A stretch of DNA of 64,000 nt, taken from assembly GCF_000014445.1 (NCBI RefSeq), contig NC_008531.1, forward strand, positions 86,001 to 150,000. Reading direction: 5' to 3'. Below the pieces are notes generated by a model. That model was given only the letters and a program-made list of their open reading frames with translations. It was not told the origin of the DNA and did no database searches. Positions within the stretch are counted from its first letter, which is position 1. Each line of letters begins with the position of its first letter. The stretch is from Leuconostoc mesenteroides subsp. mesenteroides ATCC 8293 (GTDB taxonomy: Bacteria; Bacillota; Bacilli; Lactobacillales; Lactobacillaceae). A program made the translations under genes and the position numbers. Positions 1-64,000 of this stretch are shown piece by piece.

Positions 1-978
1 CTTGGGTTGATTTTACCAGCCTATAATGAGCAGGAAGTTTTGCCTACAACCTTGTCCAAATTGAATACGATTAAAGAGACTTTGATTCAAAAAAATCTCA
101 TTAGCGACGATAGTTTTATTATGGTTGTGGACGATGGCTCTGTAGACAATACATGGGAAATTATTCAAGAAAAAGAACAATTAAATTCTGATTTAATTGG
201 TGTCAAGTTATCTCGTAATTTTGGCCACCAATCAGCATTATTAGCAGGAATGTCAGAGAGTATTAAATTAGCGGACATTGTTATAACACTAGATGCTGAC
301 TTGCAAGATAATCCAGACATTATTCAAAAAATGGTGCTTAAATATAAAGCGGGCAATGAAATCGTATATGGGGTCAGATCCAGTAGAAAAACCGATACAT
401 GGTTCAAACGTAATACGGCACTAACCTTTTACAAAATTTCATCATTCTTAGGTGTTGAAATGGTACCAGATCACGCCGACTTTAGATTAATGAGTCGTGT
501 TGCCGTGCTAGCATTACTGCGACTACCTGAGCGAAATGTTTTTCTACGCGCTATGGTACCGCTAGTTGGCTTTCAGTCAGATAAAGTTTTCTATGAACGT
601 GGTGAACGTCAGGCAGGTACATCAAAATATCCATTAAAAAAGATGTTGAGTTTTGCTATTGATGGCATTACCAGTTTCAGTGTTCAACCGATTCGTTTAT
701 TATTTAATTTAGGCATTCTTGTCATCAGCATCGCCAGTATTGAAATTGTTTACACAATATTTGAAAAAATGATTGGAAACACAGAAGCAGGTTGGTCATC
801 TTTGATGATTTCCATTTGGTTATTGGGAGGCATTAACTTGGTAGCAATATCGATTGTTGGTATTTATATTGGCAAAATATTTACCGAAGTGAAGCAACGA
901 CCTTTATTTCAAATTGAAACTGAAACAGGGCTATTCGTGGAAAAGCTACGTAAAGTTGATGACTATACCATGAAGTGA
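1..978 (+). CDS. GT2 family glycosyltransferase, GtrB/CsbB-like (5' end outside window)
   Basis: Probably a polyprenyl-phosphate glycosyltransferase that loads a sugar onto undecaprenyl phosphate at the inner face of the membrane. The reading frame is open to the window edge and already begins inside the conserved N-terminal strand (LILPAYNE), so the true start lies upstream; the TTG at position 7 is not a credible start. Visible features are the GT-A core with VVDDGSVDNT and the metal-binding LDADLQDNP segment, followed by two hydrophobic C-terminal helices typical of GtrB/CsbB/DPM1-like enzymes. The GtrA-family gene lies 82 bp downstream, the usual partner of such transferases in cell-wall glycosylation. 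The acceptor is not visible here. Confidence 0.88.
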   Translation, partial: LGLILPAYNEQEVLPTTLSKLNTIKETLIQKNLISDDSFIMVVDDGSVDNTWEIIQEKEQLNSDLIGVKLSRNFGHQSALLAGMSESIKLADIVITLDADLQDNPDIIQKMVLKYKAGNEIVYGVRSSRKTDTWFKRNTALTFYKISSFLGVEMVPDHADFRLMSRVAVLALLRLPERNVFLRAMVPLVGFQSDKVFYERGERQAGTSKYPLKKMLSFAIDGITSFSVQPIRLLFNLGILVISIASIEIVYTIFEKMIGNTEAGWSSLMISIWLLGGINLVAISIVGIYIGKIFTEVKQRPLFQIETETGLFVEKLRKVDDYTMK

Positions 979-1060
979 TTTTCAAGGATAATACAGTTGA
1001 TAATGATATTGTTCAATAGTAATCAAAGTACTCTTTGGATTTGAATGGAGACAAATCGTT

Positions 1061-1543
1061 TTGCGTAAATATTTACTTTCTGAAAAAATGAAGTATATTT
1101 TCTGGGGTGTGGCAACGACCATAGTATATTTAATCGTTCGACTCATTTCCATGAAAATATTTGATGACACAATGCTGCCTGTCCTAATCTCGCAGACACT
1201 GACCATTATATTCGCATTTGTTGTTAATAAACTGTTTGTTTTTACAACCAAACAAACAAAAAGCGTGTTCGTTCAGTTCGTCAGATTCCTTTGGGGACGG
1301 TTATTTGTGGCCGGAATTGACTTCTTTTTAACCTACGTTATGATCGAAAAATATAGCAATATTTTTATTCATATTTTCTTTCTTAATCAAGTAAACTTTA
1401 AGCTATTTCCTTTTTCATTACCAATAGTAAACCAATTCGCTTCAAATAGTACGGAGCTAAATAGTTTTCTAGCAATTATTTTGATACAAGTGTTATCGGT
1501 AATTGTAAATTATCTTATTTCAAAATTTATGATTTTCAATTAA
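1061..1543 (+). CDS. GtrA family membrane protein
   Basis: A small polytopic protein (160 aa, about four membrane segments) with the GtrA/DPMS layout: an N-terminal FWGVATTIVYLIVR helix, a positively charged loop after the second helix, and an NYLISKFMIF C-terminus. GtrA proteins are thought to help flip or present the lipid-linked sugar made by a GtrB-type transferase, which is encoded just upstream. The start is taken as TTG at 1061, which has GGAG at 1047-1050; an ATG lies nine codons further in. The third helix region is followed by a long loop rich in Phe and Asn. Confidence 0.75.
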   Translation: MRKYLLSEKMKYIFWGVATTIVYLIVRLISMKIFDDTMLPVLISQTLTIIFAFVVNKLFVFTTKQTKSVFVQFVRFLWGRLFVAGIDFFLTYVMIEKYSNIFIHIFFLNQVNFKLFPFSLPIVNQFASNSTELNSFLAIILIQVLSVIVNYLISKFMIFN

Positions 1544-1602
1544 CATCTTTATCAGCTACCTGTAGATAAAAGTGATGACTTTATTTAAGAACAAGCAAGT
1601 TT

Positions 1603-1635
1603 AGAGCAGCTATTTGATATAGCTGTTCTTTTTTG
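1603..1635 (+). terminator. Rho-independent terminator after gtrA
   Basis: An 11-bp stem (1603-1613 with 1619-1629) closes a 5-nt loop and runs into a T-tract. It ends the glycosyltransferase/GtrA transcript. Confidence 0.85.
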
Positions 1636-1723
1636 TCAAAAAATCAAAACGATTGCTTTCTGTTTAGAATTGTTCTAGCATGGTAGGTAGGAAAAGGATA
1701 ACAATATTAAGGAGGAATTAGGA

Positions 1724-3094
1724 ATGTCAAAAACAAAGATTATTATAGTTGGTGCATCTCATGGGGGACATCAAGCTATTCTAGAACTAACTCGTAAATA
1801 CAAGAACCTTGACATCAAGTTGTTTGAAGCCGGTGATTTTATTTCATTCATGTCTTGCGGCATGGAATTATATTTGGAAAATAGTGTTACTGATGTTAAT
1901 GATGTTCGTAATTTCCGTCCTGAAGATATGGAACAGTTGGGCGCAGAAATTTACAGTAACCACGAGGTACTGGCAATTGATGCTGATGATAGAACAGTTT
2001 CTGTCAAAGACGTTACTACCGGTAGTACTGAGAAATATAGCTATGATAAGCTGATATTAAGTTCAGGCGTGACACCAAATAGTCTACCTGTTCCAGGGAC
2101 TGATTTAGAAAATGTCTACCTCATGCGTGGTAAAGATTGGGCAACAAGTATAAAGGCCAAGTTAGAAAATCCCGATGTTAAAAATATCACAATTGTTGGT
2201 GCGGGTTACATTGGCGTTGAGGCAGCGGAAGCTAGTGTTAAGGCCGGGAAAAATGTTACTTTAATTGATATGATTGACCGCCCTTTGGGAAATTATTTAG
2301 ATGCTGAATTAACAGCTGTTCTGGAAAAGGAATTAGCTGATAAAGGTGTAAAAGTGGTTACTGACGTTCGCATCGAAAGTTATGAAGGAACTAGTCAAGT
2401 AACGGCAGTAAAAACAGATGAGGGAAAGTACCCGAGTGATTTAGTTATTCAAGCCGCTGGGGTTAAGCCAAATACGAATTGGTTGAAAGGTGTGATTGAT
2501 TTAGACGATCGAGGCTGGATTAAAACGGATGAATATTTACGGACGAATTTACCAGATGTTTATGCTGTGGGAGATGCGGTTCTATCGTATTCAATCCCTG
2601 CCCAAACTAAATTACCAATTGCACTAGCAACCGTTGTACGGCGTGAAGTCCGTTATATAATCGCACATTTATTTGAAAATCAGCCCTCAGTTCCTTTCAA
2701 AGGGGTCGTTGGCTCGTCAGCGTTAAGTGTGTTCGATTACCATTTTGCAACGGCTGGATTAAATACCACAACGGCCCAAAAATCAGGTGTTACTTTGAAG
2801 TGCTCCTTCTACCAAGATACCTTACGGCCCGACTACGTTCCTCGAGAAAATGGGAACACCGAAGTTTATGTCGAGCTGGGCTATGATCCGCAGACACATC
2901 GTATTTTAGGCGGTGCGGTGCTATCGACTTATGATATAACGGCTCAAGGTAATGTTATTGCGCTAGCGATCGAACACGGACTTCGTTTGGAAGATTTGGC
3001 TGAAGCCGACTTTTTCTTCCAACCAGGATTTGACCGACAATGGAGTCTATTGAACCTAGCGGCCCAACATGCACTTGGTGAGCCTAAATTTTAA
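1724..3094 (+). CDS. nox: NADH oxidase (CoA-disulfide reductase/Nox family)
   Basis: An FAD-dependent pyridine nucleotide-disulfide oxidoreductase of 456 aa, the normal size for NADH oxidase/NADH peroxidase. The N-terminal FAD motif is VGASHGG, the single redox-active cysteine is Cys45 in SFMSCGMELYL, and the NADH fold has VGAGYIGVEAAE. The AVGDA motif near residue 285 closes the FAD site. In heterofermenters the water-forming enzyme reoxidises NADH with O2 and spares ethanol formation. Sequence reading alone does not separate water-forming oxidase from NADH peroxidase. The gene has its own AAGGAGG ribosome site and stands alone between two terminators. Confidence 0.88.
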   Translation: MSKTKIIIVGASHGGHQAILELTRKYKNLDIKLFEAGDFISFMSCGMELYLENSVTDVNDVRNFRPEDMEQLGAEIYSNHEVLAIDADDRTVSVKDVTTGSTEKYSYDKLILSSGVTPNSLPVPGTDLENVYLMRGKDWATSIKAKLENPDVKNITIVGAGYIGVEAAEASVKAGKNVTLIDMIDRPLGNYLDAELTAVLEKELADKGVKVVTDVRIESYEGTSQVTAVKTDEGKYPSDLVIQAAGVKPNTNWLKGVIDLDDRGWIKTDEYLRTNLPDVYAVGDAVLSYSIPAQTKLPIALATVVRREVRYIIAHLFENQPSVPFKGVVGSSALSVFDYHFATAGLNTTTAQKSGVTLKCSFYQDTLRPDYVPRENGNTEVYVELGYDPQTHRILGGAVLSTYDITAQGNVIALAIEHGLRLEDLAEADFFFQPGFDRQWSLLNLAAQHALGEPKF

Positions 3095-3130
3095 TTAGTT
3101 TGTGAATAAGGTAATATTAGGCTACAAATA

Positions 3131-3167
3131 AAAAGAAACGCAACTCGAAAGGTTGCGTCTCTTTTTA
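3131..3167 (+). terminator. Terminator after nox
   Basis: A 10-bp stem with one mismatch (3135-3144 with 3152-3161) is followed by a T-run. The A-run on its 5' side could also stop the opposing yagU-like transcript. Confidence 0.85.
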
Positions 3168-3181
3168 TTTAATAAGTAGAA

Positions 3182-3721
3182 TTATACGTTTTCTAAATGA
3201 CCATTCTTATCCTTAGCAATTAAGAAGTAGACCGTCACTGCGATCGACCATGCCCAAACAATATGCCCAAAGAACTCAGAAATATGTTCATCTAAAGGTT
3301 GATTCCATGGAGCTGGAATTGTTCCAAATGCAGGCATGATAATGATATGCCAAAGAATCCAAAGGAATATACCATAAGCAGCACCTTGCCACAAAGCTAC
3401 TTTAGACCAATATTGAGATACAAATACGTATAGTATTGCAAACGCAATGGCAAATGAGAAGTGTAGAATCAATGTGAACCAAAATACTTTTTGATCTTGA
3501 GAGTAGTAAAAGAATGAATGAACTAGTTTAGATGGAATGCCAAGCTGTTCAGCCATATGTTGTGGTGGGTTAGTGGCATTACGAGCTAGTGTACGTGGTG
3601 GCAAAATATTTTCCCAACCGATTTTAACCATTCCTGAAATCATCCCTGCAATAAATCCGTAGAAAATACTTTTAGTAATGATCTCCTTTAGTGATGCAAC
3701 TGGTTTATTTAGTGTAACCAT
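3182..3721 (-). CDS. YagU family membrane protein (DUF1440)
   Basis: A 179-aa integral membrane protein with about four helices. The N-terminal segment FYGFIAGMISGMVKIGWENILPPR, followed by a hydrophilic loop with NPPQHMAEQLG, is characteristic of the YagU/DUF1440 family. In E. coli, YagU is an inner-membrane protein linked to acid resistance; no biochemical activity is established. It is transcribed alone from a strong consensus promoter (3760-3788) and converges on nox. Confidence 0.8.
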   Translation of the reverse strand: MVTLNKPVASLKEIITKSIFYGFIAGMISGMVKIGWENILPPRTLARNATNPPQHMAEQLGIPSKLVHSFFYYSQDQKVFWFTLILHFSFAIAFAILYVFVSQYWSKVALWQGAAYGIFLWILWHIIIMPAFGTIPAPWNQPLDEHISEFFGHIVWAWSIAVTVYFLIAKDKNGHLENV

Positions 3722-3759
3722 AGTGTTTCTCCCTTATGTGAATCATTTAACAACTGTTA

Positions 3760-3788
3760 ATAATACAGCCATTGGGATCGTTTGTCAA
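3760..3788 (-). promoter_or_regulatory. Promoter of the YagU-like gene
   Basis: Read on the minus strand: TTGACA (3788-3783), a 17-nt spacer, then TATTAT (3765-3760), about 39 bp before the start codon. Confidence 0.75.
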
Positions 3789-3929
3789 TTCATTTGATTT
3801 CGGGAATATGTTCGATTAATTATGGATATTGCCAAAATTGTGAAATAAAATACTTGTAATTAAAAAACAATGAGAATAAAAATAAATGGTTGCAAAATAA
3901 TTATAAATAGTGTAAGGTTATTACAAATA

Positions 3930-4213
3930 AATGAGACAAAGAAAAGATAAGTAAATTTTAGGGGTAATCAAAGAGAGCTAACATTTGGTGAAAGTTAGTA
4001 TTACGAATGAATTGAAAATGGTCTTGGAGTCGTTAGTGGTATAAGCATGTTCGTGAATACCGCTCGGGTGCGCCCGTTATCGCGTTAAGGTATCTCTCTT
4101 TTGATGTACCTGTCAAGTATAAAGTAGTGATACTTTATAGAATTTGGGTGGTAACACGAGTTTTTCGTCCCATAATCTTTGTAGATAATGCAAAGATTAT
4201 GGGACTTTTTTTG
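3930..4213 (+). promoter_or_regulatory. T-box leader 1 (probable methionine specifier)
   Basis: It carries the AGTA box at 3950-3953, the AGAGAGC motif at 3972-3978, the GAA of the loop-E fold at 4014 followed by ATG at 4018-4020, then CTTGGAG. The T-box core GGGTGGTAACACG (4146-4158) has the UGGU bulge at 4149-4152, and there is a perfect 15-bp terminator (4167-4181 with 4191-4205) plus T-run. UGGU pairs with a tRNA whose discriminator base is A. Among codons readable near the GAA, ATG is followed by a purine and fits Met tRNA; Val (GTC) is the remaining alternative. The first thing downstream is a decayed cyclase gene, then T-box leader 2. Confidence 0.88.
4064..4203 (+). repeat. 140-nt near-identical repeat, copy 1 (antiterminator half of T-box leader 1)
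   Basis: This segment and 11829-11968 are the same length and differ at two positions by eye (both in the stretch after TTAAGGTAT). The remaining upstream halves of the two leaders are clearly more diverged, so this is a recent duplication or a gene-conversion tract, not just shared T-box consensus. Confidence 0.85.
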
Positions 4214-4243
4214 TTGATGAATAAAATGAATGGAGAATAAGTA

Positions 4244-4390
4244 ATGACCAATAAATTGTATGATGTTTTGACTGTATTAAAGAAGTTTCCATGGATTGAT
4301 TTAACTATTTTTCCAGCTTTTATTGATGTGGGCTTTGAAACAATATTGATATCGGATAGCAAGCCTATATCGTCTACGACTAAGTCGTAA
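4244..4390 (+). pseudogene. Remnant of a cyclase (kynurenine-formamidase-like) gene
   Basis: A 48-codon frame with a good ribosome site (GGAGAATAAGTA) starts MTNKL and carries LKKFPWIDLT, then PAF and FETI. This matches the first 45 residues of the intact cyclase at 12013 (MTNKL, LKEFQWVDLT, PAF, FETL) with about nine residues missing between DLT and PAF. It then loses similarity and stops. The remnant sits behind T-box leader 1 exactly as the intact gene sits behind T-box leader 3. I infer a duplicated leader-plus-cyclase unit truncated by deletion. A short functional peptide cannot be excluded but is unlikely. Confidence 0.7.
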
Positions 4391-4427
4391 TTATCAATTT
4401 TAACTTTAAAGAAGTAACTGCAGTTTT

Positions 4428-4700
4428 AAAGACAAAGAAAAGATAAGTAAATTTAAAGAGTAACTGAAAGAGAGCCGACGAATTGGTGAAAGTTGGTGTT
4501 ACGAATAAGTTGAAAATGGTCTTGGAGTCATAGAATGGGTGAGCAAGTATGTAAATTCATTCCGGGTGTGCCCGATATAGCACAGAGTTTTGTTAAAAAA
4601 CAGAACTTAAAGAGAATAATTTAGTGATAGATTATTGAATGCGAGTGGTAACACGATTTTCGTCCCGCAATCTGGCTATTTTTAGCTGGGTTGCTTTTTT
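4428..4700 (+). promoter_or_regulatory. T-box leader 2 (probable methionine specifier)
   Basis: AGTA at 4446-4449, AGAGAGC, and a GAAAATGG specifier region (ATG at 4516-4518) followed by CTTGGAGT. The T-box core GTGGTAACACG has the UGGU bulge at 4646-4649. The terminator stem 4667-4678/4683-4694 (12 bp with three G-T wobbles) is followed by six Ts. It controls the yxe-like operon starting at 4826. I see no clear promoter between leader 1 and leader 2, so this leader may be read through from leader 1, giving two T-box checkpoints in series. Confidence 0.87.
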
Positions 4701-4825
4701 GTGGTCTGAAATAAAGGGGGTGGTCATAATAGAGCTGAAAACAGCCTAGTTAAGGTGATATATAAAGATGATGATTTAAAATACTTAAAAAATATAGACG
4801 AAAGAAAGATTTGAGGAGAAACAGT

Positions 4826-5908
4826 ATGAGTGATCAAACACTACAAAAAGAACTAGAAAACATTGAGGTAACGGATACACTACAGGCGTGTCCGATTGAT
4901 TTTTCACAATCAAAGGTTGCTAATCCGCGAGCGCATCAAAAGCAAAAAGAATATGACAACGGTAAAGACAAGTCCAATTTTAATGAACGAGAAAAGTTTT
5001 CAGCCTATCAAGGCCCCCAATTTAAAGCCCGGTTTACAGACGGTACGCTTCCTGTTACACCTAACCGTTATCGCTTGATTTGGTCTCGTCATTGCCCTTG
5101 GGCTAATCGTATTGCCATTGGTATTGATTTATTAGGTTTAGATCAAGTGATTTCTAATGGCATCGTTGATCCTTTGAGACCAGCTGGGGTAGTTGGAGAC
5201 TGGTTCTTTACGTTAGATGATGGGGATGTTGATCCAGTATTAGGGATTCATTCACTTGGGGAAGCTTACCGGTTAGCTGATCCTTCATACGATAAAAGAA
5301 CGACGGTACCAGCACTCGTTGACACTCAAACCGGTAAGGTTGTTAACAATGATTATAATAATTTAATCAAAGAATTTGCCTTAGCCTGGCAAGAATATGT
5401 ACCAGAAACTGCACCGGACTTATATCCTAAGAACTTGCGTTCAGATATTGATGCGTTGAGTGACATCATATTGATGGACATCAATTATGCGGTTAATGAG
5501 GCGGGTCATGGACGTTCTCAAGCAGATTATAAAAAATGGTATGACAAAGTATTTAATCGATTAGATTGGCTAGAGGAGCGCCTAGCCAACCAACGCTACT
5601 TATTCGGTGACCAAATAACATTAGTAGATATTAATTTATATGTCACGCTGTCACGATTTGACTTAGTGTTTTATCAAAAGTATTTTGTTAATAAAAAACG
5701 TTTAGTTGATTATCCTAATTTGTGGAACTACGCTAAGGATTTGTATGCCATCCCTGCATTTGGCGACAATACTAATTTTGAATCAATGCGTCAACGTTTT
5801 TATGAGGTTGATCATACACCGCAAGAGGATCTGCCTCGAATTATTCCATTAGGGCCAGATGATAGTATTTGGGAAGAAGCAAATGACAGAGCAGAAAAAT
5901 TTGGTTAG
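4826..5908 (+). CDS. Glutathione S-transferase-like protein, Xi class (Ecm4/YqjG-type)
   Basis: A 360-aa protein with the Xi-class glutathione transferase layout: a thioredoxin-fold N-terminal half with catalytic Cys90 in SRHCPWANR, and an all-alpha C-terminal half (residues about 195-330) with the QRYLFGDQITLVDINLYVTLSRFD signature. Family members (E. coli YqjG, yeast Ecm4) are glutathionyl-hydroquinone reductases that remove a thiol from an S-conjugate through the cysteine. The ATG at 4826 is chosen over the upstream TTG at 4811 because GAGGAG lies at 4813-4818. It is the first gene after T-box 2 and overlaps the next gene by 26 bp. Reductive thiol release from an S-adduct is my inference. 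Confidence 0.85.
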   Translation: MSDQTLQKELENIEVTDTLQACPIDFSQSKVANPRAHQKQKEYDNGKDKSNFNEREKFSAYQGPQFKARFTDGTLPVTPNRYRLIWSRHCPWANRIAIGIDLLGLDQVISNGIVDPLRPAGVVGDWFFTLDDGDVDPVLGIHSLGEAYRLADPSYDKRTTVPALVDTQTGKVVNNDYNNLIKEFALAWQEYVPETAPDLYPKNLRSDIDALSDIILMDINYAVNEAGHGRSQADYKKWYDKVFNRLDWLEERLANQRYLFGDQITLVDINLYVTLSRFDLVFYQKYFVNKKRLVDYPNLWNYAKDLYAIPAFGDNTNFESMRQRFYEVDHTPQEDLPRIIPLGPDDSIWEEANDRAEKFG

Positions 5909-7217
5909 TAATACTCGGAAGTTAGCCCAGTTAATTGTAGATTCCAAGTTCCAAATAGACGAATTGAATGTTGCCAAAAAATGCTTTGTGGATTATTTAG
6001 CAAGTGCCTATGTTTCTAGAAATGAACCAGCGGTGAAAAGATTATTTGACACACTCAAAAATGCTGGACCGGCTAAGCTTTTAGGTCAAGCTGGTACAGC
6101 TAGTAGTGATCATGCCGCATTATTTAATGGATTCGCTGCACATTACAATGATTTCGATGATGTTCAAGCTAATTTTCGCGGCCATCCAAGTGTTGTCATT
6201 TATTCAGCTTTGTTAGCTCTTGCTGATGGGACTGAAAGTGCAGATAGATTTTTTGAGGCCTATATTGTAGGTGTGGAAATTGCTGGACAAATTGGATTTC
6301 AAGTCAACCCAACACACAAGTTATCTGGGTACCACACAACTGCAACCCTTGGTACGATTGCTGCAGCTGCTAGCCTTCCTTTCTTTAAACGTTTTTCCTT
6401 GGGTCAAACTATCGACATTTTATCATTTGCTGCTACACAAGCCGCAGGTCTTGGAATAGAGGCAGGTACTGATACTAAGCCAATGCATGCGGGGTTAGCT
6501 GCACAGCGTGCGGTGCAATCCTATCAATTTGTGTCCAGCCAACTTACAACCAATCAAGATGTTTTTAACAATCAAACAGGCTGGGTAAAAATAGTTGTTG
6601 GGCAGGAATTAGATTTAGATTTAATAGAATCAACATGGTTAACTCCTGCTCAAATTATCACGCCTGGCATCTGGTTTAAGCGACATCAATTTTGCTCTGC
6701 TGCTATGTCTGGGTATGATGCAATCAAACAGGGCTACCTTCAGGGAATTAATATAAAAAACATCAAGCAAGTAATTTTCCATTTTAGACCTTTTGGAGAT
6801 AAGGTCTTGCGGTATAAGCAACCATTGAATGGGCAAGAAGGAAAGTTTTCAATTGAGTACATTGCGTGGCAAATATTAACCTTTGGGGATGTGAATGACG
6901 AACTTTTTGATAGCAGTGTAAGTACAGAAAAGTTTCAAGAGATGAGTTATTTGTTTAAAAGAGTTAATGATTTAAAGAATATAGCTGTTGATCAAAGGGA
7001 AATACTAGTTGAGTTCGTGCGTACTGACAAATCTATCAATACAATATATATTGATTGGCCCCAAGGGTCACCACAGAATCCACTAACAATGGATGAGATA
7101 TATGTCAAATTAGCTCATGCATTGTCGATAGATGAAAATGAATTATTCGATATTTTGACGGCGGGATTGACATCGAAATCGGTAGCAGGATTGCTTAACA
7201 TTATTGCAAGAATTTAA
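5883..7217 (+). CDS. MmgE/PrpD family protein (YxeQ-like)
   Basis: A 444-aa protein with the MmgE/PrpD fold signature: NGFAAHYNDFDDVQANFRGHPS near residue 75, HTTATLGTIAAAA near residue 150, and TKPMHAGLAAQRAV near residue 200. The family includes 2-methylcitrate dehydratase, cis-aconitate decarboxylase and iminodisuccinate epimerase, all acting at carbons next to carboxylates of succinate-like substrates. B. subtilis YxeQ belongs to the same family and sits in an operon of the same make-up. ATG 5883 (preceded by GGAAGAAG) is preferred to ATG 5859. An epimerase, dehydratase or lyase step on a succinylated thiol is plausible but not shown. Confidence 0.85.
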   Translation: MTEQKNLVSNTRKLAQLIVDSKFQIDELNVAKKCFVDYLASAYVSRNEPAVKRLFDTLKNAGPAKLLGQAGTASSDHAALFNGFAAHYNDFDDVQANFRGHPSVVIYSALLALADGTESADRFFEAYIVGVEIAGQIGFQVNPTHKLSGYHTTATLGTIAAAASLPFFKRFSLGQTIDILSFAATQAAGLGIEAGTDTKPMHAGLAAQRAVQSYQFVSSQLTTNQDVFNNQTGWVKIVVGQELDLDLIESTWLTPAQIITPGIWFKRHQFCSAAMSGYDAIKQGYLQGINIKNIKQVIFHFRPFGDKVLRYKQPLNGQEGKFSIEYIAWQILTFGDVNDELFDSSVSTEKFQEMSYLFKRVNDLKNIAVDQREILVEFVRTDKSINTIYIDWPQGSPQNPLTMDEIYVKLAHALSIDENELFDILTAGLTSKSVAGLLNIIARI

Positions 7218-7238
7218 AGCAGCTACCCTGGAGGAAAA

Positions 7239-7796
7239 GTGATTACTAATCGATTCATTAAAAAAAATGAAGTAAAAGAATTACAGCTCTTATTACATGA
7301 AGCGTATAAGAGTGACACACAACTAGGTATTAATTTTCAAGCGGCAAGAGTTACTTTACAACAGATTGATGAACATATCGAGAACACAGCAACCTTTGTG
7401 ACAGAGATAAATCATACTATTGTAGCGACGGTATCTGTCAGGTTACCTTGGTCAAAAAATCCAGGTCCGTATGCTATACCTCATCTTGGATGGGTTGCTA
7501 CTCATAGTCAGTTTTCAAAGCAAGGTTATGCAACACAACTTATTGATTGGGTTGAAAAAGAGTACATTCAAAAACAACTAAAAGCTCCAATGGTTAGTTT
7601 AGGAACAGCGGTTGAACATCCTTGGTTAAAAAGATTTTATACTTCAGTTGGTTACCAACCCGTTGAGATGGTACAAAAAACGCCGGATCATTTGACAGTG
7701 TATATGGTAAAAGTTTTGAATAGAAAATTTGACCAGTTAGAGTCTGAACAATTGAAGAAATATCTAAATAAAAATAAAACAAAAGTACGTTATTAG
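7239..7796 (+). CDS. GNAT N-acetyltransferase (YxeL/SnaB-like role)
   Basis: A GCN5-related acetyltransferase of 185 aa. The acetyl-CoA site is in LGWVATHSQFSKQGYATQLIDWVEKEY (residues about 85-110), and the C-terminal half ends with the usual FYTSVGYQPVEM strand pair. It starts at GTG 7239 behind a strong GGAGG (7230-7234). In the B. subtilis yxe operon the GNAT enzyme N-acetylates S-(2-succino)cysteine or related S-alkyl cysteines before C-S cleavage, and a deacylase later removes the acetyl group. The pairing with the M20 deacylase at 10122 supports the same protect-deprotect logic here. Confidence 0.78.
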   Translation: MITNRFIKKNEVKELQLLLHEAYKSDTQLGINFQAARVTLQQIDEHIENTATFVTEINHTIVATVSVRLPWSKNPGPYAIPHLGWVATHSQFSKQGYATQLIDWVEKEYIQKQLKAPMVSLGTAVEHPWLKRFYTSVGYQPVEMVQKTPDHLTVYMVKVLNRKFDQLESEQLKKYLNKNKTKVRY

Positions 7797-7810
7797 TGAG
7801 TAGGTGAAAT

Positions 7811-8479
7811 ATGAATTTTGATTGGCATTACTTTGTAAATACATTTCCAGAACTTGTGAAATATATTCCGATGACGCTTTTGTTAGCAATACTATCTATG
7901 TTATTAGCGATAGTATTGGGTGGCATAATTACATTACTACACTTTTCGCATTATAAGGTTATTCATTGGTTTGCTTCAATATATGTATCTTTCTTTCGAG
8001 GAATGCCAGCTTTGGTGCAGCTATTCTTAATCTATTATGGTTTACCACAAATTTTCCCGATATTTAAAGGGTTGCCTGCCATTATTGCCACTGTTATTGG
8101 TCTTGGTTTCAAGCAATCTGCTTACTTATCTGAGGTATTTAGAGCAGCGGTAAATTCTGTTGATAGAGGGCAAATAGAGGCAGGACAGTCACTTAATATC
8201 AAAAGTTTTAAAATTTTCCGTTATGTAATTTTACCGCAAGCATTTATCAATGCCTTACCTGCTACGGGTAATACATTTGTTGGTTTGTTAAAAGAAACTT
8301 CGTTAGCCTTTACTTTAGGCATAACAGAGGTTTTTGCAGAAGGAAAGATGTTGGCCGGTGATTCATTTAAATATTTTGAAACATATTTAGCGGTCGGTCT
8401 TACATATTGGGTGTTAATTATTCTTTATTCATGGGCACAGTCTGGGGTAGAGAGAGTACTGAACACGCCATATAGTTAG
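7811..8479 (+). CDS. Amino-acid ABC transporter permease, HisM type (YxeN-like)
   Basis: A membrane permease (222 aa, about five helices) of the polar amino-acid uptake family. The N-terminal helix is followed by ASIYVSFFRGMPALVQLFLIYYG, and the cytoplasmic EAA loop reads EAGQSLNIKSFKIFRYVILPQA. It lies 14 bp before the ATPase gene and forms a complete importer with it and the binding protein at 9281. As a single permease gene it probably works as a homodimer. Confidence 0.88.
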   Translation: MNFDWHYFVNTFPELVKYIPMTLLLAILSMLLAIVLGGIITLLHFSHYKVIHWFASIYVSFFRGMPALVQLFLIYYGLPQIFPIFKGLPAIIATVIGLGFKQSAYLSEVFRAAVNSVDRGQIEAGQSLNIKSFKIFRYVILPQAFINALPATGNTFVGLLKETSLAFTLGITEVFAEGKMLAGDSFKYFETYLAVGLTYWVLIILYSWAQSGVERVLNTPYS

Positions 8480-8493
8480 AAAGGATAGACATT

Positions 8494-9246
8494 ATGGCTC
8501 TGATTGAAGTAAATAATTTATCTGTTGAAATTAAAAAAAAGAAAATACTGCAGGAAATCAATTTTTCTGTTGAGAAGGGAGAGGTAACGGTTTTGGTTGG
8601 ACCGAGTGGTTCAGGGAAAACAACGCTCTTACGAACACTAAATCTGTTACAAGAACCTTCTCAAGGTACTATAAAAATTGGTGGAACATCTATTGATGGC
8701 CGTAAAATTAACAAAAAATCAACGCGATCCTTACGATCGGAGTCAACAATGGTATTCCAGCAATTTAATCTATTTAAAAATATGACTGTCATTGAGAATG
8801 TGATGGCACCCCTATTGTTAAATAAATTGGCTAAGTGGGATGAAGCACATGACATTGCTGCATCAGTTTTATCGGAAGTAGGATTAGTGGCGTTTCAAGA
8901 TAAGTATCCAAGTTCACTTTCAGGGGGACAGCAGCAGCGCGTTTCAATAGCTCGTGCAATTGCAGCAAAACCATCTGTTGTCTTATTGGATGAGCCAACC
9001 TCGGCATTAGATCCTGAATTAGTTGGAAGTGTTTTAAAAACGATACTGGCATTAGCCAAACAGCATATAACAATGGTTATTGTGACACATGAAATGGAAT
9101 TCGCCCGACTAATCGGAAATCAAATTATTTTCTTAGAAAATGGACAAATTGTCCATAAAGGATCGCCTGATCAAGTCTTGTCAAGCAATGGTCCCAAAAG
9201 AGTCAATGATTTTGTAAATTCTGTTTCAAAAAATAATTATTTATAA
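8494..9246 (+). CDS. Amino-acid ABC transporter ATP-binding protein (YxeO-like)
   Basis: A 250-aa ABC ATPase with Walker A GPSGSGKTT (residues 36-44), Q-loop VFQQFNLF, signature LSGGQQQR, Walker B VVLLDEPTSALD and H-loop VTHEM. The GlnQ/HisP subclass drives uptake of polar amino acids. An AAAGGAT ribosome site precedes the ATG. It powers the permease encoded just upstream. Confidence 0.92.
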   Translation: MALIEVNNLSVEIKKKKILQEINFSVEKGEVTVLVGPSGSGKTTLLRTLNLLQEPSQGTIKIGGTSIDGRKINKKSTRSLRSESTMVFQQFNLFKNMTVIENVMAPLLLNKLAKWDEAHDIAASVLSEVGLVAFQDKYPSSLSGGQQQRVSIARAIAAKPSVVLLDEPTSALDPELVGSVLKTILALAKQHITMVIVTHEMEFARLIGNQIIFLENGQIVHKGSPDQVLSSNGPKRVNDFVNSVSKNNYL

Positions 9247-9280
9247 GCTGTATTGAATAAAAAAGAAAAGAGAAGAGCGT

Positions 9281-10096
9281 ATGAAAAAAAGGAACCCAAT
9301 CATTAGTGTGATTATCGTCGTAGTATTAATTGCTATTGTTGCCGTAGGCGGTTTGATTTATCAAACCAATAACCATAAAAACGAAGCCAAAGGAGATACT
9401 AAACAAAAAGTGCTTAAAATTGGCGCGACGGGAACCAGCTTCCCAACAGCATACAAATCAAAAGGAAAATTAGTTGGTTTTGATGTTGACGTAATCAATG
9501 CAGCAGCAAAAAAAGCAGGATACAAAGTACAGTGGGTCACTGGTGAATTCGATGGTTTGCTGGGGCAACTAGATAACAATAAGCTTGACACTGTGGCTAA
9601 TGATGTTGCTATTACACCAGAAAGAAAAGCTAAGTACAAGTTTAGTAATATTTATAACAAAGAAGAAACAACAGTAGCAGTTAACAAAGATTCTGATTAT
9701 AATACATTAAATGATTTAGAAGGCAAGACAATTGCTGGCGCATCTGCCTCAAACAATACCAAAAATTTGCAAGACTATAATAGTAAAATCAAATTTAAGT
9801 TATATGATGCCCGTGACGTCACTTTTCAAGCTTTACTAGCAGGGCACGTTGATGGTGTGGTTAACACACGTAATAATTTAGAGGCGTTAATCAAAGCCAA
9901 AAATTACCCTTGGAAGGTTGTGAAAGGGAGTGCAGCAACTGTAAATATTGCCTTGCCTTTCCGTAAAGATGATAGTGAAAGCGCAAAAATATTAAAGAAG
10001 CTCAACCCAGCAATCAATAAACTAAAGGAAGATGGGACGTTGAAAAAACTATCCGAAAAATACTTCGGGTATGACGCAACAGCTGATTTAAAGTAA
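9281..10096 (+). CDS. Amino-acid ABC transporter substrate-binding protein (YxeM-like), membrane-anchored
   Basis: A 271-aa periplasmic-binding-protein type II (SBP family 3) with the typical GFDVDVINAAAKKAGYKVQWV and LDTVANDVAITPERKAKYKFS motifs. Residues 7-27 are a long hydrophobic segment preceded by KKR, but there is no lipobox cysteine and no clear AXA cleavage site, so it appears tethered by an uncleaved N-terminal helix. The ligand is not evident from sequence; the operon context suggests a cysteine S-conjugate. Its gene follows the ATPase gene and precedes the deacylase. Confidence 0.87.
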   Translation: MKKRNPIISVIIVVVLIAIVAVGGLIYQTNNHKNEAKGDTKQKVLKIGATGTSFPTAYKSKGKLVGFDVDVINAAAKKAGYKVQWVTGEFDGLLGQLDNNKLDTVANDVAITPERKAKYKFSNIYNKEETTVAVNKDSDYNTLNDLEGKTIAGASASNNTKNLQDYNSKIKFKLYDARDVTFQALLAGHVDGVVNTRNNLEALIKAKNYPWKVVKGSAATVNIALPFRKDDSESAKILKKLNPAINKLKEDGTLKKLSEKYFGYDATADLK

Positions 10097-10121
10097 CAGG
10101 ATAAGAACATGAGGCAATATA

Positions 10122-11288
10122 ATGGCAATCAATGACAAAACACTAGAAGATAAATTAACCAAGGTACGCCATCAGCTGCACCAACATCCGGAACTATCTA
10201 ATCAAGAACACCAGACTACATTGTTTTTAAATAGTTACTTGGAAACTTTAGGTTATCATATTGTAACACCACAAAAATTATTGACTGGTGTGATTGCTGA
10301 AATAGGGCCAAGTGAATCAAACGTAATTATTGGATTAAGATCAGATATTGATGCCTTACCAATCGCCGAAAAAACTGGGCTCAATTATGCATCGGTTAAT
10401 GAAGGTATTATGCATGCTTGCGGGCATGACTTCCATATGGCTTCCTTGTTAGGAGCGGCAGAATTATTAGCTGACCAAGCTAATAAGCTAACCGGCAGGG
10501 TTCGATTAATTTTTCAACCCGCAGAAGAAATTCATGTAGGTGCCCAAGCTGTGGCAGAAGCTGGTGGTATTAAAAACTTGAATGCAATTATTGGTTTTCA
10601 TAATAAGCCGGACCTGAAAGTTAACGAAATTGGCATTCTATCTGGTGGATTGATGGCGGCAGTTGATCAATTTAAAGTTACTTTTCGTGGTCAGGGTACA
10701 CACGCGGCTATGCCACAGTTAGGGAATGACCCCATTGTTGCTTTAACGAGCACCGTCAATACGCTACAGACCGTTGTTAGCCGTAAAACAGATCCACAAA
10801 GTCCAGTTGTTGTTTCTGTTACACATATTGATGGTGGTAGTACATGGAATGTATTACCTGATGTTGCTTGGTTTGAGGGTACGGTTCGAAGTTTTGACCT
10901 GGCCAGTCGTCAATTAGCTCGAGAACAATTCTATCAAATTGTTAACGGCCAGGCTGCAACTTTTGGTTTGGCGGTTGATATTTCCTGGATTGAAGGTCCA
11001 AACGTTGTTAATAACGATAGTGAGCTGACGCCCATTGTTATAGAAGAAACCAAACAACATGCGAAATTACTCACACCAAAACCATCTAATGCAGGAGAAG
11101 ATTTTTCGTATTTTAGTCAGAAAGTACCAAGTGTTTTTGCATTTATTGGTAGTGCAGGCACAACTGATTGGCATCATGATGATTTAATTATTGACGACCG
11201 TGGTCTGTTGCCAGCTGCTAGATGGTATTTCTACACAGCTAACCGGTTATTAGCACATTTTAGTGGTACAACCACAAATGATAGATAG
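10122..11288 (+). CDS. M20 family N-acyl amino acid amidohydrolase (YxeP/HipO-like)
   Basis: A metal-dependent deacylase of 388 aa. Conserved metal ligands are Cys100 and His102 (MHACGHD), Glu135-Glu136 (QPAEE), His160 (GFHNK) and the C-terminal WHHDD, with the dimerisation domain between. This set (Cys plus His ligands) is typical of hippurate/N-acetyl-amino-acid amidohydrolases. In the yxe pathway of B. subtilis the equivalent enzyme releases cysteine from N-acetylcysteine. It starts with ATG 10122, close behind the binding protein gene. Substrate is inferred from operon content. Confidence 0.85.
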   Translation: MAINDKTLEDKLTKVRHQLHQHPELSNQEHQTTLFLNSYLETLGYHIVTPQKLLTGVIAEIGPSESNVIIGLRSDIDALPIAEKTGLNYASVNEGIMHACGHDFHMASLLGAAELLADQANKLTGRVRLIFQPAEEIHVGAQAVAEAGGIKNLNAIIGFHNKPDLKVNEIGILSGGLMAAVDQFKVTFRGQGTHAAMPQLGNDPIVALTSTVNTLQTVVSRKTDPQSPVVVSVTHIDGGSTWNVLPDVAWFEGTVRSFDLASRQLAREQFYQIVNGQAATFGLAVDISWIEGPNVVNNDSELTPIVIEETKQHAKLLTPKPSNAGEDFSYFSQKVPSVFAFIGSAGTTDWHHDDLIIDDRGLLPAARWYFYTANRLLAHFSGTTTNDR

Positions 11289-11302
11289 GAGAATTTTTAA
11301 GA

Positions 11303-11617
11303 ATGGTAGTAAAAGCAATAACTGATGAACAATATCAAGAAGAAGTAGAAACTGGTGTTTCTATCGTTGATTTCTGGGCTACTTGGTGTGGCCCGTGTCG
11401 GATGCAGTCACCTGTGTTAGAAACTGTATCTGAAGATAGAAATGATATTCATTTTTTTAAAGTTGACGTAGACATTAGTCAAGAAACAGCTGCTTCGCTT
11501 GGCATTCGAGCTATACCTACCTTGGTAGTGCACAAAGACGGGAAAATCGTTGAACGACTAACTGGCTTTCATAATAGCGAACAGCTAGTGAATATTTTAA
11601 ATAAGTATGTTGATTAA
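11303..11617 (+). CDS. trxA: Thioredoxin
   Basis: A canonical 104-aa thioredoxin with the active site Trp28-Cys29-Gly-Pro-Cys32 and the cis-proline IPT motif (AIPTLVVHKDGK). An AGGAGAA ribosome site precedes the ATG and the gene is 14 bp after the M20 gene, so it is part of the same operon. A dedicated thioredoxin at the end of a T-box-controlled sulfur operon suggests it supplies electrons for a thiol-exchange step, for example to recycle the Cys90 enzyme at 4826. Similar thioredoxins serve general redox needs, so this role is an inference. Confidence 0.9.
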   Translation: MVVKAITDEQYQEEVETGVSIVDFWATWCGPCRMQSPVLETVSEDRNDIHFFKVDVDISQETAASLGIRAIPTLVVHKDGKIVERLTGFHNSEQLVNILNKYVD

Positions 11618-11649
11618 GCATTAGCAGAGGAAGACATTGAATAATAACA

Positions 11650-11678
11650 TTGACATTATTATTTAATGTGGATACAAT
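11650..11678 (+). promoter_or_regulatory. Promoter of T-box leader 3
   Basis: TTGACA at 11650-11655, a 17-nt spacer and TACAAT at 11673-11678, just before the leader. The strong promoter fits control by termination rather than initiation. Confidence 0.8.
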
Positions 11679-11690
11679 AAGATGATTATA

Positions 11691-11976
11691 ACCAAAAACT
11701 TTGAAAAGATAAGTACAAATTAGAGTGATTGTGTAGAGAGCTAACGTGAGGTGAAAGTTAGCATCATAAAAATTTGGAAAATGGTCTTGGAGTTAAATTG
11801 ATATGAGCTTAATGTGAGTAAATGTCATTCGGGTGCGCCCGTTATCGCGTTAAGGTATATTTCTTTTGATGTACCTGTCAAGTATAAAGTAGTGATACTT
11901 TATAGAATTTGGGTGGTAACACGAGTTTTTCGTCCCATAATCTTTGTAGATAATGCAAAGATTATGGGGCTTTTTT
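11691..11976 (+). promoter_or_regulatory. T-box leader 3 (probable methionine specifier)
   Basis: AGTA at 11712-11715, AGAGAGC, specifier region GGAAAATGGTC (ATG at 11781-11783) and CTTGGAG. T-box core GGGTGGTAACACG has UGGU at 11914-11917, and a 13-bp terminator (11934-11946 with 11956-11968) is followed by a T-run. It controls the operon of cyclase, permease, SDR, MetQ-like protein, ABC transporter and oxidase. No gene lies in 11618-12012 apart from this leader. Confidence 0.9.
11829..11968 (+). repeat. 140-nt near-identical repeat, copy 2 (antiterminator half of T-box leader 3)
   Basis: Matches 4064-4203 over its full length with two differences by eye. It marks the duplication that also produced the cyclase remnant at 4244. 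Confidence 0.85.
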
Positions 11977-12012
11977 ATTGTCGTATGTAGAAAAAATAAT
12001 GGAGAATGGTCT

Positions 12013-12759
12013 ATGACAAACAAATTAAATAACATCTTATCAGAATTGAAAGAATTTCAGTGGGTTGATTTAACCCATACATTTGGGCCTGATAGCCCGC
12101 ACTTCCCAGCGTTCGCTGCCGCAAAATTTGAAACACTTTTTACACATGATGATGGTTTTTTCGTGAAACAGTATACCTTCCCAGGTCAATATGGTACGCA
12201 TATTGATCCACCGGTACATTTCGAGAAAAATCAGAATGTATATGACTCAGATATTGATCTGAAAGACTTTTTACTACCGTTAGTAGTCATTGACAAATCA
12301 AGTGAAGTAGCAAGTAATGCAGATTATATTTTAACAGTGGAAGATATTAAGCAGTGGGAAAAGGAGCATGGCACCATTCCACCAAAAGCTTTTGTAGCGT
12401 TACGAACAGACTGGTCAAAGCGTTGGCCATCACAAGAACAATTTGAAAATAAGGATGATAATTTACAAAATCATTATCCTGGCTGGTCTTTGGAAGCACT
12501 TAAATATATTTATGAAGAGCGTCAAGCAATAGCAAATGGACATGAAACTTTCGATACTGACCCTGCCATTTTACAACCAGAAAAAGGGTTTGAAGGTGAA
12601 TATTATGTATTGAGTAGTGGCCATTATCAAATTGAACTACTGGCTAATTTGGACCAAGTGCCGGCCACGGGCGCTTTAATTTCAATATCAGTGCCGAAAG
12701 TTGAAAAATCTCCTGGATTTCCAGCTCGAGTATTTGCCATAGTTCCCGAGGAGGTTTGA
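12013..12759 (+). CDS. Cyclase family protein (kynurenine formamidase-like hydrolase)
   Basis: A 248-aa metal-dependent hydrolase of the cyclase family. The hallmark metal site is YGTHIDPPVHF (His63, Asp65, His69), with WVDLTHTF near residue 20. Members hydrolyse N-formylkynurenine, isatin or other amides and lactones. ATG 12013 is used because GGAG lies at 12001-12004. It is the first gene behind T-box 3 and ends one base before the APC permease start. Together with the N-methyl-amino-acid oxidase at the operon end it suggests removal of an N-blocking group from an amino acid, but the substrate is unknown. A decayed copy is at 4244. Confidence 0.83.
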   Translation: MTNKLNNILSELKEFQWVDLTHTFGPDSPHFPAFAAAKFETLFTHDDGFFVKQYTFPGQYGTHIDPPVHFEKNQNVYDSDIDLKDFLLPLVVIDKSSEVASNADYILTVEDIKQWEKEHGTIPPKAFVALRTDWSKRWPSQEQFENKDDNLQNHYPGWSLEALKYIYEERQAIANGHETFDTDPAILQPEKGFEGEYYVLSSGHYQIELLANLDQVPATGALISISVPKVEKSPGFPARVFAIVPEEV

Positions 12760-12760
12760 T

Positions 12761-14092
12761 ATGGCAGAGAATAAAATAACATTATCACGATCACTTTCCA
12801 CAAAAGATTTGGTTGTTTACGGCATTATATTCATGATCCCAGTAGCGCCTATCGCCTTTTACGGTTCATTTCTATCGCCAGCCCATGGTATGGTGGCGCT
12901 AGCTTATCTAATCGGAATGATTGCTATGTTATTTACTGGATTTAGTTATGCTAGCATGGCTAGTGAGTTTCCTTACTCTGGTTCGGTGTATACTTACGTT
13001 CAAAAAGGAACAAATCCTGTGTTAGGTTTTCTATCAGGATGGGGTATAACGCTTGATTATATTTTAATTCCCGTTATAACCTATCTTATCAGCGCGTCTT
13101 TCGGTCAGTCATTGTTGCCGGCTGTTCCTTTCTGGGTTTGGATTCTAGGCATAGCCATATTTAATACAGTTATCAATTTATTAGGGATTAAAGTTGTATC
13201 GAAATTCAGTTGGTTACTTTTTGGGTTACAGGGCGTGGTTTTAATAGCTTTCATCGTGGGGACTATTGTTGCCTTAGCGAATGGTACAGTTAGTTTTAAT
13301 GTCAGTTCGTTTTATAATGCTAGTCATTTTGATTTGTCCGGAGTTGTTCAAGCGACTGGGATTGTTATTGTCAGTTATTTAGGTTTTGATGCCATTAGTA
13401 CTTTATCAGAAGAAGCTAACGATCCAACTAAATCAATTGGAAAAGCGATTGTGTTGTCAATTATTTTAATCGGCTCATTATTCGTCATCGTTACATTCTT
13501 TGCAGGTTTTGTTGCACCAAATTATAGTGAATTAAATCCAGATACAGCATTTTTAACTATTTTGGGAAAAGTGGGTGGTAGCTGGTTAGTGCATTTAGCT
13601 GAATTCACTTTAGTTTTATCATTTGGTTTGGCGGGTGGTCAAGAAGGGCAGACTGCGGTATCAAGAATTTTGTATTCAATGGGACGAGACGGTATTTTAC
13701 CAAAGCGCTTATCCTACTTGCATCCCCGTTATAACACGCCGTGGGTTGCCATTATACTTGTGGGGATTGTATCTGTTGCCCTTTCCCTATCATTATCGTT
13801 AACCACAGTATCAAATTTAATTAGCTTTGGCGCCCTATTTGGTTTTTTGTCATTAAACATAGCTGTTATTTGGCATTTTTATATCAAGCGTCCTGATAAA
13901 AATATTGAGTCGTTTGTAAAGTATTTAGTGTCACCCTTCATTGGGTTTTCAGTGAGTTTGTGGATATTTTTGAGTTTAGCTCTTGAAGCAAAATTAACTG
14001 GGTTATTTTGGTTAATCATTGGACTCGTTATTTTAGTATATAAAACGAGTATTTTTAAAAAACCTGTACCCCAGTTTGATTTTTCAGAATAA
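12761..14092 (+). CDS. APC superfamily amino acid permease
   Basis: A secondary transporter of 443 aa with about 12 membrane helices. Helix 1 has the unwound GIIFMIPVAPIAFYGSF segment and helix 6 has GFDAISTLSEEANDPTKSIGKAI, both typical of APC/PuuP-YfnA-like amino acid/polyamine permeases. It is translationally close to the cyclase (1-bp gap, GAGGAGG ribosome site inside the cyclase end). It probably brings in a substrate or exports a product of the T-box 3 operon; which amino acid is carried cannot be read from the sequence. Confidence 0.87.
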   Translation: MAENKITLSRSLSTKDLVVYGIIFMIPVAPIAFYGSFLSPAHGMVALAYLIGMIAMLFTGFSYASMASEFPYSGSVYTYVQKGTNPVLGFLSGWGITLDYILIPVITYLISASFGQSLLPAVPFWVWILGIAIFNTVINLLGIKVVSKFSWLLFGLQGVVLIAFIVGTIVALANGTVSFNVSSFYNASHFDLSGVVQATGIVIVSYLGFDAISTLSEEANDPTKSIGKAIVLSIILIGSLFVIVTFFAGFVAPNYSELNPDTAFLTILGKVGGSWLVHLAEFTLVLSFGLAGGQEGQTAVSRILYSMGRDGILPKRLSYLHPRYNTPWVAIILVGIVSVALSLSLSLTTVSNLISFGALFGFLSLNIAVIWHFYIKRPDKNIESFVKYLVSPFIGFSVSLWIFLSLALEAKLTGLFWLIIGLVILVYKTSIFKKPVPQFDFSE

Positions 14093-14142
14093 ATTTTTAA
14101 TGCTAATGATACAAACTTTATGTAAAGAGACAGGAGTAGTAA

Positions 14143-14919
14143 ATGTCAAAGAAAGTAGCAATTATTACAGGCAGTGGTAGAGGAATAGGAAAAGCAATTG
14201 CTGAGAGACTCGCGACAGAAAATTATTACGTTGCAGTAGTCGACATTGATGAATCTAGTGCTAAATATGTGAGTGATAGTATCAACGCTATTAAGGAAAA
14301 CCAAGCCAAATATTATGTTTTAGATGTTGCTGATCGAAAATCAGTTTTTGATTTGGTTGATAAAGTAGTAGCTGATTTTGGGCGTCTAGATGTATTTGTT
14401 AATAACGCAGGGATTGCCTACATTGATAGCATTATCGATAGTGATCCGGAAAAAGTTGAGCGGTTGTTTGATGTTAACCTTAAGGGCACTTTTTGGGGAA
14501 TCCAGGCGGCTGCAAAACAGTTGAAAAAGCAAGGGAGTGGCGGAAGGATAATCAATGCTGCTTCACTGGCTGCAGTGGAAGGATCTGCACTACAAGGCGC
14601 ATATTCAGCTTCCAAATTTGCCATTAGAGGATTAGGTCAATCTGCGGCAAAAGAACTCGCAAAATATAATATCACTGTAAATACTTATGATCCGGGTATT
14701 GTTATTACACCTTTGCGCGATTATATTGATCAGCGAACAGCACAAATTAAAAACACAACAGCTGAGATTCAAAGGCAAAGTGTTGTCAATGAAATTGCGT
14801 TAGGAAGAGCGGCTTTGCCTGATGATGTAGCCGATGTTGTATCATTTTTGGTTTCACAGCAGGCAAAGTATATTACTGGGCAATCGATTTTAATTGATGG
14901 TGGTATGAGATTTCATTGA
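14143..14919 (+). CDS. Short-chain dehydrogenase/reductase, acetoin-reductase-like
   Basis: A classical SDR of 258 aa: Gly-rich cofactor motif GSGRGIG (residues 10-16), NNAG at 87-90, and catalytic Ser141, Tyr154 and Lys158. Asp35 after the second strand (VVDID) favours NAD(H). It aligns residue for residue at the active site with the acetoin/diacetyl reductase paralogue at 40386, yet lies inside a T-box-controlled nutrient operon. It may therefore reduce or oxidise an intermediate of this pathway rather than acetoin. Automatic annotation as diacetyl reductase should be treated with caution. Confidence 0.85.
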   Translation: MSKKVAIITGSGRGIGKAIAERLATENYYVAVVDIDESSAKYVSDSINAIKENQAKYYVLDVADRKSVFDLVDKVVADFGRLDVFVNNAGIAYIDSIIDSDPEKVERLFDVNLKGTFWGIQAAAKQLKKQGSGGRIINAASLAAVEGSALQGAYSASKFAIRGLGQSAAKELAKYNITVNTYDPGIVITPLRDYIDQRTAQIKNTTAEIQRQSVVNEIALGRAALPDDVADVVSFLVSQQAKYITGQSILIDGGMRFH

Positions 14920-14966
14920 TGTTTTGTAAGTATTTCTAATAAAAAGTTCAGGAAAGAGAATTTGAG

Positions 14967-15830
14967 ATGGTAAAAAAGAAAACGGTAGTTATAGCAGCTG
15001 TTGTGGCAGGAATTGTTATTGTAGCAGGTGTGATTATTCATAGAAACACGGCGCAAACAACCGATAAGACGGAAGTGACGGTCGGATCAATAGGATCGGA
15101 TGCCCAGATTTGGGAATATATTGCAAAACTACCAGAAACCAAAAAAGAAAATATCACTATCAAGGTTAAGAACTTCACTGATGGGGTTTCACTAAATGCA
15201 GCGACTGCACAAGGGAAAGTGGATGTTAATGCCTTTCAATCATACGCATATTTTGTGGCTTATAACAAGAATAATAGCTCGAACAAGTTGAGTGTTTTAG
15301 GGACGACATACTTAGAGCCTATGGGCATTTACTCTGAAAAATATGATTCTATCGACGATATTCCAGATGGTTCAACAATTGCTATTGCTAACAATGCAGC
15401 TAACACGGCACGTGGATTGAAACTGCTGGCAAAAGCAGGATTAATAACATTAAAAGATAATTTTGGTAGTCTTTCTGGCGTTAATGACATTAAAAACAAC
15501 CCACACAACTTCAAGTTTAAAGAAATTGATGATACGACCGGGCCACGAGTGATTAAAGACAATTCGATTGCCGCTGCACTGATTGGAAATACAATCGCAT
15601 TGGAAGGCAAACTGAATGTTTTGAAAGATTCACTTTACTACGAAAAAATTAACCAATCAACAAAGGACAATATTAATATTCTAGCCACAGCAGAAAAGAA
15701 TAAGAATAATGCTAAATTTAAAAAGTTAGTTAAGTTGTATCATAGTAAAGCAGCTCAAAAATATATTAACAAAAAGTTTGATGGTACTAAAATCGAAGTT
15801 CAAAAGTCTGTCTCTTATTTAGCTGACTGA
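14967..15830 (+). CDS. MetQ-like (NLPA family) substrate-binding protein, membrane-anchored
   Basis: A 287-aa member of the NLPA/MetQ family, recognised by VTVGSIGSDAQIWEYI, FTDGVSLNAATAQGKVDVNAFQSYAYF and the IAIANNAANTARGLKLL segment. MetQ proteins bind D- and L-methionine for the MetNI importer. Here the N-terminus has a hydrophobic helix (residues 7-24) and no lipobox cysteine, and the adjacent permeases are HisM-type rather than MetI. The methionine link agrees with the T-box specifier. It may present methionine or a methionine derivative to the neighbouring transporter. Confidence 0.85.
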   Translation: MVKKKTVVIAAVVAGIVIVAGVIIHRNTAQTTDKTEVTVGSIGSDAQIWEYIAKLPETKKENITIKVKNFTDGVSLNAATAQGKVDVNAFQSYAYFVAYNKNNSSNKLSVLGTTYLEPMGIYSEKYDSIDDIPDGSTIAIANNAANTARGLKLLAKAGLITLKDNFGSLSGVNDIKNNPHNFKFKEIDDTTGPRVIKDNSIAAALIGNTIALEGKLNVLKDSLYYEKINQSTKDNINILATAEKNKNNAKFKKLVKLYHSKAAQKYINKKFDGTKIEVQKSVSYLAD

Positions 15831-15868
15831 CAAGTGAATTTGATAATTAATTGGGAAGGATTAATTTA

Positions 15869-16525
15869 ATGTCTTGGGAGTATATACAGCAAGCTGAACC
15901 TGAATATATTAAAGCATTTTGGCTAACACTGAAGCTGTCTTCAGTCGGTATTGTAGGAGCAATAATTATTGGCATAGTAACAGCGTTTGTCAACTATCAT
16001 AAATTACCCGGGCGAAGAGGGATTATAACATACGTTGAAATTGCCCGGAATACACCATTGCTTATTCAATTATTTTTTATCTATTATGGTTTACCATCAA
16101 TCGGAATTAAAATTCCGGCCGAAGAGACTGCTATTATTGGTTTGATTTTTCTGGGTGGTGCCTATATGAGTGAGGCATTTTTAGGTGGTCTAAAGTCGGT
16201 TCCTAAAGTTCAAATTGAGTCTGGACGAGTGATCGGACTATCTGCGTGGCAGTTAAGTAGATATATTATTTTCCCACAGGGTATCGTTTTTTCACTACCT
16301 AGCTTGGCGGCCAACATAATCTTTTTAATTAAAGAAACCTCAATATTTACGGTCATTGCGATTCCAGAAATTACTAATACCACGTTAGATCTAATTGGAC
16401 AAAATTATCGAACCAATGAATATTTATTAATGATGATTATTAGTTATGCGATTATTTTAATACCTCTTTCGTTACTTTTGAGTTGGATTGAAGGGCGGGT
16501 GCGTTATGCAAATTTTGACAATTAG
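15869..16525 (+). CDS. Amino-acid ABC transporter permease, HisM type
   Basis: A 218-aa permease with about five helices, the VEIARNTPLLIQLFFIYYGLP motif and the EAA loop (ESGRVIGLSAWQLSRYIIFPQ). ATG 15869 is selected because GGAAGGA (15853-15859) precedes it. It overlaps the next permease gene by 20 bp, and the two probably form a heterodimer powered by the ATPase at 17179. Confidence 0.87.
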   Translation: MSWEYIQQAEPEYIKAFWLTLKLSSVGIVGAIIIGIVTAFVNYHKLPGRRGIITYVEIARNTPLLIQLFFIYYGLPSIGIKIPAEETAIIGLIFLGGAYMSEAFLGGLKSVPKVQIESGRVIGLSAWQLSRYIIFPQGIVFSLPSLAANIIFLIKETSIFTVIAIPEITNTTLDLIGQNYRTNEYLLMMIISYAIILIPLSLLLSWIEGRVRYANFDN

Positions 16526-17186
16526 CACTATCTTTGCGGGGAATAACTTATTCAGGTTATTGAATGGATTGGTTGTCACTATTGAAATATCATTAATATC
16601 GATTATTTTGGGCACAATATTAGGCGTCATACTGGGATCGTTGTGGTCTGCCGCCGGCACACTGATTAAACCCATTTTCAAAGCATATCTTGAGATATTT
16701 AGAGTGGTACCAACCATTCCATTATTATTTTTATTTTATTATATTTTTCCGCGTAATTTAAATATCAATTTATCAGCCATGCAAGTGAGTATTTTAGTTT
16801 TTAGTTTATGGTTTGCAGCTGAGCTTTCTGATATTGTTCGAGGCGCGATACAATCAATTTCTAAAAGTCAGCGTGAAAATGCCTATTCGATAGGGTTAAC
16901 AACGTTGCAAACCTACAGGTATGTATTAATTCCACAAAGCGTTCCCAATATTCTACCAGCTTTTATTAACTTAAGTTCTAGAATTATTAAAACGACGTCA
17001 ATTTTACTTTTAATATCCGTTACCGATGTTATTACAGTAGGGCAACAGATTATTGAGGCGAACGCCCAAGATACTGCTGTTCCACTTTTGATTTATGGTT
17101 TTATTGCGTTGTTATATTTCTTGATTAATTATTTATTAAGTCATTTTAGTCGCAGGTTAGAAAGGAAATATCGAAAATATGAGTGA
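16506..17186 (+). CDS. Amino-acid ABC transporter permease, second subunit
   Basis: A 226-aa HisM-type permease: EIFRVVPTIPLLFLFYYIFP after helix 2 and an EAA loop in QRENAYSIGLTTLQTYRYVLIPQ. It begins at ATG 16506 inside the end of the first permease gene and overlaps the ATPase start by 8 bp, indicating translational coupling. An upstream in-frame TTG (16488) lacks a better ribosome site. Confidence 0.85.
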   Translation: MQILTISTIFAGNNLFRLLNGLVVTIEISLISIILGTILGVILGSLWSAAGTLIKPIFKAYLEIFRVVPTIPLLFLFYYIFPRNLNINLSAMQVSILVFSLWFAAELSDIVRGAIQSISKSQRENAYSIGLTTLQTYRYVLIPQSVPNILPAFINLSSRIIKTTSILLLISVTDVITVGQQIIEANAQDTAVPLLIYGFIALLYFLINYLLSHFSRRLERKYRKYE

Positions 17187-17919
17187 GAGTTTGATTCAGA
17201 CTAGTAGTTTAGATAAGTTTTATGGTAAGAAGCAAGTTTTACATCAAATCAATGTGACAATACCGAAAAATAAAGTCACGGTTTTGTTAGGCCCGTCGGG
17301 ATCAGGAAAATCTACGCTGATTCGAACATTTAATGGACTAGAAAATTTTAGTTCTGGTGAAATAAATATATTCGGACAAACAATTGAACCCCGAAATAAC
17401 AAACAATGGAAAAGTATTCAAACGCGTATTGGCATGGTATTTCAGAGTTATGATTTGTTTCCAAATATGACCGTTATGAAAAACATTCTATTAGGACCCC
17501 TTAAAGTTCAAAAACGTTCGCGCGAAGAAGTGGTGGAAAAAGCCAAAAAATTACTGAGTGAAGTGGGCTTATCTGAATATGAAAATGCTTATCCCCGTCA
17601 GTTATCAGGTGGGCAAAAACAGCGAGTAGCCATTGTGAGAGCATTAATTTTGAATCCAGAGCTTATGTTATTTGATGAAGTGACAGCATCATTAGATCCA
17701 GAAATGGTTCGTGGCATTTTGGATATTTTGAAAAACTTAGCCAATAAAAATTTAACAATGGTTATTGTAACGCATGAGATGAACTTTGCTCGTCAGGTTG
17801 GGAACAAAGTTATTTTCTTAGAAAATGGCAGGGTTGTGGAACAAGGAGATGGGGCAACATTTTTCACTCATCCAACCACAAAAAGAGCAGAGGCGTTTTT
17901 AGAAAGTATGTCTTTTTAA
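17179..17919 (+). CDS. Amino-acid ABC transporter ATP-binding protein
   Basis: A 246-aa GlnQ-type ATPase with Walker A GPSGSGKST, Q-loop VFQSYDLF, signature LSGGQKQR, Walker B LMLFDEVTASLD and H-loop VTHEM. The Walker B box has Glu followed by Val in place of the usual Pro (DEVTASLD), seen in a minority of this family and compatible with activity. It energises the two permeases encoded upstream. Confidence 0.92.
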   Translation: MSESLIQTSSLDKFYGKKQVLHQINVTIPKNKVTVLLGPSGSGKSTLIRTFNGLENFSSGEINIFGQTIEPRNNKQWKSIQTRIGMVFQSYDLFPNMTVMKNILLGPLKVQKRSREEVVEKAKKLLSEVGLSEYENAYPRQLSGGQKQRVAIVRALILNPELMLFDEVTASLDPEMVRGILDILKNLANKNLTMVIVTHEMNFARQVGNKVIFLENGRVVEQGDGATFFTHPTTKRAEAFLESMSF

Positions 17920-17979
17920 AAATCAAACTACATTAGATGATCCTTAGTGAGTACAAATAAAGAAAGAGAGAAAGAGAAT

Positions 17980-18825
17980 ATGAACAAGAAAAGTAAATGG
18001 ACATTACTAGTAGCGGTTACTGTGGTAACAGTTGGTGCCGGCGTTAATTATCGAATATTATCAGCGAAGGCTGATACAAATCAAAGTGGACGAACGGTGA
18101 AAGAAATCAAAAAGTCTGGGGAGATTAAGATTGCTGTTTTTGGTGATTTAAAACCATATGGATGGGTGGATAAAAATGGTAAAAGACAAGGATATGACAT
18201 TGAATTGGCTAAGAAAGTTGCCAAGGATCTAGGTGTAAAAGTCAAATATGTTCAAGTTAATGCCAACGCACGTGTAGATGCCCTTAATTCAGGGAAAGTT
18301 GACTTAGCATTGGCTAATTTTACAGTAACACCCGAACGTAAAAAGGTCATTGACTTTGCCAAGCCATATATGAAAGTTTCAATTGGTGTGGCATCAAAGA
18401 AAAGCAAGTTAATTACGAAGGTAGATCAGTTGCATGGTAAAAAGTTAATCGTTAACAAAGGAACTACCGCTGAAACGTACTTTACCAAGAACTATACCAA
18501 AGCGAGTTTGCTTAAATTTGACTCTAAAACACAACAATTTGCTGCATTAAAGGATGGGAGAGCAGATGCTATAACTGATGATAATTCATATCTTTTTGCT
18601 TGGGTTAAAAGTCACCCAGATTATAAGGTAGGTATTAAAAAATTGGGTGAACAGTCATATATTTCTCCAGGAGTGCAAAAGGGCAATAAGAGCCTCTTAA
18701 AATGGACAGATAAAGAAATTAATAAGCTCAACAAGAATCAGTTCTTTACAAAAGATTACGATAAAACATTAGCCCCTTACTTCGGAAAAGATGTGAAGTC
18801 ATCAGACATCACTATTAATAATTAG
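17980..18825 (+). CDS. Amino-acid ABC transporter substrate-binding protein (SBP family 3), probably secreted
   Basis: A 281-aa binding protein with GYDIELAKKVAKDLGVKVKYVQV and VDLALANFTVTPERKKVIDFAKPYM. The N-terminus (MNKKSKWTLLVAVTVVTVGAG) ends with SAKAD, a plausible signal peptidase I site, and there is no lipobox cysteine. It starts at ATG 17980; a GTG at 17947 is less likely. It is the second binding protein for this importer, beside the MetQ-like protein, so one permease pair may serve two ligands. Confidence 0.85.
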   Translation: MNKKSKWTLLVAVTVVTVGAGVNYRILSAKADTNQSGRTVKEIKKSGEIKIAVFGDLKPYGWVDKNGKRQGYDIELAKKVAKDLGVKVKYVQVNANARVDALNSGKVDLALANFTVTPERKKVIDFAKPYMKVSIGVASKKSKLITKVDQLHGKKLIVNKGTTAETYFTKNYTKASLLKFDSKTQQFAALKDGRADAITDDNSYLFAWVKSHPDYKVGIKKLGEQSYISPGVQKGNKSLLKWTDKEINKLNKNQFFTKDYDKTLAPYFGKDVKSSDITINN

Positions 18826-18880
18826 ATACTCAACTAATTTAGATTTTAAATTAGAATAAATATTTGGTGGAGATATAATC

Positions 18881-20002
18881 ATGCTTTATGATTTGATTGT
18901 TATAGGAACTGGTTCTGTTGGCTCTAGCACTGGTTATTATGCCGCTAAGAGAGGGTTAAGTGTTTTGGAAATTGATTCCGCCACACCGCCACATACTAAT
19001 GGATCACACCATGGCGAAACTAGGATGATTCGCCATGCTTATGGTGAAGGTTCATCTTACGTACCTCTTGTATTGCGTGCGCAAGAACTATGGAACGAAC
19101 TAAAAAGAGACACACAAGTTGACATATTTCATCAAACAGGAGTGCTGAATATAGCACCTAAGCAATCGATCTTTTTAAATAATATCATAACTTCTGCTGA
19201 AAAATATGAGTTACCGATCGAAGTATATGATGCTTCTGAAGCCAGAAAAAAGTGGCCACAATTTACAATACCTGATCAATTCAGGGCGGTTTTAGAAAAG
19301 AACTCTGGCTATTTGAAATCAGAACTAGCTATTGATACGTATGTTAAAGAAGCTAAACGGTTGGGCGCTCATGAACAATTTAACACGCAGGTCATTTCGG
19401 TTGATAATGATGATAATGGATTTGTTCATGTGACCACAAATGCAGGTACATTTATAGGGAAATCGGCTGTTATAACTGTTGGTACTTGGGTTAAAGATCT
19501 GATACCCAACCTACCCATTCAGCCAGTTAGAAAAGTTGTTTCGTGGTTTGAAGCACCAAAACAGCTGGCAGAAGAGATCGGTTTTCCAGCATTTACAATT
19601 CAACTCGGTGACGGTACACATTATTACGGTTTTCCAGCCAATAAAGGGCTCATTAAAATAGGTCGACACCAGGGAGGGCAATATATCACGAAGCGAGAAG
19701 AACGACTTGACTTCGATGCCCTTAATGAGGATAGAACAGAAATAGAACCTTTGTTAAACAGTGTCTTGAAAACTGTTGGCAACTTGGATCATGGTGTGGC
19801 CTGCAGTTATGATTTGTCACCGGATGAACACTTTATCGTTGACGATTTGCCAGGAAAGAAAAATATTCAGTTTGTTTCAGGATTAAGTGGTCATGGTTTT
19901 AAATTTGCTAGTGTGTTAGGCGAAATATTGGTTGCCAAAGCGTTAAATGAAACATTGGATTTTGACCTCTCACCATTTTTGTTATCGCGGTTTAATTCAT
20001 AA
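18881..20002 (+). CDS. solA: N-methyl-amino-acid oxidase (SolA/MTOX family flavoprotein)
   Basis: A 373-aa flavoprotein of the monomeric sarcosine oxidase/N-methyltryptophan oxidase family. It has the GTGSVGSS FAD motif, the family signature GSHHGETRMIRHAYGEG (residues 41-57), and Cys308 in ACSYDLSPDEHF, the same number as the covalent FAD cysteine of E. coli N-methyltryptophan oxidase. Such enzymes demethylate secondary N-methyl amino acids with O2, giving formaldehyde and H2O2. As the last gene of the T-box 3 operon it could release a free amino acid from an N-methyl form. The substrate is not known. Confidence 0.85.
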   Translation: MLYDLIVIGTGSVGSSTGYYAAKRGLSVLEIDSATPPHTNGSHHGETRMIRHAYGEGSSYVPLVLRAQELWNELKRDTQVDIFHQTGVLNIAPKQSIFLNNIITSAEKYELPIEVYDASEARKKWPQFTIPDQFRAVLEKNSGYLKSELAIDTYVKEAKRLGAHEQFNTQVISVDNDDNGFVHVTTNAGTFIGKSAVITVGTWVKDLIPNLPIQPVRKVVSWFEAPKQLAEEIGFPAFTIQLGDGTHYYGFPANKGLIKIGRHQGGQYITKREERLDFDALNEDRTEIEPLLNSVLKTVGNLDHGVACSYDLSPDEHFIVDDLPGKKNIQFVSGLSGHGFKFASVLGEILVAKALNETLDFDLSPFLLSRFNS

Positions 20003-20043
20003 GAAAATATTGAAATGCTTTAGTAAAATTAAATGATGGCGTG

Positions 20044-20079
20044 AAAAAAAGCAACTACTAATTTAAGTAGTTGCTTTTT
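20044..20079 (+). terminator. Terminator of the T-box 3 operon
   Basis: An 8-bp perfect stem (20051-20058 with 20067-20074), 5' A-run and 3' T-run. Confidence 0.88.
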
Positions 20080-20114
20080 CAATGTTCATGATAAATTTAT
20101 AACAGTTAAAAATT

Positions 20115-20143
20115 TTGCTGAATAAGCATAAAATTGCTAAAAT
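20115..20143 (+). promoter_or_regulatory. Possible promoter for crcB1 (leaderless start)
   Basis: TTGCTG (20115-20120), a 17-nt spacer and TAAAAT (20138-20143). Transcription would begin about at the ATG at 20151, where no properly spaced ribosome site exists. Confidence 0.4.
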
Positions 20144-20150
20144 AGAGGGT

Positions 20151-20549
20151 ATGCAAAATCAGAAGAATTTTCTAACTGAACTATTAGTTACCGGACTTGG
20201 CGGTGCCATTGGTGGGGCTACGCGGTATCTTTTGGGATTAGTTCCAATAATTGGACCAATGCCAGTAATGACGATGTTAATTAATTGGCTTGGTACTTTG
20301 CTATTAGCAATGTTGGGTGCCTATCTAGCGAGTCATCGCAGTCGGTTAGAGCGGTGGCAGTCTTTCCTTGGTACTGGTGTTTTAGGTGGATTCACGACAT
20401 TTAGCACCATGATTTGGCAAGTACATCAACAGTTATTCATTAGCGTAGCCAATGCTTTAGTTTATATGATATTAACTCTTGGTGGTGGTCTTATCATGTT
20501 AAAATTGGGTAACTACTTTGGCAACAAGATCGGTGAGGCACATGTATGA
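20151..20549 (+). CDS. crcB: Fluoride channel CrcB/Fluc, subunit 1
   Basis: A 132-aa four-helix protein with the Fluc signatures GLGGAIGGATRYLLG near the N-terminus and GTGVLGGFTTFSTM in helix 3. Fluc proteins form dual-topology dimers that export fluoride. In many Gram-positives two adjacent genes make a heterodimer, and a second copy follows with a 4-bp overlap. ATG 20151 fits the family N-terminus; the alternative TTG at 20115 would coincide with the promoter. No crcB riboswitch was recognised. Confidence 0.88.
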   Translation: MQNQKNFLTELLVTGLGGAIGGATRYLLGLVPIIGPMPVMTMLINWLGTLLLAMLGAYLASHRSRLERWQSFLGTGVLGGFTTFSTMIWQVHQQLFISVANALVYMILTLGGGLIMLKLGNYFGNKIGEAHV

Positions 20550-20884
20550 CAATACTAGGGGTAGCCATTGGTTCGGCATTAGGTACAATGCTGCGGTATA
20601 TTGTTCTGAATACGTGGCCAGCTAAGTCGAAATACTTTACTGCCGTATTCATTGTTAATATGGTTGGCAGTTTCGCGCTAGGTTATCTTATGGCTACAGG
20701 CGCAACCTACGCGATGCATAGCTTTTGGACGACGGGTGTAATTGCGGGGCTAACGACTTTTAGTACGATGATGACACAAAGCGGTCAATACACTCGTGGC
20801 CAACAAGCTTGGTACTTAGCTTGGCAAATCATTTTTGGTATGATTTTCTTTAGTGCAGGTACTGCGCTAATCACGATATTATGA
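20546..20884 (+). CDS. crcB: Fluoride channel CrcB/Fluc, subunit 2
   Basis: A 112-aa partner of the preceding protein, with GSALGTMLRYIVLN, NMVGSFALGY and TTGVIAGLTTFSTMMTQS. The start overlaps the stop of the first copy (ATGA), so the two are translated together and probably assemble as a heterodimer exporting fluoride. Confidence 0.9.
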   Translation: MTILGVAIGSALGTMLRYIVLNTWPAKSKYFTAVFIVNMVGSFALGYLMATGATYAMHSFWTTGVIAGLTTFSTMMTQSGQYTRGQQAWYLAWQIIFGMIFFSAGTALITIL

Positions 20885-20927
20885 AAGAATACCAAATTAA
20901 GTTGAACATATTAATGAGGACAAAATA

Positions 20928-21809
20928 ATGAGTAAAATAGCAGTTATTATTGATTCATCTTCGGCAATGCCAGTAGCTATTCGCAACCGGTATCATATTT
21001 TTCAAGTGAATGATCCCATTATTTTTGGGGATGAAGTCTACAAGGAGACTGTGGATATTCATAGTTTGGGTGAACTTGTTAAAATGATGCAAGAAAAAAA
21101 GCAATTGGCCTCCACATCTCAACCGGCCCCTGGCGATTGGGAAGAAGCGTTGAACTTAGCTAAGGCATCTGGTTACAATCAGGCCATTTTGATTACGCTT
21201 TCATCTGGTATTTCAGGTACCTATCAAACAGCTAATGCAATTGCGCAATCATATGACGGTATGGATGAAGTTCGCGCGTGGGATTCAAAAATAGCAGTAA
21301 TGGGTGCCGGTGTGCAAGCTATATTAGCAGCTGCTATGGCGGAGAAAAACCGTTCACTTGATGAAATTATTACATCATTAGAACAACTACGATCAACCAT
21401 TGACGTTCGCTTCGTTGTCAATGATATTTCACATTTACAACGCACAGGTCGCTTATCACGCGGCCAAGCTTTAATTGGTGGTTTGTTGAATATCAAACCA
21501 ATTTTGTCCATTGATGTTCAAGACGAAGGAAAAATCGGAGCTGTTGGCAAGGCACGCAAGATGAGTGGGGCTTTAAAAGAAATAAAAGAACCATTACGTC
21601 AGTCATTAGCAGAAGCTGATTATCCTGTTCGGGCCTATGTAATTGATGGTAATAACACGAAGTTAGGCGATAAATGGTTGAAAGATTTACAGTCTGAATA
21701 TCCTACCGTTAAATTTGAACGTGGTGTGATTGGTGCATTTATTGGCGTACATACAGGCGATGGCGCCATGGGTGTAATCTGGGCACGTGATTGGGAAGAT
21801 TTAATTTAA
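20928..21809 (+). CDS. DegV family fatty-acid-binding protein
   Basis: A 293-aa DegV protein: N-terminal VIIDSSSAMP, the T-S-Q-P loop (STSQPAPGDW), SSGISGTYQTA and the HLQRTGRLSRGQALIGGLLNIKPIL segment. DegV/FakB proteins bind a fatty acid and present it to the kinase FakA for incorporation into phospholipid. The gene has its own terminator and no partner nearby. Confidence 0.9.
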   Translation: MSKIAVIIDSSSAMPVAIRNRYHIFQVNDPIIFGDEVYKETVDIHSLGELVKMMQEKKQLASTSQPAPGDWEEALNLAKASGYNQAILITLSSGISGTYQTANAIAQSYDGMDEVRAWDSKIAVMGAGVQAILAAAMAEKNRSLDEIITSLEQLRSTIDVRFVVNDISHLQRTGRLSRGQALIGGLLNIKPILSIDVQDEGKIGAVGKARKMSGALKEIKEPLRQSLAEADYPVRAYVIDGNNTKLGDKWLKDLQSEYPTVKFERGVIGAFIGVHTGDGAMGVIWARDWEDLI

Positions 21810-21816
21810 TCGGTAA

Positions 21817-21854
21817 TAAAAACCAGTATCAACCAAAATTGGTGCTGGTTTTAT
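21817..21854 (+). terminator. Terminator after degV
   Basis: An inverted repeat AAAACCAG...CTGGTTTT with inner AACC/GGTT pairs and a flanking T-run. Confidence 0.8.
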
Positions 21855-21892
21855 TGTATAATTAAGAATAGAATAATTTACGGGGTTTACTA

Positions 21893-22531
21893 ATGCAACG
21901 ATCAAGACGTTTTCAAATTGTTTATGAAGTGCTCAACGCGGTCACGCACGGATTTGGGTTCATTTTAGCTGTGATTGCCGGTGTAATGTTGATGATTCAT
22001 GTGTTGAGCAAACCAGTTACCGCATTGACTTTAACTGCGGTTATCATCTATATTAGTACGGTTGGTTTTTTTCTACTTGCCTCAACGCTATTTCATTCGC
22101 TCGTGTTTACCCGTGCGGCAAAAATCTTTCAATTTTTTGACCATGCAGGCATATATCTTGTTATCTTAGGTAGTTACACGCCCTACACATGGTTATTGAT
22201 CAAGGGCTGGGTTGGCTGGACTATTTGGGGCGCTATTTTAGCAATGACGATTGCCGGATTTGTTTATGATTTATTTTTTGTTGGACGATGGCCTTGGGTA
22301 TCGGTGACGATTTATCTGGTCATGGGGTGGTTGATTATTCTAGCAATGCCTATTCTTTGGGGCGTTTTGTCGCATACCGCCTTCTGGTTACTTGTTGCTG
22401 GAGGCTTGACCTATTCGGCGGGAACTATTTTTTATCTTATTCCTAAAATTCCAATGGGTCATGTTTATTGGCATCTCTTCGTCTTAGGTGGCGCTGGATT
22501 AATGTTTGCTAGTATCTACATTTCTTTGTAA
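21893..22531 (+). CDS. Hemolysin III family (PAQR-type) membrane protein
   Basis: A 212-aa seven-helix protein with the HlyIII/PAQR metal-site residues: ASTLFHSL in helix 2, FDHAGIYLVILGSYTPY, and GHVYWHLFVLGGAG at the end. Proteins of this family (B. subtilis YplQ, E. coli YqfA) are related to adiponectin receptors and are thought to be metal-dependent membrane hydrolases or lipid-homeostasis factors. Hemolytic activity should not be assumed. It stands alone between terminators. Confidence 0.87.
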   Translation: MQRSRRFQIVYEVLNAVTHGFGFILAVIAGVMLMIHVLSKPVTALTLTAVIIYISTVGFFLLASTLFHSLVFTRAAKIFQFFDHAGIYLVILGSYTPYTWLLIKGWVGWTIWGAILAMTIAGFVYDLFFVGRWPWVSVTIYLVMGWLIILAMPILWGVLSHTAFWLLVAGGLTYSAGTIFYLIPKIPMGHVYWHLFVLGGAGLMFASIYISL

Positions 22532-22551
22532 AAGCCGTTAGGCTTTTTTTT
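22531..22551 (+). terminator. Terminator after hemolysin III gene
   Basis: A short AAAGCC/GGCTTT stem with GTTA loop and eight Ts, overlapping the stop codon. Confidence 0.75.
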
Positions 22552-22586
22552 ATGACTATTTTCAAAATAATGATTACTTTATTAAA

Positions 22587-22646
22587 GTTAGTTGGTTGCG
22601 TAAATAAACTAACGGTTGTATAATGTATTTGTTGTAAGCGCTTCCA
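22587..22646 (+). promoter_or_regulatory. xylose transporter promoter with XylR operator and cre
   Basis: The promoter is TTGCGT (22596-22601), 17 nt, TATAAT (22619-22624). An inverted repeat GTTAGTT...AACTAAC (22587-22613) covers the -35 region and shares AGTTGGTTG with the palindrome before xylA, so it is the likely XylR operator. TGTAAGCGCTTCCA (22633-22646) matches the CcpA cre consensus at all but one position, predicting glucose repression. Confidence 0.75.
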
Positions 22647-22673
22647 ATATAAAAATAAAAGTAAGGAGAAATC

Positions 22674-24128
22674 ATGTTGAAACGTAAACCTATCTCAAAT
22701 AATTTTATTTATTTTTTTGGAGCCCTTGGTGGCCTCCTATTCGGATATGACACGGGTGTAATATCTGGTGCTATGTTATTCATCGGAAAAGAATTAGAAA
22801 TTCAGACAGGATCTTTTGAAGATGGATTCATTACGGCATCTGTATTGCTTGGTGCCATTCTTGGTGCCGCAATTATAGGTCCAATGTCTGATAAACTAGG
22901 CAGGAAAAAACTTCTTTTATCAGCAGCGATAATTTTCTTTGTAGGTGCTTTGGGATCTGGAATTGGTTTTAATTACACACTACTGGTCACTTCGCGGGTA
23001 TTGTTGGGTATCGCAGTTGGAGCGGCTTCAGCATTGATTCCAACTTATCTGGCAGAATTATCTCCTGCAGACAAACGTGGCGGAATAGGAACCTTATTTC
23101 AATTAATGATCATGACGGGAATATTTCTTGCCTATGTTTCAAATGAATGGCTTTCTCCAAGTGGATGGTTAGGACTCAATCAAAATGTCGGATGGCATTG
23201 GATGCTTGGATTAGCAGCAGTGCCGGCTGCCCTGTTATTTATCGGCGGTCTTTCGCTTCCAGAGTCGCCACGTTTCCTAGTCAAACAAGGAAAAATGAGT
23301 GAAGCCCAAAAGGTCTTATCAACCATGAATCCAAACGCAAAACTTGTAGAAGAAGAGTTATATGATATTAAACTACAAGCGAATACACCTTCCGGTGGTT
23401 TCAAGGAACTATTTGGTCCCATGGCACGGCCAGTGTTAATAATGGCTTTAGGACTGGCCATTTTTCAACAGGTTATGGGATGTAACACCGTATTATATTA
23501 CGCACCAAAAATATTCATTTCTGCGGGGTTTAGTGAACATTTTGCACTCCAATCACATATTGTTATCGGATTATTTAACGTGATTGTTACCGCGATTGCG
23601 GTTAAAATAATGGATAAAATAGATCGAAAGAAAATGCTAACCTATGGTGCTATTGGTATGGGTGCATCGCTGTTAACGATGTCAACAGCGATGCTTGTTC
23701 TTCGAGCGGGAAATGGTAATGTTGGTTCATGGATATGTGTCATTGCTTTGACGCTCTATATTGCTTTCTTTTCGGCTACTTGGGGACCAGTTATGTGGGT
23801 TATGATAGGAGAGGCATTTCCACTTAATATACGTGGACTTGGTAACTCGTTTGGTGCCGTTATAAACTGGACAGCTAATTTTGCTGTGTCACAGTCATTT
23901 CCTATGCTTTTAATCGCTTTTACACCAGATCATGCTATTAATGCAGAGGGGCAAGGGATTGCTAAGCTCTTTATCATTTATGGTGTTTTGTGCTTTGTTG
24001 CTATTTGGTTTATTGCTAAATTTACAATCGAGACTCGTAATCGTTCATTAGAATCTATCGAATCAGACTTGAGATCAAAAGCCCATGCAAAAGGCTATCT
24101 GGAGAGTGACTATGTTGGGATAAAATAG
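22674..24128 (+). CDS. xylT: Sugar porter family MFS transporter (D-xylose:H+ symporter-like)
   Basis: A 484-aa 12-helix sugar/H+ symporter. It shows the sugar-porter signatures GGLLFGYDTGVISGA in helix 1, DKLGRKK between helices 2 and 3, PESPRFLVKQGK after helix 6, QQVMGCNTVLYYAP in helix 7, and the C-terminal segment FTIETRNRSLESIE. D-xylose is the inferred substrate because xylR, xylA and xylB follow and a XylR-type operator and cre lie upstream. Confidence 0.87.
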   Translation: MLKRKPISNNFIYFFGALGGLLFGYDTGVISGAMLFIGKELEIQTGSFEDGFITASVLLGAILGAAIIGPMSDKLGRKKLLLSAAIIFFVGALGSGIGFNYTLLVTSRVLLGIAVGAASALIPTYLAELSPADKRGGIGTLFQLMIMTGIFLAYVSNEWLSPSGWLGLNQNVGWHWMLGLAAVPAALLFIGGLSLPESPRFLVKQGKMSEAQKVLSTMNPNAKLVEEELYDIKLQANTPSGGFKELFGPMARPVLIMALGLAIFQQVMGCNTVLYYAPKIFISAGFSEHFALQSHIVIGLFNVIVTAIAVKIMDKIDRKKMLTYGAIGMGASLLTMSTAMLVLRAGNGNVGSWICVIALTLYIAFFSATWGPVMWVMIGEAFPLNIRGLGNSFGAVINWTANFAVSQSFPMLLIAFTPDHAINAEGQGIAKLFIIYGVLCFVAIWFIAKFTIETRNRSLESIESDLRSKAHAKGYLESDYVGIK

Positions 24129-24162
24129 CTGAACTCATACGTATTCTGAATTTTTACTCATT

Positions 24163-24213
24163 AAACCTATGCGCATCAAGCAAATATTTTGTACTGATGC
24201 GCATAGGTTTTTT
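24163..24213 (+). terminator. Terminator after xylT
   Basis: A perfect 16-bp stem (24163-24178 with 24195-24210) and a T-run, well separated from xylR. Confidence 0.92.
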
Positions 24214-24333
24214 AGTTTAAACATTCATTGCTTCATATTCCGGTGTTTGGACGCCAACTTGAAAGCATGTGTCGGTTACCGTACAATGGAGGTACTGTTA
24301 AAACTAATAGAAAACTATTTGAGGGCATTTCAG

Positions 24334-25503
24334 ATGAAAAAGTCAGATCATCTAACTATTCGTGATCATAATCAGCGCTTAGTTTTACAAGCGCTTTTTA
24401 ATGCTGACGAAACATCCCGGGCGCAATTAGCTATTGATTTAAACTTAAATAAATCGACAATCAGCTCTATTTACCGCGATTTGGATGAGAAAGGCTTTAT
24501 TGAAAGCCTTGGTGATGGTGAAACTTCCGAGACAGGAGGCCGTAAAGCAAAGCTGATTCGGTTTAATCGACGTTATGGGTACGTCATTTCTTTTGATATG
24601 GGGCGACATCATTTGCGGACAGCACTGGTTCAGGTTGGTGGAGCAGTGATTATGAAACAAAATACTGCTGTGGACGGCATGAGCGTATTACAAGTAACTG
24701 AGCTAATGATATCTCAGATTAAAAAGTATAAGAATAATAAAAATGGTACCTTGAACGGGCTGATGGGAATATCAGTTGGTATCCATGGTGTCGTTGAAAA
24801 TAACAAGGTACAATATTCCCCTTTTTTCGATTACTCACAACTAGACATGACAGTAGAACTTGAAAACGTCAGTGGCGTACGTGTGGTTTTGGAAAACGAA
24901 GCCAATTTTGCGGCCACCTATATGCGCGATTATCATGATTATCGCAAGTCTGATCATTATAATAATATGGTTGTTTTAAACATTCACTATGGGATTGGCG
25001 CTGGGATTATAATTAATGGTGAGTTGTATCGAGGGATACAGGGTCGAACCGGTGAGATAGGTCGTAGTGTGATTGAAACAAGTACAGGTGAGACAGTTAG
25101 AATTGAAGATTTATATTCTGAAGATGCTATGTTACGAAGAACTGCCGAACGAACTGGGTTGATTGTTCAAGATAGGGATCGATTCATTCAACTGAGAAAA
25201 GAACAACCAGAGACTGTTAGTTTGTTGCTTGATGAGTGGGTTCGTGGTATTTCACGAGTGGCATTTAATTTAGTGCAAACACTGGCACCGGAAGCTTTAT
25301 TCATTCATTCACGTTTTATTGCTGAAATGCCTGACTTATTAGAGCGCGTGATTGTGGCTTATCAAATGTTAAATCCAATCAATCAGTCCGAGATATTATT
25401 TGCAAATCACTCAGTATACGATGCAACATTATTAGGTGGGGCATCGAGCATTGCCAGAGAAGTATTAGATTTAGACGGTTTGTCGCTTAGTTTTAGGCTA
25501 TAA
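24334..25503 (+). CDS. xylR: Xylose repressor XylR (ROK family)
   Basis: A 389-aa ROK-family regulator. Residues about 10-60 form the winged helix-turn-helix (RLVLQALFNADETSRAQLAIDLNLNKSTISSIYRDL). The sugar-kinase-like domain has ISVGIHGVVE, and GAGIIINGELYRGIQGRTGEIGR. The CXCGXXGCXE zinc motif of ROK kinases is absent, as usual for XylR. ATG 24334 with GAGGGC at 24321-24326 is chosen; longer in-frame starts add sequence unlike the family. It should repress xylT and xylA through the two shared operators and release them when xylose is present. Confidence 0.88.
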   Translation: MKKSDHLTIRDHNQRLVLQALFNADETSRAQLAIDLNLNKSTISSIYRDLDEKGFIESLGDGETSETGGRKAKLIRFNRRYGYVISFDMGRHHLRTALVQVGGAVIMKQNTAVDGMSVLQVTELMISQIKKYKNNKNGTLNGLMGISVGIHGVVENNKVQYSPFFDYSQLDMTVELENVSGVRVVLENEANFAATYMRDYHDYRKSDHYNNMVVLNIHYGIGAGIIINGELYRGIQGRTGEIGRSVIETSTGETVRIEDLYSEDAMLRRTAERTGLIVQDRDRFIQLRKEQPETVSLLLDEWVRGISRVAFNLVQTLAPEALFIHSRFIAEMPDLLERVIVAYQMLNPINQSEILFANHSVYDATLLGGASSIAREVLDLDGLSLSFRL

Positions 25504-25513
25504 TCTTTTTGTG

Positions 25514-25548
25514 AAGCAGGACAGTAACTACGCTGTCCCTGCTTTTTT
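25514..25548 (+). terminator. Terminator after xylR
   Basis: GCAGGACAG pairs with CTGTCCCTGC (one bulged C), followed by six Ts. Confidence 0.85.
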
Positions 25549-25582
25549 ATAATTGTTACGTTAGTGGACCTAGTTAATAAGC

Positions 25583-25649
25583 TTGCATAAATTAATGAAA
25601 GCGTATACAATTATCATAGTTGGTTGGTGTAACCAACTATGATAATTGT
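25583..25649 (+). promoter_or_regulatory. xylA promoter, cre and perfect XylR palindrome
   Basis: The promoter is TTGCAT (25583-25588), 17 nt, TACAAT (25606-25611). A cre-like TGAAAGCGTATACA (25596-25609, one mismatch to consensus) overlaps the -10 box. A perfect inverted repeat has 19-bp arms: 25607-25625 and 25631-25649, with a 5-nt centre. The inner AGTTGGTT...AACCAACT is the probable XylR operator, and it lies on and just after the -10 box where a bound repressor would block initiation. Confidence 0.8.
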
Positions 25650-25677
25650 ATTAAATTAATACAGGAGGATAAGTACA

Positions 25678-27024
25678 ATGGCAGAACTTTTTGATTTTCC
25701 CCAAGTAACATTTGTAGGAATACAATCATTACAAGCGGGTGATGGATTTCATTATTATAATCCAGATGAAATAGTTAAAGGTAAGAAAATGAGTGACTGG
25801 CTAAAGTTTTCAGTGACTTATTGGCATACAATGGACCAACGCTTAGTAGACCCATTTGGTGAAGGAACAGCAGTCCGGCCGTGGGACAATCAAGGTAAAC
25901 CAGATTCAATGGAGCAAGCATTAGCGAAGGTTGATTATTTGTTTGAGTTTTTGGAAAAAACTGACGTTAATTACTTTGCCTTTCATGATCGTGATCTTGC
26001 ACCTGAAGGTCATACACTTGCCGAAACAAATAAAAATTTAGATCAAGTTATTGACAAAATTGAACAAAAAATACATGAAACAGGTAAAAAACTTTTATGG
26101 AATACTTCATCACTATTTACGAATAAACGTTTTTTGGCTGGTGGCGCAACTACACCATTTGCTGAGGTATTTGCTTATGCAGCTGGACAAATTAAGCATT
26201 CATTAGATATTGCCAAGCGCTTAGGATCAGAATCATATGTTTTCTGGGGCGGACGAGAAGGCTACGACTTTCTATTAAATACTGACACCAAACGTGAATT
26301 AGACCATATTGCAGCATTCTTTAAGCTAGCTAAGGATTATGCAAATGAAATTGGTTATCAGGGACAATTCTTGATTGAACCCAAGCCCAAAGAACCAACA
26401 CAGCATCAATATGATTTTGATGTGCAAACAACAATTGCTTTCTTGAAAACTTATGGATTAGAGGATACATTCAAGTTGAACTTGGAAGGCAATCACGCCT
26501 ACTTAGCTGGTCACACGTATGAGCATGAAGTGAGATTTGCGCGAGAGGCTGGTTTGTTAGGGTCATTAGATGCTAACATGGGTGATAAGCTCACTGGTTG
26601 GGACATTGATGAATTTCCAAATGATGTTTATGAGGCGACCTTAGTAATGTATGAATTCTTGAAAAACGGGGGTCTACCAACTGGTGGTTTGAATTTTGAT
26701 TCGAAAGCACGCCGTCAAAGTTTCCAAGCTGACGATTTGTTCTACGCGCATATTGCTGGTATGGATACTTATGCTGCTGGCTTGAAAGTTGCTGCTAAGC
26801 TAATTGATGACCAAGTGATTGAAAATGTTCTGAAAGAGCGGTATGCTTCATTTGATTCGGGTATTGGCGCTGATTTTGAAGCTGGGAAAGTTACCTTAAA
26901 AGAATTGGCCACCTATATTGAAAATAAAACAGATGAAGAAATCAACGCAACCCTCAAGTCAGGTCGCCAAGAACGAATCAAACAAACATTGAATAATTAC
27001 ATTTTTTCTGTACTTGGATCTTAA
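25678..27024 (+). CDS. xylA: Xylose isomerase
   Basis: A 448-aa class II xylose isomerase that converts D-xylose to D-xylulose in the cytoplasm. Visible catalytic and metal-site elements are His103 and Asp106 in [22 protein letters not shown], the [18 protein letters not shown] block, NLEGNHA, and [17 protein letters not shown]. The gene starts 10 bp after a strong AGGAGG site. Xylulose kinase follows after a hairpin-containing gap. Confidence 0.95.
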
Positions 27025-27026
27025 GA

Positions 27027-27102
27027 TTTGAATGTGTCTTAAGACATTCAAATTGGTACGAGTAGTATAAATATTTTCAAAAGAGACTAGTTTAAACTGG
27101 TC
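27027..27102 (+). other. Intercistronic hairpins between xylA and xylB
   Basis: Two inverted repeats lie in the 146-bp gap: TTTGAATGTGTC with GACATTCAAA (27027-27052) and AGACTAGTTTAAACTGGTCT (27083-27102). Neither has a T-run, so they look like mRNA stability or partial attenuation elements rather than terminators. Confidence 0.5.
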
Positions 27103-27170
27103 TTGTACATAACACGGGTGAACTGTGTTGGGTTATCTTAGTAAAGATGAACAGAAAGTGGAGGCTAGAC

Positions 27171-28682
27171 ATGACAAAGGTAGTGCTTGGTATTGATCTT
27201 GGTACCTCAGCAGTGAAAGTATCAGCGGTTGATCGGCGAGGGAACATTGTTGCACAACAAAGCTTTGATTATCCTGTTACACAACCACAAGTTGGCTGGT
27301 CAGAACAAAATCCTGAAGATTGGGTCAATGGAACAACTGTTGCAATTGTTAATCTGATTTTAAAAGATCATATTGCGCCAACAGAGATTGAAGGAATTTC
27401 TTATTCTGGGCAAATGCATGGGCTTGTCTTGCTAGATGAAAACCATCAGGTACTGCGACCAGCAATTTTATGGAATGATACACGTACCAGCGCACAAGTA
27501 GAGGAAATTAAGAATAAACTAGGTAAAAAATTTCTTGATATTACCAGAAACTATCCTCTAGAAGGTTTTACTTTACCAAAAATTTTATGGGTTAAGGAGG
27601 AGGAGCCAGAAATTTTTAAGCAAGCGGATCTTTTCTTACTACCTAAAGATTATTTACGATATCGTATGACTGGTAAATTAGCCATGGATTACTCTGATGC
27701 AGCTGGAACGGTTGTCTTAAATGTTACTAAAAAGTGCTGGTCAACAGATATTGCAGAAGCGTTTGACTTACCATCATCTTTTTTCCCTAATCTCATTGCG
27801 TCAACTGATTTTGCTGGTCATATTTCAGAATCTTACGCGACATTTTCTGGATTGACGACACAAACTAAAGTATATGGTGGGGCGGCTGATAACGCCGCTG
27901 GGGCAATTGGAGCGGGTTTGCTCAAATCAAACATGGTCATGTCTTCCATTGGAACGTCAGGTGTGGTTGCAAAGTTTGAAGATAATGCTGATATAGACTA
28001 TCATGGAGAAATTCATTTCTTCAATCATGCTATTCCTAACAAGTATTATTCCATGGGCGTGACGTTAGCAGCTGGTGACGCCAATTCTTGGTTTAAGCGT
28101 GTTTTTGGTGAAACACAAAGCTTTTCAGCATGGTTACGTGAAGCTGAACAATCAAGTGTAGGTGCCAATGGTTTATTGTTTACACCTTATATATCAGGGG
28201 AGCGAACGCCATATCCTGATGCAGATATCCGTGGAAGCTTCTTAGGACTTGATCGCAAACATCAACGAGGCGACTTTATCCGTGCGGTTTTGGAAGGCAT
28301 AATCTTTAGCTTTAAGGATATTATGACAATTTATGACCAACAAGGGGTTGACTTTGACACGATTATTGCCATTGGTGGCGGTGCAAAGTCACCACTATGG
28401 TTACAAATACAAGCTGACATATTTGGAAAGCGGGTCACAACGCTAGAAAATGAGCAGGGACCGGGATTAGGCGCCGCGATAATCGCAGCCACAGGATTGG
28501 GCTGGTTTGACAGTGTGCAAGAAGCTGCACAATCCTTCCTATCGTTTGGAATGGTTTACGAACCGAAGGCAGAAAATGTTTTGAAGTATCAGCAAATGTA
28601 CAGCATTTATCAAACGGCATATCGTTCAACTGCAGAAATATCACACAAATTAGTTGCTTATCAGCGTAAAATCAGTTCTTAG
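27171..28682 (+). CDS. xylB: Xylulose kinase
   Basis: A 503-aa FGGY-family kinase that phosphorylates xylulose to xylulose 5-phosphate, the entry point of the phosphoketolase pathway. Landmarks are [58 protein letters not shown] and [28 protein letters not shown] 27171 is preferred because GGAGG lies at 27160-27164; an upstream in-frame ATG at 27147 has no such site. Confidence 0.94.
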
Positions 28683-28699
28683 TTGAAAAAAAAGTTTAT

Positions 28700-28751
28700 A
28701 AGGTTCTTATTTTAAATACACGGACAGAGGTGTATTTATCATAGGAACTTT
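28700..28751 (+). terminator. Possible terminator after xylB
   Basis: AAATACAC (28714-28721) pairs with GTGTATTT (28730-28737), and outer AAGGTTCTTAT pairs with ATAGGAACTTT with wobbles. Only four Ts follow, so efficiency is uncertain. Confidence 0.5.
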
Positions 28752-28801
28752 TAGGTTGAAAATATACTACGTTTTCTCAATTAGTAATTATCAAATCAAA
28801 A

Positions 28802-28829
28802 AAACCACTAAACAATTGTTTAGTGGTTT
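28802..28829. terminator. Palindromic terminator for tRNA-Lys (minus strand), perhaps bidirectional
   Basis: A perfect 28-nt palindrome reading AAACCACTAAACA outward from its centre. The A-run on the left becomes a T-run for the minus-strand tRNA transcript. Confidence 0.85.
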
Positions 28830-28834
28830 AATAG

Positions 28835-28907
28835 TGGTCAGCCAGGGGCTCGAACCCTGGACCCACGGATTAAGAGTCCGTTGCTCTACCAACTGAGCTA
28901 GCTGACC
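28835..28907 (-). tRNA. tRNA-Lys (anticodon CTT)
   Basis: On the minus strand the cloverleaf has acceptor arms GGTCAGC (28907-28901) and GCTGACC (28842-28836), D-arm GCTC...GAGC, anticodon stem ACGGA/TCCGT with loop CTCTTAA (anticodon CTT), and a T-arm CCAGG GTTCGAG CCCTGG-type stem-loop. The discriminator base is A and the CCA end is not encoded. Confidence 0.95.
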
Positions 28908-29010
28908 ATAATGTCGTGTTTCACAACATCAAATATAATACCATGTGAAAATACAAAATGCAATAGCTAAGTATGATAAAATGAATATATTCTATATTGG
29001 AAGGAGATGC

Positions 29011-29892
29011 GTGGACTTTTGCACCATTTGTTCACGCTCTATTAGCATGTTTGATCTTATCAAAGCAATAATTATTGGTATCATTGAAGGCCTGACGGAG
29101 TTTTTACCAGTCTCTTCAACTGGACATATCATCTTAGCAGAAGCATTGATGAAAATTCCTAGTGGCAATGTTTGGACGAAGGCGTTTAGTTCAGTATTTG
29201 ATTATTCGATTCAATTGGGAGCAATCTTTGCGGTTATTCAATTGTACTTCGACAAGTTGAATCCGTTTTCATCTAAAAAAACAGATCATGAAAAATTCCA
29301 AACTTGGCGTTTGTGGATTCGAGTAATCGTTGGTGTATTACCAGCCATTGTGTTTGGATTTGCATTAAATGACTTTATGGATGCACATTTGATGAATTTC
29401 TGGGTTGTGTCAGCAACACTTATCATTTATGGTATTGCGTTTATTGTGATTGAGAACCGTCAAAAAAGCATTGTACCGGTAATTACTAATGTAAACCAAA
29501 TTACTTTTAAACTAGCATTGTACATTGGTTTGTTTCAAGTGCTATCAATCGTTCCCGGTACATCACGTTCGGGAGCAACTATCTTGGGTGCTATTATCTT
29601 AGGAGCATCGCGATTCGTGGCTGCAGAATTTTCATTCTTCTTGTCAATTCCGGTTATGTTCGGTGTGACTTTCCTTAAGATGGGTTCATTCTTTAGAGAT
29701 GGTGGTTCATTCACGGGCATGCAAAGCATAGTAATGCTTGTTGGTTTCATCGTATCTTGGATTGTTGCTTGGTTTGCTATTAAGTTTATGATGAACTATA
29801 TTAAGAATAATGATTTCAAGGTATTCGGTTACTATAGAATTATTATAGGCGCTATTTTCTTAGTTTTCGGTATTCTTGGCATCGTGGGGTAA
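29011..29892 (+). CDS. uppP: Undecaprenyl-diphosphatase UppP (BacA)
   Basis: A polytopic phosphatase that recycles undecaprenyl diphosphate for cell-wall synthesis and gives bacitracin tolerance. It has both active-site blocks, EGLTEFLPVSSTGHIILAE and VPGTSRSGATILGAI. The start is uncertain. The family usually begins at MFDLIKA (ATG 29047, 281 aa), but that codon has no ribosome site. The strong GGAAGGAG at 28999-29006 is placed for GTG 29011, which adds 12 residues (MDFCTICSRSIS). I report 29011. Confidence 0.9.
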   Translation: MDFCTICSRSISMFDLIKAIIIGIIEGLTEFLPVSSTGHIILAEALMKIPSGNVWTKAFSSVFDYSIQLGAIFAVIQLYFDKLNPFSSKKTDHEKFQTWRLWIRVIVGVLPAIVFGFALNDFMDAHLMNFWVVSATLIIYGIAFIVIENRQKSIVPVITNVNQITFKLALYIGLFQVLSIVPGTSRSGATILGAIILGASRFVAAEFSFFLSIPVMFGVTFLKMGSFFRDGGSFTGMQSIVMLVGFIVSWIVAWFAIKFMMNYIKNNDFKVFGYYRIIIGAIFLVFGILGIVG

Positions 29893-29893
29893 T

Positions 29894-29924
29894 AAAAAGC
29901 ACAGGCAATGGCTTGTGCTTTTTT
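29894..29924 (+). terminator. Terminator after uppP
   Basis: AAAAAGCACA pairs with TGTGCTTTTT, followed by a T-run. Confidence 0.85.
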
Positions 29925-29975
29925 GTTTCATATTTTTATTCATAAAAAAATATTTAAAATTAAAATAAAAAGTGA

Positions 29976-30004
29976 TTGACATGAGAAAATGCATAGTATA
30001 TAAT
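29976..30004 (+). promoter_or_regulatory. Promoter of T-box leader 4
   Basis: A full-consensus promoter: TTGACA (29976-29981), 17 nt, TATAAT (29999-30004). Confidence 0.88.
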
Positions 30005-30011
30005 TAGTTCA

Positions 30012-30298
30012 ACATATAACGTTGAAAAGATAAGTACTTGTCAAAATGATTGTATAGAGAGCTAATGTTTGGTGAAAGTTAGTATCAGGATGGCTAGGAA
30101 AATGGTCTTGGAGTTAATAGTGATGTGAGCAATAAGGTTTGTAAATATCATTCGGGTACACCCGTTACAGTGTCAGAGTATCGAAAGCATTGTCTTTTCT
30201 GTACTTGGTAAGTGTGTACTAGTGATAGTATGCAGAAAACGGGTGGTAACACGGTAACTTCGTCCCGCAGCTTTGATTATTCAAGGCTGCGTTTTTTT
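30012..30298 (+). promoter_or_regulatory. T-box leader 4 (probable methionine specifier)
   Basis: AGTA at 30033-30036, AGAGAGC, GGAAAATGGTC with ATG at 30102-30104, then CTTGGAG. T-box core GGGTGGTAACACGG has UGGU at 30244-30247. The terminator is 30267-30276/30281-30290 with seven Ts. It controls the two UROD-fold genes and the ABC transporter that follow. The specifier core is identical to leaders 1-3. Confidence 0.9.
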
Positions 30299-30325
30299 GT
30301 TGTATGAAATAAAGGAGAAATTGAT

Positions 30326-30397
30326 ATGCGCTATTTGTTAACTAAAAATATATTAGTTAGATTAAAGGGCTTAGGCATAGCTCATAGCCGAATGTGA
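30326..30397 (+). CDS. Possible 23-aa small protein between T-box 4 and the first UROD-fold gene
   Basis: An ATG at 30326 with AAAGGAG 10 nt upstream opens a 24-codon frame (MRYLLTKNILVRLKGLGIAH...). It is basic, has no recognised family and ends 42 bp before the next gene, which has its own ribosome site. It could be a small peptide, or the N-terminal scar of a lost gene, as at 4244. Confidence 0.35.
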   Translation: MRYLLTKNILVRLKGLGIAHSRM

Positions 30398-30439
30398 TTC
30401 TGTTTATTAACTTTAAATTAATATCATTAAGGAGATCAC

Positions 30440-31471
30440 ATGGAAAGCACGGGAAAATTATCCTTTACTAATAATTACAACTACGTTCCAGCGAGTTTTT
30501 GGTATCATTTTTCGGCAGCCTCAGGTGTAGAGCTGGATGCTTTTAAAAATCCTGAGATTATTGAAGGTAATATTTTAGGTACTAAGAAGTTAGTTGAGAC
30601 AACCTCACCAGATTTTGTGAAATTAATGAGCGACGGCCTGTTTCATTACGAATTTAATTACCAAGATGCTGATGATAAAAGGGTAGTTTACGCTAATTTA
30701 TCACCAATAGCGGATAATCATCCATGGTTGATAAAAACAGCAGATTTAGTTAGACGGCAAAAGCAGGTCATCGGTGAGCGAGCTTCATTTTATAATGTTT
30801 TTTCACCAACGACGTTACTTAAATGGGCACTAGTTAAAAATCCAGATGGACACTACGATAAAAGTAAAGCCGATGAAAAGCTTGCTGATATTATTTTGAC
30901 AGATAGCGAAAATGTTCGTCAGGCATTAGAGGTGATTACACTAGATGTAATCAAGCAGGTGAAGGCTGCGGTCAATGCTGGTGCCGATGGGATCTATTAT
31001 AGTACGCAAGTTATTCAGGATACACGGCTAGGACATGCCGATTTTGATGAATTTGTCGCTGCGACTGATAAACAAGTTCTAAAGGCAGCAAATCAATTGT
31101 CAGATACAAATATCTTACATATTTGTGGTAATGGCGGCGCCAGAAATGCAATTTCATGGTTTGAAAATTATCCGGCATCAATTGTTAACTGGTCGGTTGA
31201 TACGGAAGACATATCTTTACATGAGGGCAAAGAGATCTTCCCAGGGAAAATTGTTCTTGGTGGGTTTGGTAACACTGCGAAAGATGTTTTGTATCGAGGA
31301 ACACAGTCTGAAATACAACAATTTGCTAAACGTTTAGTTCAGGAAGCTGGTGCCGATAATTTAATTATTGGTGCTAATTGTACGGTTCCCCGGGATATTG
31401 ATCCTCAACATCTACAGTGGGCGATAGAAGCAGTTCAAAAGGAAAGTGAAGGTTTGAAAAGTTATGAGTAA
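30440..31471 (+). CDS. UROD-fold alkyltransferase-like protein 1 (MtaA/MtbA/MetE-like zinc motif)
   Basis: A 343-aa protein of the uroporphyrinogen decarboxylase/MetE-like superfamily. It carries the H-X-C...C zinc motif of MtaA/MtbA methyltransferases: His227 and Cys229 in HICGNGG, and Cys314 in IIGANCTVPRD. True uroporphyrinogen decarboxylases lack this motif, and there is no haem gene nearby. Enzymes with this site activate a thiol for methyl or alkyl transfer. Under a methionine-type T-box and next to an importer, transfer of a methyl group to or from a sulfur compound is the best inference. A diverged tandem copy overlaps its end by 8 bp. Confidence 0.75.
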   Translation: MESTGKLSFTNNYNYVPASFWYHFSAASGVELDAFKNPEIIEGNILGTKKLVETTSPDFVKLMSDGLFHYEFNYQDADDKRVVYANLSPIADNHPWLIKTADLVRRQKQVIGERASFYNVFSPTTLLKWALVKNPDGHYDKSKADEKLADIILTDSENVRQALEVITLDVIKQVKAAVNAGADGIYYSTQVIQDTRLGHADFDEFVAATDKQVLKAANQLSDTNILHICGNGGARNAISWFENYPASIVNWSVDTEDISLHEGKEIFPGKIVLGGFGNTAKDVLYRGTQSEIQQFAKRLVQEAGADNLIIGANCTVPRDIDPQHLQWAIEAVQKESEGLKSYE

Positions 31472-32465
31472 TCAACAAAATGTATTATTAGATTCAACAG
31501 AAAAAATACCGGTTAGTTTTTGGCGCCATTTCGCTGATGATGAAACCGTCGACGCATTAGAAAATCCAACAATTGCTACGATTAATATTCAAGGACATAA
31601 GGAATATGTTGACGACTTACGTCCAGATTTTGTGAAGTTAATGAGTGACGGTTATTTTAATGTTCCTTTTGACAATGTCACTGATCCTAAAAATATTGAT
31701 AATTTAAGTAAAATTCAAGAGATACAAGATGATGATCCTTGGCTTACTGAACAAGTCAAATTAGTGCAAGAGCAGAAAAAAGTTATTGGTCAGCGTAGAG
31801 GTTTTTATAATATCTTTTCACCAGTGACGATTTTAAAGTGGGCACTCTATGATGCAGAAAGTGAGTTGCCTGCCAAGGGCGATGAACGCTTAACCGAACT
31901 GTTTATTCAATACCCGGAGGAAATTAAGCATATTCTAAATGTTCTAGCTAAGAACATTATCAAGCAAGTAAAGGCGGTTGTAGTAGATGGTGGTGCTGAT
32001 GGAGTCTATTACAGTACACAAGAATTACAGAGTTCAAAATATACTAAAGAATTGTTTGATGGTATACAAAAGAATGTTGATTTAAGTGTTATAGATGCAA
32101 TTAAGTCTGTTAGTGATATTAGCATTCTTCATATCTGTGGTTTCAGCGGTACAAGTAACCACTTAGAGTGGTTTATAGACTATGACTTGCCAATTGTCAA
32201 TTGGGCAGTGACAGTGGAAGGTATTTCCCTCCAACAGGGACAGCAAATATTTAAAGACAAAGTTGTATTGGGCGGATTTGGTAATACAACAGATGATGTA
32301 TTATACAACGGGTCTAAAGACGAAATAGAAGCGGCTGTACAAGGATTATTGTCCAACGTTGATAAAAAGCGTGTTATTATCGGTGCGGATTGCACTGTTC
32401 CCCGCGATATTCCTGTGGATCATTTGAAGTGGGCGATTGCCGCCGTACATGAAAACGTTGTGTAA
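31464..32465 (+). CDS. UROD-fold alkyltransferase-like protein 2 (tandem paralogue)
   Basis: A 333-aa paralogue of the preceding protein sharing the opening PVSFWRHF, DFVKLMSDG, GFYNIFSPVTILKWAL and the zinc motif His223/Cys225 (HICGFSG) and Cys310 (IIGADCTVPRD). The two proteins align along their whole length and are translationally coupled, so they arose by tandem duplication and may form a heterodimer or act on different substrates. The conserved Cys/His set argues against a real uroporphyrinogen decarboxylase. Confidence 0.75.
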   Translation: MSNQQNVLLDSTEKIPVSFWRHFADDETVDALENPTIATINIQGHKEYVDDLRPDFVKLMSDGYFNVPFDNVTDPKNIDNLSKIQEIQDDDPWLTEQVKLVQEQKKVIGQRRGFYNIFSPVTILKWALYDAESELPAKGDERLTELFIQYPEEIKHILNVLAKNIIKQVKAVVVDGGADGVYYSTQELQSSKYTKELFDGIQKNVDLSVIDAIKSVSDISILHICGFSGTSNHLEWFIDYDLPIVNWAVTVEGISLQQGQQIFKDKVVLGGFGNTTDDVLYNGSKDEIEAAVQGLLSNVDKKRVIIGADCTVPRDIPVDHLKWAIAAVHENVV

Positions 32466-32480
32466 CGAGGAGAAGAGAGA

Positions 32481-33341
32481 ATGGTAAATAAAAAAGGGAT
32501 TATTACTGCTGCGGTAGCCGTTGTCATTATTGGTGGTGGTTTGACTATACGTCATCTTAATGCAGACAGCAACAAGGCAGCAGCCAAAAAAGTAAGAACA
32601 ATTAATGTGGCACATACACAAAACTATGTGCCATATGATTATGTGAAAAACGGTGTATCAAAAGGATATGAAGTTGATGTTTTGAAAGCTGTTGATAAGC
32701 TATTGCCCGATTATAAGTTTAAGTATCATCCAACATCAGATGAAGATTTATTAGTTGGCTTGGATTCAGGAAAATATGATGTTGGGGTGAAGGGTGCTTG
32801 GTGGACAAAAGAACGTGCCAAAAAGTACATCTTACCCAAGCAAGCGGTTGGTGCGTCTATCATAGGAATCACTTATCGAAAAGATGATAACTATAAGTCA
32901 TTTGCCGAGTTTGCAAAGAAGTCAGGTAAGTTGGTACCAATTTCACCACAGAATGGTCAATACGCAGTAGTACAGGAGTGGAACAAAAAACACCCTAACG
33001 AAAAAATCACATTAAAATCAGCTGATCAATTTACTGTTGGTGATGCATATAACTGGGTATTGGAAGGCCGATATGATGCTTACTTTGATGTGAAGGTAAA
33101 TTACCAAAATTCAGTTGTTAAGAGCAGTGGCGCTTACCATAGTTCAGCCGACAAATTGGCCTACACACCCTACAAGGGCATTAAGACTTATCCGATTATC
33201 AGTCGTGCCAATAAAGACAACTCAAATTTCTCAAAAGAATATGACCAAGCTATCAAGAAGCTACAGAAGAACGGTACGCTGGAAAAGTTGTCACAAAAGT
33301 ATTTCAAAGAAAATGTTTGGGACTTTGTCGGTGATAAATAA
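32481..33341 (+). CDS. Amino-acid ABC transporter substrate-binding protein, membrane-anchored
   Basis: A 286-aa SBP family 3 protein with YVPYDYVKNGVSKGYEVDVLKAVDKL and GLDSGKYDVGVKGAWWTKERAKKY. A hydrophobic helix (residues 6-23) lies near the N-terminus with no lipobox cysteine. The order of one binding protein, two permeases and an ATPase recalls B. subtilis TcyJKLMN (ytm operon, cystine and S-methyl-cysteine uptake), which supports a sulfur amino acid ligand. It starts 15 bp after the second UROD-fold gene. Confidence 0.84.
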   Translation: MVNKKGIITAAVAVVIIGGGLTIRHLNADSNKAAAKKVRTINVAHTQNYVPYDYVKNGVSKGYEVDVLKAVDKLLPDYKFKYHPTSDEDLLVGLDSGKYDVGVKGAWWTKERAKKYILPKQAVGASIIGITYRKDDNYKSFAEFAKKSGKLVPISPQNGQYAVVQEWNKKHPNEKITLKSADQFTVGDAYNWVLEGRYDAYFDVKVNYQNSVVKSSGAYHSSADKLAYTPYKGIKTYPIISRANKDNSNFSKEYDQAIKKLQKNGTLEKLSQKYFKENVWDFVGDK

Positions 33342-33364
33342 AGTTTCAGAATTAAGGAGTTAAG

Positions 33365-34087
33365 ATGCCACCATTTAGTTTCAAATTTTTCCTATCGGTT
33401 TTTGGTGAGGTACTGCCTTATTTTCCAGTAACGCTACTCATCATTGTTACATCGATAATTTTTAGTTCCTTATTAGGGGCATTGGTGGCTAGTGGGCAAC
33501 TTAGTCGATCACCAATATGGAGAACCTTGTCACAAGGTTATGTTTTTGTACTGCGCTCTACGCCACCCATCGTTTTGTTGTTTTTAGTTTTTTATGGGTT
33601 ACCTAAATTATTATTGCTATCCTTGAATATTAATATCAATGATTGGCAAAAATCGATTTTCGTCATTATCGCGTTATCCTTACTGTTTGCGTCAAATTTA
33701 GCAGAAGTGTTTAAATCTGCCTATTTATCTGTGAACACTGGGCAACGTGAAGCGGCATTGATGGTGGGCTTATCAGAATGGCAGACATTTTATCGTATAA
33801 CCCTACCACAAACAATCGTAGTCGCCTTACCCAATTTCGCAAATACTGTCGCCGCATTAATTAAAGATGCAGCTTTGGCATATGTCATTGGACTACTAGA
33901 TATGATGGGTGCAGGTGATAATCTGATTTCTAGGAATTTTGGACACCACTCACTTGAGACATATTTAGCGTTGGCCATTATTTATTGGATTTTATTTGTA
34001 ATCATTGAGCAAGGCGCGAAGTATTTAGAAAGATATCTTGGTAAAAGCCGTGCAATTGCATCAAATCCTGCGGAGGTTGTCGCATGA
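33365..34087 (+). CDS. Amino-acid ABC transporter permease (TcyL-like)
   Basis: A 240-aa HisM-type permease with GYVFVLRSTPPIVLLFLVFYGLP and EAA loop GQREAALMVGLSEWQTFYRITLPQT. AAGGAG precedes the ATG. It overlaps the next permease start by 4 bp (ATGA), so the pair is likely a heterodimer. Confidence 0.87.
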   Translation: MPPFSFKFFLSVFGEVLPYFPVTLLIIVTSIIFSSLLGALVASGQLSRSPIWRTLSQGYVFVLRSTPPIVLLFLVFYGLPKLLLLSLNININDWQKSIFVIIALSLLFASNLAEVFKSAYLSVNTGQREAALMVGLSEWQTFYRITLPQTIVVALPNFANTVAALIKDAALAYVIGLLDMMGAGDNLISRNFGHHSLETYLALAIIYWILFVIIEQGAKYLERYLGKSRAIASNPAEVVA

Positions 34088-34794
34088 ATGTACCATTTTT
34101 AATTCAAACTTTCTGGTCGGCTATAAAAGCTGTGCCAATAACATTATTAATTACCGGTGCGTCATTGCTCATTGGTTTGCCGCTTGGCTTTTTATTGGCA
34201 TGGATTAAAATTAGAAAAATTCGTATACTTTATCCGCTCGTTGTCGCATACACATCTCTCATGCGGGCCACGCCGATGGTATTACTGATTTTACTGTTTT
34301 ATAGTACATTACCAAGCTTGTTGAATGTCTTAGTTAACCAAAAACTACACTGGAATGTCAAGGTGTTCGATACTAATCCCATTATTTATGCCATTATTGT
34401 TTTTGCTTTAATTGCAGTTGCAAATTTATCGGAAGTATTTCGATCAGCAATTTTGACGATTGATCCTGGACAAAAAGAGGCAGCTTTAATGGTTGGATTG
34501 ACGCCAATACAAGCTTATTATCGTATTATTATTCCACAAGCATTGGTTTCGGCTGTGCCTAACATTGGTAATTTAACGTTAAACATTTTAAAAGGCACTT
34601 CGCTTGCGTTCATGATGACGGTTCAAGAAGTAACGGCGGTTGCTAAAACAGCAGCCTCATATACTTATGATTACACGGAAGCTTATATTGATATTTTTAT
34701 AATTTACTTTATCTTAGGAACGATACTGCAAATCATTTTTAAATATCTGGAACGTTACTTAGGTCGACATAAGCTACGCGGAACAGTTGTATAG
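34084..34794 (+). CDS. Amino-acid ABC transporter permease (TcyM-like)
   Basis: A 236-aa HisM-type permease with AYTSLMRATPMVLLILLFYSTLP and EAA loop GQKEAALMVGLTPIQAYYRIIIPQA. Translationally coupled to the preceding permease gene. Its sister permeases in the other two T-box operons are clearly more distant, so the three transporters are separate systems. Confidence 0.87.
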   Translation: MNVPFLIQTFWSAIKAVPITLLITGASLLIGLPLGFLLAWIKIRKIRILYPLVVAYTSLMRATPMVLLILLFYSTLPSLLNVLVNQKLHWNVKVFDTNPIIYAIIVFALIAVANLSEVFRSAILTIDPGQKEAALMVGLTPIQAYYRIIIPQALVSAVPNIGNLTLNILKGTSLAFMMTVQEVTAVAKTAASYTYDYTEAYIDIFIIYFILGTILQIIFKYLERYLGRHKLRGTVV

Positions 34795-34804
34795 GGAGAA
34801 TAGC

Positions 34805-35587
34805 ATGTTAAAAGTCAGAAATTTCAGAAAAAAGTATCATGAACATGAAGTATTGAAAGGAATTGATATTGAAGTTAACCAAGGGGATGTAGTAGCATTA
34901 CTTGGACCATCAGGATCTGGTAAGACTACGTTTTTAAGAGGGTTAGCTTTTCTAACACCGGGAGATTCTGGTGTTATAGAATTTGATGATCAAAAAATAA
35001 GTATTGAATCGGCAACGCCTGTTGATATTAAAAAGTTGCGACAAAAGATGGGCTTCGTTTTTCAAAATTTCAATTTGTTTGCTAATAAGACGGCCATACA
35101 AAATGTCGAAGAAGGTTTGATTATTGGGCATAAGGAGCCAAAAGAAATAGCTCGAAAAAAAGCGCAGGAAGCCTTACAAAAAGTAGGTTTGTTGGAATTT
35201 GCCAATCATTATCCAAGTCAATTGTCTGGTGGACAAGCGCAGCGCGTAGGAATTGCTAGAGCAGCAGCTTTAAATCCGGAGATTATTTTATTGGATGAGC
35301 CGACGAGCGCGTTAGATCCCGAGTTAGTAGCAGATGTTTTGCAGGTGATTAAACAACTAGCTGATGAAGGGAAAACGATGATTGTCGTCACTCATGAGAT
35401 GGCTTTTGCTCGTGATGTGGCTGATAAAGTTGTTTTTATGGATAAAGGTTTAGTTGTAGAGGAAAATGAACCCGTTGAATTTTTTGATAATCCTAAGTCG
35501 CCACGTTTGAAAGAATTTTTAAGTCGTATTAGCGCTGCCAATGTTGCTGACAACAGTTTTGAGTATGAAAAGGCTAATCAAAAATAA
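34805..35587 (+). CDS. Amino-acid ABC transporter ATP-binding protein (TcyN-like)
   Basis: A 260-aa GlnQ-type ATPase: Walker A GPSGSGKTT, Q-loop VFQNFNLF, signature LSGGQAQR, Walker B IILLDEPTSALD, H-loop VTHEM. The ATG at 34805 is chosen because GGGAGA (34794-34799) is correctly spaced; an in-frame ATG at 34787 lies inside the permease gene without a ribosome site. Last gene of the T-box 4 operon; no clear terminator follows. Confidence 0.92.
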   Translation: MLKVRNFRKKYHEHEVLKGIDIEVNQGDVVALLGPSGSGKTTFLRGLAFLTPGDSGVIEFDDQKISIESATPVDIKKLRQKMGFVFQNFNLFANKTAIQNVEEGLIIGHKEPKEIARKKAQEALQKVGLLEFANHYPSQLSGGQAQRVGIARAAALNPEIILLDEPTSALDPELVADVLQVIKQLADEGKTMIVVTHEMAFARDVADKVVFMDKGLVVEENEPVEFFDNPKSPRLKEFLSRISAANVADNSFEYEKANQK

Positions 35588-35630
35588 ATTAAACGCGCTC
35601 TTTAGACTTGTAGCAGCATCTAGCGGAAAA

Positions 35631-35646
35631 TGTTTCACGTGAAACG
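35631..35646. other. parS-like chromosome partitioning site
   Basis: TGTTTCACGTGAAACG contains the perfect 14-bp palindrome GTTTCACGTGAAAC and matches the conserved ParB/Spo0J site TGTTTCACGTGAAACA at 15 of 16 positions. It lies in an intergenic gap, 60 bp before prfC. Confidence 0.88.
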
Positions 35647-35705
35647 GATAAAAATATTTAATTGGTTACTAGCGATTGGCTTGTTTTTCAGGTAAACTAG
35701 ATACT

Positions 35706-37217
35706 ATGGAAAACTTTCAAGAACAACTAAAGAACCGACGTACTTTTGCGATCATCTCCCATCCCGATGCTGGTAAAACAACCTTAACTGAGCAATTATT
35801 GTTGCATGGTGGAGTGATTCGTGAAGCCGGAACAGTTAAAGGCCGTGGGTCGAACAAATTAGCTTCATCTGATTGGATGGCGATTGAGCAACAACGTGGT
35901 ATTTCAGTAACGTCATCTGTATTGCAGTTTGACTATGAAGGTAAACGAATCAATATTTTGGATACACCGGGGCACGAGGACTTTTCAGAAGATACCTATC
36001 GTACTTTGATGGCTGTGGATTCAGTAGTCATGGTAGTCGATGCCGCCAAGGGTATTGAGCCACAGACTAAAAAGTTATTTGAAATTGTCTCACAGCGTGG
36101 AATACCAGTCTTTACGTTCTTTAACAAAATTGATCGTGACGCTCGCCCAGCACTTGATTTGGTTGACGAGCTTGAAACTGTATTAGGAATTCAAGCTTAC
36201 CCAATGAATTGGCCAGTCGGCTCCGGCCAGGTTCTGCAAGGCATTTATGATTTGCAGGCTGACCAACTTGTGCCCTTTAAGAATGCCACAATTCATTCCG
36301 AGATCGTCGATGAGGCGATGGATGAAATTGAATTGTTACGTGATGCGGGTAATCCATTTGATGAGGATAAAATCGCTCATGGGCAATTAACACAAGTATT
36401 CTTTGGCTCAGCGTTGGTTAATTTTGGTGTAACAGAATTCTTGCGTGAATATTTGACGTATGCACCAGCCCCAGCAGCGATGACGACAGTTGATGACAAA
36501 AAAATTAATCCAGAAGACGCACAGTTCAGTGGTTTTGTATTTAAGATACAGGCCAACATGGATCCCAGACATCGAGACCGTATTGCATTTGTGCGGATCG
36601 TGAGTGGGGAGTTTAATCGCGGTATGGATGTGTTATTACAACGGAATGGCAAGAAATTAAAGCTCTCGAACGTGACACAATTTATGGCCGAAGAACGTGA
36701 AAATGTCCAGACAGCAGTTCCTGGTGATATTATTGGTGTCTATGATACGGGGAATTTCCAAATAGGTGATACAATCTACTCTGGAAAGAAAGCTGTACAG
36801 TTCCCTGATTTGCCAACATTTACACCTGAATTGTTTAACCGTGTGGTTGCCAAGGATGTGATGAAGCAAAAGTCATATCATAAAGGGATTGAACAACTCG
36901 TTCAAGAAGGAACAATTCAACTTTATAAATCATGGAACGGCGGCGACTACATTATTGGCGCTGTTGGACAATTGCAGTTTGAAGTGTTCCAGTTCCGTAT
37001 GGAAAACGAATATAATGTTGAAATTCAATTTGAACCCATTGGTTCCAAAGTTGCTCGCTGGATAAAGCCAGAACAATTAGACGAGAAAATGAGTTCATCA
37101 CGTAATTTACTAGTAAAAGATCGGTACGATGAACCAGTATTCTTATTCGAGAATAAATTCGCCTTGAATTGGTTCCACGATAAATACCCTGATGTTGAAT
37201 TAGAAGAAAAAATGTAA
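35706..37217 (+). CDS. prfC: Peptide chain release factor 3
   Basis: A 504-aa translational GTPase that recycles RF1 and RF2 from the ribosome. G1 is SHPDAGKTT, the switch I region contains [12 protein letters not shown] and [10 protein letters not shown]3 is [11 protein letters not shown] and G4 is FNKIDRD. The C-terminal RF3 domain ([18 protein letters not shown]) is intact. ATG 35706 is chosen; the upstream in-frame TTG at 35676 adds a segment unlike the family. The ribosome site is weak (AGGT). Confidence 0.93.
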
Positions 37218-37234
37218 AAACACCAAGCATATTG

Positions 37235-37258
37235 GAACGTCTGTGGACGTTCTTTTTT
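37235..37258 (+). terminator. Terminator after prfC
   Basis: GAACGT/ACGTTC stem with a six-base loop and six Ts. Confidence 0.75.
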
Positions 37259-37306
37259 AATATCGTAATATGTTAGAATATAGTAACAAGAATATTGGAG
37301 AAAATC

Positions 37307-37849
37307 ATGTCATATTATACACAACAACTTTTTAATGGCCAACGCGATCGTATTTTGCGTGTTGTTGATTCAGATGATGCTACACAAGCAACTGCTGGTT
37401 TTATTCATATTTTTGACGAACGGCGAGCTTTTGACTTTGAATACGCTAAAGAATTAACGAATGGTGAAATCACACAGGAACAGTTTGATGAGGAAGGAGA
37501 GTCGGTTAACACATTTAGCGTTAACTTTATGCCCCTAGCGCATGCTGAAGAGGAAGAAATTCCTAATGAATTGTTTGAGGAATGGGCTGGCCTAATTGGC
37601 CGTGAATATGCATTGGTTCCCAACTTACATATGAATATGTATCAACAGTCTCTGAAACCTGGAATTGAGGAAATTGATAAGGATCTTTTCGAAGAAAGAT
37701 TGTTAGAATTAGTTACACGTGTTCTCGGATCTTCTGTTGTTGGATTTGAAGAAAAAGCTTTGACACTTTACCCAAGCTTTTTAGTACAAGAGCAACCTGA
37801 ACAATCCGAACAAAAAGGGCCATCAACCCAGATAATATTACCAGAATAG
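37307..37849 (+). CDS. Conserved acidic cytoplasmic protein of unknown function
   Basis: A 180-aa soluble protein with no family I recognise. It begins MSYYTQQLFNGQRDRILRVVD, is strongly acidic (AHAEEEEIPNELFEEW; EEIDKDLFEERLLELV), and has no membrane segment or signal peptide. GGAG precedes the ATG by 8 nt, and the gene is flanked by terminators, so it is monocistronic. Composition and codon use look like its neighbours. No function is proposed. Confidence 0.65.
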   Translation: MSYYTQQLFNGQRDRILRVVDSDDATQATAGFIHIFDERRAFDFEYAKELTNGEITQEQFDEEGESVNTFSVNFMPLAHAEEEEIPNELFEEWAGLIGREYALVPNLHMNMYQQSLKPGIEEIDKDLFEERLLELVTRVLGSSVVGFEEKALTLYPSFLVQEQPEQSEQKGPSTQIILPE

Positions 37850-37890
37850 TGAATATATGGATTGATGAATAGTATATTTAGCTAATTTAG

Positions 37891-37931
37891 CGAACGTTTT
37901 GTAAGCATTATCGTTAACGTTCGTTTTTTTT
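37891..37931 (+). terminator. Terminator before the folate riboswitch
   Basis: CGAACGTT (37891-37898) pairs with AACGTTCG (37916-37923), followed by eight Ts. Confidence 0.82.
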
Positions 37932-37969
37932 TATGGTACAATGTCTGGGTCGATAAGACAAATAAAATC

Positions 37970-38130
37970 GGGGTAGATTGATGCGCGTTAAGTGCAGCGG
38001 AGACGGAATGTGAGCCGCTGACGAAACAAACATTCATTGCTAGCATTTTTTCGTGTTAGCAATGAATGTTTGTGCGGTGCATCAGTCACATTCACCACTA
38101 TATAAGGTGAACACTCCACTCGGAGGTTCT
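37970..38130 (+). promoter_or_regulatory. Tetrahydrofolate (THF) riboswitch
   Basis: The conserved THF-riboswitch core is present: GGGTAGATTGATGCGCGTTAAGTG at its 5' side, CGAAAC after the first arm, and GCGGTGCATC on the 3' side. GATGC and GCATC close the outer helix (P1), and a long arm (38028-38071) forms P3. Downstream, TTCACC (38091-38096) can pair with GGTGAA (38106-38111), and CTCC with the ribosome site CGGAGG (38121-38126), suggesting control of translation. A TACAAT -10 box lies at 37937-37942. It precedes the ECF transporter S component. Confidence 0.87.
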
Positions 38131-38135
38131 ATAGC

Positions 38136-38693
38136 ATGGAAAATACAACACGAACGTGGGTTTTCCCAAAACTAGATACGCGCCAATTCGTTTTATTGGC
38201 GATGTTGATGGCACTTCACATGGTGCTGAGCAGGCTGACAGTCGGCACTAATGTACTTCAAGTAAGCTTTGCATTCGTAACGATGTCTCTGATTGCTAAA
38301 TGGTATGGTCCATTGTGGTCTATGTTAATTGCGGCAATATTAGACGTTATCGGCGCAACAATTATTAATCCTGGTGCATTCTTTGTGGGATTCACTTTTA
38401 CAGCAATGATTAGTGCGTTAATTTATTCACTGGCTTATTTCAAGCATGACAAAACAAGCTGGTGGCGAGTAAGTGTTGCTGTGGGGTTGGTATTATTAAT
38501 TGCTAATATTGGTTTAAATTCCATTTGGTTGGTTATGATGTATCATACAGCACACGATTGGCCTTCATTTTTAGCCTTTATTACACCACGTGTCATTAAG
38601 AATTTAATTATGTTTCCCATTCAAGTGGGTATTTCGTATTTTCTTTTAAATAATCAGGTTATTAGTCACACCACAAAAAAGATTTTTAGTTAA
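38136..38693 (+). CDS. folT: ECF transporter S component, probably folate-specific
   Basis: A 185-aa membrane protein with about six helices and the ECF S-component pattern RQFVLLAMLMALHMVLSR in helix 1 (the A-X3-A contact motif for the EcfT subunit) and PGAFFVGFTFTAMISALIYSL. It recognises a vitamin and docks on the shared EcfAAT energising module encoded elsewhere. Folate specificity is inferred from the THF riboswitch immediately upstream. Confidence 0.85.
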   Translation: MENTTRTWVFPKLDTRQFVLLAMLMALHMVLSRLTVGTNVLQVSFAFVTMSLIAKWYGPLWSMLIAAILDVIGATIINPGAFFVGFTFTAMISALIYSLAYFKHDKTSWWRVSVAVGLVLLIANIGLNSIWLVMMYHTAHDWPSFLAFITPRVIKNLIMFPIQVGISYFLLNNQVISHTTKKIFS

Positions 38694-38713
38694 ACAGCTT
38701 CGGCTGTTTTTTT
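38692..38713 (+). terminator. Terminator after folT
   Basis: AAACAGC/GCTGTTT stem closed by a TTCG tetraloop with a T-run, overlapping the stop codon. Confidence 0.8.
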
Positions 38714-38731
38714 GAAAGCAGAGGTTTTAAT

Positions 38732-39559
38732 ATGGTAAATGAATTTCCACAAGTTTTAACAATAGCAGGTTCTGATTCAGATGGATCAGCAGGGATGCAG
38801 GCAGACTTGCATACATTTTTCATTAGAAAAACATACGGTATGAGTGTGTTAGTTGCTGCTGTGGCTGGTAACTCATACGGTATTCATGCTGCGGAAACAT
38901 TACCGCTACACTTTGTTGACAAACAGTTTGAGGTTCTTGCTGACGATTTTAAAGTTCGCGCTAGTAAGACGGGCATGTTATCAGATGCTAGCTTAATTGA
39001 AGCAGTGGTAAAAGCTTATAAACAGTTTGACTTTGGTCCTTTAGTAGTTGATCCGGTAATAACAACAAAACATGGTGCTCAATTGTTAGAGGCAGCGGCC
39101 TTTGAGGCACTAAAAGAAAAACTTCTACCACTGGCAACAGTTGCAACACCGAACTTTTTTGAGGCACAATTGCTAACTGGACGTACTATTGATAATGAAC
39201 AGCAACAGACAGCTGCTGCAAAAGATATTCAATCTCTGGGCGTTCAAAATGTTATTGTCAAAGGATGGCATAATCAAGATAACCAAAATGAGGTTGCTGA
39301 CTATGTTCTTCTCGCGGATGGCTCTGATTTTTGGTTAAGGCACCCGTATTTTGATACTACACACATCAATGGTACTGGGGACACTTTAAGCGCTGCTATT
39401 GCTGCTGAAATTGCTAAGGGGAAAGACGTTGCAACGGCTATTCGCATTGCCCACGATGTGACGGCAACAGCGATTGAACATGAAATTGCTGTTGGACATA
39501 AGTTTGGACCAATTAATCACTGGGCAGCTCAAGACTATAATAAAAAAGAAGACAAATAG
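38732..39559 (+). CDS. thiD: Hydroxymethylpyrimidine/phosphomethylpyrimidine (or pyridoxine) kinase
   Basis: A 275-aa ribokinase-fold kinase of the ThiD/PdxK type, with VLTIAGSDSDGSAGMQADLHTF, FGPLVVDPVITTKHGAQLL and the anion-hole HINGTGDTLSAAIAAEIAKG. These enzymes phosphorylate HMP in thiamine synthesis or salvage; Gram-positive relatives also act on pyridoxine, and the two cannot be separated by reading. It is encoded just after the folate transporter gene but has its own ribosome site behind a short terminator. Confidence 0.85.
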   Translation: MVNEFPQVLTIAGSDSDGSAGMQADLHTFFIRKTYGMSVLVAAVAGNSYGIHAAETLPLHFVDKQFEVLADDFKVRASKTGMLSDASLIEAVVKAYKQFDFGPLVVDPVITTKHGAQLLEAAAFEALKEKLLPLATVATPNFFEAQLLTGRTIDNEQQQTAAAKDIQSLGVQNVIVKGWHNQDNQNEVADYVLLADGSDFWLRHPYFDTTHINGTGDTLSAAIAAEIAKGKDVATAIRIAHDVTATAIEHEIAVGHKFGPINHWAAQDYNKKEDK

Positions 39560-39575
39560 TTTGTCTTCTTTTTTA
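39542..39575. terminator. Bidirectional terminator between thiD and the YczE-like gene
   Basis: AAGAAGACAAA/TTTGTCTTCTT stem with flanking A- and T-runs between convergent genes. Confidence 0.9.
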
Positions 39576-40259
39576 TTATGATGCACCGGTGATATCACCA
39601 TGAACAAGTCGTTTGAAAATATGACGATCCGCCCAAGCGATATTACGTCCCTGTAAAAGGAAGGACATGACAGTGCCAATACCGAGCGCTACGATTTGAT
39701 GGCTAATGATGAGACAAATAATCGAAATACCAATTGCAACAGCGAAATTACTCATTTGAGCTTTACTAGCATTGCCACGGAAATAATCAAAGCGTAAGAT
39801 ATTCGTCAGGTCATCTAAGGGGTGAAGAATCCAATTAACACGCTGGTATATGGAAATAGCCACGCCAATTGTCCAAATACCAAACAAGTCAAGAGGAATA
39901 CGCCACCACCAACTAAGTTGACGAATGCCCAGCGAGACAAAGTAATTGGCGAATACGCCAACTAAAATACTAAACGCCATACCGAAGAAAATATTGCCGA
40001 GTAATCGTAACCAATTGATACGCATGGCTAACCACATATTTAAGAATGCCACAGAAACAGCTGTAATAGCTAAAAAGATACTAATTTGCCAGCCAGTGGT
40101 GTTAGATAAGTTAGCGGCGCTTGCAGTCCATGGGGCCGAACCCATGGCGCTAGCCACACTTAATCCATTACCAAATGAGTTAATGATTAAAGAGATAAAA
40201 AAGAAACTAATTTTTTGTTTATATCCCAGTTGATAAAATTGACCATCTATATAGTACAT
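39576..40259 (-). CDS. YczE/YyaS/YitT family membrane protein
   Basis: A 227-aa protein with about five membrane helices. The N-terminal segment FFFISLIINSFGNGLSVASAMGSAPWTASAANLS and the central YPLD-like PLDDLTNIL match the YczE-like family, whose members are of unknown function (B. subtilis YczE influences surfactin production). It is transcribed alone and converges on thiD. Confidence 0.72.
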   Translation of the reverse strand: MYYIDGQFYQLGYKQKISFFFISLIINSFGNGLSVASAMGSAPWTASAANLSNTTGWQISIFLAITAVSVAFLNMWLAMRINWLRLLGNIFFGMAFSILVGVFANYFVSLGIRQLSWWWRIPLDLFGIWTIGVAISIYQRVNWILHPLDDLTNILRFDYFRGNASKAQMSNFAVAIGISIICLIISHQIVALGIGTVMSFLLQGRNIAWADRHIFKRLVHGDITGAS

Positions 40260-40364
40260 TGTGTAATTTTTTCCTTAGTTGATTATCTTCTTATTATAGC
40301 ATTAAGAAAGGTGCTTAAAGATAGTTTACAAAATCACAATTAAGGTATAGAATATATGCATTAG

Positions 40365-41162
<798 letters not shown>

Positions 41163-41185
41163 ATTCAATATATAACTTTAAATGC

Positions 41186-41216
41186 ATCTCAATTTCTTTA
41201 ATTGGGGTTTTTTTTT
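41186..41216 (+). terminator. Terminator after butA
   Basis: ATCTCAATT/AATTGGGGT stem with two G-T wobbles and nine Ts. Confidence 0.8.
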
Positions 41217-41264
41217 GTGCACTAATCTAAATATGTGATTTATTATACAATATATATATTATTA

Positions 41265-41349
41265 TGTTAGCGCTAACAAAAGCTTTTAAATAAGGGTTTA
41301 AGAAACATATTCAAAAAAGGTTGCTTTTTAAAAAAGAATGATATATACT
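41265..41349 (+). promoter_or_regulatory. adhE promoter and palindromic cre-like site
   Basis: The promoter is TTGCTT (41321-41326), 17 nt, TATACT (41344-41349). TGTTAGCGCTAACA at 41265-41278 is a perfect palindrome matching the CcpA cre consensus at 13 of 14 positions. Its location about 43 bp upstream of the -35 box would suit activation or modulation rather than blockage. Confidence 0.65.
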
Positions 41350-41388
41350 TATATTGTTAATAAATGAGCAAGTAAAGGAGCAAAGATT

Positions 41389-44091
41389 ATGGCAGAAGCA
41401 ATTGCAAAGAAACCCGCAAAAAGGGTTTTGACCCCTGAAGAAAAAGCGGAATTACAAACACAAGCTGAGAAGATGACTGAGGTATTGATTGAAAAATCAC
41501 AAAAGGCATTGTCTGAATTTTCAACATTTTCGCAAGAACAAGTTGATAAAATTGTTGCAGCTATGGCCTTGGCAGGTTCTGAGAATTCACTTCTGTTAGC
41601 CCATGCTGCTCACGACGAGACTGGACGTGGGGTTGTGGAAGATAAGGATACGAAAAATCGTTTCGCCTCAGAATCAGTTTATAACGCTATTAAGTTTGAT
41701 AAGACTGTGGGTGTTATTAGTGAAGACAAGATTCAAGGTAAGGTAGAATTAGCAGCCCCACTTGGTATTTTGGCTGGAATCGTCCCAACGACAAATCCAA
41801 CGTCGACAACTATTTTCAAATCAATGTTGACAGCAAAGACACGTAACACAATTATCTTTGCTTTCCATCCCCAGGCTCAAAAAGCATCGGTTCTTGCTGC
41901 AAAAATTGTTTATGATGCTGCTGTTAAAGCAGGCGCACCGGAAAACTTTATCCAATGGATTGAAAAGCCTTCACTTTATGCAACAAGTGCGCTGATACAA
42001 AATCCTCACATTGCTTCAATTCTAGCTACTGGTGGGCCATCAATGGTTAATGCAGCTTTGAAGTCAGGAAATCCATCCATGGGTGTCGGTGCTGGAAACG
42101 GTGCAGTTTATATTGATGCAACTGTTGACACAGATCGTGCCGTGTCCGATTTGTTGTTATCAAAGCGTTTCGATAATGGCATGATTTGTGCCACAGAAAA
42201 CTCAGCCGTTATTCAAGCACCAATCTATGACGAAATTTTAACTAAGTTACAAGAACAAGGTGCATACCTTGTTCCTAAGAAAGACTACAAAAAAATTGCT
42301 GATTATGTATTTAAGCCTAACGCAGAGGGATTTGGTATTGCTGGTCCTGTTGCTGGTATGTCAGGACGTTGGATTGCTGAGCAAGCAGGCGTAAAGATTC
42401 CTGATGGTAAAGATGTACTTTTGTTCGAATTAGATCAGAAGAACATAGGTGAAGCGTTATCTTCTGAAAAGTTATCGCCATTACTTTCAATTTATAAAGT
42501 TGAGAAGCGTGAAGAAGCTATTGAGACTGTTCAATCCTTGTTAAACTATCAAGGCGCGGGGCACAACGCAGCAATTCAAATTGGTTCACAAGATGATCCA
42601 TTCATTAAAGAGTATGCTGACGCTATTGGTGCATCACGTATTTTGGTTAACCAACCTGACTCAATCGGTGGTGTTGGAGATATTTACACAGATGCTATGC
42701 GTCCATCGTTGACACTTGGTACCGGATCATGGGGGAAGAATTCATTGTCTCATAACTTATCAACATACGACTTACTTAATATTAAGACCGTGGCTCGCCG
42801 CCGTAATCGTCCTCAATGGGTTCGTTTACCTAAGGAAGTTTACTACGAAGCCAATGCCATTACTTACTTACAAGACTTGCCTACTATAAACCGTGCATTT
42901 ATTGTCGCTGATCCTGGTATGGTTCAGTTCGGATTTGTTGGCAGAGTACTAGGTCAACTTGAGTTACGTCAAGAACAGGTTGAAACAAATATCTATGGTT
43001 CAGTTAAGCCTGACCCAACTTTGTCACAAGCTGTTGAAATTGCTCGCCAAATGGCAGACTTCAAACCAGATACAGTTATTTTACTTGGCGGTGGTTCGGC
43101 ACTTGACGCTGGTAAAATTGGTCGGTTCTTGTACGAATACTCGACACGCCATGAAGGAATTTTAGAAGATGACGAGGCGATTAAAGATCTATTCTTAGAA
43201 CTACAACAAAAGTTTATGGATATTCGTAAGCGAATCGTTAAGTTTTACCACGCACGTTTGACACAAATGGTTGCGATTCCAACAACTTCAGGTACTGGAT
43301 CAGAAGTCACACCATTTGCCGTTATTACAGATGATGAAACACATGTAAAGTATCCACTAGCCGATTATGAATTGACACCGGAAGTTGCTATTGTTGATCC
43401 AGAATTTGTTATGACCGTACCACAACACACGGTATCTTGGTCAGGATTAGATGCTTTGTCACATGCTTTGGAATCGTATGTCTCAGTGATGGCTTCTGAA
43501 TTCACACGTCCTTGGGCATTACAAGCTATTAAGTTGATTTTTGATAACTTAACAAATTCATACAATTATGATCCTAAACACCCAACTAAGGAAGGTCAGA
43601 ATGCACGCACAAAGATGCACTATGCGTCAACATTGGCTGGTATGTCATTTGCGAATGCCTTCTTGGGACTTAACCACTCACTAGCACACAAAACTGGTGG
43701 AGAATTCGGACTACCTCACGGTATGGCAATCGCTATTGCAATGCCACATGTGATTAAGTTTAATGCGGTAACAGGAAATGTAAAGCGCACACCATACCCA
43801 CGTTACGAAACCTATACAGCACAAAAAGATTATGCTGATATTGCACGTTACTTAGGTTTGAAAGGTGAAACAGATGCTGAATTGGTCGATGTATTGATTG
43901 CAGAAATCAAGAAGTTGGCTGCATCAGTGGGTGTCAATCAAACACTATCTGGCAACGGTGTTTCAAAGCATGACTTTGATACAAAGTTAGAAAAGATGAT
44001 TGACTTAGTTTACAATGACCAATGCACGCCGGGAAACCCTCGCCAACCAAGCTTGGCAGAAATTCGTCAATTGTTGAAAGATCAGTTTTAA
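41389..44091 (+). CDS. adhE: Bifunctional acetaldehyde/alcohol dehydrogenase
   Basis: A full-length 900-aa AdhE. The N-terminal CoA-acylating aldehyde dehydrogenase has PLGILAGIVPTTNPTSTT and catalytic Cys267 (NGMICATENS). The C-terminal iron-dependent alcohol dehydrogenase has GGGSALDAGK, PTTSGTGSEVTPFAVI and the iron ligands in ALSHALESYVS and NHSLAHKTGGEFGLPHG. It reduces acetyl-CoA to ethanol, the main NADH sink of the phosphoketolase pathway and a counterpart to the NADH oxidase at 1724. Confidence 0.96.
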   Translation: MAEAIAKKPAKRVLTPEEKAELQTQAEKMTEVLIEKSQKALSEFSTFSQEQVDKIVAAMALAGSENSLLLAHAAHDETGRGVVEDKDTKNRFASESVYNAIKFDKTVGVISEDKIQGKVELAAPLGILAGIVPTTNPTSTTIFKSMLTAKTRNTIIFAFHPQAQKASVLAAKIVYDAAVKAGAPENFIQWIEKPSLYATSALIQNPHIASILATGGPSMVNAALKSGNPSMGVGAGNGAVYIDATVDTDRAVSDLLLSKRFDNGMICATENSAVIQAPIYDEILTKLQEQGAYLVPKKDYKKIADYVFKPNAEGFGIAGPVAGMSGRWIAEQAGVKIPDGKDVLLFELDQKNIGEALSSEKLSPLLSIYKVEKREEAIETVQSLLNYQGAGHNAAIQIGSQDDPFIKEYADAIGASRILVNQPDSIGGVGDIYTDAMRPSLTLGTGSWGKNSLSHNLSTYDLLNIKTVARRRNRPQWVRLPKEVYYEANAITYLQDLPTINRAFIVADPGMVQFGFVGRVLGQLELRQEQVETNIYGSVKPDPTLSQAVEIARQMADFKPDTVILLGGGSALDAGKIGRFLYEYSTRHEGILEDDEAIKDLFLELQQKFMDIRKRIVKFYHARLTQMVAIPTTSGTGSEVTPFAVITDDETHVKYPLADYELTPEVAIVDPEFVMTVPQHTVSWSGLDALSHALESYVSVMASEFTRPWALQAIKLIFDNLTNSYNYDPKHPTKEGQNARTKMHYASTLAGMSFANAFLGLNHSLAHKTGGEFGLPHGMAIAIAMPHVIKFNAVTGNVKRTPYPRYETYTAQKDYADIARYLGLKGETDAELVDVLIAEIKKLAASVGVNQTLSGNGVSKHDFDTKLEKMIDLVYNDQCTPGNPRQPSLAEIRQLLKDQF

Positions 44092-44131
44092 AAAAAGAGA
44101 CCTTACAATTAAGTAAGGTCTTTTTATTTTT
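44091..44131. terminator. Bidirectional terminator between adhE and the rRNA methyltransferase gene
   Basis: AAGACCTTAC-type stem (AGACCTTAC/GTAAGGTCT) with A- and T-runs on both sides, between convergent genes. Confidence 0.92.
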
Positions 44132-45614
44132 GACGTTTTGTTAATTTAACAACGCCCTCCCAACGGGCAGTTTGAGGGAACATGTCAATACTTTGAATGT
44201 AATCAACTTGGTAGGCTTTTGATAAATCAACCAAATCACGAGCCAAAGTTGAGGCGTTACATGAAATGTACACAAACTTTTCAGGTTGTGTGCGCAAAAT
44301 TTCTCGACGCAGTGCAGTGTCTAAACCTGTGCGTGGTGGATCAACAACTAATGCATCAGCTATCCATCCTTCTGATTGCCATTTAGGAAACAGTTTTTCA
44401 GCCGTACCCACTTCATAGTGAGCATTACTAATATGATTTAAAGTAGCATTTTGATTAGCATCATCAACTGCTTCGGGGATAATTTCCATACCACGAACTT
44501 CGCCAGCCTTGTCAGCTAAGGACAGACCAATTGTACCTACACCAGCATATGCATCGACTAGTTTATCAGCGTGCGTCAAATCAAGTGCTGCCAAGGCTTG
44601 GTTATAAACTACGGACATTTGCGTATGATTTAACTGCATGAAAGCACGTGGTGATAATTGGAATGTTTTCCCGAGAACCTTTTCTTCGATGTAGTCCTTA
44701 CCCCAAAGCTTAAGTGTCTCTTCGCCCCAAACGAGGCTAGTACGACCAGGATTATAATTTTGAAAAATACCAGTAACTTCTGGTAGGGCCTGATTGATTG
44801 CTTCAATCAGTGCGGTATCTCCTGGGAATCCATCTGTGTTTGTGATAAATGTTAGTTGAACTTCGCTGGTTGTCTGAGATACACGAGCAACAATAGTTTT
44901 TACCGTACCTCGATTTTTATCTTCATTGTAGATTGAGACAGATAATTTATCGAGTAACTCACGAACGGTACGCATGACTTTCATCGTGGCTGGGGTTTGT
45001 GTATGTACAACCGGTAAATCAACCAAATCATGGCTACCACGTTTATACATACCGACACTCAGTTTATCGCCAATTTTTCGAACAGGGAATTGGGCTTTGT
45101 TACGGTATTCATACGGATGATCCATGCCGATTGTGTCACGTATGTCATAATTAGACCAGCCCTTCGGTTGGAATTTTTCAAGCGATTGAACGAGTACATC
45201 TTTTTTGAAGCGTAATTGTGCTGGATAATTCATATGCTCCAATTCAAATCCACCAACACTATCTGCGAATTCATCAAGCGGTTTCACTCTATCCGGAGAT
45301 TTCTCACGTATTTTCAAGACTTTAGCGGCGATATATTTTGGTTCTACTTCAGTAACCTTTACAACAGCCACTTCATCAGGTAAAGCGCCAGGTACAAATA
45401 CAATCTTACGTTTAAAGTAGCCAATTCCTTCACCGTTAATACCGAGGCGCTTGATTGTTAACGGGAAGTTTTGGCCAACACGTACGTTGACACCTTCACT
45501 CGTGTTGCCTCTTGGTGCGCCAGACTTACGGGGGTCAAAGTTTTTACCATAATATGGTTTTTTACCGTTATTGTTGCGACTTTTTTGATAAGGCCGCTTG
45601 TTTTGTTCTGTCAT
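44124..45614 (-). CDS. 23S rRNA (uracil-C5)-methyltransferase, RlmCD/RumA family
   Basis: A 496-aa SAM-dependent methyltransferase. The order is a basic, Asn/Lys/Tyr-rich N-terminal tail (about 45 aa), a TRAM RNA-binding domain (RVGQNFPLTIKRLGINGEGIGYFKRKIVFVPGALPDE), and the RumA catalytic domain with VDAYAGVGTIGLSLA, VVDPPRTGLD and nucleophile Cys in YISCNASTLARDL. It forms 5-methyluridine in 23S rRNA. ATG at 45614 is chosen because GAAAG precedes it; an upstream in-frame ATG at 45635 gives seven extra residues. The FeS-cluster cysteines of E. coli RlmD were not obvious. Confidence 0.9.
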   Translation of the reverse strand: MTEQNKRPYQKSRNNNGKKPYYGKNFDPRKSGAPRGNTSEGVNVRVGQNFPLTIKRLGINGEGIGYFKRKIVFVPGALPDEVAVVKVTEVEPKYIAAKVLKIREKSPDRVKPLDEFADSVGGFELEHMNYPAQLRFKKDVLVQSLEKFQPKGWSNYDIRDTIGMDHPYEYRNKAQFPVRKIGDKLSVGMYKRGSHDLVDLPVVHTQTPATMKVMRTVRELLDKLSVSIYNEDKNRGTVKTIVARVSQTTSEVQLTFITNTDGFPGDTALIEAINQALPEVTGIFQNYNPGRTSLVWGEETLKLWGKDYIEEKVLGKTFQLSPRAFMQLNHTQMSVVYNQALAALDLTHADKLVDAYAGVGTIGLSLADKAGEVRGMEIIPEAVDDANQNATLNHISNAHYEVGTAEKLFPKWQSEGWIADALVVDPPRTGLDTALRREILRTQPEKFVYISCNASTLARDLVDLSKAYQVDYIQSIDMFPQTARWEGVVKLTKRQK

Positions 45615-45685
45615 ATTCATCTTTCTGCATTGCAATGCCCAAGGTTCATTATTATGTAACCATCATAACATGATAGCATGAAAAG

Positions 45686-46849
45686 TCAGGAGATGGGGAC
45701 TACGAATGTTTGATAAGTGTGATAATAGAGTCGATAAATGTTTTGAAATAGTAGTAGTATCCAACTTAAAGCCAACACAAAGGCAACAATCTCGAAGGTT
45801 GTTAGAGACAGATAACCTACCCATTGAAATAAAATCATACTGGTTACTAGGATTGCACAGATGATATAGGATGTTGCTTCGAATTCACGCGGTGCATTTG
45901 GTAGTAGCCAGCGATTGCCCAACATCATAATTAAAATAAAGTAGATTAAAAAATTGGCCATTTGGTCATGCAAAATATGAAGACGTCCAGCGTTGTTTGG
46001 AAACAGACCGACACCAGCTAATGACAAAGCCGATAAATTTAGCAATATGCGCAACGTAATGAGCCGTCGGTTGTGACGCAGAATTTTTTGTAAAGGAACG
46101 AATAGATAGTCTACTAGCGCCAACCAGATTAACCCAGCTAGAATTAAAGTGGCGTTAAACTGCCAAGAGTCCAGCGCATTATCAGTTCCTAAAAAACTTA
46201 GGTTATATTGCCACCACATACGCGAGCTATTTGTAACCATCGCTGTTAGTACACCGCCAATGATAGTCATTACAAAAATTGAAGTAATGAATAAGGTAGA
46301 GATTGATAACGCTGAATAAATCATTAAAAAGTTAATGATTCCGTTAAACATGGTAAATAGCGCAATTGACGTGAATAAATCAAACGATGCGGTTTGAAAT
46401 AAGTAATTAATTGCCCAAAAGAATCCTGATGTCACAAAAGCTAAGATAATAGCAAAAGCTACGGTTAAAGCTGGTAAGACGCGCCAACTGGTTTTACGCC
46501 GCAGCTTATCAATTTGTTGTCGTTGTTGCTGAAAGTATATTAAAAGGAACATGAAAATGCCGCTGATCTCACTTAACATAATGACGGCACTAGCGATAGA
46601 GTTGTCGCCACCCAAAGGGATACGAAACATTTTTTCCTCCACGGCATAAATTGTGAAAATGATTGCCATCACCATAGAAGGAATCAAAAAATGTCGCAAC
46701 GACAATGTTTGACGTTCATTAGGATTATTTGTCTGCTGTATGATCAATTGTCCGTTTCTAAGCGTGAGATTTAGTGGTTGATTGTGTTTTAAATGTAGCT
46801 CGCTAACAATTTCATCAGGTAACGTAAGTTGATATGGTGTCTTTGACAT
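45686..46849 (-). CDS. AbrB-like domain fused to a multispan membrane protein (DUF998-like)
   Basis: A 387-aa protein with two parts. Residues 1-45 (MSKTPYQLTLPDEIVSEL, then LKHNQPLNLTLRNGQLIIQQ) look like a SpoVT/AbrB swapped-hairpin DNA-binding or dimerisation domain. Residues about 58-385 contain roughly ten hydrophobic helices, with WQYNLSFLGTDNALDSWQFN resembling DUF998-type membrane proteins. The ATG at 46849 is supported by GGAGAG. It is a single-gene unit. Function is unknown; the fusion suggests membrane-linked transcription control or a structural use of the AbrB fold. Confidence 0.6.
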   Translation of the reverse strand: MSKTPYQLTLPDEIVSELHLKHNQPLNLTLRNGQLIIQQTNNPNERQTLSLRHFLIPSMVMAIIFTIYAVEEKMFRIPLGGDNSIASAVIMLSEISGIFMFLLIYFQQQRQQIDKLRRKTSWRVLPALTVAFAIILAFVTSGFFWAINYLFQTASFDLFTSIALFTMFNGIINFLMIYSALSISTLFITSIFVMTIIGGVLTAMVTNSSRMWWQYNLSFLGTDNALDSWQFNATLILAGLIWLALVDYLFVPLQKILRHNRRLITLRILLNLSALSLAGVGLFPNNAGRLHILHDQMANFLIYFILIMMLGNRWLLPNAPREFEATSYIICAILVTSMILFQWVGYLSLTTFEIVAFVLALSWILLLFQNIYRLYYHTYQTFVVPIS

Positions 46850-46940
46850 AATTCTCTCCAATATGTTCTAGTTTAGCATGTTCATAAAAGAAGATTGAAA
46901 GAACATGTATTTTTTAATATTTTGTATTTATATATCACAT

Positions 46941-46968
46941 TTGTGTTATAACAAATATGTGGTATAAT
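46941..46968 (+). promoter_or_regulatory. Promoter of the HTH-clpL region with palindromic operator-like sequence
   Basis: TATAAT at 46963-46968 with TTGTGT at 46941-46946 (16-nt spacer). An imperfect inverted repeat CACATTTGT/ACAAATATGTG (about 46936-46961) fills the spacer. A GAGAGG...CCTCTC hairpin (46978-47020) follows in the 5' UTR. No CtsR or CIRCE consensus was found. Confidence 0.55.
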
Positions 46969-47042
46969 ATAGATGTAGAGAGGAACAGAAAAAGTAGCAG
47001 ATGTGCCTCAGAGACCTCTCGAGTTAAAGGAGATGTGGATAA

Positions 47043-47108
47043 ATGATTAAACGCAGAAACTTTATTAACGACTTTGTACACAATCGCGTACGAGGTCAGA
47101 CTGAATAG
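47043..47108 (+). CDS. Possible 21-aa basic small protein upstream of the HTH gene
   Basis: ATG 47043 follows AAAGGAG (47026-47032) with good spacing and opens a 22-codon frame, MIKRRNFINDFVHNRVRGQT plus a final Glu. It is rich in Arg and Asn and ends 14 bp before the HTH gene. It may be a leader peptide that couples translation to the regulator. Confidence 0.4.
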   Translation: MIKRRNFINDFVHNRVRGQTE

Positions 47109-47122
47109 GATGGCGATTAGCA

Positions 47123-47347
47123 ATGAGATTTGATATAAAGGCTTACTTAGATGATAATTCACTAACAATTTACCGCGTAGCAAAGGAATCTGGTTATGGA
47201 TACACAACGATACACAAGTCGTTTAACAAAACACAATCAGATGCCACGAGCCTAAACATGCGTGATTTAGATGCTCTGGCTAAGGTGCAACATAAACAAA
47301 TGTGGGAAGTGTTGCGAGAATTAGAAAAACTTTATTTTGATGAATGA
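47123..47347 (+). CDS. Small helix-turn-helix protein (74 aa)
   Basis: A 74-aa single-domain protein. Residues about 9-50 form a Cro/CI-like HTH (NSLTIYRVAKESGYGYTTIHKSF...MRDLDALAKVQHKQMWEVL), ending in a short acidic helix. AGGATGG (47107-47113) precedes the ATG. It lies between a promoter with an inverted repeat and clpL, 56 bp before the latter, with no terminator between, so it may control itself and clpL. The repeat GTGCTT/AAGCAC (47353-47369) separates the genes. Confidence 0.65.
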   Translation: MRFDIKAYLDDNSLTIYRVAKESGYGYTTIHKSFNKTQSDATSLNMRDLDALAKVQHKQMWEVLRELEKLYFDE

Positions 47348-47403
47348 TAAACGTGCTTGGGGTAAGCACAAGCACATAGAAAACTAAAAGGAGATTTTAG
47401 ACT

Positions 47404-49554
47404 ATGGCTAACAATGATTTTTTCAATGATCCATTTGGATCAGACATGAATGACATTTTTAATAACATGATGGGCAATATGAACGGCATGAACTCTGAGA
47501 ACCGTCGTTATTTGATTAACGGTCGCGAGGTTACGCCGGAAGAGTTTGTTCAATATCGACAGACTGGGAAACTACCACAAGGTCTTCAAGCAGCCAATGC
47601 TACAAACGGTCAGCCAGTAGCACAACAAGCTGGGCAACCTGGACAAGTAAAGCAGGAAGGAATGCTGGCAAAGCTTGGACGTAACTTGACGAAAGAGGCT
47701 CGCGACGGTTTGCTTGATCCAGTCATTGGACGTAACAAAGAGATTCAAGAAACGGCTGAAATTTTAGGACGCCGTACAAAGAACAACCCAGTGCTAGTTG
47801 GCGATGCTGGTGTTGGTAAGACAGCAGTGGTTGAAGGTTTGGCACAAGCGATTGTTAATGGGGATGTCCCAGCAGCAATTAAGGACAAGGAGATTTACAG
47901 TATCGATATCTCTAGCCTTGAAGCTGGTACTCAATTCCGTGGTGCTTTTGAGGAAAATATCCAGAACCTTTTGAAAGAAGTTAAACAAGCAGGCAACGTT
48001 ATCTTGTTCTTTGATGAGATTCATCAAATCTTGGGAGCTGGTTCAACCGGTGGCGAAGATGGCGGTAAAGGACTAGCTGATATTATCAAGCCAGCTTTGA
48101 GCCGTGGTGAAATTTCATTAATTGGTGCGACAACGCAAGATGAATATCGTAACACGATTATGAAGAACGCTGCACTAGCTCGGCGTTTTAATGAAGTGAC
48201 TGTGAATGCACCATCACCTAAGGATACGCTTGAAATCTTGAAGGGGATTGCGAAGTTGTATGAAAAGCATCACCATGTTTCATTGCCTGAAAACGTATTA
48301 AAGGCAGCAGTTGACTATGCAGTACAGTATATTCCACAACGTTCATTACCAGATAAGGCGATAGATTTGCTTGACATGACAGCGGCTCACCTGTCAGCTA
48401 AGAACCCAGTAACAGATAAGGTAAGTTTAGAGAAGCAGATGAGCGATGCTAAAGCAAAGCAAGAAAAGGCTGTTGCTGATGAAGACTATGAGGCCGCTCT
48501 AAAGTACAAGAACCAGATTGCTGATTTGGAAAAGAAAGTTGGTAGCGCTGACGAAGCTAAAAAGGTTGAGGCAACGCCTAATGATGTGGCCGAATCAGTA
48601 GAACGTTTGACTGGTATTCCTGTGGCACAGATGGGTGCGTCAGATATCGAACGTTTGAAGACAATTGGTGATCGTTTGGCTGGTAAAGTTATTGGTCAAG
48701 ATGAAGCCGTAAGTATGGTCGCTAAAGCCATTCGTCGTAACCGCGCGGGATTTGATGAAGGAAACCGACCAATTGGTTCGTTCTTGTTCGTCGGTCCAAC
48801 TGGTGTTGGTAAGACGGAGTTAGCAAAGCAACTAGCTTTGGACATGTTTGGTAGCAAAGATAACATTGTTCGTTTGGATATGAGTGAGTATTCGGATTTG
48901 ACAGCGGTATCTAAGTTAATTGGTACGACCGCTGGGTATGTTGGCTATGATGACAATAGCAACACACTAACTGAAAAAGTTCGCCGTAATCCTTATTCAA
49001 TTATTCTCCTTGATGAAATTGAAAAGGCCAATCCACAAGTACTAACGTTGTTATTACAAGTGATGGACGATGGTCGCTTAACAGACGGTCAGGGAAACGT
49101 CGTTAACTTCAAGAACACGGTCATTATTGCAACATCTAACGCTGGATTTGGACACAATTCGAGTGATGCAGATCAGGATTTGATGGCTAAGTTGGCGCCA
49201 TACTTCCGTCCAGAGTTCTTGAACCGTTTTAACGGTGTGATCGAATTTAGTACGTTGACTAAGGATGATTTGAAGCAAATTGTTGATTTGATGTTAGATG
49301 ATGTCAATAAGACATTGGCTAAGAAAGACTTGACATTACATGTGTCTGACGAAGTTAAGGATCACTTGATTGAAGATGGTTATGATGAAGCCTTAGGTGC
49401 ACGACCATTGCGTCGAGTAATTGAGCAACAAATTCGTGACCAAGTAACGGACTTCTATTTGGATAATCCAGGTGAAAAATCCTTAAGCGCAGACTTGGTT
49501 GATGGCAAAGTTGTCATCTCGGCTGTTGTTGAGAAGACTGCGGTTACTAACTAA
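47404..49554 (+). CDS. clpL: ATP-dependent Clp-type chaperone ClpL
   Basis: A 716-aa HSP100 protein with two AAA+ modules. The N-terminal ~65 residues are Asn/Met/Gly-rich ([11 protein letters not shown], then [23 protein letters not shown]), as in ClpL; the ClpE zinc finger is absent. Module 1 has [15 protein letters not shown], the middle region a short coiled coil ([36 protein letters not shown]), and module 2 [14 protein letters not shown]. ClpL proteins protect against heat and stress without a ClpP-binding loop. Its upstream partner is a small HTH protein rather than CtsR. Confidence 0.88.
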
Positions 49555-49560
49555 TGTTTG

Positions 49561-49597
49561 AAAAAACCACGTTCGTGTACAAAACGTGGTTTTTATT
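49561..49597 (+). terminator. Terminator after clpL
   Basis: AAAACCACGTT/AACGTGGTTTT stem plus T-run. Confidence 0.9.
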
Positions 49598-49661
49598 TTG
49601 CTTTCAATGAACAATTTATTCAGCATGGTATAATGAATTCATTAAACTAAAGGACGTCTAC

Positions 49662-50654
49662 ATGATTATTCAACATGCAATTCTCCATATACTGGACACG
49701 AATACAGGTAGTCTCATTGCATCGCAAGGAGAAATGAACGTCGACAATGTTGGCGTTCATGAATATATTGAAAAGCTGGTTAATAAAATCTATAAAGGTG
49801 ACATCAAGACAGGAAATTTATTACCAGATAGTTATCTGGACAAGATGATTAAACAATCGGATTTTCCGGAAGTAACGACACAAATGGCCACTAAATTATT
49901 TGATACGATTGCTGCTAGTGAGTCTATTCCAGCTGGTGATTTGTTAAGTTTTCAGGCTACAATTGATGAAGGGCCAATCTTTGGATTAATCAAACTCAAT
50001 TTCGGCGCTCGTTATGCTCACGCAGTAGAGTACGAAGATGACCAGATGGTGAATAATTTGGTGCTTAATCAGTCAATTTTACCGGCTGCAACGCAAACAG
50101 TTGATGAAGCTATTTTGGTAAATGTCGATGATGGCAGCTATCAATTGTTGGAAAAGAAACAATTGATTGACGGGCATCGTGTGCCTTATTTTTCAGAAAA
50201 TTTTTTGGAAATAAAACCTGAAGTTTCAGCAAAAGAAAATATCCAAGTCATTAAGCGTACAATTAAAAATATTGCTGAAAAATATGATGAGCCAGAACAT
50301 GAGGTACTGGCTGCAACGCAGGAAGTGATTTATAATAGTTTAGCAGAGACGGGTAGTATTAGCACAGATGTTATTGCAGAAAAGGTGTTTGGTGATAACA
50401 TCACGGCTAAACAAGAATATCAAGAAAAGCTGACTGAGAAATCATTGCCAACGGAAGTTTCGGTTGTTAATTCCGAGAAGTATGAGAAAAAGTATCAAAC
50501 ACAAAAATTTAAACTCGATTCTGGAATTGAAATTTCTATTCCTGTTCATGTTTACCAGGATTTGAGTAAAGTTGAATTTGTCAACAATGCTGATGGGACA
50601 ATCACCTTAATGATTAAAGATATCGCATCAATATTAAATAAGTTCAATGTGTAG
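49662..50654 (+). CDS. Nucleoid-associated protein, NdpA/YejK family
   Basis: A 330-aa cytoplasmic protein beginning IIQHAILHILDTNTG and containing LSFQATIDEGPIFGLIKLNFGARYAHAVEY, consistent with the 37-kDa nucleoid-associated family (NdpA/YejK). Its role is unclear in Firmicutes. It is followed 11 bp later by the Nudix fusion gene, so the two are probably one transcript. The C-terminal third (residues about 270-330) is a compact beta-rich region. Confidence 0.72.
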   Translation: MIIQHAILHILDTNTGSLIASQGEMNVDNVGVHEYIEKLVNKIYKGDIKTGNLLPDSYLDKMIKQSDFPEVTTQMATKLFDTIAASESIPAGDLLSFQATIDEGPIFGLIKLNFGARYAHAVEYEDDQMVNNLVLNQSILPAATQTVDEAILVNVDDGSYQLLEKKQLIDGHRVPYFSENFLEIKPEVSAKENIQVIKRTIKNIAEKYDEPEHEVLAATQEVIYNSLAETGSISTDVIAEKVFGDNITAKQEYQEKLTEKSLPTEVSVVNSEKYEKKYQTQKFKLDSGIEISIPVHVYQDLSKVEFVNNADGTITLMIKDIASILNKFNV

Positions 50655-50665
50655 AGGAGAAAATA

Positions 50666-51604
50666 ATGCCTTATCAAGATTCTTATGTTGCTAGAATACG
50701 CGAAAAAATTGGGCACGACTTTGAGCTCGTGATGCCTACGATAGATGTGGTAATTGCCAATTCAAAAGGTGAACTTTTGATGATTTATAACCGTGATTTT
50801 GATGGTTGGGCCTTTCCAGGTGGTTACATTGAACCAGAAATGTCATGGCAAGAAAATGCAGCACGAGAAGCTTTGGAAGAGTCTGGCATTCGTGCGAATG
50901 CAAAAGATCTGCAATTGATTGGTTCTGTTTCAGGAGAAAACTATCGTACGCAATATCCTAATGGTGACCGGGTTAAGCTCTATACAAATGTGTTTTTGCT
51001 GACAAAATGGTCAGAAGAGTTAGATAAGATAGACGATACAGAGATTGACGGGAAAAAATGGATGACACCGCAAACAATTGATCATGTTCATTTAACCTTT
51101 TCCGGTCGAGCAGTGTATCAGGCATATCGTCAATTCCAAGAAACGAAACAAATACAATTGTTAACCATCAATAGTGAACTGCAGCGTTTCTTGGATGCGC
51201 AGGATGGTCGCATTGCTGATGTGAATACGTATGAGGATGCAATTAATGAATTGACTGCCGGTCAAAAAAGAACACATTGGATGTGGTTTGTATTACCACA
51301 ACTTCGTGGGCTAGGAACAAGTGAACGTGCGACGTATTACGGTATCAAAAATGCCAAAGAGGCTCGTGAGTATCTAGCAGATGATGAATTACGTACTCGC
51401 TTGGAGAAAATTTTAAAAATTGTATCGACTATTGAATCATCAGATCCAGTTGCCATATTTGGACAAGTAGACGCTGAAAAGTTTCATGCCAGTGTGACGT
51501 TGTTTGCACAAGTTGCAGAAACACCTGATTTGTATCAGCAAGTATTAGTGAAATATTTCAATGGTGACTTACATCAACCAACACTAGACTTATTAAACAA
51601 ATAA
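50666..51604 (+). CDS. Nudix hydrolase fused to a DUF1810 domain
   Basis: A 312-aa two-domain protein. Residues about 20-155 are a Nudix hydrolase with box GGYIEPEMSWQENAAREALEESGI: the metal-binding REALEES core is intact, while the first consensus Glu is shifted (P-E-M in place of P-G-E). Residues about 172-310 are DUF1810, recognised by LQRFLDAQD, YEDAINELTAGQKRTHWMWFVLPQLRGLG and YYGIKNAKEAREYLADDEL. DUF1810 has no established activity known to me; fusion with a Nudix enzyme suggests nucleotide or ADP-ribose-type substrates. AGAGGAG precedes the ATG. Confidence 0.85.
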   Translation: MPYQDSYVARIREKIGHDFELVMPTIDVVIANSKGELLMIYNRDFDGWAFPGGYIEPEMSWQENAAREALEESGIRANAKDLQLIGSVSGENYRTQYPNGDRVKLYTNVFLLTKWSEELDKIDDTEIDGKKWMTPQTIDHVHLTFSGRAVYQAYRQFQETKQIQLLTINSELQRFLDAQDGRIADVNTYEDAINELTAGQKRTHWMWFVLPQLRGLGTSERATYYGIKNAKEAREYLADDELRTRLEKILKIVSTIESSDPVAIFGQVDAEKFHASVTLFAQVAETPDLYQQVLVKYFNGDLHQPTLDLLNK

Positions 51605-51630
51605 AAAAGGCGACTTAGTCGTCTTTTTTA
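51602..51630. terminator. Bidirectional terminator between the Nudix fusion gene and aspA
   Basis: AAAAAAGGCGAC/GTCGTCTTTTTT stem with a 3-nt loop between convergent genes. Confidence 0.88.
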
Positions 51631-51635
51631 TTTGT

Positions 51636-53066
51636 TTATACTGTTGTTTTTGGCGCGTGCAGTACTAGACCATGCTCTGGTGTTCGAGCATTAATAACGA
51701 TATCTTCAACCTTGAAAATATGTGCCAATTCACTTTCAGTAAATCTATTTTTCTTTTCAGCGATTTCACGCAAAGATTTTCCAGTGCGCAGAGATTCTTT
51801 AGCAATTTTAGCGGCTTCTTTGTAGCCAATTATTGGCGCCATCGCGGTTGCAAAGCTCACCGACAAATCAATGTCTTGTGACAAGCGATGTTTGTTTACT
51901 GTAATGCCGTCAATGGCATTGATGCGTAGAGTATTCATAGCTTGTTGGAGATGTTCAATGCCAGTGATTAAGCTTTTGAAGATAATGGGTTCAAATGCAT
52001 TCAATTCTAATTGACCAGCTTCGCTTGCTGCCGTAACGGTGGTATCAAAACCAATCATTTCAAAGGCGACTTGATTGACAACTTCTGGAATAACTGGATT
52101 AACTTTACCAGGCATGATTGATGAACCTGCTTGTTTTGAAGGTAAGTTAATTTCATGTAATCCCGAACGTGGGCCAGAACTGAGTAAGCGTAGATCATTA
52201 GACATTTTAGATAGATTAACTGCTAAATTTTTTAATGAACCAGACAGGGCAACATAGGAGTCTAAGTTTGAAGTTGCATCAAATAAATCATGGGCTTGCT
52301 CAAGTGGAAGCCCAGTTATGCTAGCTAGGTTAGGAACGATGTGCACTTGGTAATGATAACTTACGTTAATACCGGAACCAATAGCTGATCCGCCCAGATT
52401 TAATGTATATAGCTCATTGCGTGCGGCTTCGATACGTTTAAAGTCTCGACGAAGTGGTTTTAACCAAGCATGAAAGGTATTTCCTAAGGTCATGGGCACA
52501 GCATCTTGTAGCTGTGTACGACCCATTTTGTAAGTTGTTGAAAATTCGTCGGCTTTGTTACCAAGAGCGTCTACCAATAATGTTAATTCTGAAAAAAGTG
52601 GTTCGAGTAGTCGGATAAGAGCAATTTTTCCTGCGCTAGGATAAGTATCATTGGTACTCTGACCCATATTAACGTGGTCATTTGGGTTAACGTAGCCATA
52701 TTCACCACGTGCACGGCCTACCTGCTCAAGAGCTGTATTAGCAACAACTTCATTGACGTTCATATTGGTACTTGTACCAGCACCACCTTGAACGTCACTA
52801 ATTGGAAACATTGTAAGATCGATTGGCTGACTTAACAAAATTTTTGTTGCATCAACAATATGTTTAGCAACAGCTCGATCTAGATTACCAGATGTAGCAT
52901 TTGTTTGTGCCGCAGCCTGTTTAATTTCTAAAAAGGCTCGAATGATTTCTGGATGGGTTGTTTCTTTTGAAATTGGAAAATTATTTAGCGCACGTTGAGT
53001 GTGTGCCCCGTAGTAGACATCTTTGGGTACGTTGATTTGGCCGAGTGAATCTGATTCTGTGCGCAT
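51636..53066 (-). CDS. aspA: Aspartate ammonia-lyase
   Basis: A 476-aa member of the aspartase/fumarase superfamily. It has the N-terminal ESDSLGQINVPKDVYYGAHTQRA, substrate loop GAGTSTNMNVNEV, NMGQSTNDTYPSA, and the signature GSSIMPGKVNPVIPEVVNQVAFE. It deaminates aspartate to fumarate. Class II fumarase shares much of this fold; the QSTNDT and AGSSIMPGKVNPVIPE pattern favours aspartase. It is transcribed alone. No substrate link to the thiol-succinate cluster at 4.8 kb is implied, though both touch fumarate chemistry. Confidence 0.87.
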   Translation of the reverse strand: MRTESDSLGQINVPKDVYYGAHTQRALNNFPISKETTHPEIIRAFLEIKQAAAQTNATSGNLDRAVAKHIVDATKILLSQPIDLTMFPISDVQGGAGTSTNMNVNEVVANTALEQVGRARGEYGYVNPNDHVNMGQSTNDTYPSAGKIALIRLLEPLFSELTLLVDALGNKADEFSTTYKMGRTQLQDAVPMTLGNTFHAWLKPLRRDFKRIEAARNELYTLNLGGSAIGSGINVSYHYQVHIVPNLASITGLPLEQAHDLFDATSNLDSYVALSGSLKNLAVNLSKMSNDLRLLSSGPRSGLHEINLPSKQAGSSIMPGKVNPVIPEVVNQVAFEMIGFDTTVTAASEAGQLELNAFEPIIFKSLITGIEHLQQAMNTLRINAIDGITVNKHRLSQDIDLSVSFATAMAPIIGYKEAAKIAKESLRTGKSLREIAEKKNRFTESELAHIFKVEDIVINARTPEHGLVLHAPKTTV

Positions 53067-53170
53067 ATTGCTTCTCCTTACTGGTTATGAGAATATTTTA
53101 CCGCAAAAAATAACTATACCAATTTTATTTGTTAAGTTTTATGACACCATATTTTTCTTTCTTGATATAG

Positions 53171-53195
53171 AAAAAAGCACCCTTTACGGTGCTTC
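53171..53195 (-). terminator. Terminator after rpiA
   Basis: On the minus strand GAAGCACC pairs with GGGTGCTT, followed by a T-run. It overlaps the last codons of rpiA. Confidence 0.8.
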
Positions 53196-53870
53196 AATAA
53201 TTTCAACGCCATCATCACTACCAATGACTACACGGTTAACAACATCAGTGAACAGACCGTGCTCTACAACACCGACCATATTAATTAATTCTTGACCCAA
53301 ATCACGTGGATCTTCGATAACGGGAACATGTAGATCAATGAGGTAATTTGCTGAATCTGTACGTACAGGGTTGCCATTTTGATCTAAACGCCAAGTAGGA
53401 TGGAACCCATCTGCAGTAAAGCGTTTAAATAATTGGTCAGATCCATATGGAATAATTTCGACTGGCAAATACTGATTTAGTTTGGATACACGTTTGCTAC
53501 TGTCTACAACCCAGATATTCTCACGAGAGTTAAACGCAACGATTTTTTCCCATAAAAGCGCGGCCCCGCCACCTTTAATGGCTGAGAAATCATCCGAAAT
53601 TTGGTCAGCTCCATCAATTGTAAGATCAATTTTATCGACATCATCAACGTTGTACATCGGGATCCCTAGTTTTGCAGCATTGCGCCTTGTCTTTTCAGAA
53701 GTAGGGACGCCGACGATTTTTAAATTTTCATTGGCCACGCGTTCACCTAAAGCGGTAATGACTTGAGCAATTGTTGATCCAGAGCCAATGCCCACTACCA
53801 TACCGTCCTGAACAAAGTCGGCGGCGCGGCGACCTGCAATAATTTTTTGTAAATCCTGTGATGAACTCAT
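53184..53870 (-). CDS. rpiA: Ribose-5-phosphate isomerase A
   Basis: A 228-aa RpiA that interconverts ribose 5-phosphate and ribulose 5-phosphate. Family motifs present are GIGSGSTIAQVI, GVPTSEKT, DLTIDGADQISDDFSAIKGGGAALLWEKI and the catalytic-site WVVDSSKRVSKL. The start overlaps the stop of the upstream GNAT gene by 4 bp, indicating translational coupling. It feeds the pentose phosphate/phosphoketolase route used here. Confidence 0.94.
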   Translation of the reverse strand: MSSSQDLQKIIAGRRAADFVQDGMVVGIGSGSTIAQVITALGERVANENLKIVGVPTSEKTRRNAAKLGIPMYNVDDVDKIDLTIDGADQISDDFSAIKGGGAALLWEKIVAFNSRENIWVVDSSKRVSKLNQYLPVEIIPYGSDQLFKRFTADGFHPTWRLDQNGNPVRTDSANYLIDLHVPVIEDPRDLGQELINMVGVVEHGLFTDVVNRVVIGSDDGVEIIEAP

Positions 53871-54148
53871 GATTTGTACTCAATCTCCTGATAAGTGTCG
53901 GGGTAACGTAAAAATGCTTCTTTTACATAAGGACAAACGGGCTTTATTGTCATGTTTTTGGCACGCGCATCAGCAACAATCGTGTCTAACAATTTTTTAG
54001 CAACACCTTGCCCACGTAGAGATGGATCCACTACGGTTGAATTAATTGAATAGGTTTGCCCCTCGTTGATTACTGTATAAGTAATCTGAGCTATAACTTT
54101 GCCGTTTTTTTCCAAGAAATAACGACCATTTTCGTGTTGGAATTCCAT
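53867..54148 (-). CDS. Small GNAT-like acetyltransferase (YjdJ-type)
   Basis: A 93-aa single-domain acetyltransferase-like protein of the YjdJ type, with the acetyl-CoA loop VVDPSLRGQGVAKKLLDTIVADARAKN and the C-terminal KPVCPYVKEAFLRYP motif typical of this short family. Substrate is unknown. It is co-transcribed with rpiA. Confidence 0.83.
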   Translation of the reverse strand: MEFQHENGRYFLEKNGKVIAQITYTVINEGQTYSINSTVVDPSLRGQGVAKKLLDTIVADARAKNMTIKPVCPYVKEAFLRYPDTYQEIEYKS

Positions 54149-54380
54149 AATAATTTCCTCTCGTTTTATTATAACAGCATAATGATTAGCGGTATTTAAT
54201 TGAGTGCGTGAAAATTTACTATTTACCTATGATACTAACATAATTTGTGCTTGTCTGTGTTACTTGTTCTGACCATTTTTTAATCCATCTAACATTTTAT
54301 AATTTAACGTATATTTTTTAAAATAAAGACAATATATCGTATAATAAGGGATAAACTATTTATGAAGAGGTGTACTTATT

Positions 54381-54920
54381 ATGACACGTGGATTTGAGAT
54401 TGTTAGCAAATATGCTGACGAGAATATTACTGTTCCAAAGCGCAGCACACAGCAAGCAGCAGGTTATGATTTTGAAGCCGCAGTGGATATCACTATCCCT
54501 AGCGTTTTGAGTAATAATTTTTTCAAGGGACTTAATATTTTATCGCTTGGGAAACTTTCAAAGCTACGTGATAATGAAGATTTGCAAGATATGCTTAAAC
54601 CGGTACTTATTCCAACGGGTATAAAAGCTTACATGGGGGAAGGTGAATACTTGCAACTTGTTTCACGTTCAAGTGGACCTATTAAAAAACGGATAATGAT
54701 GCCTAACGCAGTTGGTATCGTAGATGCTGATTATTATAATAATGAGGGTAATGAAGGGGAAATTTTCTTTCAGTTTATTAATTTTGGCCTTAAAGACGCC
54801 CATATTAAAAAAGGTGAGCGCATCGGTCAAGGCATATTTTTGCCCTATTTATTAGCTGATGGCGATGATGCTGTGGAAAAGTCAGATCGTAAGGGTGGCT
54901 TTGGTTCAACAGGGCAATAA
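54381..54920 (+). CDS. dut: dUTP diphosphatase
   Basis: A trimeric-type dUTPase, 179 aa, hydrolysing dUTP to dUMP and diphosphate. Motif I is AAGYDFEAA, motif II LVSRSSGPIKK, motif III NAVGIVDADYYNNEGNEGEI, motif IV RIGQGIFLP and motif V RKGGFGSTG. It is longer than the usual 140-150 aa because about 35 residues are inserted between motifs I and II (FFKGLNILSLGKLSKLRDNEDLQD), as in other lactic acid bacterial enzymes. A TATAAT box lies at 54340-54345, and radA follows 47 bp later. Confidence 0.9.
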   Translation: MTRGFEIVSKYADENITVPKRSTQQAAGYDFEAAVDITIPSVLSNNFFKGLNILSLGKLSKLRDNEDLQDMLKPVLIPTGIKAYMGEGEYLQLVSRSSGPIKKRIMMPNAVGIVDADYYNNEGNEGEIFFQFINFGLKDAHIKKGERIGQGIFLPYLLADGDDAVEKSDRKGGFGSTGQ

Positions 54921-54967
54921 TATCTTTTATCATTATGTTAGAACGAATTAAATGAAAGGACTAGGAT

Positions 54968-56338
54968 ATCGCTAAAGTAAAAACACAATTTATATGTTCC
55001 AACTGCGGTTTTGTTTCGGCGCGGTATTTAGGACGCTGCTCAAATTGTGGTGAATGGGGCACGCTTGTTGAAGAAAAAATCCAACCAGAATCAAATGATC
55101 GTAAAAGTCGTGTGAGTCTAGATGGACGCAATGCTAAAGTTGAAAAAATAAACGAGATTACATCTGAAGAGACACCGCGCGTAGCAACTAAGCTTAAAGA
55201 ACTAAACCGAGTTTTAGGTGGTGGTGTTGTCCCAGGTTCGATGGTTTTGATTGGTGGTGATCCTGGTATTGGCAAGTCAACATTACTACTTCAAGTATCT
55301 GGACAACTTGCTCAAGAAGGACGGGTACTATATGTGACCGGCGAAGAGTCTGCCACACAAGTGAAACTGCGTGCCGACCGCTTAGGCGTTGGGCACGATG
55401 AGTTTTATTTATATCCGGAAACGGATATGACGGCCGTGAAAAAGCAGATTGAGGAATTACAACCGAATTTTGTTGTTATTGACTCGGTACAAACCATGCA
55501 AGAACCTGATGTCTCATCGGCTGTTGGATCAGTGTCACAAATTCGAGAAGTGACAGCCGATCTGTTGCAAATCGCTAAGACTAATAATATTTCTATATTT
55601 ATAGTAGGGCATGTGACTAAAGATGGCGCCATAGCGGGGCCAAAAATTCTGGAGCACATGGTTGATACAGTATTGTACTTTGAAGGAGATAGTAATTATA
55701 AGTACCGCATTCTGCGTGCGGTTAAAAATCGGTTTGGCGCAACGAATGAATTAGGTATTTTTGAAATGCGTAATGGCGGTTTGATAGAGGTAGCTAATCC
55801 CTCTGAGATTTTCTTAGAAGAACGTTTATCTGGTGCCACTGGATCGGCAATTGTGGTCGCGTTAGAAGGATCACGACCTATTTTGGTTGAATTACAAGCC
55901 TTAGTAACGCCGACTGTATTTGGTAACGCACAGCGTACAGCAGCAGGCCTCGATAGGAATCGCGTGTCATTGATTATGGCTGTATTAGAAAAACGCGCTA
56001 ACCTATTATTACAAAATCAAGATGCGTATTTAAAGGCAGCAGGTGGCGTGAAACTTGATGAACCAGCAATTGATTTAGCGATTGCTGTTGCTCTAGCTAG
56101 TTCGTATCATGATAAAGAATCAAGGCCAAGTGATGTCTTTGTTGGCGAAATTGGTCTAACTGGCGAAGTCCGTAGCGTAGCAGATATTGAAGGACGATTA
56201 AAAGAAGCTAAAAAATTGGGCTTTAAGCGTGCCATTGTTCCTAAAAATAATTTAAATGGCATCGAATTACCTCAAGGTATTAAAGTTATTGGAGTAACAA
56301 CATTAAGTGAGGCGCTTAAAATTGCCTTAGGAGAATGA
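54968..56338 (+). CDS. radA: DNA repair protein RadA (apparent ATC start codon)
   Basis: A 456-aa RecA-like branch-migration ATPase: four-cysteine zinc finger ([19 protein letters not shown]), Walker [13 protein letters not shown], the RadA motif KNRFG ([12 protein letters not shown]), and a Lon-like C-terminal domain. The family N-terminus MAKVKTQF is matched by AKVKTQF, but the preceding codon is ATC (54968-54970). The stop TAG at 54962-54964 excludes any upstream start, and the first canonical in-frame start is GTG 55112, after the zinc finger. AAAGGA at 54955-54960 is correctly spaced for the ATC. Confidence 0.88.
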
Positions 56339-56340
56339 TC

Positions 56341-56715
56341 ATGTCAGAGTATTTATTAACAGGGTTGACTGACATCAATAGTGCTCTCTATAAACATGTT
56401 GAGAAAGGGAAAGCTTACAGCGTACGTTTTTTCGTCGGGGTAATGATATTTTGTGCATTATTGCTGTTTTTTCTTATCGGATCAGCAGTCACGTTCTTTT
56501 TGATGGGAATTGTCTTCGAACAACTAGAATGGATAGCAATGATTTTGGTATTGTTTTCGGCATTAGTTACGGGTATGGTTGGCTGGTTATCTTGGGAATG
56601 GGGGCACCTAGTTTGGCAGCTTTTAAAACAAGTCGATGAAAATGGGCATTACTACGCCCATGATAAAATACGTGCCAGTGACCAAACAAAAAGCCATTTA
56701 GGTAAACATTTTTAA
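56341..56715 (+). CDS. Small membrane protein of unknown function
   Basis: A 124-aa protein with two hydrophobic helices (residues about 28-52 and 60-85) and hydrophilic ends. The ATG at 56341 is chosen because GGAG at 56329-56333 is too close to the alternative ATG at 56335. It follows radA with 2 bp between the stop and this start, so it is translated from the radA transcript. No family is recognised. Confidence 0.65.
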   Translation: MSEYLLTGLTDINSALYKHVEKGKAYSVRFFVGVMIFCALLLFFLIGSAVTFFLMGIVFEQLEWIAMILVLFSALVTGMVGWLSWEWGHLVWQLLKQVDENGHYYAHDKIRASDQTKSHLGKHF

Positions 56716-56726
56716 ATAGCTAAACA

Positions 56727-56759
56727 TAAAAAAGGGCCTTCCTAGAAAGGGCCTTTTTT
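56727..56759. terminator. Terminator between the radA transcript and the YhgE-like gene
   Basis: An A-rich GGGCC...GGGCC inverted repeat with T-run, between convergent genes; one internal G-G mismatch. Confidence 0.75.
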
Positions 56760-56760
56760 A

Positions 56761-57999
56761 TTATGAAGGTTGTACCAGCGGTGTGCGCTTTTTTTGGAAA
56801 GCAACAATAGCTAGGTGAATAATAATAGCTACGATGCCAATGGTCAGAAGTTGCAGCCAAAGGGTGTGTGTGTTATTGCCGCCGTATAAAATGTTGTAAT
56901 CTGCACGAATTGAATAGAAACAAGGAGAAATGTTACTCATGACCTTGAAAAAATCAGGCAGGATTGGGCGTGGAATGAGACCGGCCCCTGAAACGACTTG
57001 AGTCAGCATGAAAGGCATATTGATCATAATACCAAGTTGTCCAAGAATTAATGAGAAGATTAGGTTGACATTCAATGATGCAAATAACTCAATAGAATGG
57101 TTAACCCACAGTTGCCAATAGGTATTACTATCAAAATGAAGCATACTTTTGCTTAGTGCAACAATTAGCAGCGGTGCTATCATTGAAATTAAGATAATAG
57201 CGATTTCCGTATAAGTGTATGCTTTCCAGCGACCTATTAATGGTGAAAATGACTTGTATGCAACGACAATTAACATAGCGCCAATCATGGAACCAATATA
57301 AAAAGCTAGTGACATAAAGAACGGAGCCATGCTATGTTGCATACCAGAAGGTGCTTTATTCACTTTTACAATGCTGTAATTGTATGAATTAGCAACGTTT
57401 GCATAGGTTTGATTTATTTTTGCTGTAGCAGTGCTTTTTGTTTGTTCAGCTTTTTGTAAAATAGCGTCTTTTTGTGTTGGATTAGCTGTGATTAATGATT
57501 TTGTCTCTGATTCTAATTGTGACAATTCGGTGGCTGTTAGAATCCCCTTGCTTTGCTGCAGTAAAACACTTTTTTGAACATGATTACCGACTGATTTGGC
57601 GACAGTTTCCATGGCTGAAACTGATGTCATAGGATTGGCGTAGTTGATGTAAAACTTAAGTTCACCTTTAGATTGACCATCTATTTTCTTGAGGTTGGCA
57701 TTGAAATCTTTTGGAATATCAATAATCAAATAAACTTTGCGATCGTTCAATTGACTTTTAGCCTGTTTCATATTCAAATCAGTTTTGACGTGTTTAAACG
57801 GCAAGCTTTTTTTAAGTTGTTTTTTTAATGTAGTGCTGTCCTTATCTTGGTTGACAATGGCAACTGGCAATTGGTTTATTTTGCTGGGCACGACTTTATA
57901 CCCTGAAAAATAAATGCCAACCATCAATAAGCCGTAGAATAGCACGATAATGAGCGCTCCGATGACACCCTTGCTGACAATAAATTTTTTGAAACTCAT
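56761..57999 (-). CDS. YhgE/Pip-type ABC-2 family membrane protein
   Basis: A 412-aa protein with one N-terminal helix (residues 9-32), a large extracytoplasmic domain of about 200 residues (LPVAIVNQDKDS, YLIIDIPKDFNANL, NYANPMTSVSAMETV), and five or six C-terminal helices. This is the layout of YhgE/Pip and SNG1-type ABC-2 permeases, often linked to drug or bacteriocin tolerance. ATG 57999 has AAGGAG on the minus strand. It is divergent from a TetR regulator, which probably represses it through the palindrome at 58048. Confidence 0.82.
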   Translation of the reverse strand: MSFKKFIVSKGVIGALIIVLFYGLLMVGIYFSGYKVVPSKINQLPVAIVNQDKDSTTLKKQLKKSLPFKHVKTDLNMKQAKSQLNDRKVYLIIDIPKDFNANLKKIDGQSKGELKFYINYANPMTSVSAMETVAKSVGNHVQKSVLLQQSKGILTATELSQLESETKSLITANPTQKDAILQKAEQTKSTATAKINQTYANVANSYNYSIVKVNKAPSGMQHSMAPFFMSLAFYIGSMIGAMLIVVAYKSFSPLIGRWKAYTYTEIAIILISMIAPLLIVALSKSMLHFDSNTYWQLWVNHSIELFASLNVNLIFSLILGQLGIMINMPFMLTQVVSGAGLIPRPILPDFFKVMSNISPCFYSIRADYNILYGGNNTHTLWLQLLTIGIVAIIIHLAIVAFQKKRTPLVQPS

Positions 58000-58047
58000 G
58001 TGGAACTCCTTTTCTTTTGCTGACAATAGAGTAGCACTTATTCGTTT

Positions 58048-58069
58048 TGCATGCAAGTAGTTGCGTGCA
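58048..58069. promoter_or_regulatory. TetR-type operator between the YhgE-like and tetR genes
   Basis: TGCATGCAA (58048-58056) faces TTGCGTGCA (58061-58069) with one mismatch across a 4-nt centre. On the minus strand it overlaps a TTGCAT -35 box with a 17-nt spacer to TACTCT. Confidence 0.65.
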
Positions 58070-58133
58070 TACTAAAAATAGTCTGTCTTTCAAAAGAGAA
58101 TATGATAATATAACTAAAGAAGAGGTACGAAAC

Positions 58134-58721
58134 ATGTCCAAACAACCATCAAAATACGATTTAATTTTAAATGCGTTCATTACATTGTTGATAGAAGTTG
58201 GTTATCAATCGGCAACCATCAACAAAATTGCTGAAAAAGCGAATGTCAATCCTAGTACAATTTTTAGAAAGTTTAAAGACAAAGAAGGGTTACTATCAGC
58301 TGTGATTGATAGGCATCTCAATGATTTGGCTGCTATTTTTGATGATGCACTGGTTGTGACGGGTGATATTGAGACTGACCTAATCAATATGTCAAGAACG
58401 TATCAAGAGTTTCAGGAGAAACATCAAGAAGTTGTTTTGATAGGCCTTCAAGAATCTTTTCGAATGCCAAAAGTGAGTCATGCGGTCGAAGAAATACCAA
58501 TTCGATTCAGAAAAATCTTACTGCAGTATTTTACAGAGATGAGGGCACAAAATAAAATAAAAAAGTCGGTAGATGTGGAAGCAGCGGTTATGAATGTCAT
58601 ATGGTTGAATTTCGGTTATTTTTTGACTGCGATTCGCTATGACAATCCTGAGTTAATTACTGAACCAGAAGATTTCTACGAAAAGCAAATTCGCTTTTTT
58701 GCAAAAAGTTTACGTCCATAA
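58134..58721 (+). CDS. TetR/AcrR family transcriptional regulator
   Basis: A 195-aa regulator with the N-terminal TetR HTH (residues about 8-55: DLILNAFITLLIEVGYQSATINKIAEKANVNPSTIFRKFKDKEGLL) and an all-helical ligand domain. ATG 58134 has GAGG upstream. Divergent orientation and the palindrome between the genes indicate control of the YhgE-like exporter and itself. Confidence 0.9.
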   Translation: MSKQPSKYDLILNAFITLLIEVGYQSATINKIAEKANVNPSTIFRKFKDKEGLLSAVIDRHLNDLAAIFDDALVVTGDIETDLINMSRTYQEFQEKHQEVVLIGLQESFRMPKVSHAVEEIPIRFRKILLQYFTEMRAQNKIKKSVDVEAAVMNVIWLNFGYFLTAIRYDNPELITEPEDFYEKQIRFFAKSLRP

Positions 58722-58819
58722 AAACACGATATAGTGATTGGAAATTAGTATCATGAGTGTTGTATACTAGTACCTAGACAAAACGGTACTAAATACCATA
58801 CATAGGAGATTATTGATTC

Positions 58820-60316
58820 ATGACAGAAGACATACGTGTTCGCTATGCGCCGTCACCAACGGGACATTTGCATATAGGGAATGCACGAACAGCTATTTTT
58901 AATTGGTTATTTGCACGCCACTACAATGGCACATTCGTTATTCGTATTGAGGATACTGACTCAGCACGTAATATTGCTGATGGCGAAAAATCACAACTTG
59001 AAAATTTAGCTTGGCTAGGTTTAGACTGGGATGAGAGTCCAGACAAACCAGGCGTTTATGGACCTTATCGTCAATCAGAACGTAATGAACAGGGTATTTA
59101 TCAAGAATTTATCGATGCACTATTAGCTAGTGGGCAAGCGTACAAGTCTTACAAAACGTCAGGACAGCTCGCCTCTGAACGTGAAGCGCAACAGGCAGCT
59201 AAGCAGGCGCCGCATTATGTTTATGAATATGAAGGTTTGACTAACGAAGAGCGTGAAGCCAAATATGCTGAATTTGAAGCACAAGGATTAAAGCCGGTAG
59301 TGCGTTTCCGTGTACCAGAAGAGCAGGTATATGCTTGGGATGACATCGTTAAAGGGCATATCGAGATTGGTGCTAAAGAAGTTGGTGGTGATTGGGTCAT
59401 TCAAAAAGCTGATGGTATGCCAACTTATAATTTTGCGGTTGTCGTTGATGACCACTTGATGAAAATTTCCCACGTTCTTCGTGGAGATGACCACGTCTCA
59501 AATACACCAAAGCAAATCATGATTTATGAAGCTTTGGGGTGGGATGTGCCAAAGTTTGGACATATGGCTTTGATTATCAATGGAGAAACTGGTAAGAAAT
59601 TGTCTAAACGTGATGAAAATCTCTTGCAGTTCGTTGAACAATACAAGGAATTAGGCTACCAACCACAAGCTATGGTTAATTTTATTGGTTTGCTGGGGTG
59701 GTCACCAAAGGGTGAAGATGAAATCTTTAGTTTGTCAGAATTCAAAGAAATGTTTGATGAAAAGCGTTTGAGCAAAGCAAATGCTAAGTTCGATCAAAAG
59801 AAATTAGAATGGGTCAACAACCAATGGATGCGTCGTGATACGGATGCTGTTATGCCACAACTTATTCAAGAGCTCGTCAATGCTCATTTGATATCTGCAG
59901 ATGATGCTGCTGATAAGAAAAAGTGGTTGTCAGAAGTTATTAAAGTCGCTGGCGTTGATGGTATATCATATACGCGTCAAATTGTTGAGCTAGTTCGCAA
60001 ACCTTTCTTTGAGTTGGGCGATATAACAGATGAAATGGTTGAATACCTGACTTCAGAAGATGGCCGTAAAGTGGCAGCTGCGTGGGAATCAACATATGAA
60101 TCCTTGCCGACTGATGCAACTCCGGCCGACTATATGAGTACAATTCGTGCGATTCAAAACGACTTAGAAATAAAAGGCCGTAACTTATGGAATCCTATTC
60201 GTATTATGACTACTCACGAAGTCCAAGGGCCTAATTTACCAGAAATGTTGACATTGTTGGATAAGAACACTGTTCTGAAGACAATGCGCGATGTGAAAGA
60301 AAAATATTTAGCATAG
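58820..60316 (+). CDS. gltX: Glutamyl-tRNA synthetase
   Basis: A 498-aa class I synthetase that charges tRNA-Glu (and, in this group, tRNA-Gln before amidation). The HIGH motif is in YAPSPTGHLHIGNARTA, the KMSKS-type motif is KKLSKRDE, and DDHLMKISHVLRGDDHVSNTPKQ is the core binding strand. The C-terminal anticodon domain is complete. AGGAG lies before the ATG. Confidence 0.96.
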   Translation: MTEDIRVRYAPSPTGHLHIGNARTAIFNWLFARHYNGTFVIRIEDTDSARNIADGEKSQLENLAWLGLDWDESPDKPGVYGPYRQSERNEQGIYQEFIDALLASGQAYKSYKTSGQLASEREAQQAAKQAPHYVYEYEGLTNEEREAKYAEFEAQGLKPVVRFRVPEEQVYAWDDIVKGHIEIGAKEVGGDWVIQKADGMPTYNFAVVVDDHLMKISHVLRGDDHVSNTPKQIMIYEALGWDVPKFGHMALIINGETGKKLSKRDENLLQFVEQYKELGYQPQAMVNFIGLLGWSPKGEDEIFSLSEFKEMFDEKRLSKANAKFDQKKLEWVNNQWMRRDTDAVMPQLIQELVNAHLISADDAADKKKWLSEVIKVAGVDGISYTRQIVELVRKPFFELGDITDEMVEYLTSEDGRKVAAAWESTYESLPTDATPADYMSTIRAIQNDLEIKGRNLWNPIRIMTTHEVQGPNLPEMLTLLDKNTVLKTMRDVKEKYLA

Positions 60317-60322
60317 GTATCT

Positions 60323-60350
60323 AAACGTCGAGGAATGCTCGGCGTTTTTT
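60323..60350 (+). terminator. Terminator after gltX
   Basis: AAACGTCG/CGGCGTTT stem (one G-T pair) and six Ts. Confidence 0.8.
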
Positions 60351-60457
60351 ATTATGATTTTGAGTATCCATTCGTACTGAGGAATAATGCCAAAATATTT
60401 GCAGCTCATGTATAATACTAAGTAATAATAATTTTTCTATTATAAAGGGAGCAAACT

Positions 60458-61864
60458 ATGATCTACGTCTACAATACGTTATCACGTGAAAAAGAAGTTT
60501 TTAAGCCAATTACTGCTGGCAAAATAAACATGTATGTTTGTGGTCCCACAGTATATAACTATATCCATATTGGGAATGCTCGCTCAGCCATTGCTTTTGA
60601 CACAGTGCGCCGCTATTTTGAATATCGTGGTTATGAAGTCAATTATGTTTCGAATTTTACTGACGTGGACGACAAAATTATTAATCGTGCGCAAGAAGAA
60701 GGCATTTCTGAACTAGAGGTTGCTAATAAGTATGCTGATGCCTTTGATGAAGATACTCTGCCATTAAATATTAAACCTGCCACGGTGCGTTCACGTGCAA
60801 CAGAAGTTATCCCAGAGATCATCGAATTCGTAAAAGATCTTATTGATAAAGGCTATGCATATGAGTCCGAAGGGGATGTTTACTTCCGTGCTAAGAAATT
60901 CAAGGGCTATGGTATTTTAGCTCATCAGGATTTGGCAGAAATGGAAGCCAATGCTGCTGGTCGTTTGAATGATGAGGAGACTATTCGTAAAGAGGATCCG
61001 ATTGATTTTGCTGTTTGGAAAAATGAGCCACGGGAAGGGGTTATCTCATGGTCGTCTCCATGGGGGAATGGTCGTCCGGGCTGGCATATAGAGTGCTCGG
61101 TTATGGCGCAAAAGTACTTGTCGAATACAATTGATATCCATGGTGGCGGTATTGATTTAGCATTTCCACATCACACAAACGAAATTGCTCAGTCTGAGGC
61201 CAGAACAGGACAAAAGTTTGTTAATTATTGGATGCATAATGGATTTGTTAATGTTAATAATGAAAAGATGTCAAAATCTCTCGGTAATTTTACAACGCTA
61301 CATGACATGCTAGCGACTTATGACGATCCAATGGTCATTCGATACTTATTGACCACAACGCAGTATCGGCGACCAATTAACTATGAAGCAAGCACTTTAG
61401 AACAAGCACGTTTAGAATTAGAACGCATCCGTACAGCTTATAGAAATTTGATGTTTCGAGCGGAAACGTCGGAACCTGGTGGGGATGAAGATGTTGAGAC
61501 ATTGATTGAAGTGCAAAAGAAAGCGTTTGACCAGGCGATGGATGATGACTTTAATACGCCCAACGCGCTTGCAGCTATTTTTGAACTTGTTAGTATAGGG
61601 AATACCTACACTGAGCGTAACACTGTAAAAGTTGATACTGTTCAGCATTTATTAGGAACAATTGCCGATTTACTATCTGTATTTGGTATTGAGGGATTGG
61701 ATGGTAACGAAGAACTTACAACGAAGCAACGCGAATTATTGGATAAACGTGTATTAGCTCGTGAGTCGCATGATTTTGAAAGATCAGACTTGTTACGTAA
61801 TCAGTTAAAAGAAGTTGGTATATTTGTAGAAGATACACCACAAGGCCAACGTTGGCATAAATAA
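60458..61864 (+). CDS. cysS: Cysteinyl-tRNA synthetase
   Basis: A 468-aa class I synthetase with the zinc ligands Cys (MYVCGPTVY), Cys ([10 protein letters not shown]) and His ([11 protein letters not shown]), HIGH motif [10 protein letters not shown], and KMSKSLGN. It charges tRNA-Cys. The gltX-cysS order is common in Firmicutes. An AAAGGGAG site precedes the ATG; I see no T-box upstream of it. Confidence 0.96.
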
Positions 61865-61894
61865 AAAAGCTATCAGCTTGCTGATGGCTTTTTT
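61863..61894 (+). terminator. Terminator after cysS
   Basis: AAAAAAGC-ATCAG/CTGATGGCTTTTTT stem with a CTTG loop and T-run. Confidence 0.87.
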
Positions 61895-62044
61895 ATTTAT
61901 TAAGTAAAGGTAAAGGCAAAAGAACGAAAAGGAGGGAAGGGGTAAAAAAGGGGCGGATAAAGCGAATGAGGAGGTAAAGTAAGGGGATAAAAAGGGATAA
62001 AAAGCGAACGAAGGAAAGAGATAAAAAACAAGTAAAAAAAGTAG
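61895..62044 (+). other. Purine-rich spacer upstream of the rrn promoters
   Basis: About 150 bp in which the + strand is almost only purines plus scattered T, built of degenerate units such as GGATAAAAAG and AAAGCGAA. It contains no gene. It could act as an A-rich UP-like region for the rRNA promoters, or simply be low-complexity sequence. Confidence 0.6.
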
Positions 62045-62073
62045 TTGACGAGGGGGAATAAAGTTGGTATATT
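62045..62073 (+). promoter_or_regulatory. rRNA operon promoter P1
   Basis: TTGACG (62045-62050), 17 nt, TATATT (62068-62073). Confidence 0.82.
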
Positions 62074-62176
62074 AGTATATGTTCCGACGGAGCGAAGCGA
62101 CGCAAAGCGTTGCGAGGCAAGGGGGAGCGAGAGCGTAAGGGCAGTGAGGTCGACGAAAACTTCTTAAAAGAAGTAG

Positions 62177-62205
62177 TTGACAAAGCGAAACGAGCGTGGT
62201 AAGAT
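62177..62205 (+). promoter_or_regulatory. rRNA operon promoter P2
   Basis: TTGACA (62177-62182), 17 nt, TAAGAT (62200-62205). Both promoters are preceded by GTAGTTGAC. About 195 bp of leader with antitermination-type sequence lies before 16S. Confidence 0.82.
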
Positions 62206-62399
62206 AATATAGTTGTCTCAGCGACAACGAGTAGCACATTGAAAACTGAACAAAACTTTGAACAAACGAATCTGTAGCTGTTACGTAAAGTAACAAAAAC
62301 AAATTTGCGAAGTCAATTCGTAACAAACAATAAACGGATTACGTTATAGAGATATAGCGAAATATAGTCAGTTTAATCGAAGAGCAATCTTCAAATTTT

Positions 62400-63959
<1,560 letters not shown>

Positions 63960-64000
63960 ATCGGAAAGCGACAGGGACTTAAGTGTCAATTTGTTTGTTT

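Follow-up and report, generated by a model that had tools for sequence, protein, structure and literature searches.

A derived Xi-class GST as candidate cleaving enzyme of a scm/yxe-type operon in Leuconostoc mesenteroides

In a 64,000-nucleotide stretch of the genome of Leuconostoc mesenteroides subsp. mesenteroides ATCC 8293 (hereafter the window), we describe an eight-gene operon that we guardedly favour as a third variant of the scm/yxe salvage of S-(2-succino)cysteine (2SC), one in which a derived Xi-class GST would reductively cleave N-acetyl-2SC. The part of this reading that we hold with most confidence is that the GST is probably the cleaving enzyme, given its position in the locus and the two known enzymes that it appears to replace, the YxeK-type monooxygenase and the 2SL-type lyase.

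Gene content and leader region

All eight open reading frames lie on the + strand between positions 4826 and 11617, with intergenic gaps of at most 34 bases, and the family of each is backed by Pfam. The first two genes overlap and encode the GST (4826..5908; Pfam GST_C_2, 2.4e-15, with Xi-type PDB matches) and a YxeQ-type MmgE/PrpD protein (5859..7217; PF03972, 6.1e-40; PDB 7bra, 9e-65, and the IDS-epimerase 2hp0, 1.6e-31), which could alternatively start at the in-frame ATG at 5883. There follow a YxeL-type GNAT N-acetyltransferase with a GTG start (7239..7796; PF00583), a YxeN-like ABC permease of the polar-amino-acid/cystine type (7811..8479; PF00528), a YxeO-like ABC ATPase (8494..9246; PF00005), a YxeM-like extracellular solute-binding protein of family 3 (9281..10096; PF00497, 6.6e-35), a YxeP-like M20 amidohydrolase proposed as an N-acetylcysteine deacetylase (10122..11288; PF01546, TIGR01891 over cut-off), and a thioredoxin that we regard as accessory (11303..11617; TIGR01068 over cut-off). 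The top NCBIfam models were a cystine permease for the permease and the L-cystine ATPase TcyN for the ATPase, each match lying under the cut-off of its model. By its YxeL-type GNAT, YxeMNO-type transporter, YxeP-type M20 and YxeQ-type MmgE/PrpD, as judged from sequence, we assign the operon to the scm/yxe loci in the sense of Hillmann et al. 2022 (PMC9706529). An earlier sequence-only reading of this stretch had named all eight families, and each was found as stated; it had also suggested looking for the same gene order lacking a YxeK homologue, and the identical eight-gene order recurred in none of the other loci compared.

Three T-box leaders, all on the + strand, accompany the operon. Leader 1 (3930..4175; Rfam RF00230, 109.4 bits) is followed by a terminator-like hairpin at 4167-4205, and over 376 bases its region matches that of the T-box at 11692 with about 81% identity. 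Leader 2 (4426..4670), directly upstream of the operon, scores 83.9 bits, which is below the RF00230 gathering score of 93, with an E-value of 1.4e-17, and is followed by a second such hairpin at 4667-4694. Leader 3 (11692..11940; RF00230, 104.7 bits) marks the boundary to the following operon. A short + strand ORF at 4244..4390 aligns over 46 columns (46% identity, E 1e-9) with the N-terminal end of the cyclase encoded at 11953-12759; it looks like a truncated copy of that part, left behind by a duplication. Read by alignment to the RF00230 consensus, the specifier after GAA-A is AUG in leaders 1 and 2, and leader 3 is likewise of the Met type; ATG specifiers have been described for Met T-boxes of L. 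paracasei (PMC6004538). The claim of T-box control was right in kind, with two tandem T-boxes in place of the one envisaged and with a specifier that the claim had not given. Met T-box control is not general among MmgE-GST loci, since only one of the seven scanned has a T-box. The operon's T-boxes sense Met-tRNA and not Cys-tRNA, an observation that we counted against the 2SC-salvage explanation favoured here.

The GST in the cleavage position

Neither known cleaving enzyme was found. The luciferase-family monooxygenase model PF00296 had no match in the genome, in a search that was positive in 10 of 14 control genomes, and the YxeK-type model TIGR03860 had no match either; a yxe-like operon without the monooxygenase, as the earlier reading had it, is thus borne out, and the same holds for the rest of the genome, where a YxeK-type enzyme, if required, would speak against that reading. 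Of the 19 MmgE-GST genomes, 17 were searched with TIGR03860; none exceeded the cut-off, and one gave a weak match far below it. The ORFs of window positions 1-24000 include no lyase, and the Lyase_1 proteins of the genome are AspA, ArgH and PurB only.

Among the 38 scm/yxe-type MmgE loci that we compared, a GST is present in 19, a 2SL-type lyase in 12 and a YxeK-type monooxygenase in 7, and no locus has two of these near MmgE. Pfam was run on 6 YxeK and 4 2SL genes, and the others were assigned by similarity to those; the MmgE-GST loci are not independent, one genus supplying five of the ten later-added. The earlier placement of the GST in the cleavage slot agrees with this pattern, as the GST is located where YxeK or 2SL sits in related loci, and we propose it as a candidate C-S-cleaving enzyme acting on N-acetyl-S-conjugates. 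The replacement extends across several families, Veillonella included. Veillonella are strict anaerobes, and with this spread of the GST in the place of YxeK or 2SL an oxygen-independent route is the natural reading. The operon's GNAT type is matched in all 16 YxeK/2SL loci and in none of 73 MmgE-less GST loci, with 36% identity to the GNAT of one YxeK locus, and its M20 is 41% identical to that of one YxeK locus. Within the compared stretches, no M20 was found in the other 18 MmgE-GST loci, which counts against the favoured explanation.

The GST belongs to a larger set. The association of GST, GNAT and ABC genes far exceeds background: of 79 named GST loci, 60 have a GNAT at a distance of up to about 10 kb, as against 3 of 32 canonical Xi-GST control loci. 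Two or more GST ORFs are present in 54 of the 79, in many genomes the neighbours of GSTs of the same large group include GNATs of other types, ABC transporters of the cystine type and cysteine/methionine genes, and tandem GST genes occur in genomes of Lachnospiraceae, Clostridium and Treponema. GST operons can serve other substrates, since one genome (G266) has a 2SL locus and, elsewhere, a separate triple-GST operon. One of the 79 loci, which has neither MmgE nor GNAT, has a pair of GST genes with a YxeK-like gene some 6 kb away; another locus has just downstream a PurB-like lyase, 51% identical to the PurB of the Leuconostoc genome, which we read as housekeeping because it is closer to PurB than to the 2SL queries.

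The best solved matches of the GST are of the Xi type (4pts, 2e-73; 3m1g, 7e-66; also 4uss and 3r3e/YqjG), and Cys90 is the cysteine of the CPWA motif. Cys90-Pro-Trp-Ala is kept in all 18 full-length MmgE-linked GSTs, while the Tyr triad of the Xi H-site, reported as Tyr189, 247 and 290 in NmGHR, is replaced in all of them by N224, F282 and F325, an equivalence counted off an alignment; these GSTs have also gained K285, R324 and R338. At positions 176/177, 32 of 32 canonical Xi-GSTs have a Glu-Ser pair, which we take to be the binder of the gamma-glutamyl part of glutathione. The operon's GST instead has Asp176-Tyr177, as do most operon GSTs (D in 161 and Y in 149 of 170); in the actinobacterial homologs 4pts and 3m1g this pair is Asp-Phe/Tyr. 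A glutamate-cysteine ligase-like gene is encoded in the operon's genome, so glutathione or gamma-glutamylcysteine may be present. To our knowledge, no activity is known for any GST of the MmgE-linked clade.

The MmgE/PrpD protein differs in parallel. Residues D98, D100, D101, H109, H159, K207 and K274 are kept in 17 of 17 GST-linked MmgEs, and H109 corresponds to His99, the catalytic base of IDS-epimerase (PMC7347537). At the position of that enzyme's putative second base, Tyr145, the operon's MmgE has K154; K, R or A occupies it in all 17 GST-linked proteins, versus Y in 11 of 12 2SL-linked and 7 of 7 YxeK-linked ones, and Arg107 is mostly lost in the GST-linked group (A in 11, R in 5, M in 1 of 17). 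The alignments indicate that the MmgE active site co-varies with the GST, and with a changed putative second base and Arg107 mostly lost, GST-linked MmgEs may have another reaction or substrate than those of YxeK/2SL loci. Among characterised relatives whose active site is similar, the closest is an epimerase, and the operon's protein probably epimerises the succino half or shifts a proton in it. In a tree that leaves out the ten later-added MmgE-GST loci, seven GST-linked MmgEs and one 2SL-linked MmgE form a single clade (100/100), and the cleaving gene would therefore have changed within one MmgE lineage.

Proposed route and alternatives

In the route that we favour, the ABC transporter would import an S-conjugate of cysteine, most likely 2SC, which the YxeL-type GNAT would N-acetylate; the YxeQ-type MmgE/PrpD would ready the succino carbon for the next step, most probably by fixing its configuration. 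The Cys90 thiolate of the GST would then attack the sulfur and break the C-S bond, the succino carbon leaving to be protonated to succinate, with a mixed disulfide GST-S-S-N-acetylcysteine as the result. A cellular thiol or thioredoxin, one being encoded in the operon, would reduce this disulfide, and the M20 enzyme would deacetylate N-acetylcysteine to cysteine. We infer the products and the order of steps; N-acetyl-2SC is, on balance, the substrate to which we lean, and we incline about equally towards a reductive cleavage. Since the equilibrium of the lyase reaction favours 2SNAC more than 150-fold (PMC9706529), a reductive exit would be of advantage at high fumarate. Against it counts that MstX showed no activity on glutathionyl-acetophenones in the account of PMC6815410. 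Parts of the sequence-only reading do not carry over to this scheme. Its "second" route would be a third, the 2SL lyase having been described as a second by Hillmann et al. 2022 (PMC9706529); the MmgE/PrpD rearrangement is not special to the GST route, MmgE being equally present in YxeK (7) and 2SL (12) loci; and a thioredoxin dedicated to the GST finds no backing, as a thioredoxin match was found neither in a comparison of 97 loci nor, within the compared stretches, in any of the other 18 MmgE-GST loci (0/8 and 0/10), and the genome has five more PF00085 matches elsewhere. It also weighs against reductive cleavage that a succinate carbanion leaves less readily than the hydroquinone or ketone carbons released by Xi/Omega enzymes.

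The GST might cleave the C-S bond of some other dicarboxylic or electrophile-derived cysteine S-conjugate, the altered MmgE and the GST-only operons then reflecting a wider mercapturate-type salvage family with its own GST in each case. We consider this unlikely on the whole, though a serious contender: the two altered positions in GST-linked MmgEs, the other GNAT types and cystine-type transporters beside GSTs of the same group, the multiplicity of GST ORFs (54 of 79 loci) and the two systems of G266 all fit it, but the operon's YxeL-type GNAT matches 16 of 16 YxeK/2SL loci and none of the 73 GST-only ones, and the MmgE clade takes in a 2SL-linked member. That interchange of GST and 2SL inside one MmgE clade, together with the shared locus position, would also suit a non-redox, 2SL-like cleavage of N-acetyl-2SC to fumarate and N-acetylcysteine, with Cys90 serving in binding or acid/base catalysis. 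A lyase would not need Cys90, however, and Cys90 and CPWA are kept in 18 of 18 full-length MmgE-linked GSTs; moreover, the cysteine of Cys-GSTs forms mixed disulfides (PMC6815410), and we regard this version as improbable. Equally slight in our view is the prospect that the GST works as a thiol-disulfide reductase or in some protective side role, with a housekeeping lyase (AspA, PurB) or MmgE itself doing the cleaving: AspA, ArgH and PurB are indeed encoded, and the Xi-class MstX has thiol transferase activity (PMC6815410), yet YxeK and 2SL loci have MmgE plus a separate cleaving enzyme, and among the 38 MmgE loci the GST is present only where YxeK and 2SL are missing.

Relation to known systems

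More broadly, and only tentatively, we suggest that these derived Xi-class GSTs form a clade that has co-evolved with an altered YxeQ-type MmgE/PrpD and that splits N-acetyl-2SC reductively into succinate and N-acetylcysteine, as a third, irreversible and oxygen-independent 2SC repair in lactobacilli, Veillonella and related anaerobes. It would represent one branch within a large group of GST-GNAT-ABC operons, apparently not described before, whose GSTs act on N-acetylcysteine instead of glutathione conjugates to recover cysteine. If so, GST-fold enzymes would use N-acetylcysteine adducts where the thiol is not glutathione, and a role is suggested for the tandem GST genes of Lachnospiraceae, Clostridium and Treponema; if the cleavage is reductive, it would give fumarate-rich anaerobes a new route for clearing succination damage. 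Of 102 yxe loci, Hillmann et al. 2022 (PMC9706529) report 11 with neither YxeK nor 2SL. The derived Xi-class GST is a candidate to fill that gap, which, with a specific candidate and a replacement pattern named, is now testable.

Mycothiol is an N-acetylcysteinyl thiol. C. glutamicum MstX is a mycothiol-using Xi-class enzyme with a Cys67 monothiol mechanism and mycothiolyl-hydroquinone reductase activity (PMC6815410). With MstX and the Xi-class GSTs/glutathionyl-hydroquinone reductases (E. coli YqjG, Natrialba NmGHR), the operon's GST shares its sequence family over about 290 residues and the CPWA cysteine, whereas the MmgE-linked GSTs have N/F/F for the Tyr triad, Asp/Asn-Tyr for Glu-Ser, and a cysteine-salvage setting. 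IDS-epimerase and B. subtilis 'IRG1' (7bra) are homologous to the operon's MmgE and have in common with it the base His109 and a number of invariant residues of the active site; a succino adduct has its nitrogen analogue in IDS, and the putative second base is Tyr in IDS-epimerase and Lys in the operon's MmgE, whose activity is putative. The B. subtilis ytn/yha S-alkylcysteine clusters share the strategy of acetylation, breakdown and deacetylation, and are described as encoding predicted monooxygenases (PMC12757645), unlike the Leuconostoc operon. The 2SC operon of B. subtilis, scm (yxeKLMNOPQ), has the same GNAT, ABC transporter, M20 and MmgE/PrpD types, as judged by comparison with Bacillus-like YxeK loci, and carries YxeK, in whose place Leuconostoc has a Xi-type GST and a thioredoxin under Met T-box control. 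In the 2SL-type loci of Enterococcus italicus and Dickeya dadantii, YxeK is likewise reported as replaced in the same gene set by an oxygen-independent enzyme (PMC9706529), there a PF00206-type lyase and in the Leuconostoc operon a Cys-GST.

The eight-gene operon and its methionine T-boxes

The eight genes recognized in the sequence-only reading, for a GST, MmgE/PrpD, GNAT, permease, ATPase, binding protein, M20 deacylase and thioredoxin, were found where it had placed them (window positions 4826-11617), as one tight unit and with the Pfam families it had described. Upstream of the GST gene lie two tandem T-box leaders, one strong and the other below the Rfam cut-off but clear, and a terminator-like hairpin follows each. 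The specifier triplet after GAA-A is AUG in both leaders and likewise in the T-boxes found at 11692 and 30013, and an AUG specifier has been reported for Met T-boxes of L. paracasei (PMC6004538). A Cys T-box upstream of the operon was therefore rejected, and given these AUG specifiers the operon should respond to methionyl-tRNA, which fits a role in sulfur-amino-acid supply and not a cysteine-only sensor. The T-box of the nearest relative, locus L065, and those upstream of the GST clusters L035, L038 and L039 likewise have AUG specifiers; among seven MmgE-GST loci scanned, L065 was the only one with a T-box.

The segment at 3930-4390, made up of the first T-box and the ORF of 48 codons that follows, resembles a truncated duplicate of 11692-12075, where a T-box and the beginning of the cyclase gene lie; over 376 bases the DNA is 81% identical. 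The Met T-box operon downstream (11953-18825) encodes a PF04199 cyclase, an APC permease, an SDR and an NlpA/MetQ-type lipoprotein, followed by amino acid ABC genes. A fourth T-box (AUG) heads the region 30013-35587. Behind it are genes for two proteins of the URO-D family (PF01208) and for an ABC transporter of the polar amino acid type, possibly a separate Met-linked system; URO-D proteins also adjoin the GST operons of L035 and L117. At the limits used, five other genomes of the genus contained no GST or MmgE match, which makes the operon look like an accessory element acquired in this genus.

A separate group of Xi-type GSTs beside salvage genes

The best solved relatives of the window GST are Xi-type proteins, a family with matches (E 1e-30) in 105 of 395 genomes of the order Lactobacillales. 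A separate group of these proteins, here called operon GSTs, adjoins genes for GNATs, cystine-type ABC transporters, M20 enzymes and Cys/Met metabolism, frequently as sets of two to five GST ORFs. We compared 79 such loci, the best of at least 584 and thus biased to close relatives of the query, from hosts including Lactobacillaceae, Veillonella, Lachnospiraceae, Clostridium, Treponema, Paenibacillus, Streptococcus and Gilliamella, among others. Scanning about 10 kb on each side with window- and locus-derived BLAST queries (E 1e-5 or 1e-3), which distant GNATs or lyases could escape, we found a GNAT near 60, a full ABC set near 54 and CysK near 26; 54 loci held at least two GST ORFs. No salvage genes were seen around canonical Xi-GSTs at the 32 control loci, hand-picked and non-random among lower-scoring matches, where the corresponding counts were three for GNAT, two for binding protein, zero for CysK and one for more than one GST. 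The idea that Xi-GSTs in general are salvage enzymes was rejected, as canonical controls lack such a neighbourhood (GNAT in 3/32).

Many Bacillota and some Treponema have multi-GST operons (within L034-L143, for example L077, L088, L091, L110 and L132), in which two to five Xi-GST ORFs are accompanied by GNATs, a cystine-type ABC transporter and CysK/MetCB/PatB genes. From the catalytic Cys onwards the motif differs among their copies (CPWA, CHWS, CPHA, CQWS), which suggests a division of substrate ranges. In a GST tree that sampled 60 of the 170 operon rows and 15 of the 32 controls, the clade of MmgE-linked GSTs, those beside a YxeQ-type MmgE, also includes the MmgE-less L040 and L041, whose residues differ. 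These two GSTs, from the family of the window, sit on a long branch with Ser-Ser at the thiol site, and no salvage genes lie nearby.

Probable exchange of the cleaving gene at MmgE loci

The known cleaving enzymes of salvage loci for S-(2-succino)cysteine (scm/yxe loci) are the monooxygenase YxeK and the lyase 2SL. A YxeK-type monooxygenase elsewhere in the genome, which the sequence-only reading had named, if required, as evidence that would speak against it, was sought with PF00296 and TIGR03860, and none was found in the genome of the window. Across 50 GST-operon genomes, PF00296 proteins were present in 14, some with several, and none was found in 36. In three Veillonella genomes the PF00296 ORFs span 349-365 aa, versus 437-474 aa for YxeK-type ORFs, and the genome of L068, the one of these three searched with TIGR03860, gave no match. 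TIGR03860 exceeded its cut-off in none of 17 MmgE-GST genomes; G205 had one weak match far below the cut-off. Not all genomes searched are complete (89% for G205).

Near the 79 GST loci, YxeK and 2SL queries detected no 2SL-like gene and one YxeK-like gene, about 6 kb from the GST in L122. This Rummeliibacillus suwonensis locus has two operon-type GSTs, a YxeK-like gene 48% identical to a Bacillus-like YxeK, and no MmgE or GNAT match. The single PurB-like gene among the 79, in L075, is 69% identical to the PurB of the window's own genome. Within the 79, MmgE neighbours were confined to the six GSTs most similar to that of the window.

Starting from MmgE instead, we found it in 12 of 395 genomes of the order: beside a GST in the window's genome and G205, beside a PurB-like lyase of the 2SL kind with GNAT and M20 and/or ABC genes in nine, and in L160, where all that accompanies MmgE and M20 is a fragment of a 2SL-like gene, an ORF of 87 codons. 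In the class Bacilli, MmgE is present in 8 of 388 genomes, namely that of the window and seven with a YxeK-type monooxygenase (six of these assignments were checked with Pfam and two by NCBIfam). The phylum sample (MmgE in 5/398) adds G588, whose MmgE lies beside a GST, and two MmgEs with other neighbours, and the class of G588 has MmgE in 33 of 250 genomes: 14 with a GST, G588 included, three with 2SL, and 16 without GNAT, permease or binding protein. With L065-L067 added, duplicates removed and L160 excluded, 38 scm/yxe-type loci, non-independent in that several share genera, divide into 19 with GST, 12 with 2SL and seven with YxeK, and no locus holds two of these together. In this tally, short loci of places already covered were counted once (as were L255/L266/L267 with L068/L069/L070, whose contigs have identical lengths), AspA-like genes near L166 and L215 were not counted as cleaving genes, and L037 (3 kb), in which no GNAT is visible, entered as a GST locus; L037, L160, L216, L261, L269 and L270 stop at contig ends. 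Eighteen loci (L212, L213, L271-L286) with no GNAT, permease or binding-protein match and no cleaving gene were treated as belonging to other MmgE families and left out. A PurB-like gene downstream in L210 is 51% identical to the PurB of the window's genome and closer to PurB than to the 2SL queries, and for this reason we read it as housekeeping. In two Veillonella loci (L069, L070) the MmgE gene next to the GST is split into two ORFs; in L068 it is intact.

The window GNAT has matches in 16 of 16 YxeK/2SL loci versus none of 73 MmgE-less GST loci, and the window GNAT and M20 are 36% and 41% identical, respectively, to those of one YxeK locus. In the MmgE tree (26 rows, with the last ten loci absent), seven GST-linked MmgEs and one 2SL-linked MmgE form a single clade with full support, separate from the YxeK-linked MmgEs. 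The simplest account of these comparisons is that the cleaving gene has been displaced within one kind of locus.

Active sites and proposed chemistry

The window GST retains Cys90-Pro-Trp-Ala, and the Cys90 column is Cys in 168 of 170 other operon GST rows. In Xi enzymes, three tyrosines line the substrate site: Tyr189, 247 and 290 of NmGHR (PMC6345682). Mapped onto the window GST by counting on the alignment, the three columns hold Tyr in 216, 216 and 178 rows, respectively, out of 222 other Xi-GSTs; all 18 full-length MmgE-linked GSTs, eight from a first set and ten from a second, have Asn, Phe and Phe instead (N224, F282 and F325). The partial ninth GST of the first set (L037) also has Asn224, and in L261 a second, broken GST copy carries Tyr instead of Phe at column 325. 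Lys285, Arg324 and Arg338 are invariant in the same 18, the first two adjoining changed tyrosines in sequence. Residues 176-177 are Glu-Ser in all 32 canonical Xi-GSTs and mostly Asp-Tyr in operon GSTs; in two actinobacterial structures the pair is Asp-Phe (4pts) and Asp-Tyr (3m1g). Mycothiol is an N-acetylcysteinyl thiol. It is used by a Xi-class enzyme of Corynebacterium glutamicum (PMC6815410). We infer that the residues of the MmgE-linked GSTs would fit N-acetylcysteine over glutathione, and a small acidic leaving group over hydroquinone.

For MmgE, the best PDB match of the Bacillus-like protein from the YxeK set is 7bra ("Bacillus subtilis IRG1"), which on this basis is probably YxeQ. 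IDS is the nitrogen analogue of the succino adduct. The active site of 7bra is reported to resemble that of IDS-epimerase, the putative bases being a His and a Tyr (PMC7347537). As a protein useful ahead of three different cleaving enzymes, MmgE would most simply be an epimerase. All 17 GST-linked MmgEs compared have Lys, Arg or Ala in place of the second-base Tyr, and Arg107 is mostly lost in them, whereas Tyr is kept in 18 of 19 2SL- or YxeK-linked ones; the exception, L158, sits inside the GST-linked clade. These shifts suggest that MmgE and GST changed together, leaving room for the special MmgE step of the sequence-only reading or for a somewhat different substrate.

In the proposed route to C-S cleavage by the GST, Cys90 would carry out a thiol-dependent reductive cleavage with succinate as product; because fumarate/succinate has a far more positive potential than thiol/disulfide, this route should be irreversible. 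Favouring it are the retained redox cysteine, a locus without lyase or oxygenase, anaerobic hosts and a lyase equilibrium towards the adduct, reported as more than 150-fold (PMC9706529). Carbanion stability and the lack of a conserved electron donor count against it. The thioredoxin that the sequence-only reading had made the partner of the GST was rejected as a defining partner: 0 of 97 compared loci had a Trx match, the window's genome holds five further PF00085 matches, and the operon thioredoxin is one local addition. The observation behind that reading (genes as placed, no YxeK found) stands, and its interpretation survives in part, without this partner.

In the open-access literature we found no role for a GST in scm/yxe loci. 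The comparisons make a strong case for the GST as a candidate for the missing cleaving enzyme, and the same type of displacement argument led to 2SL (PMC9706529). We classify the locus as a variant of the scm/yxe salvage locus.
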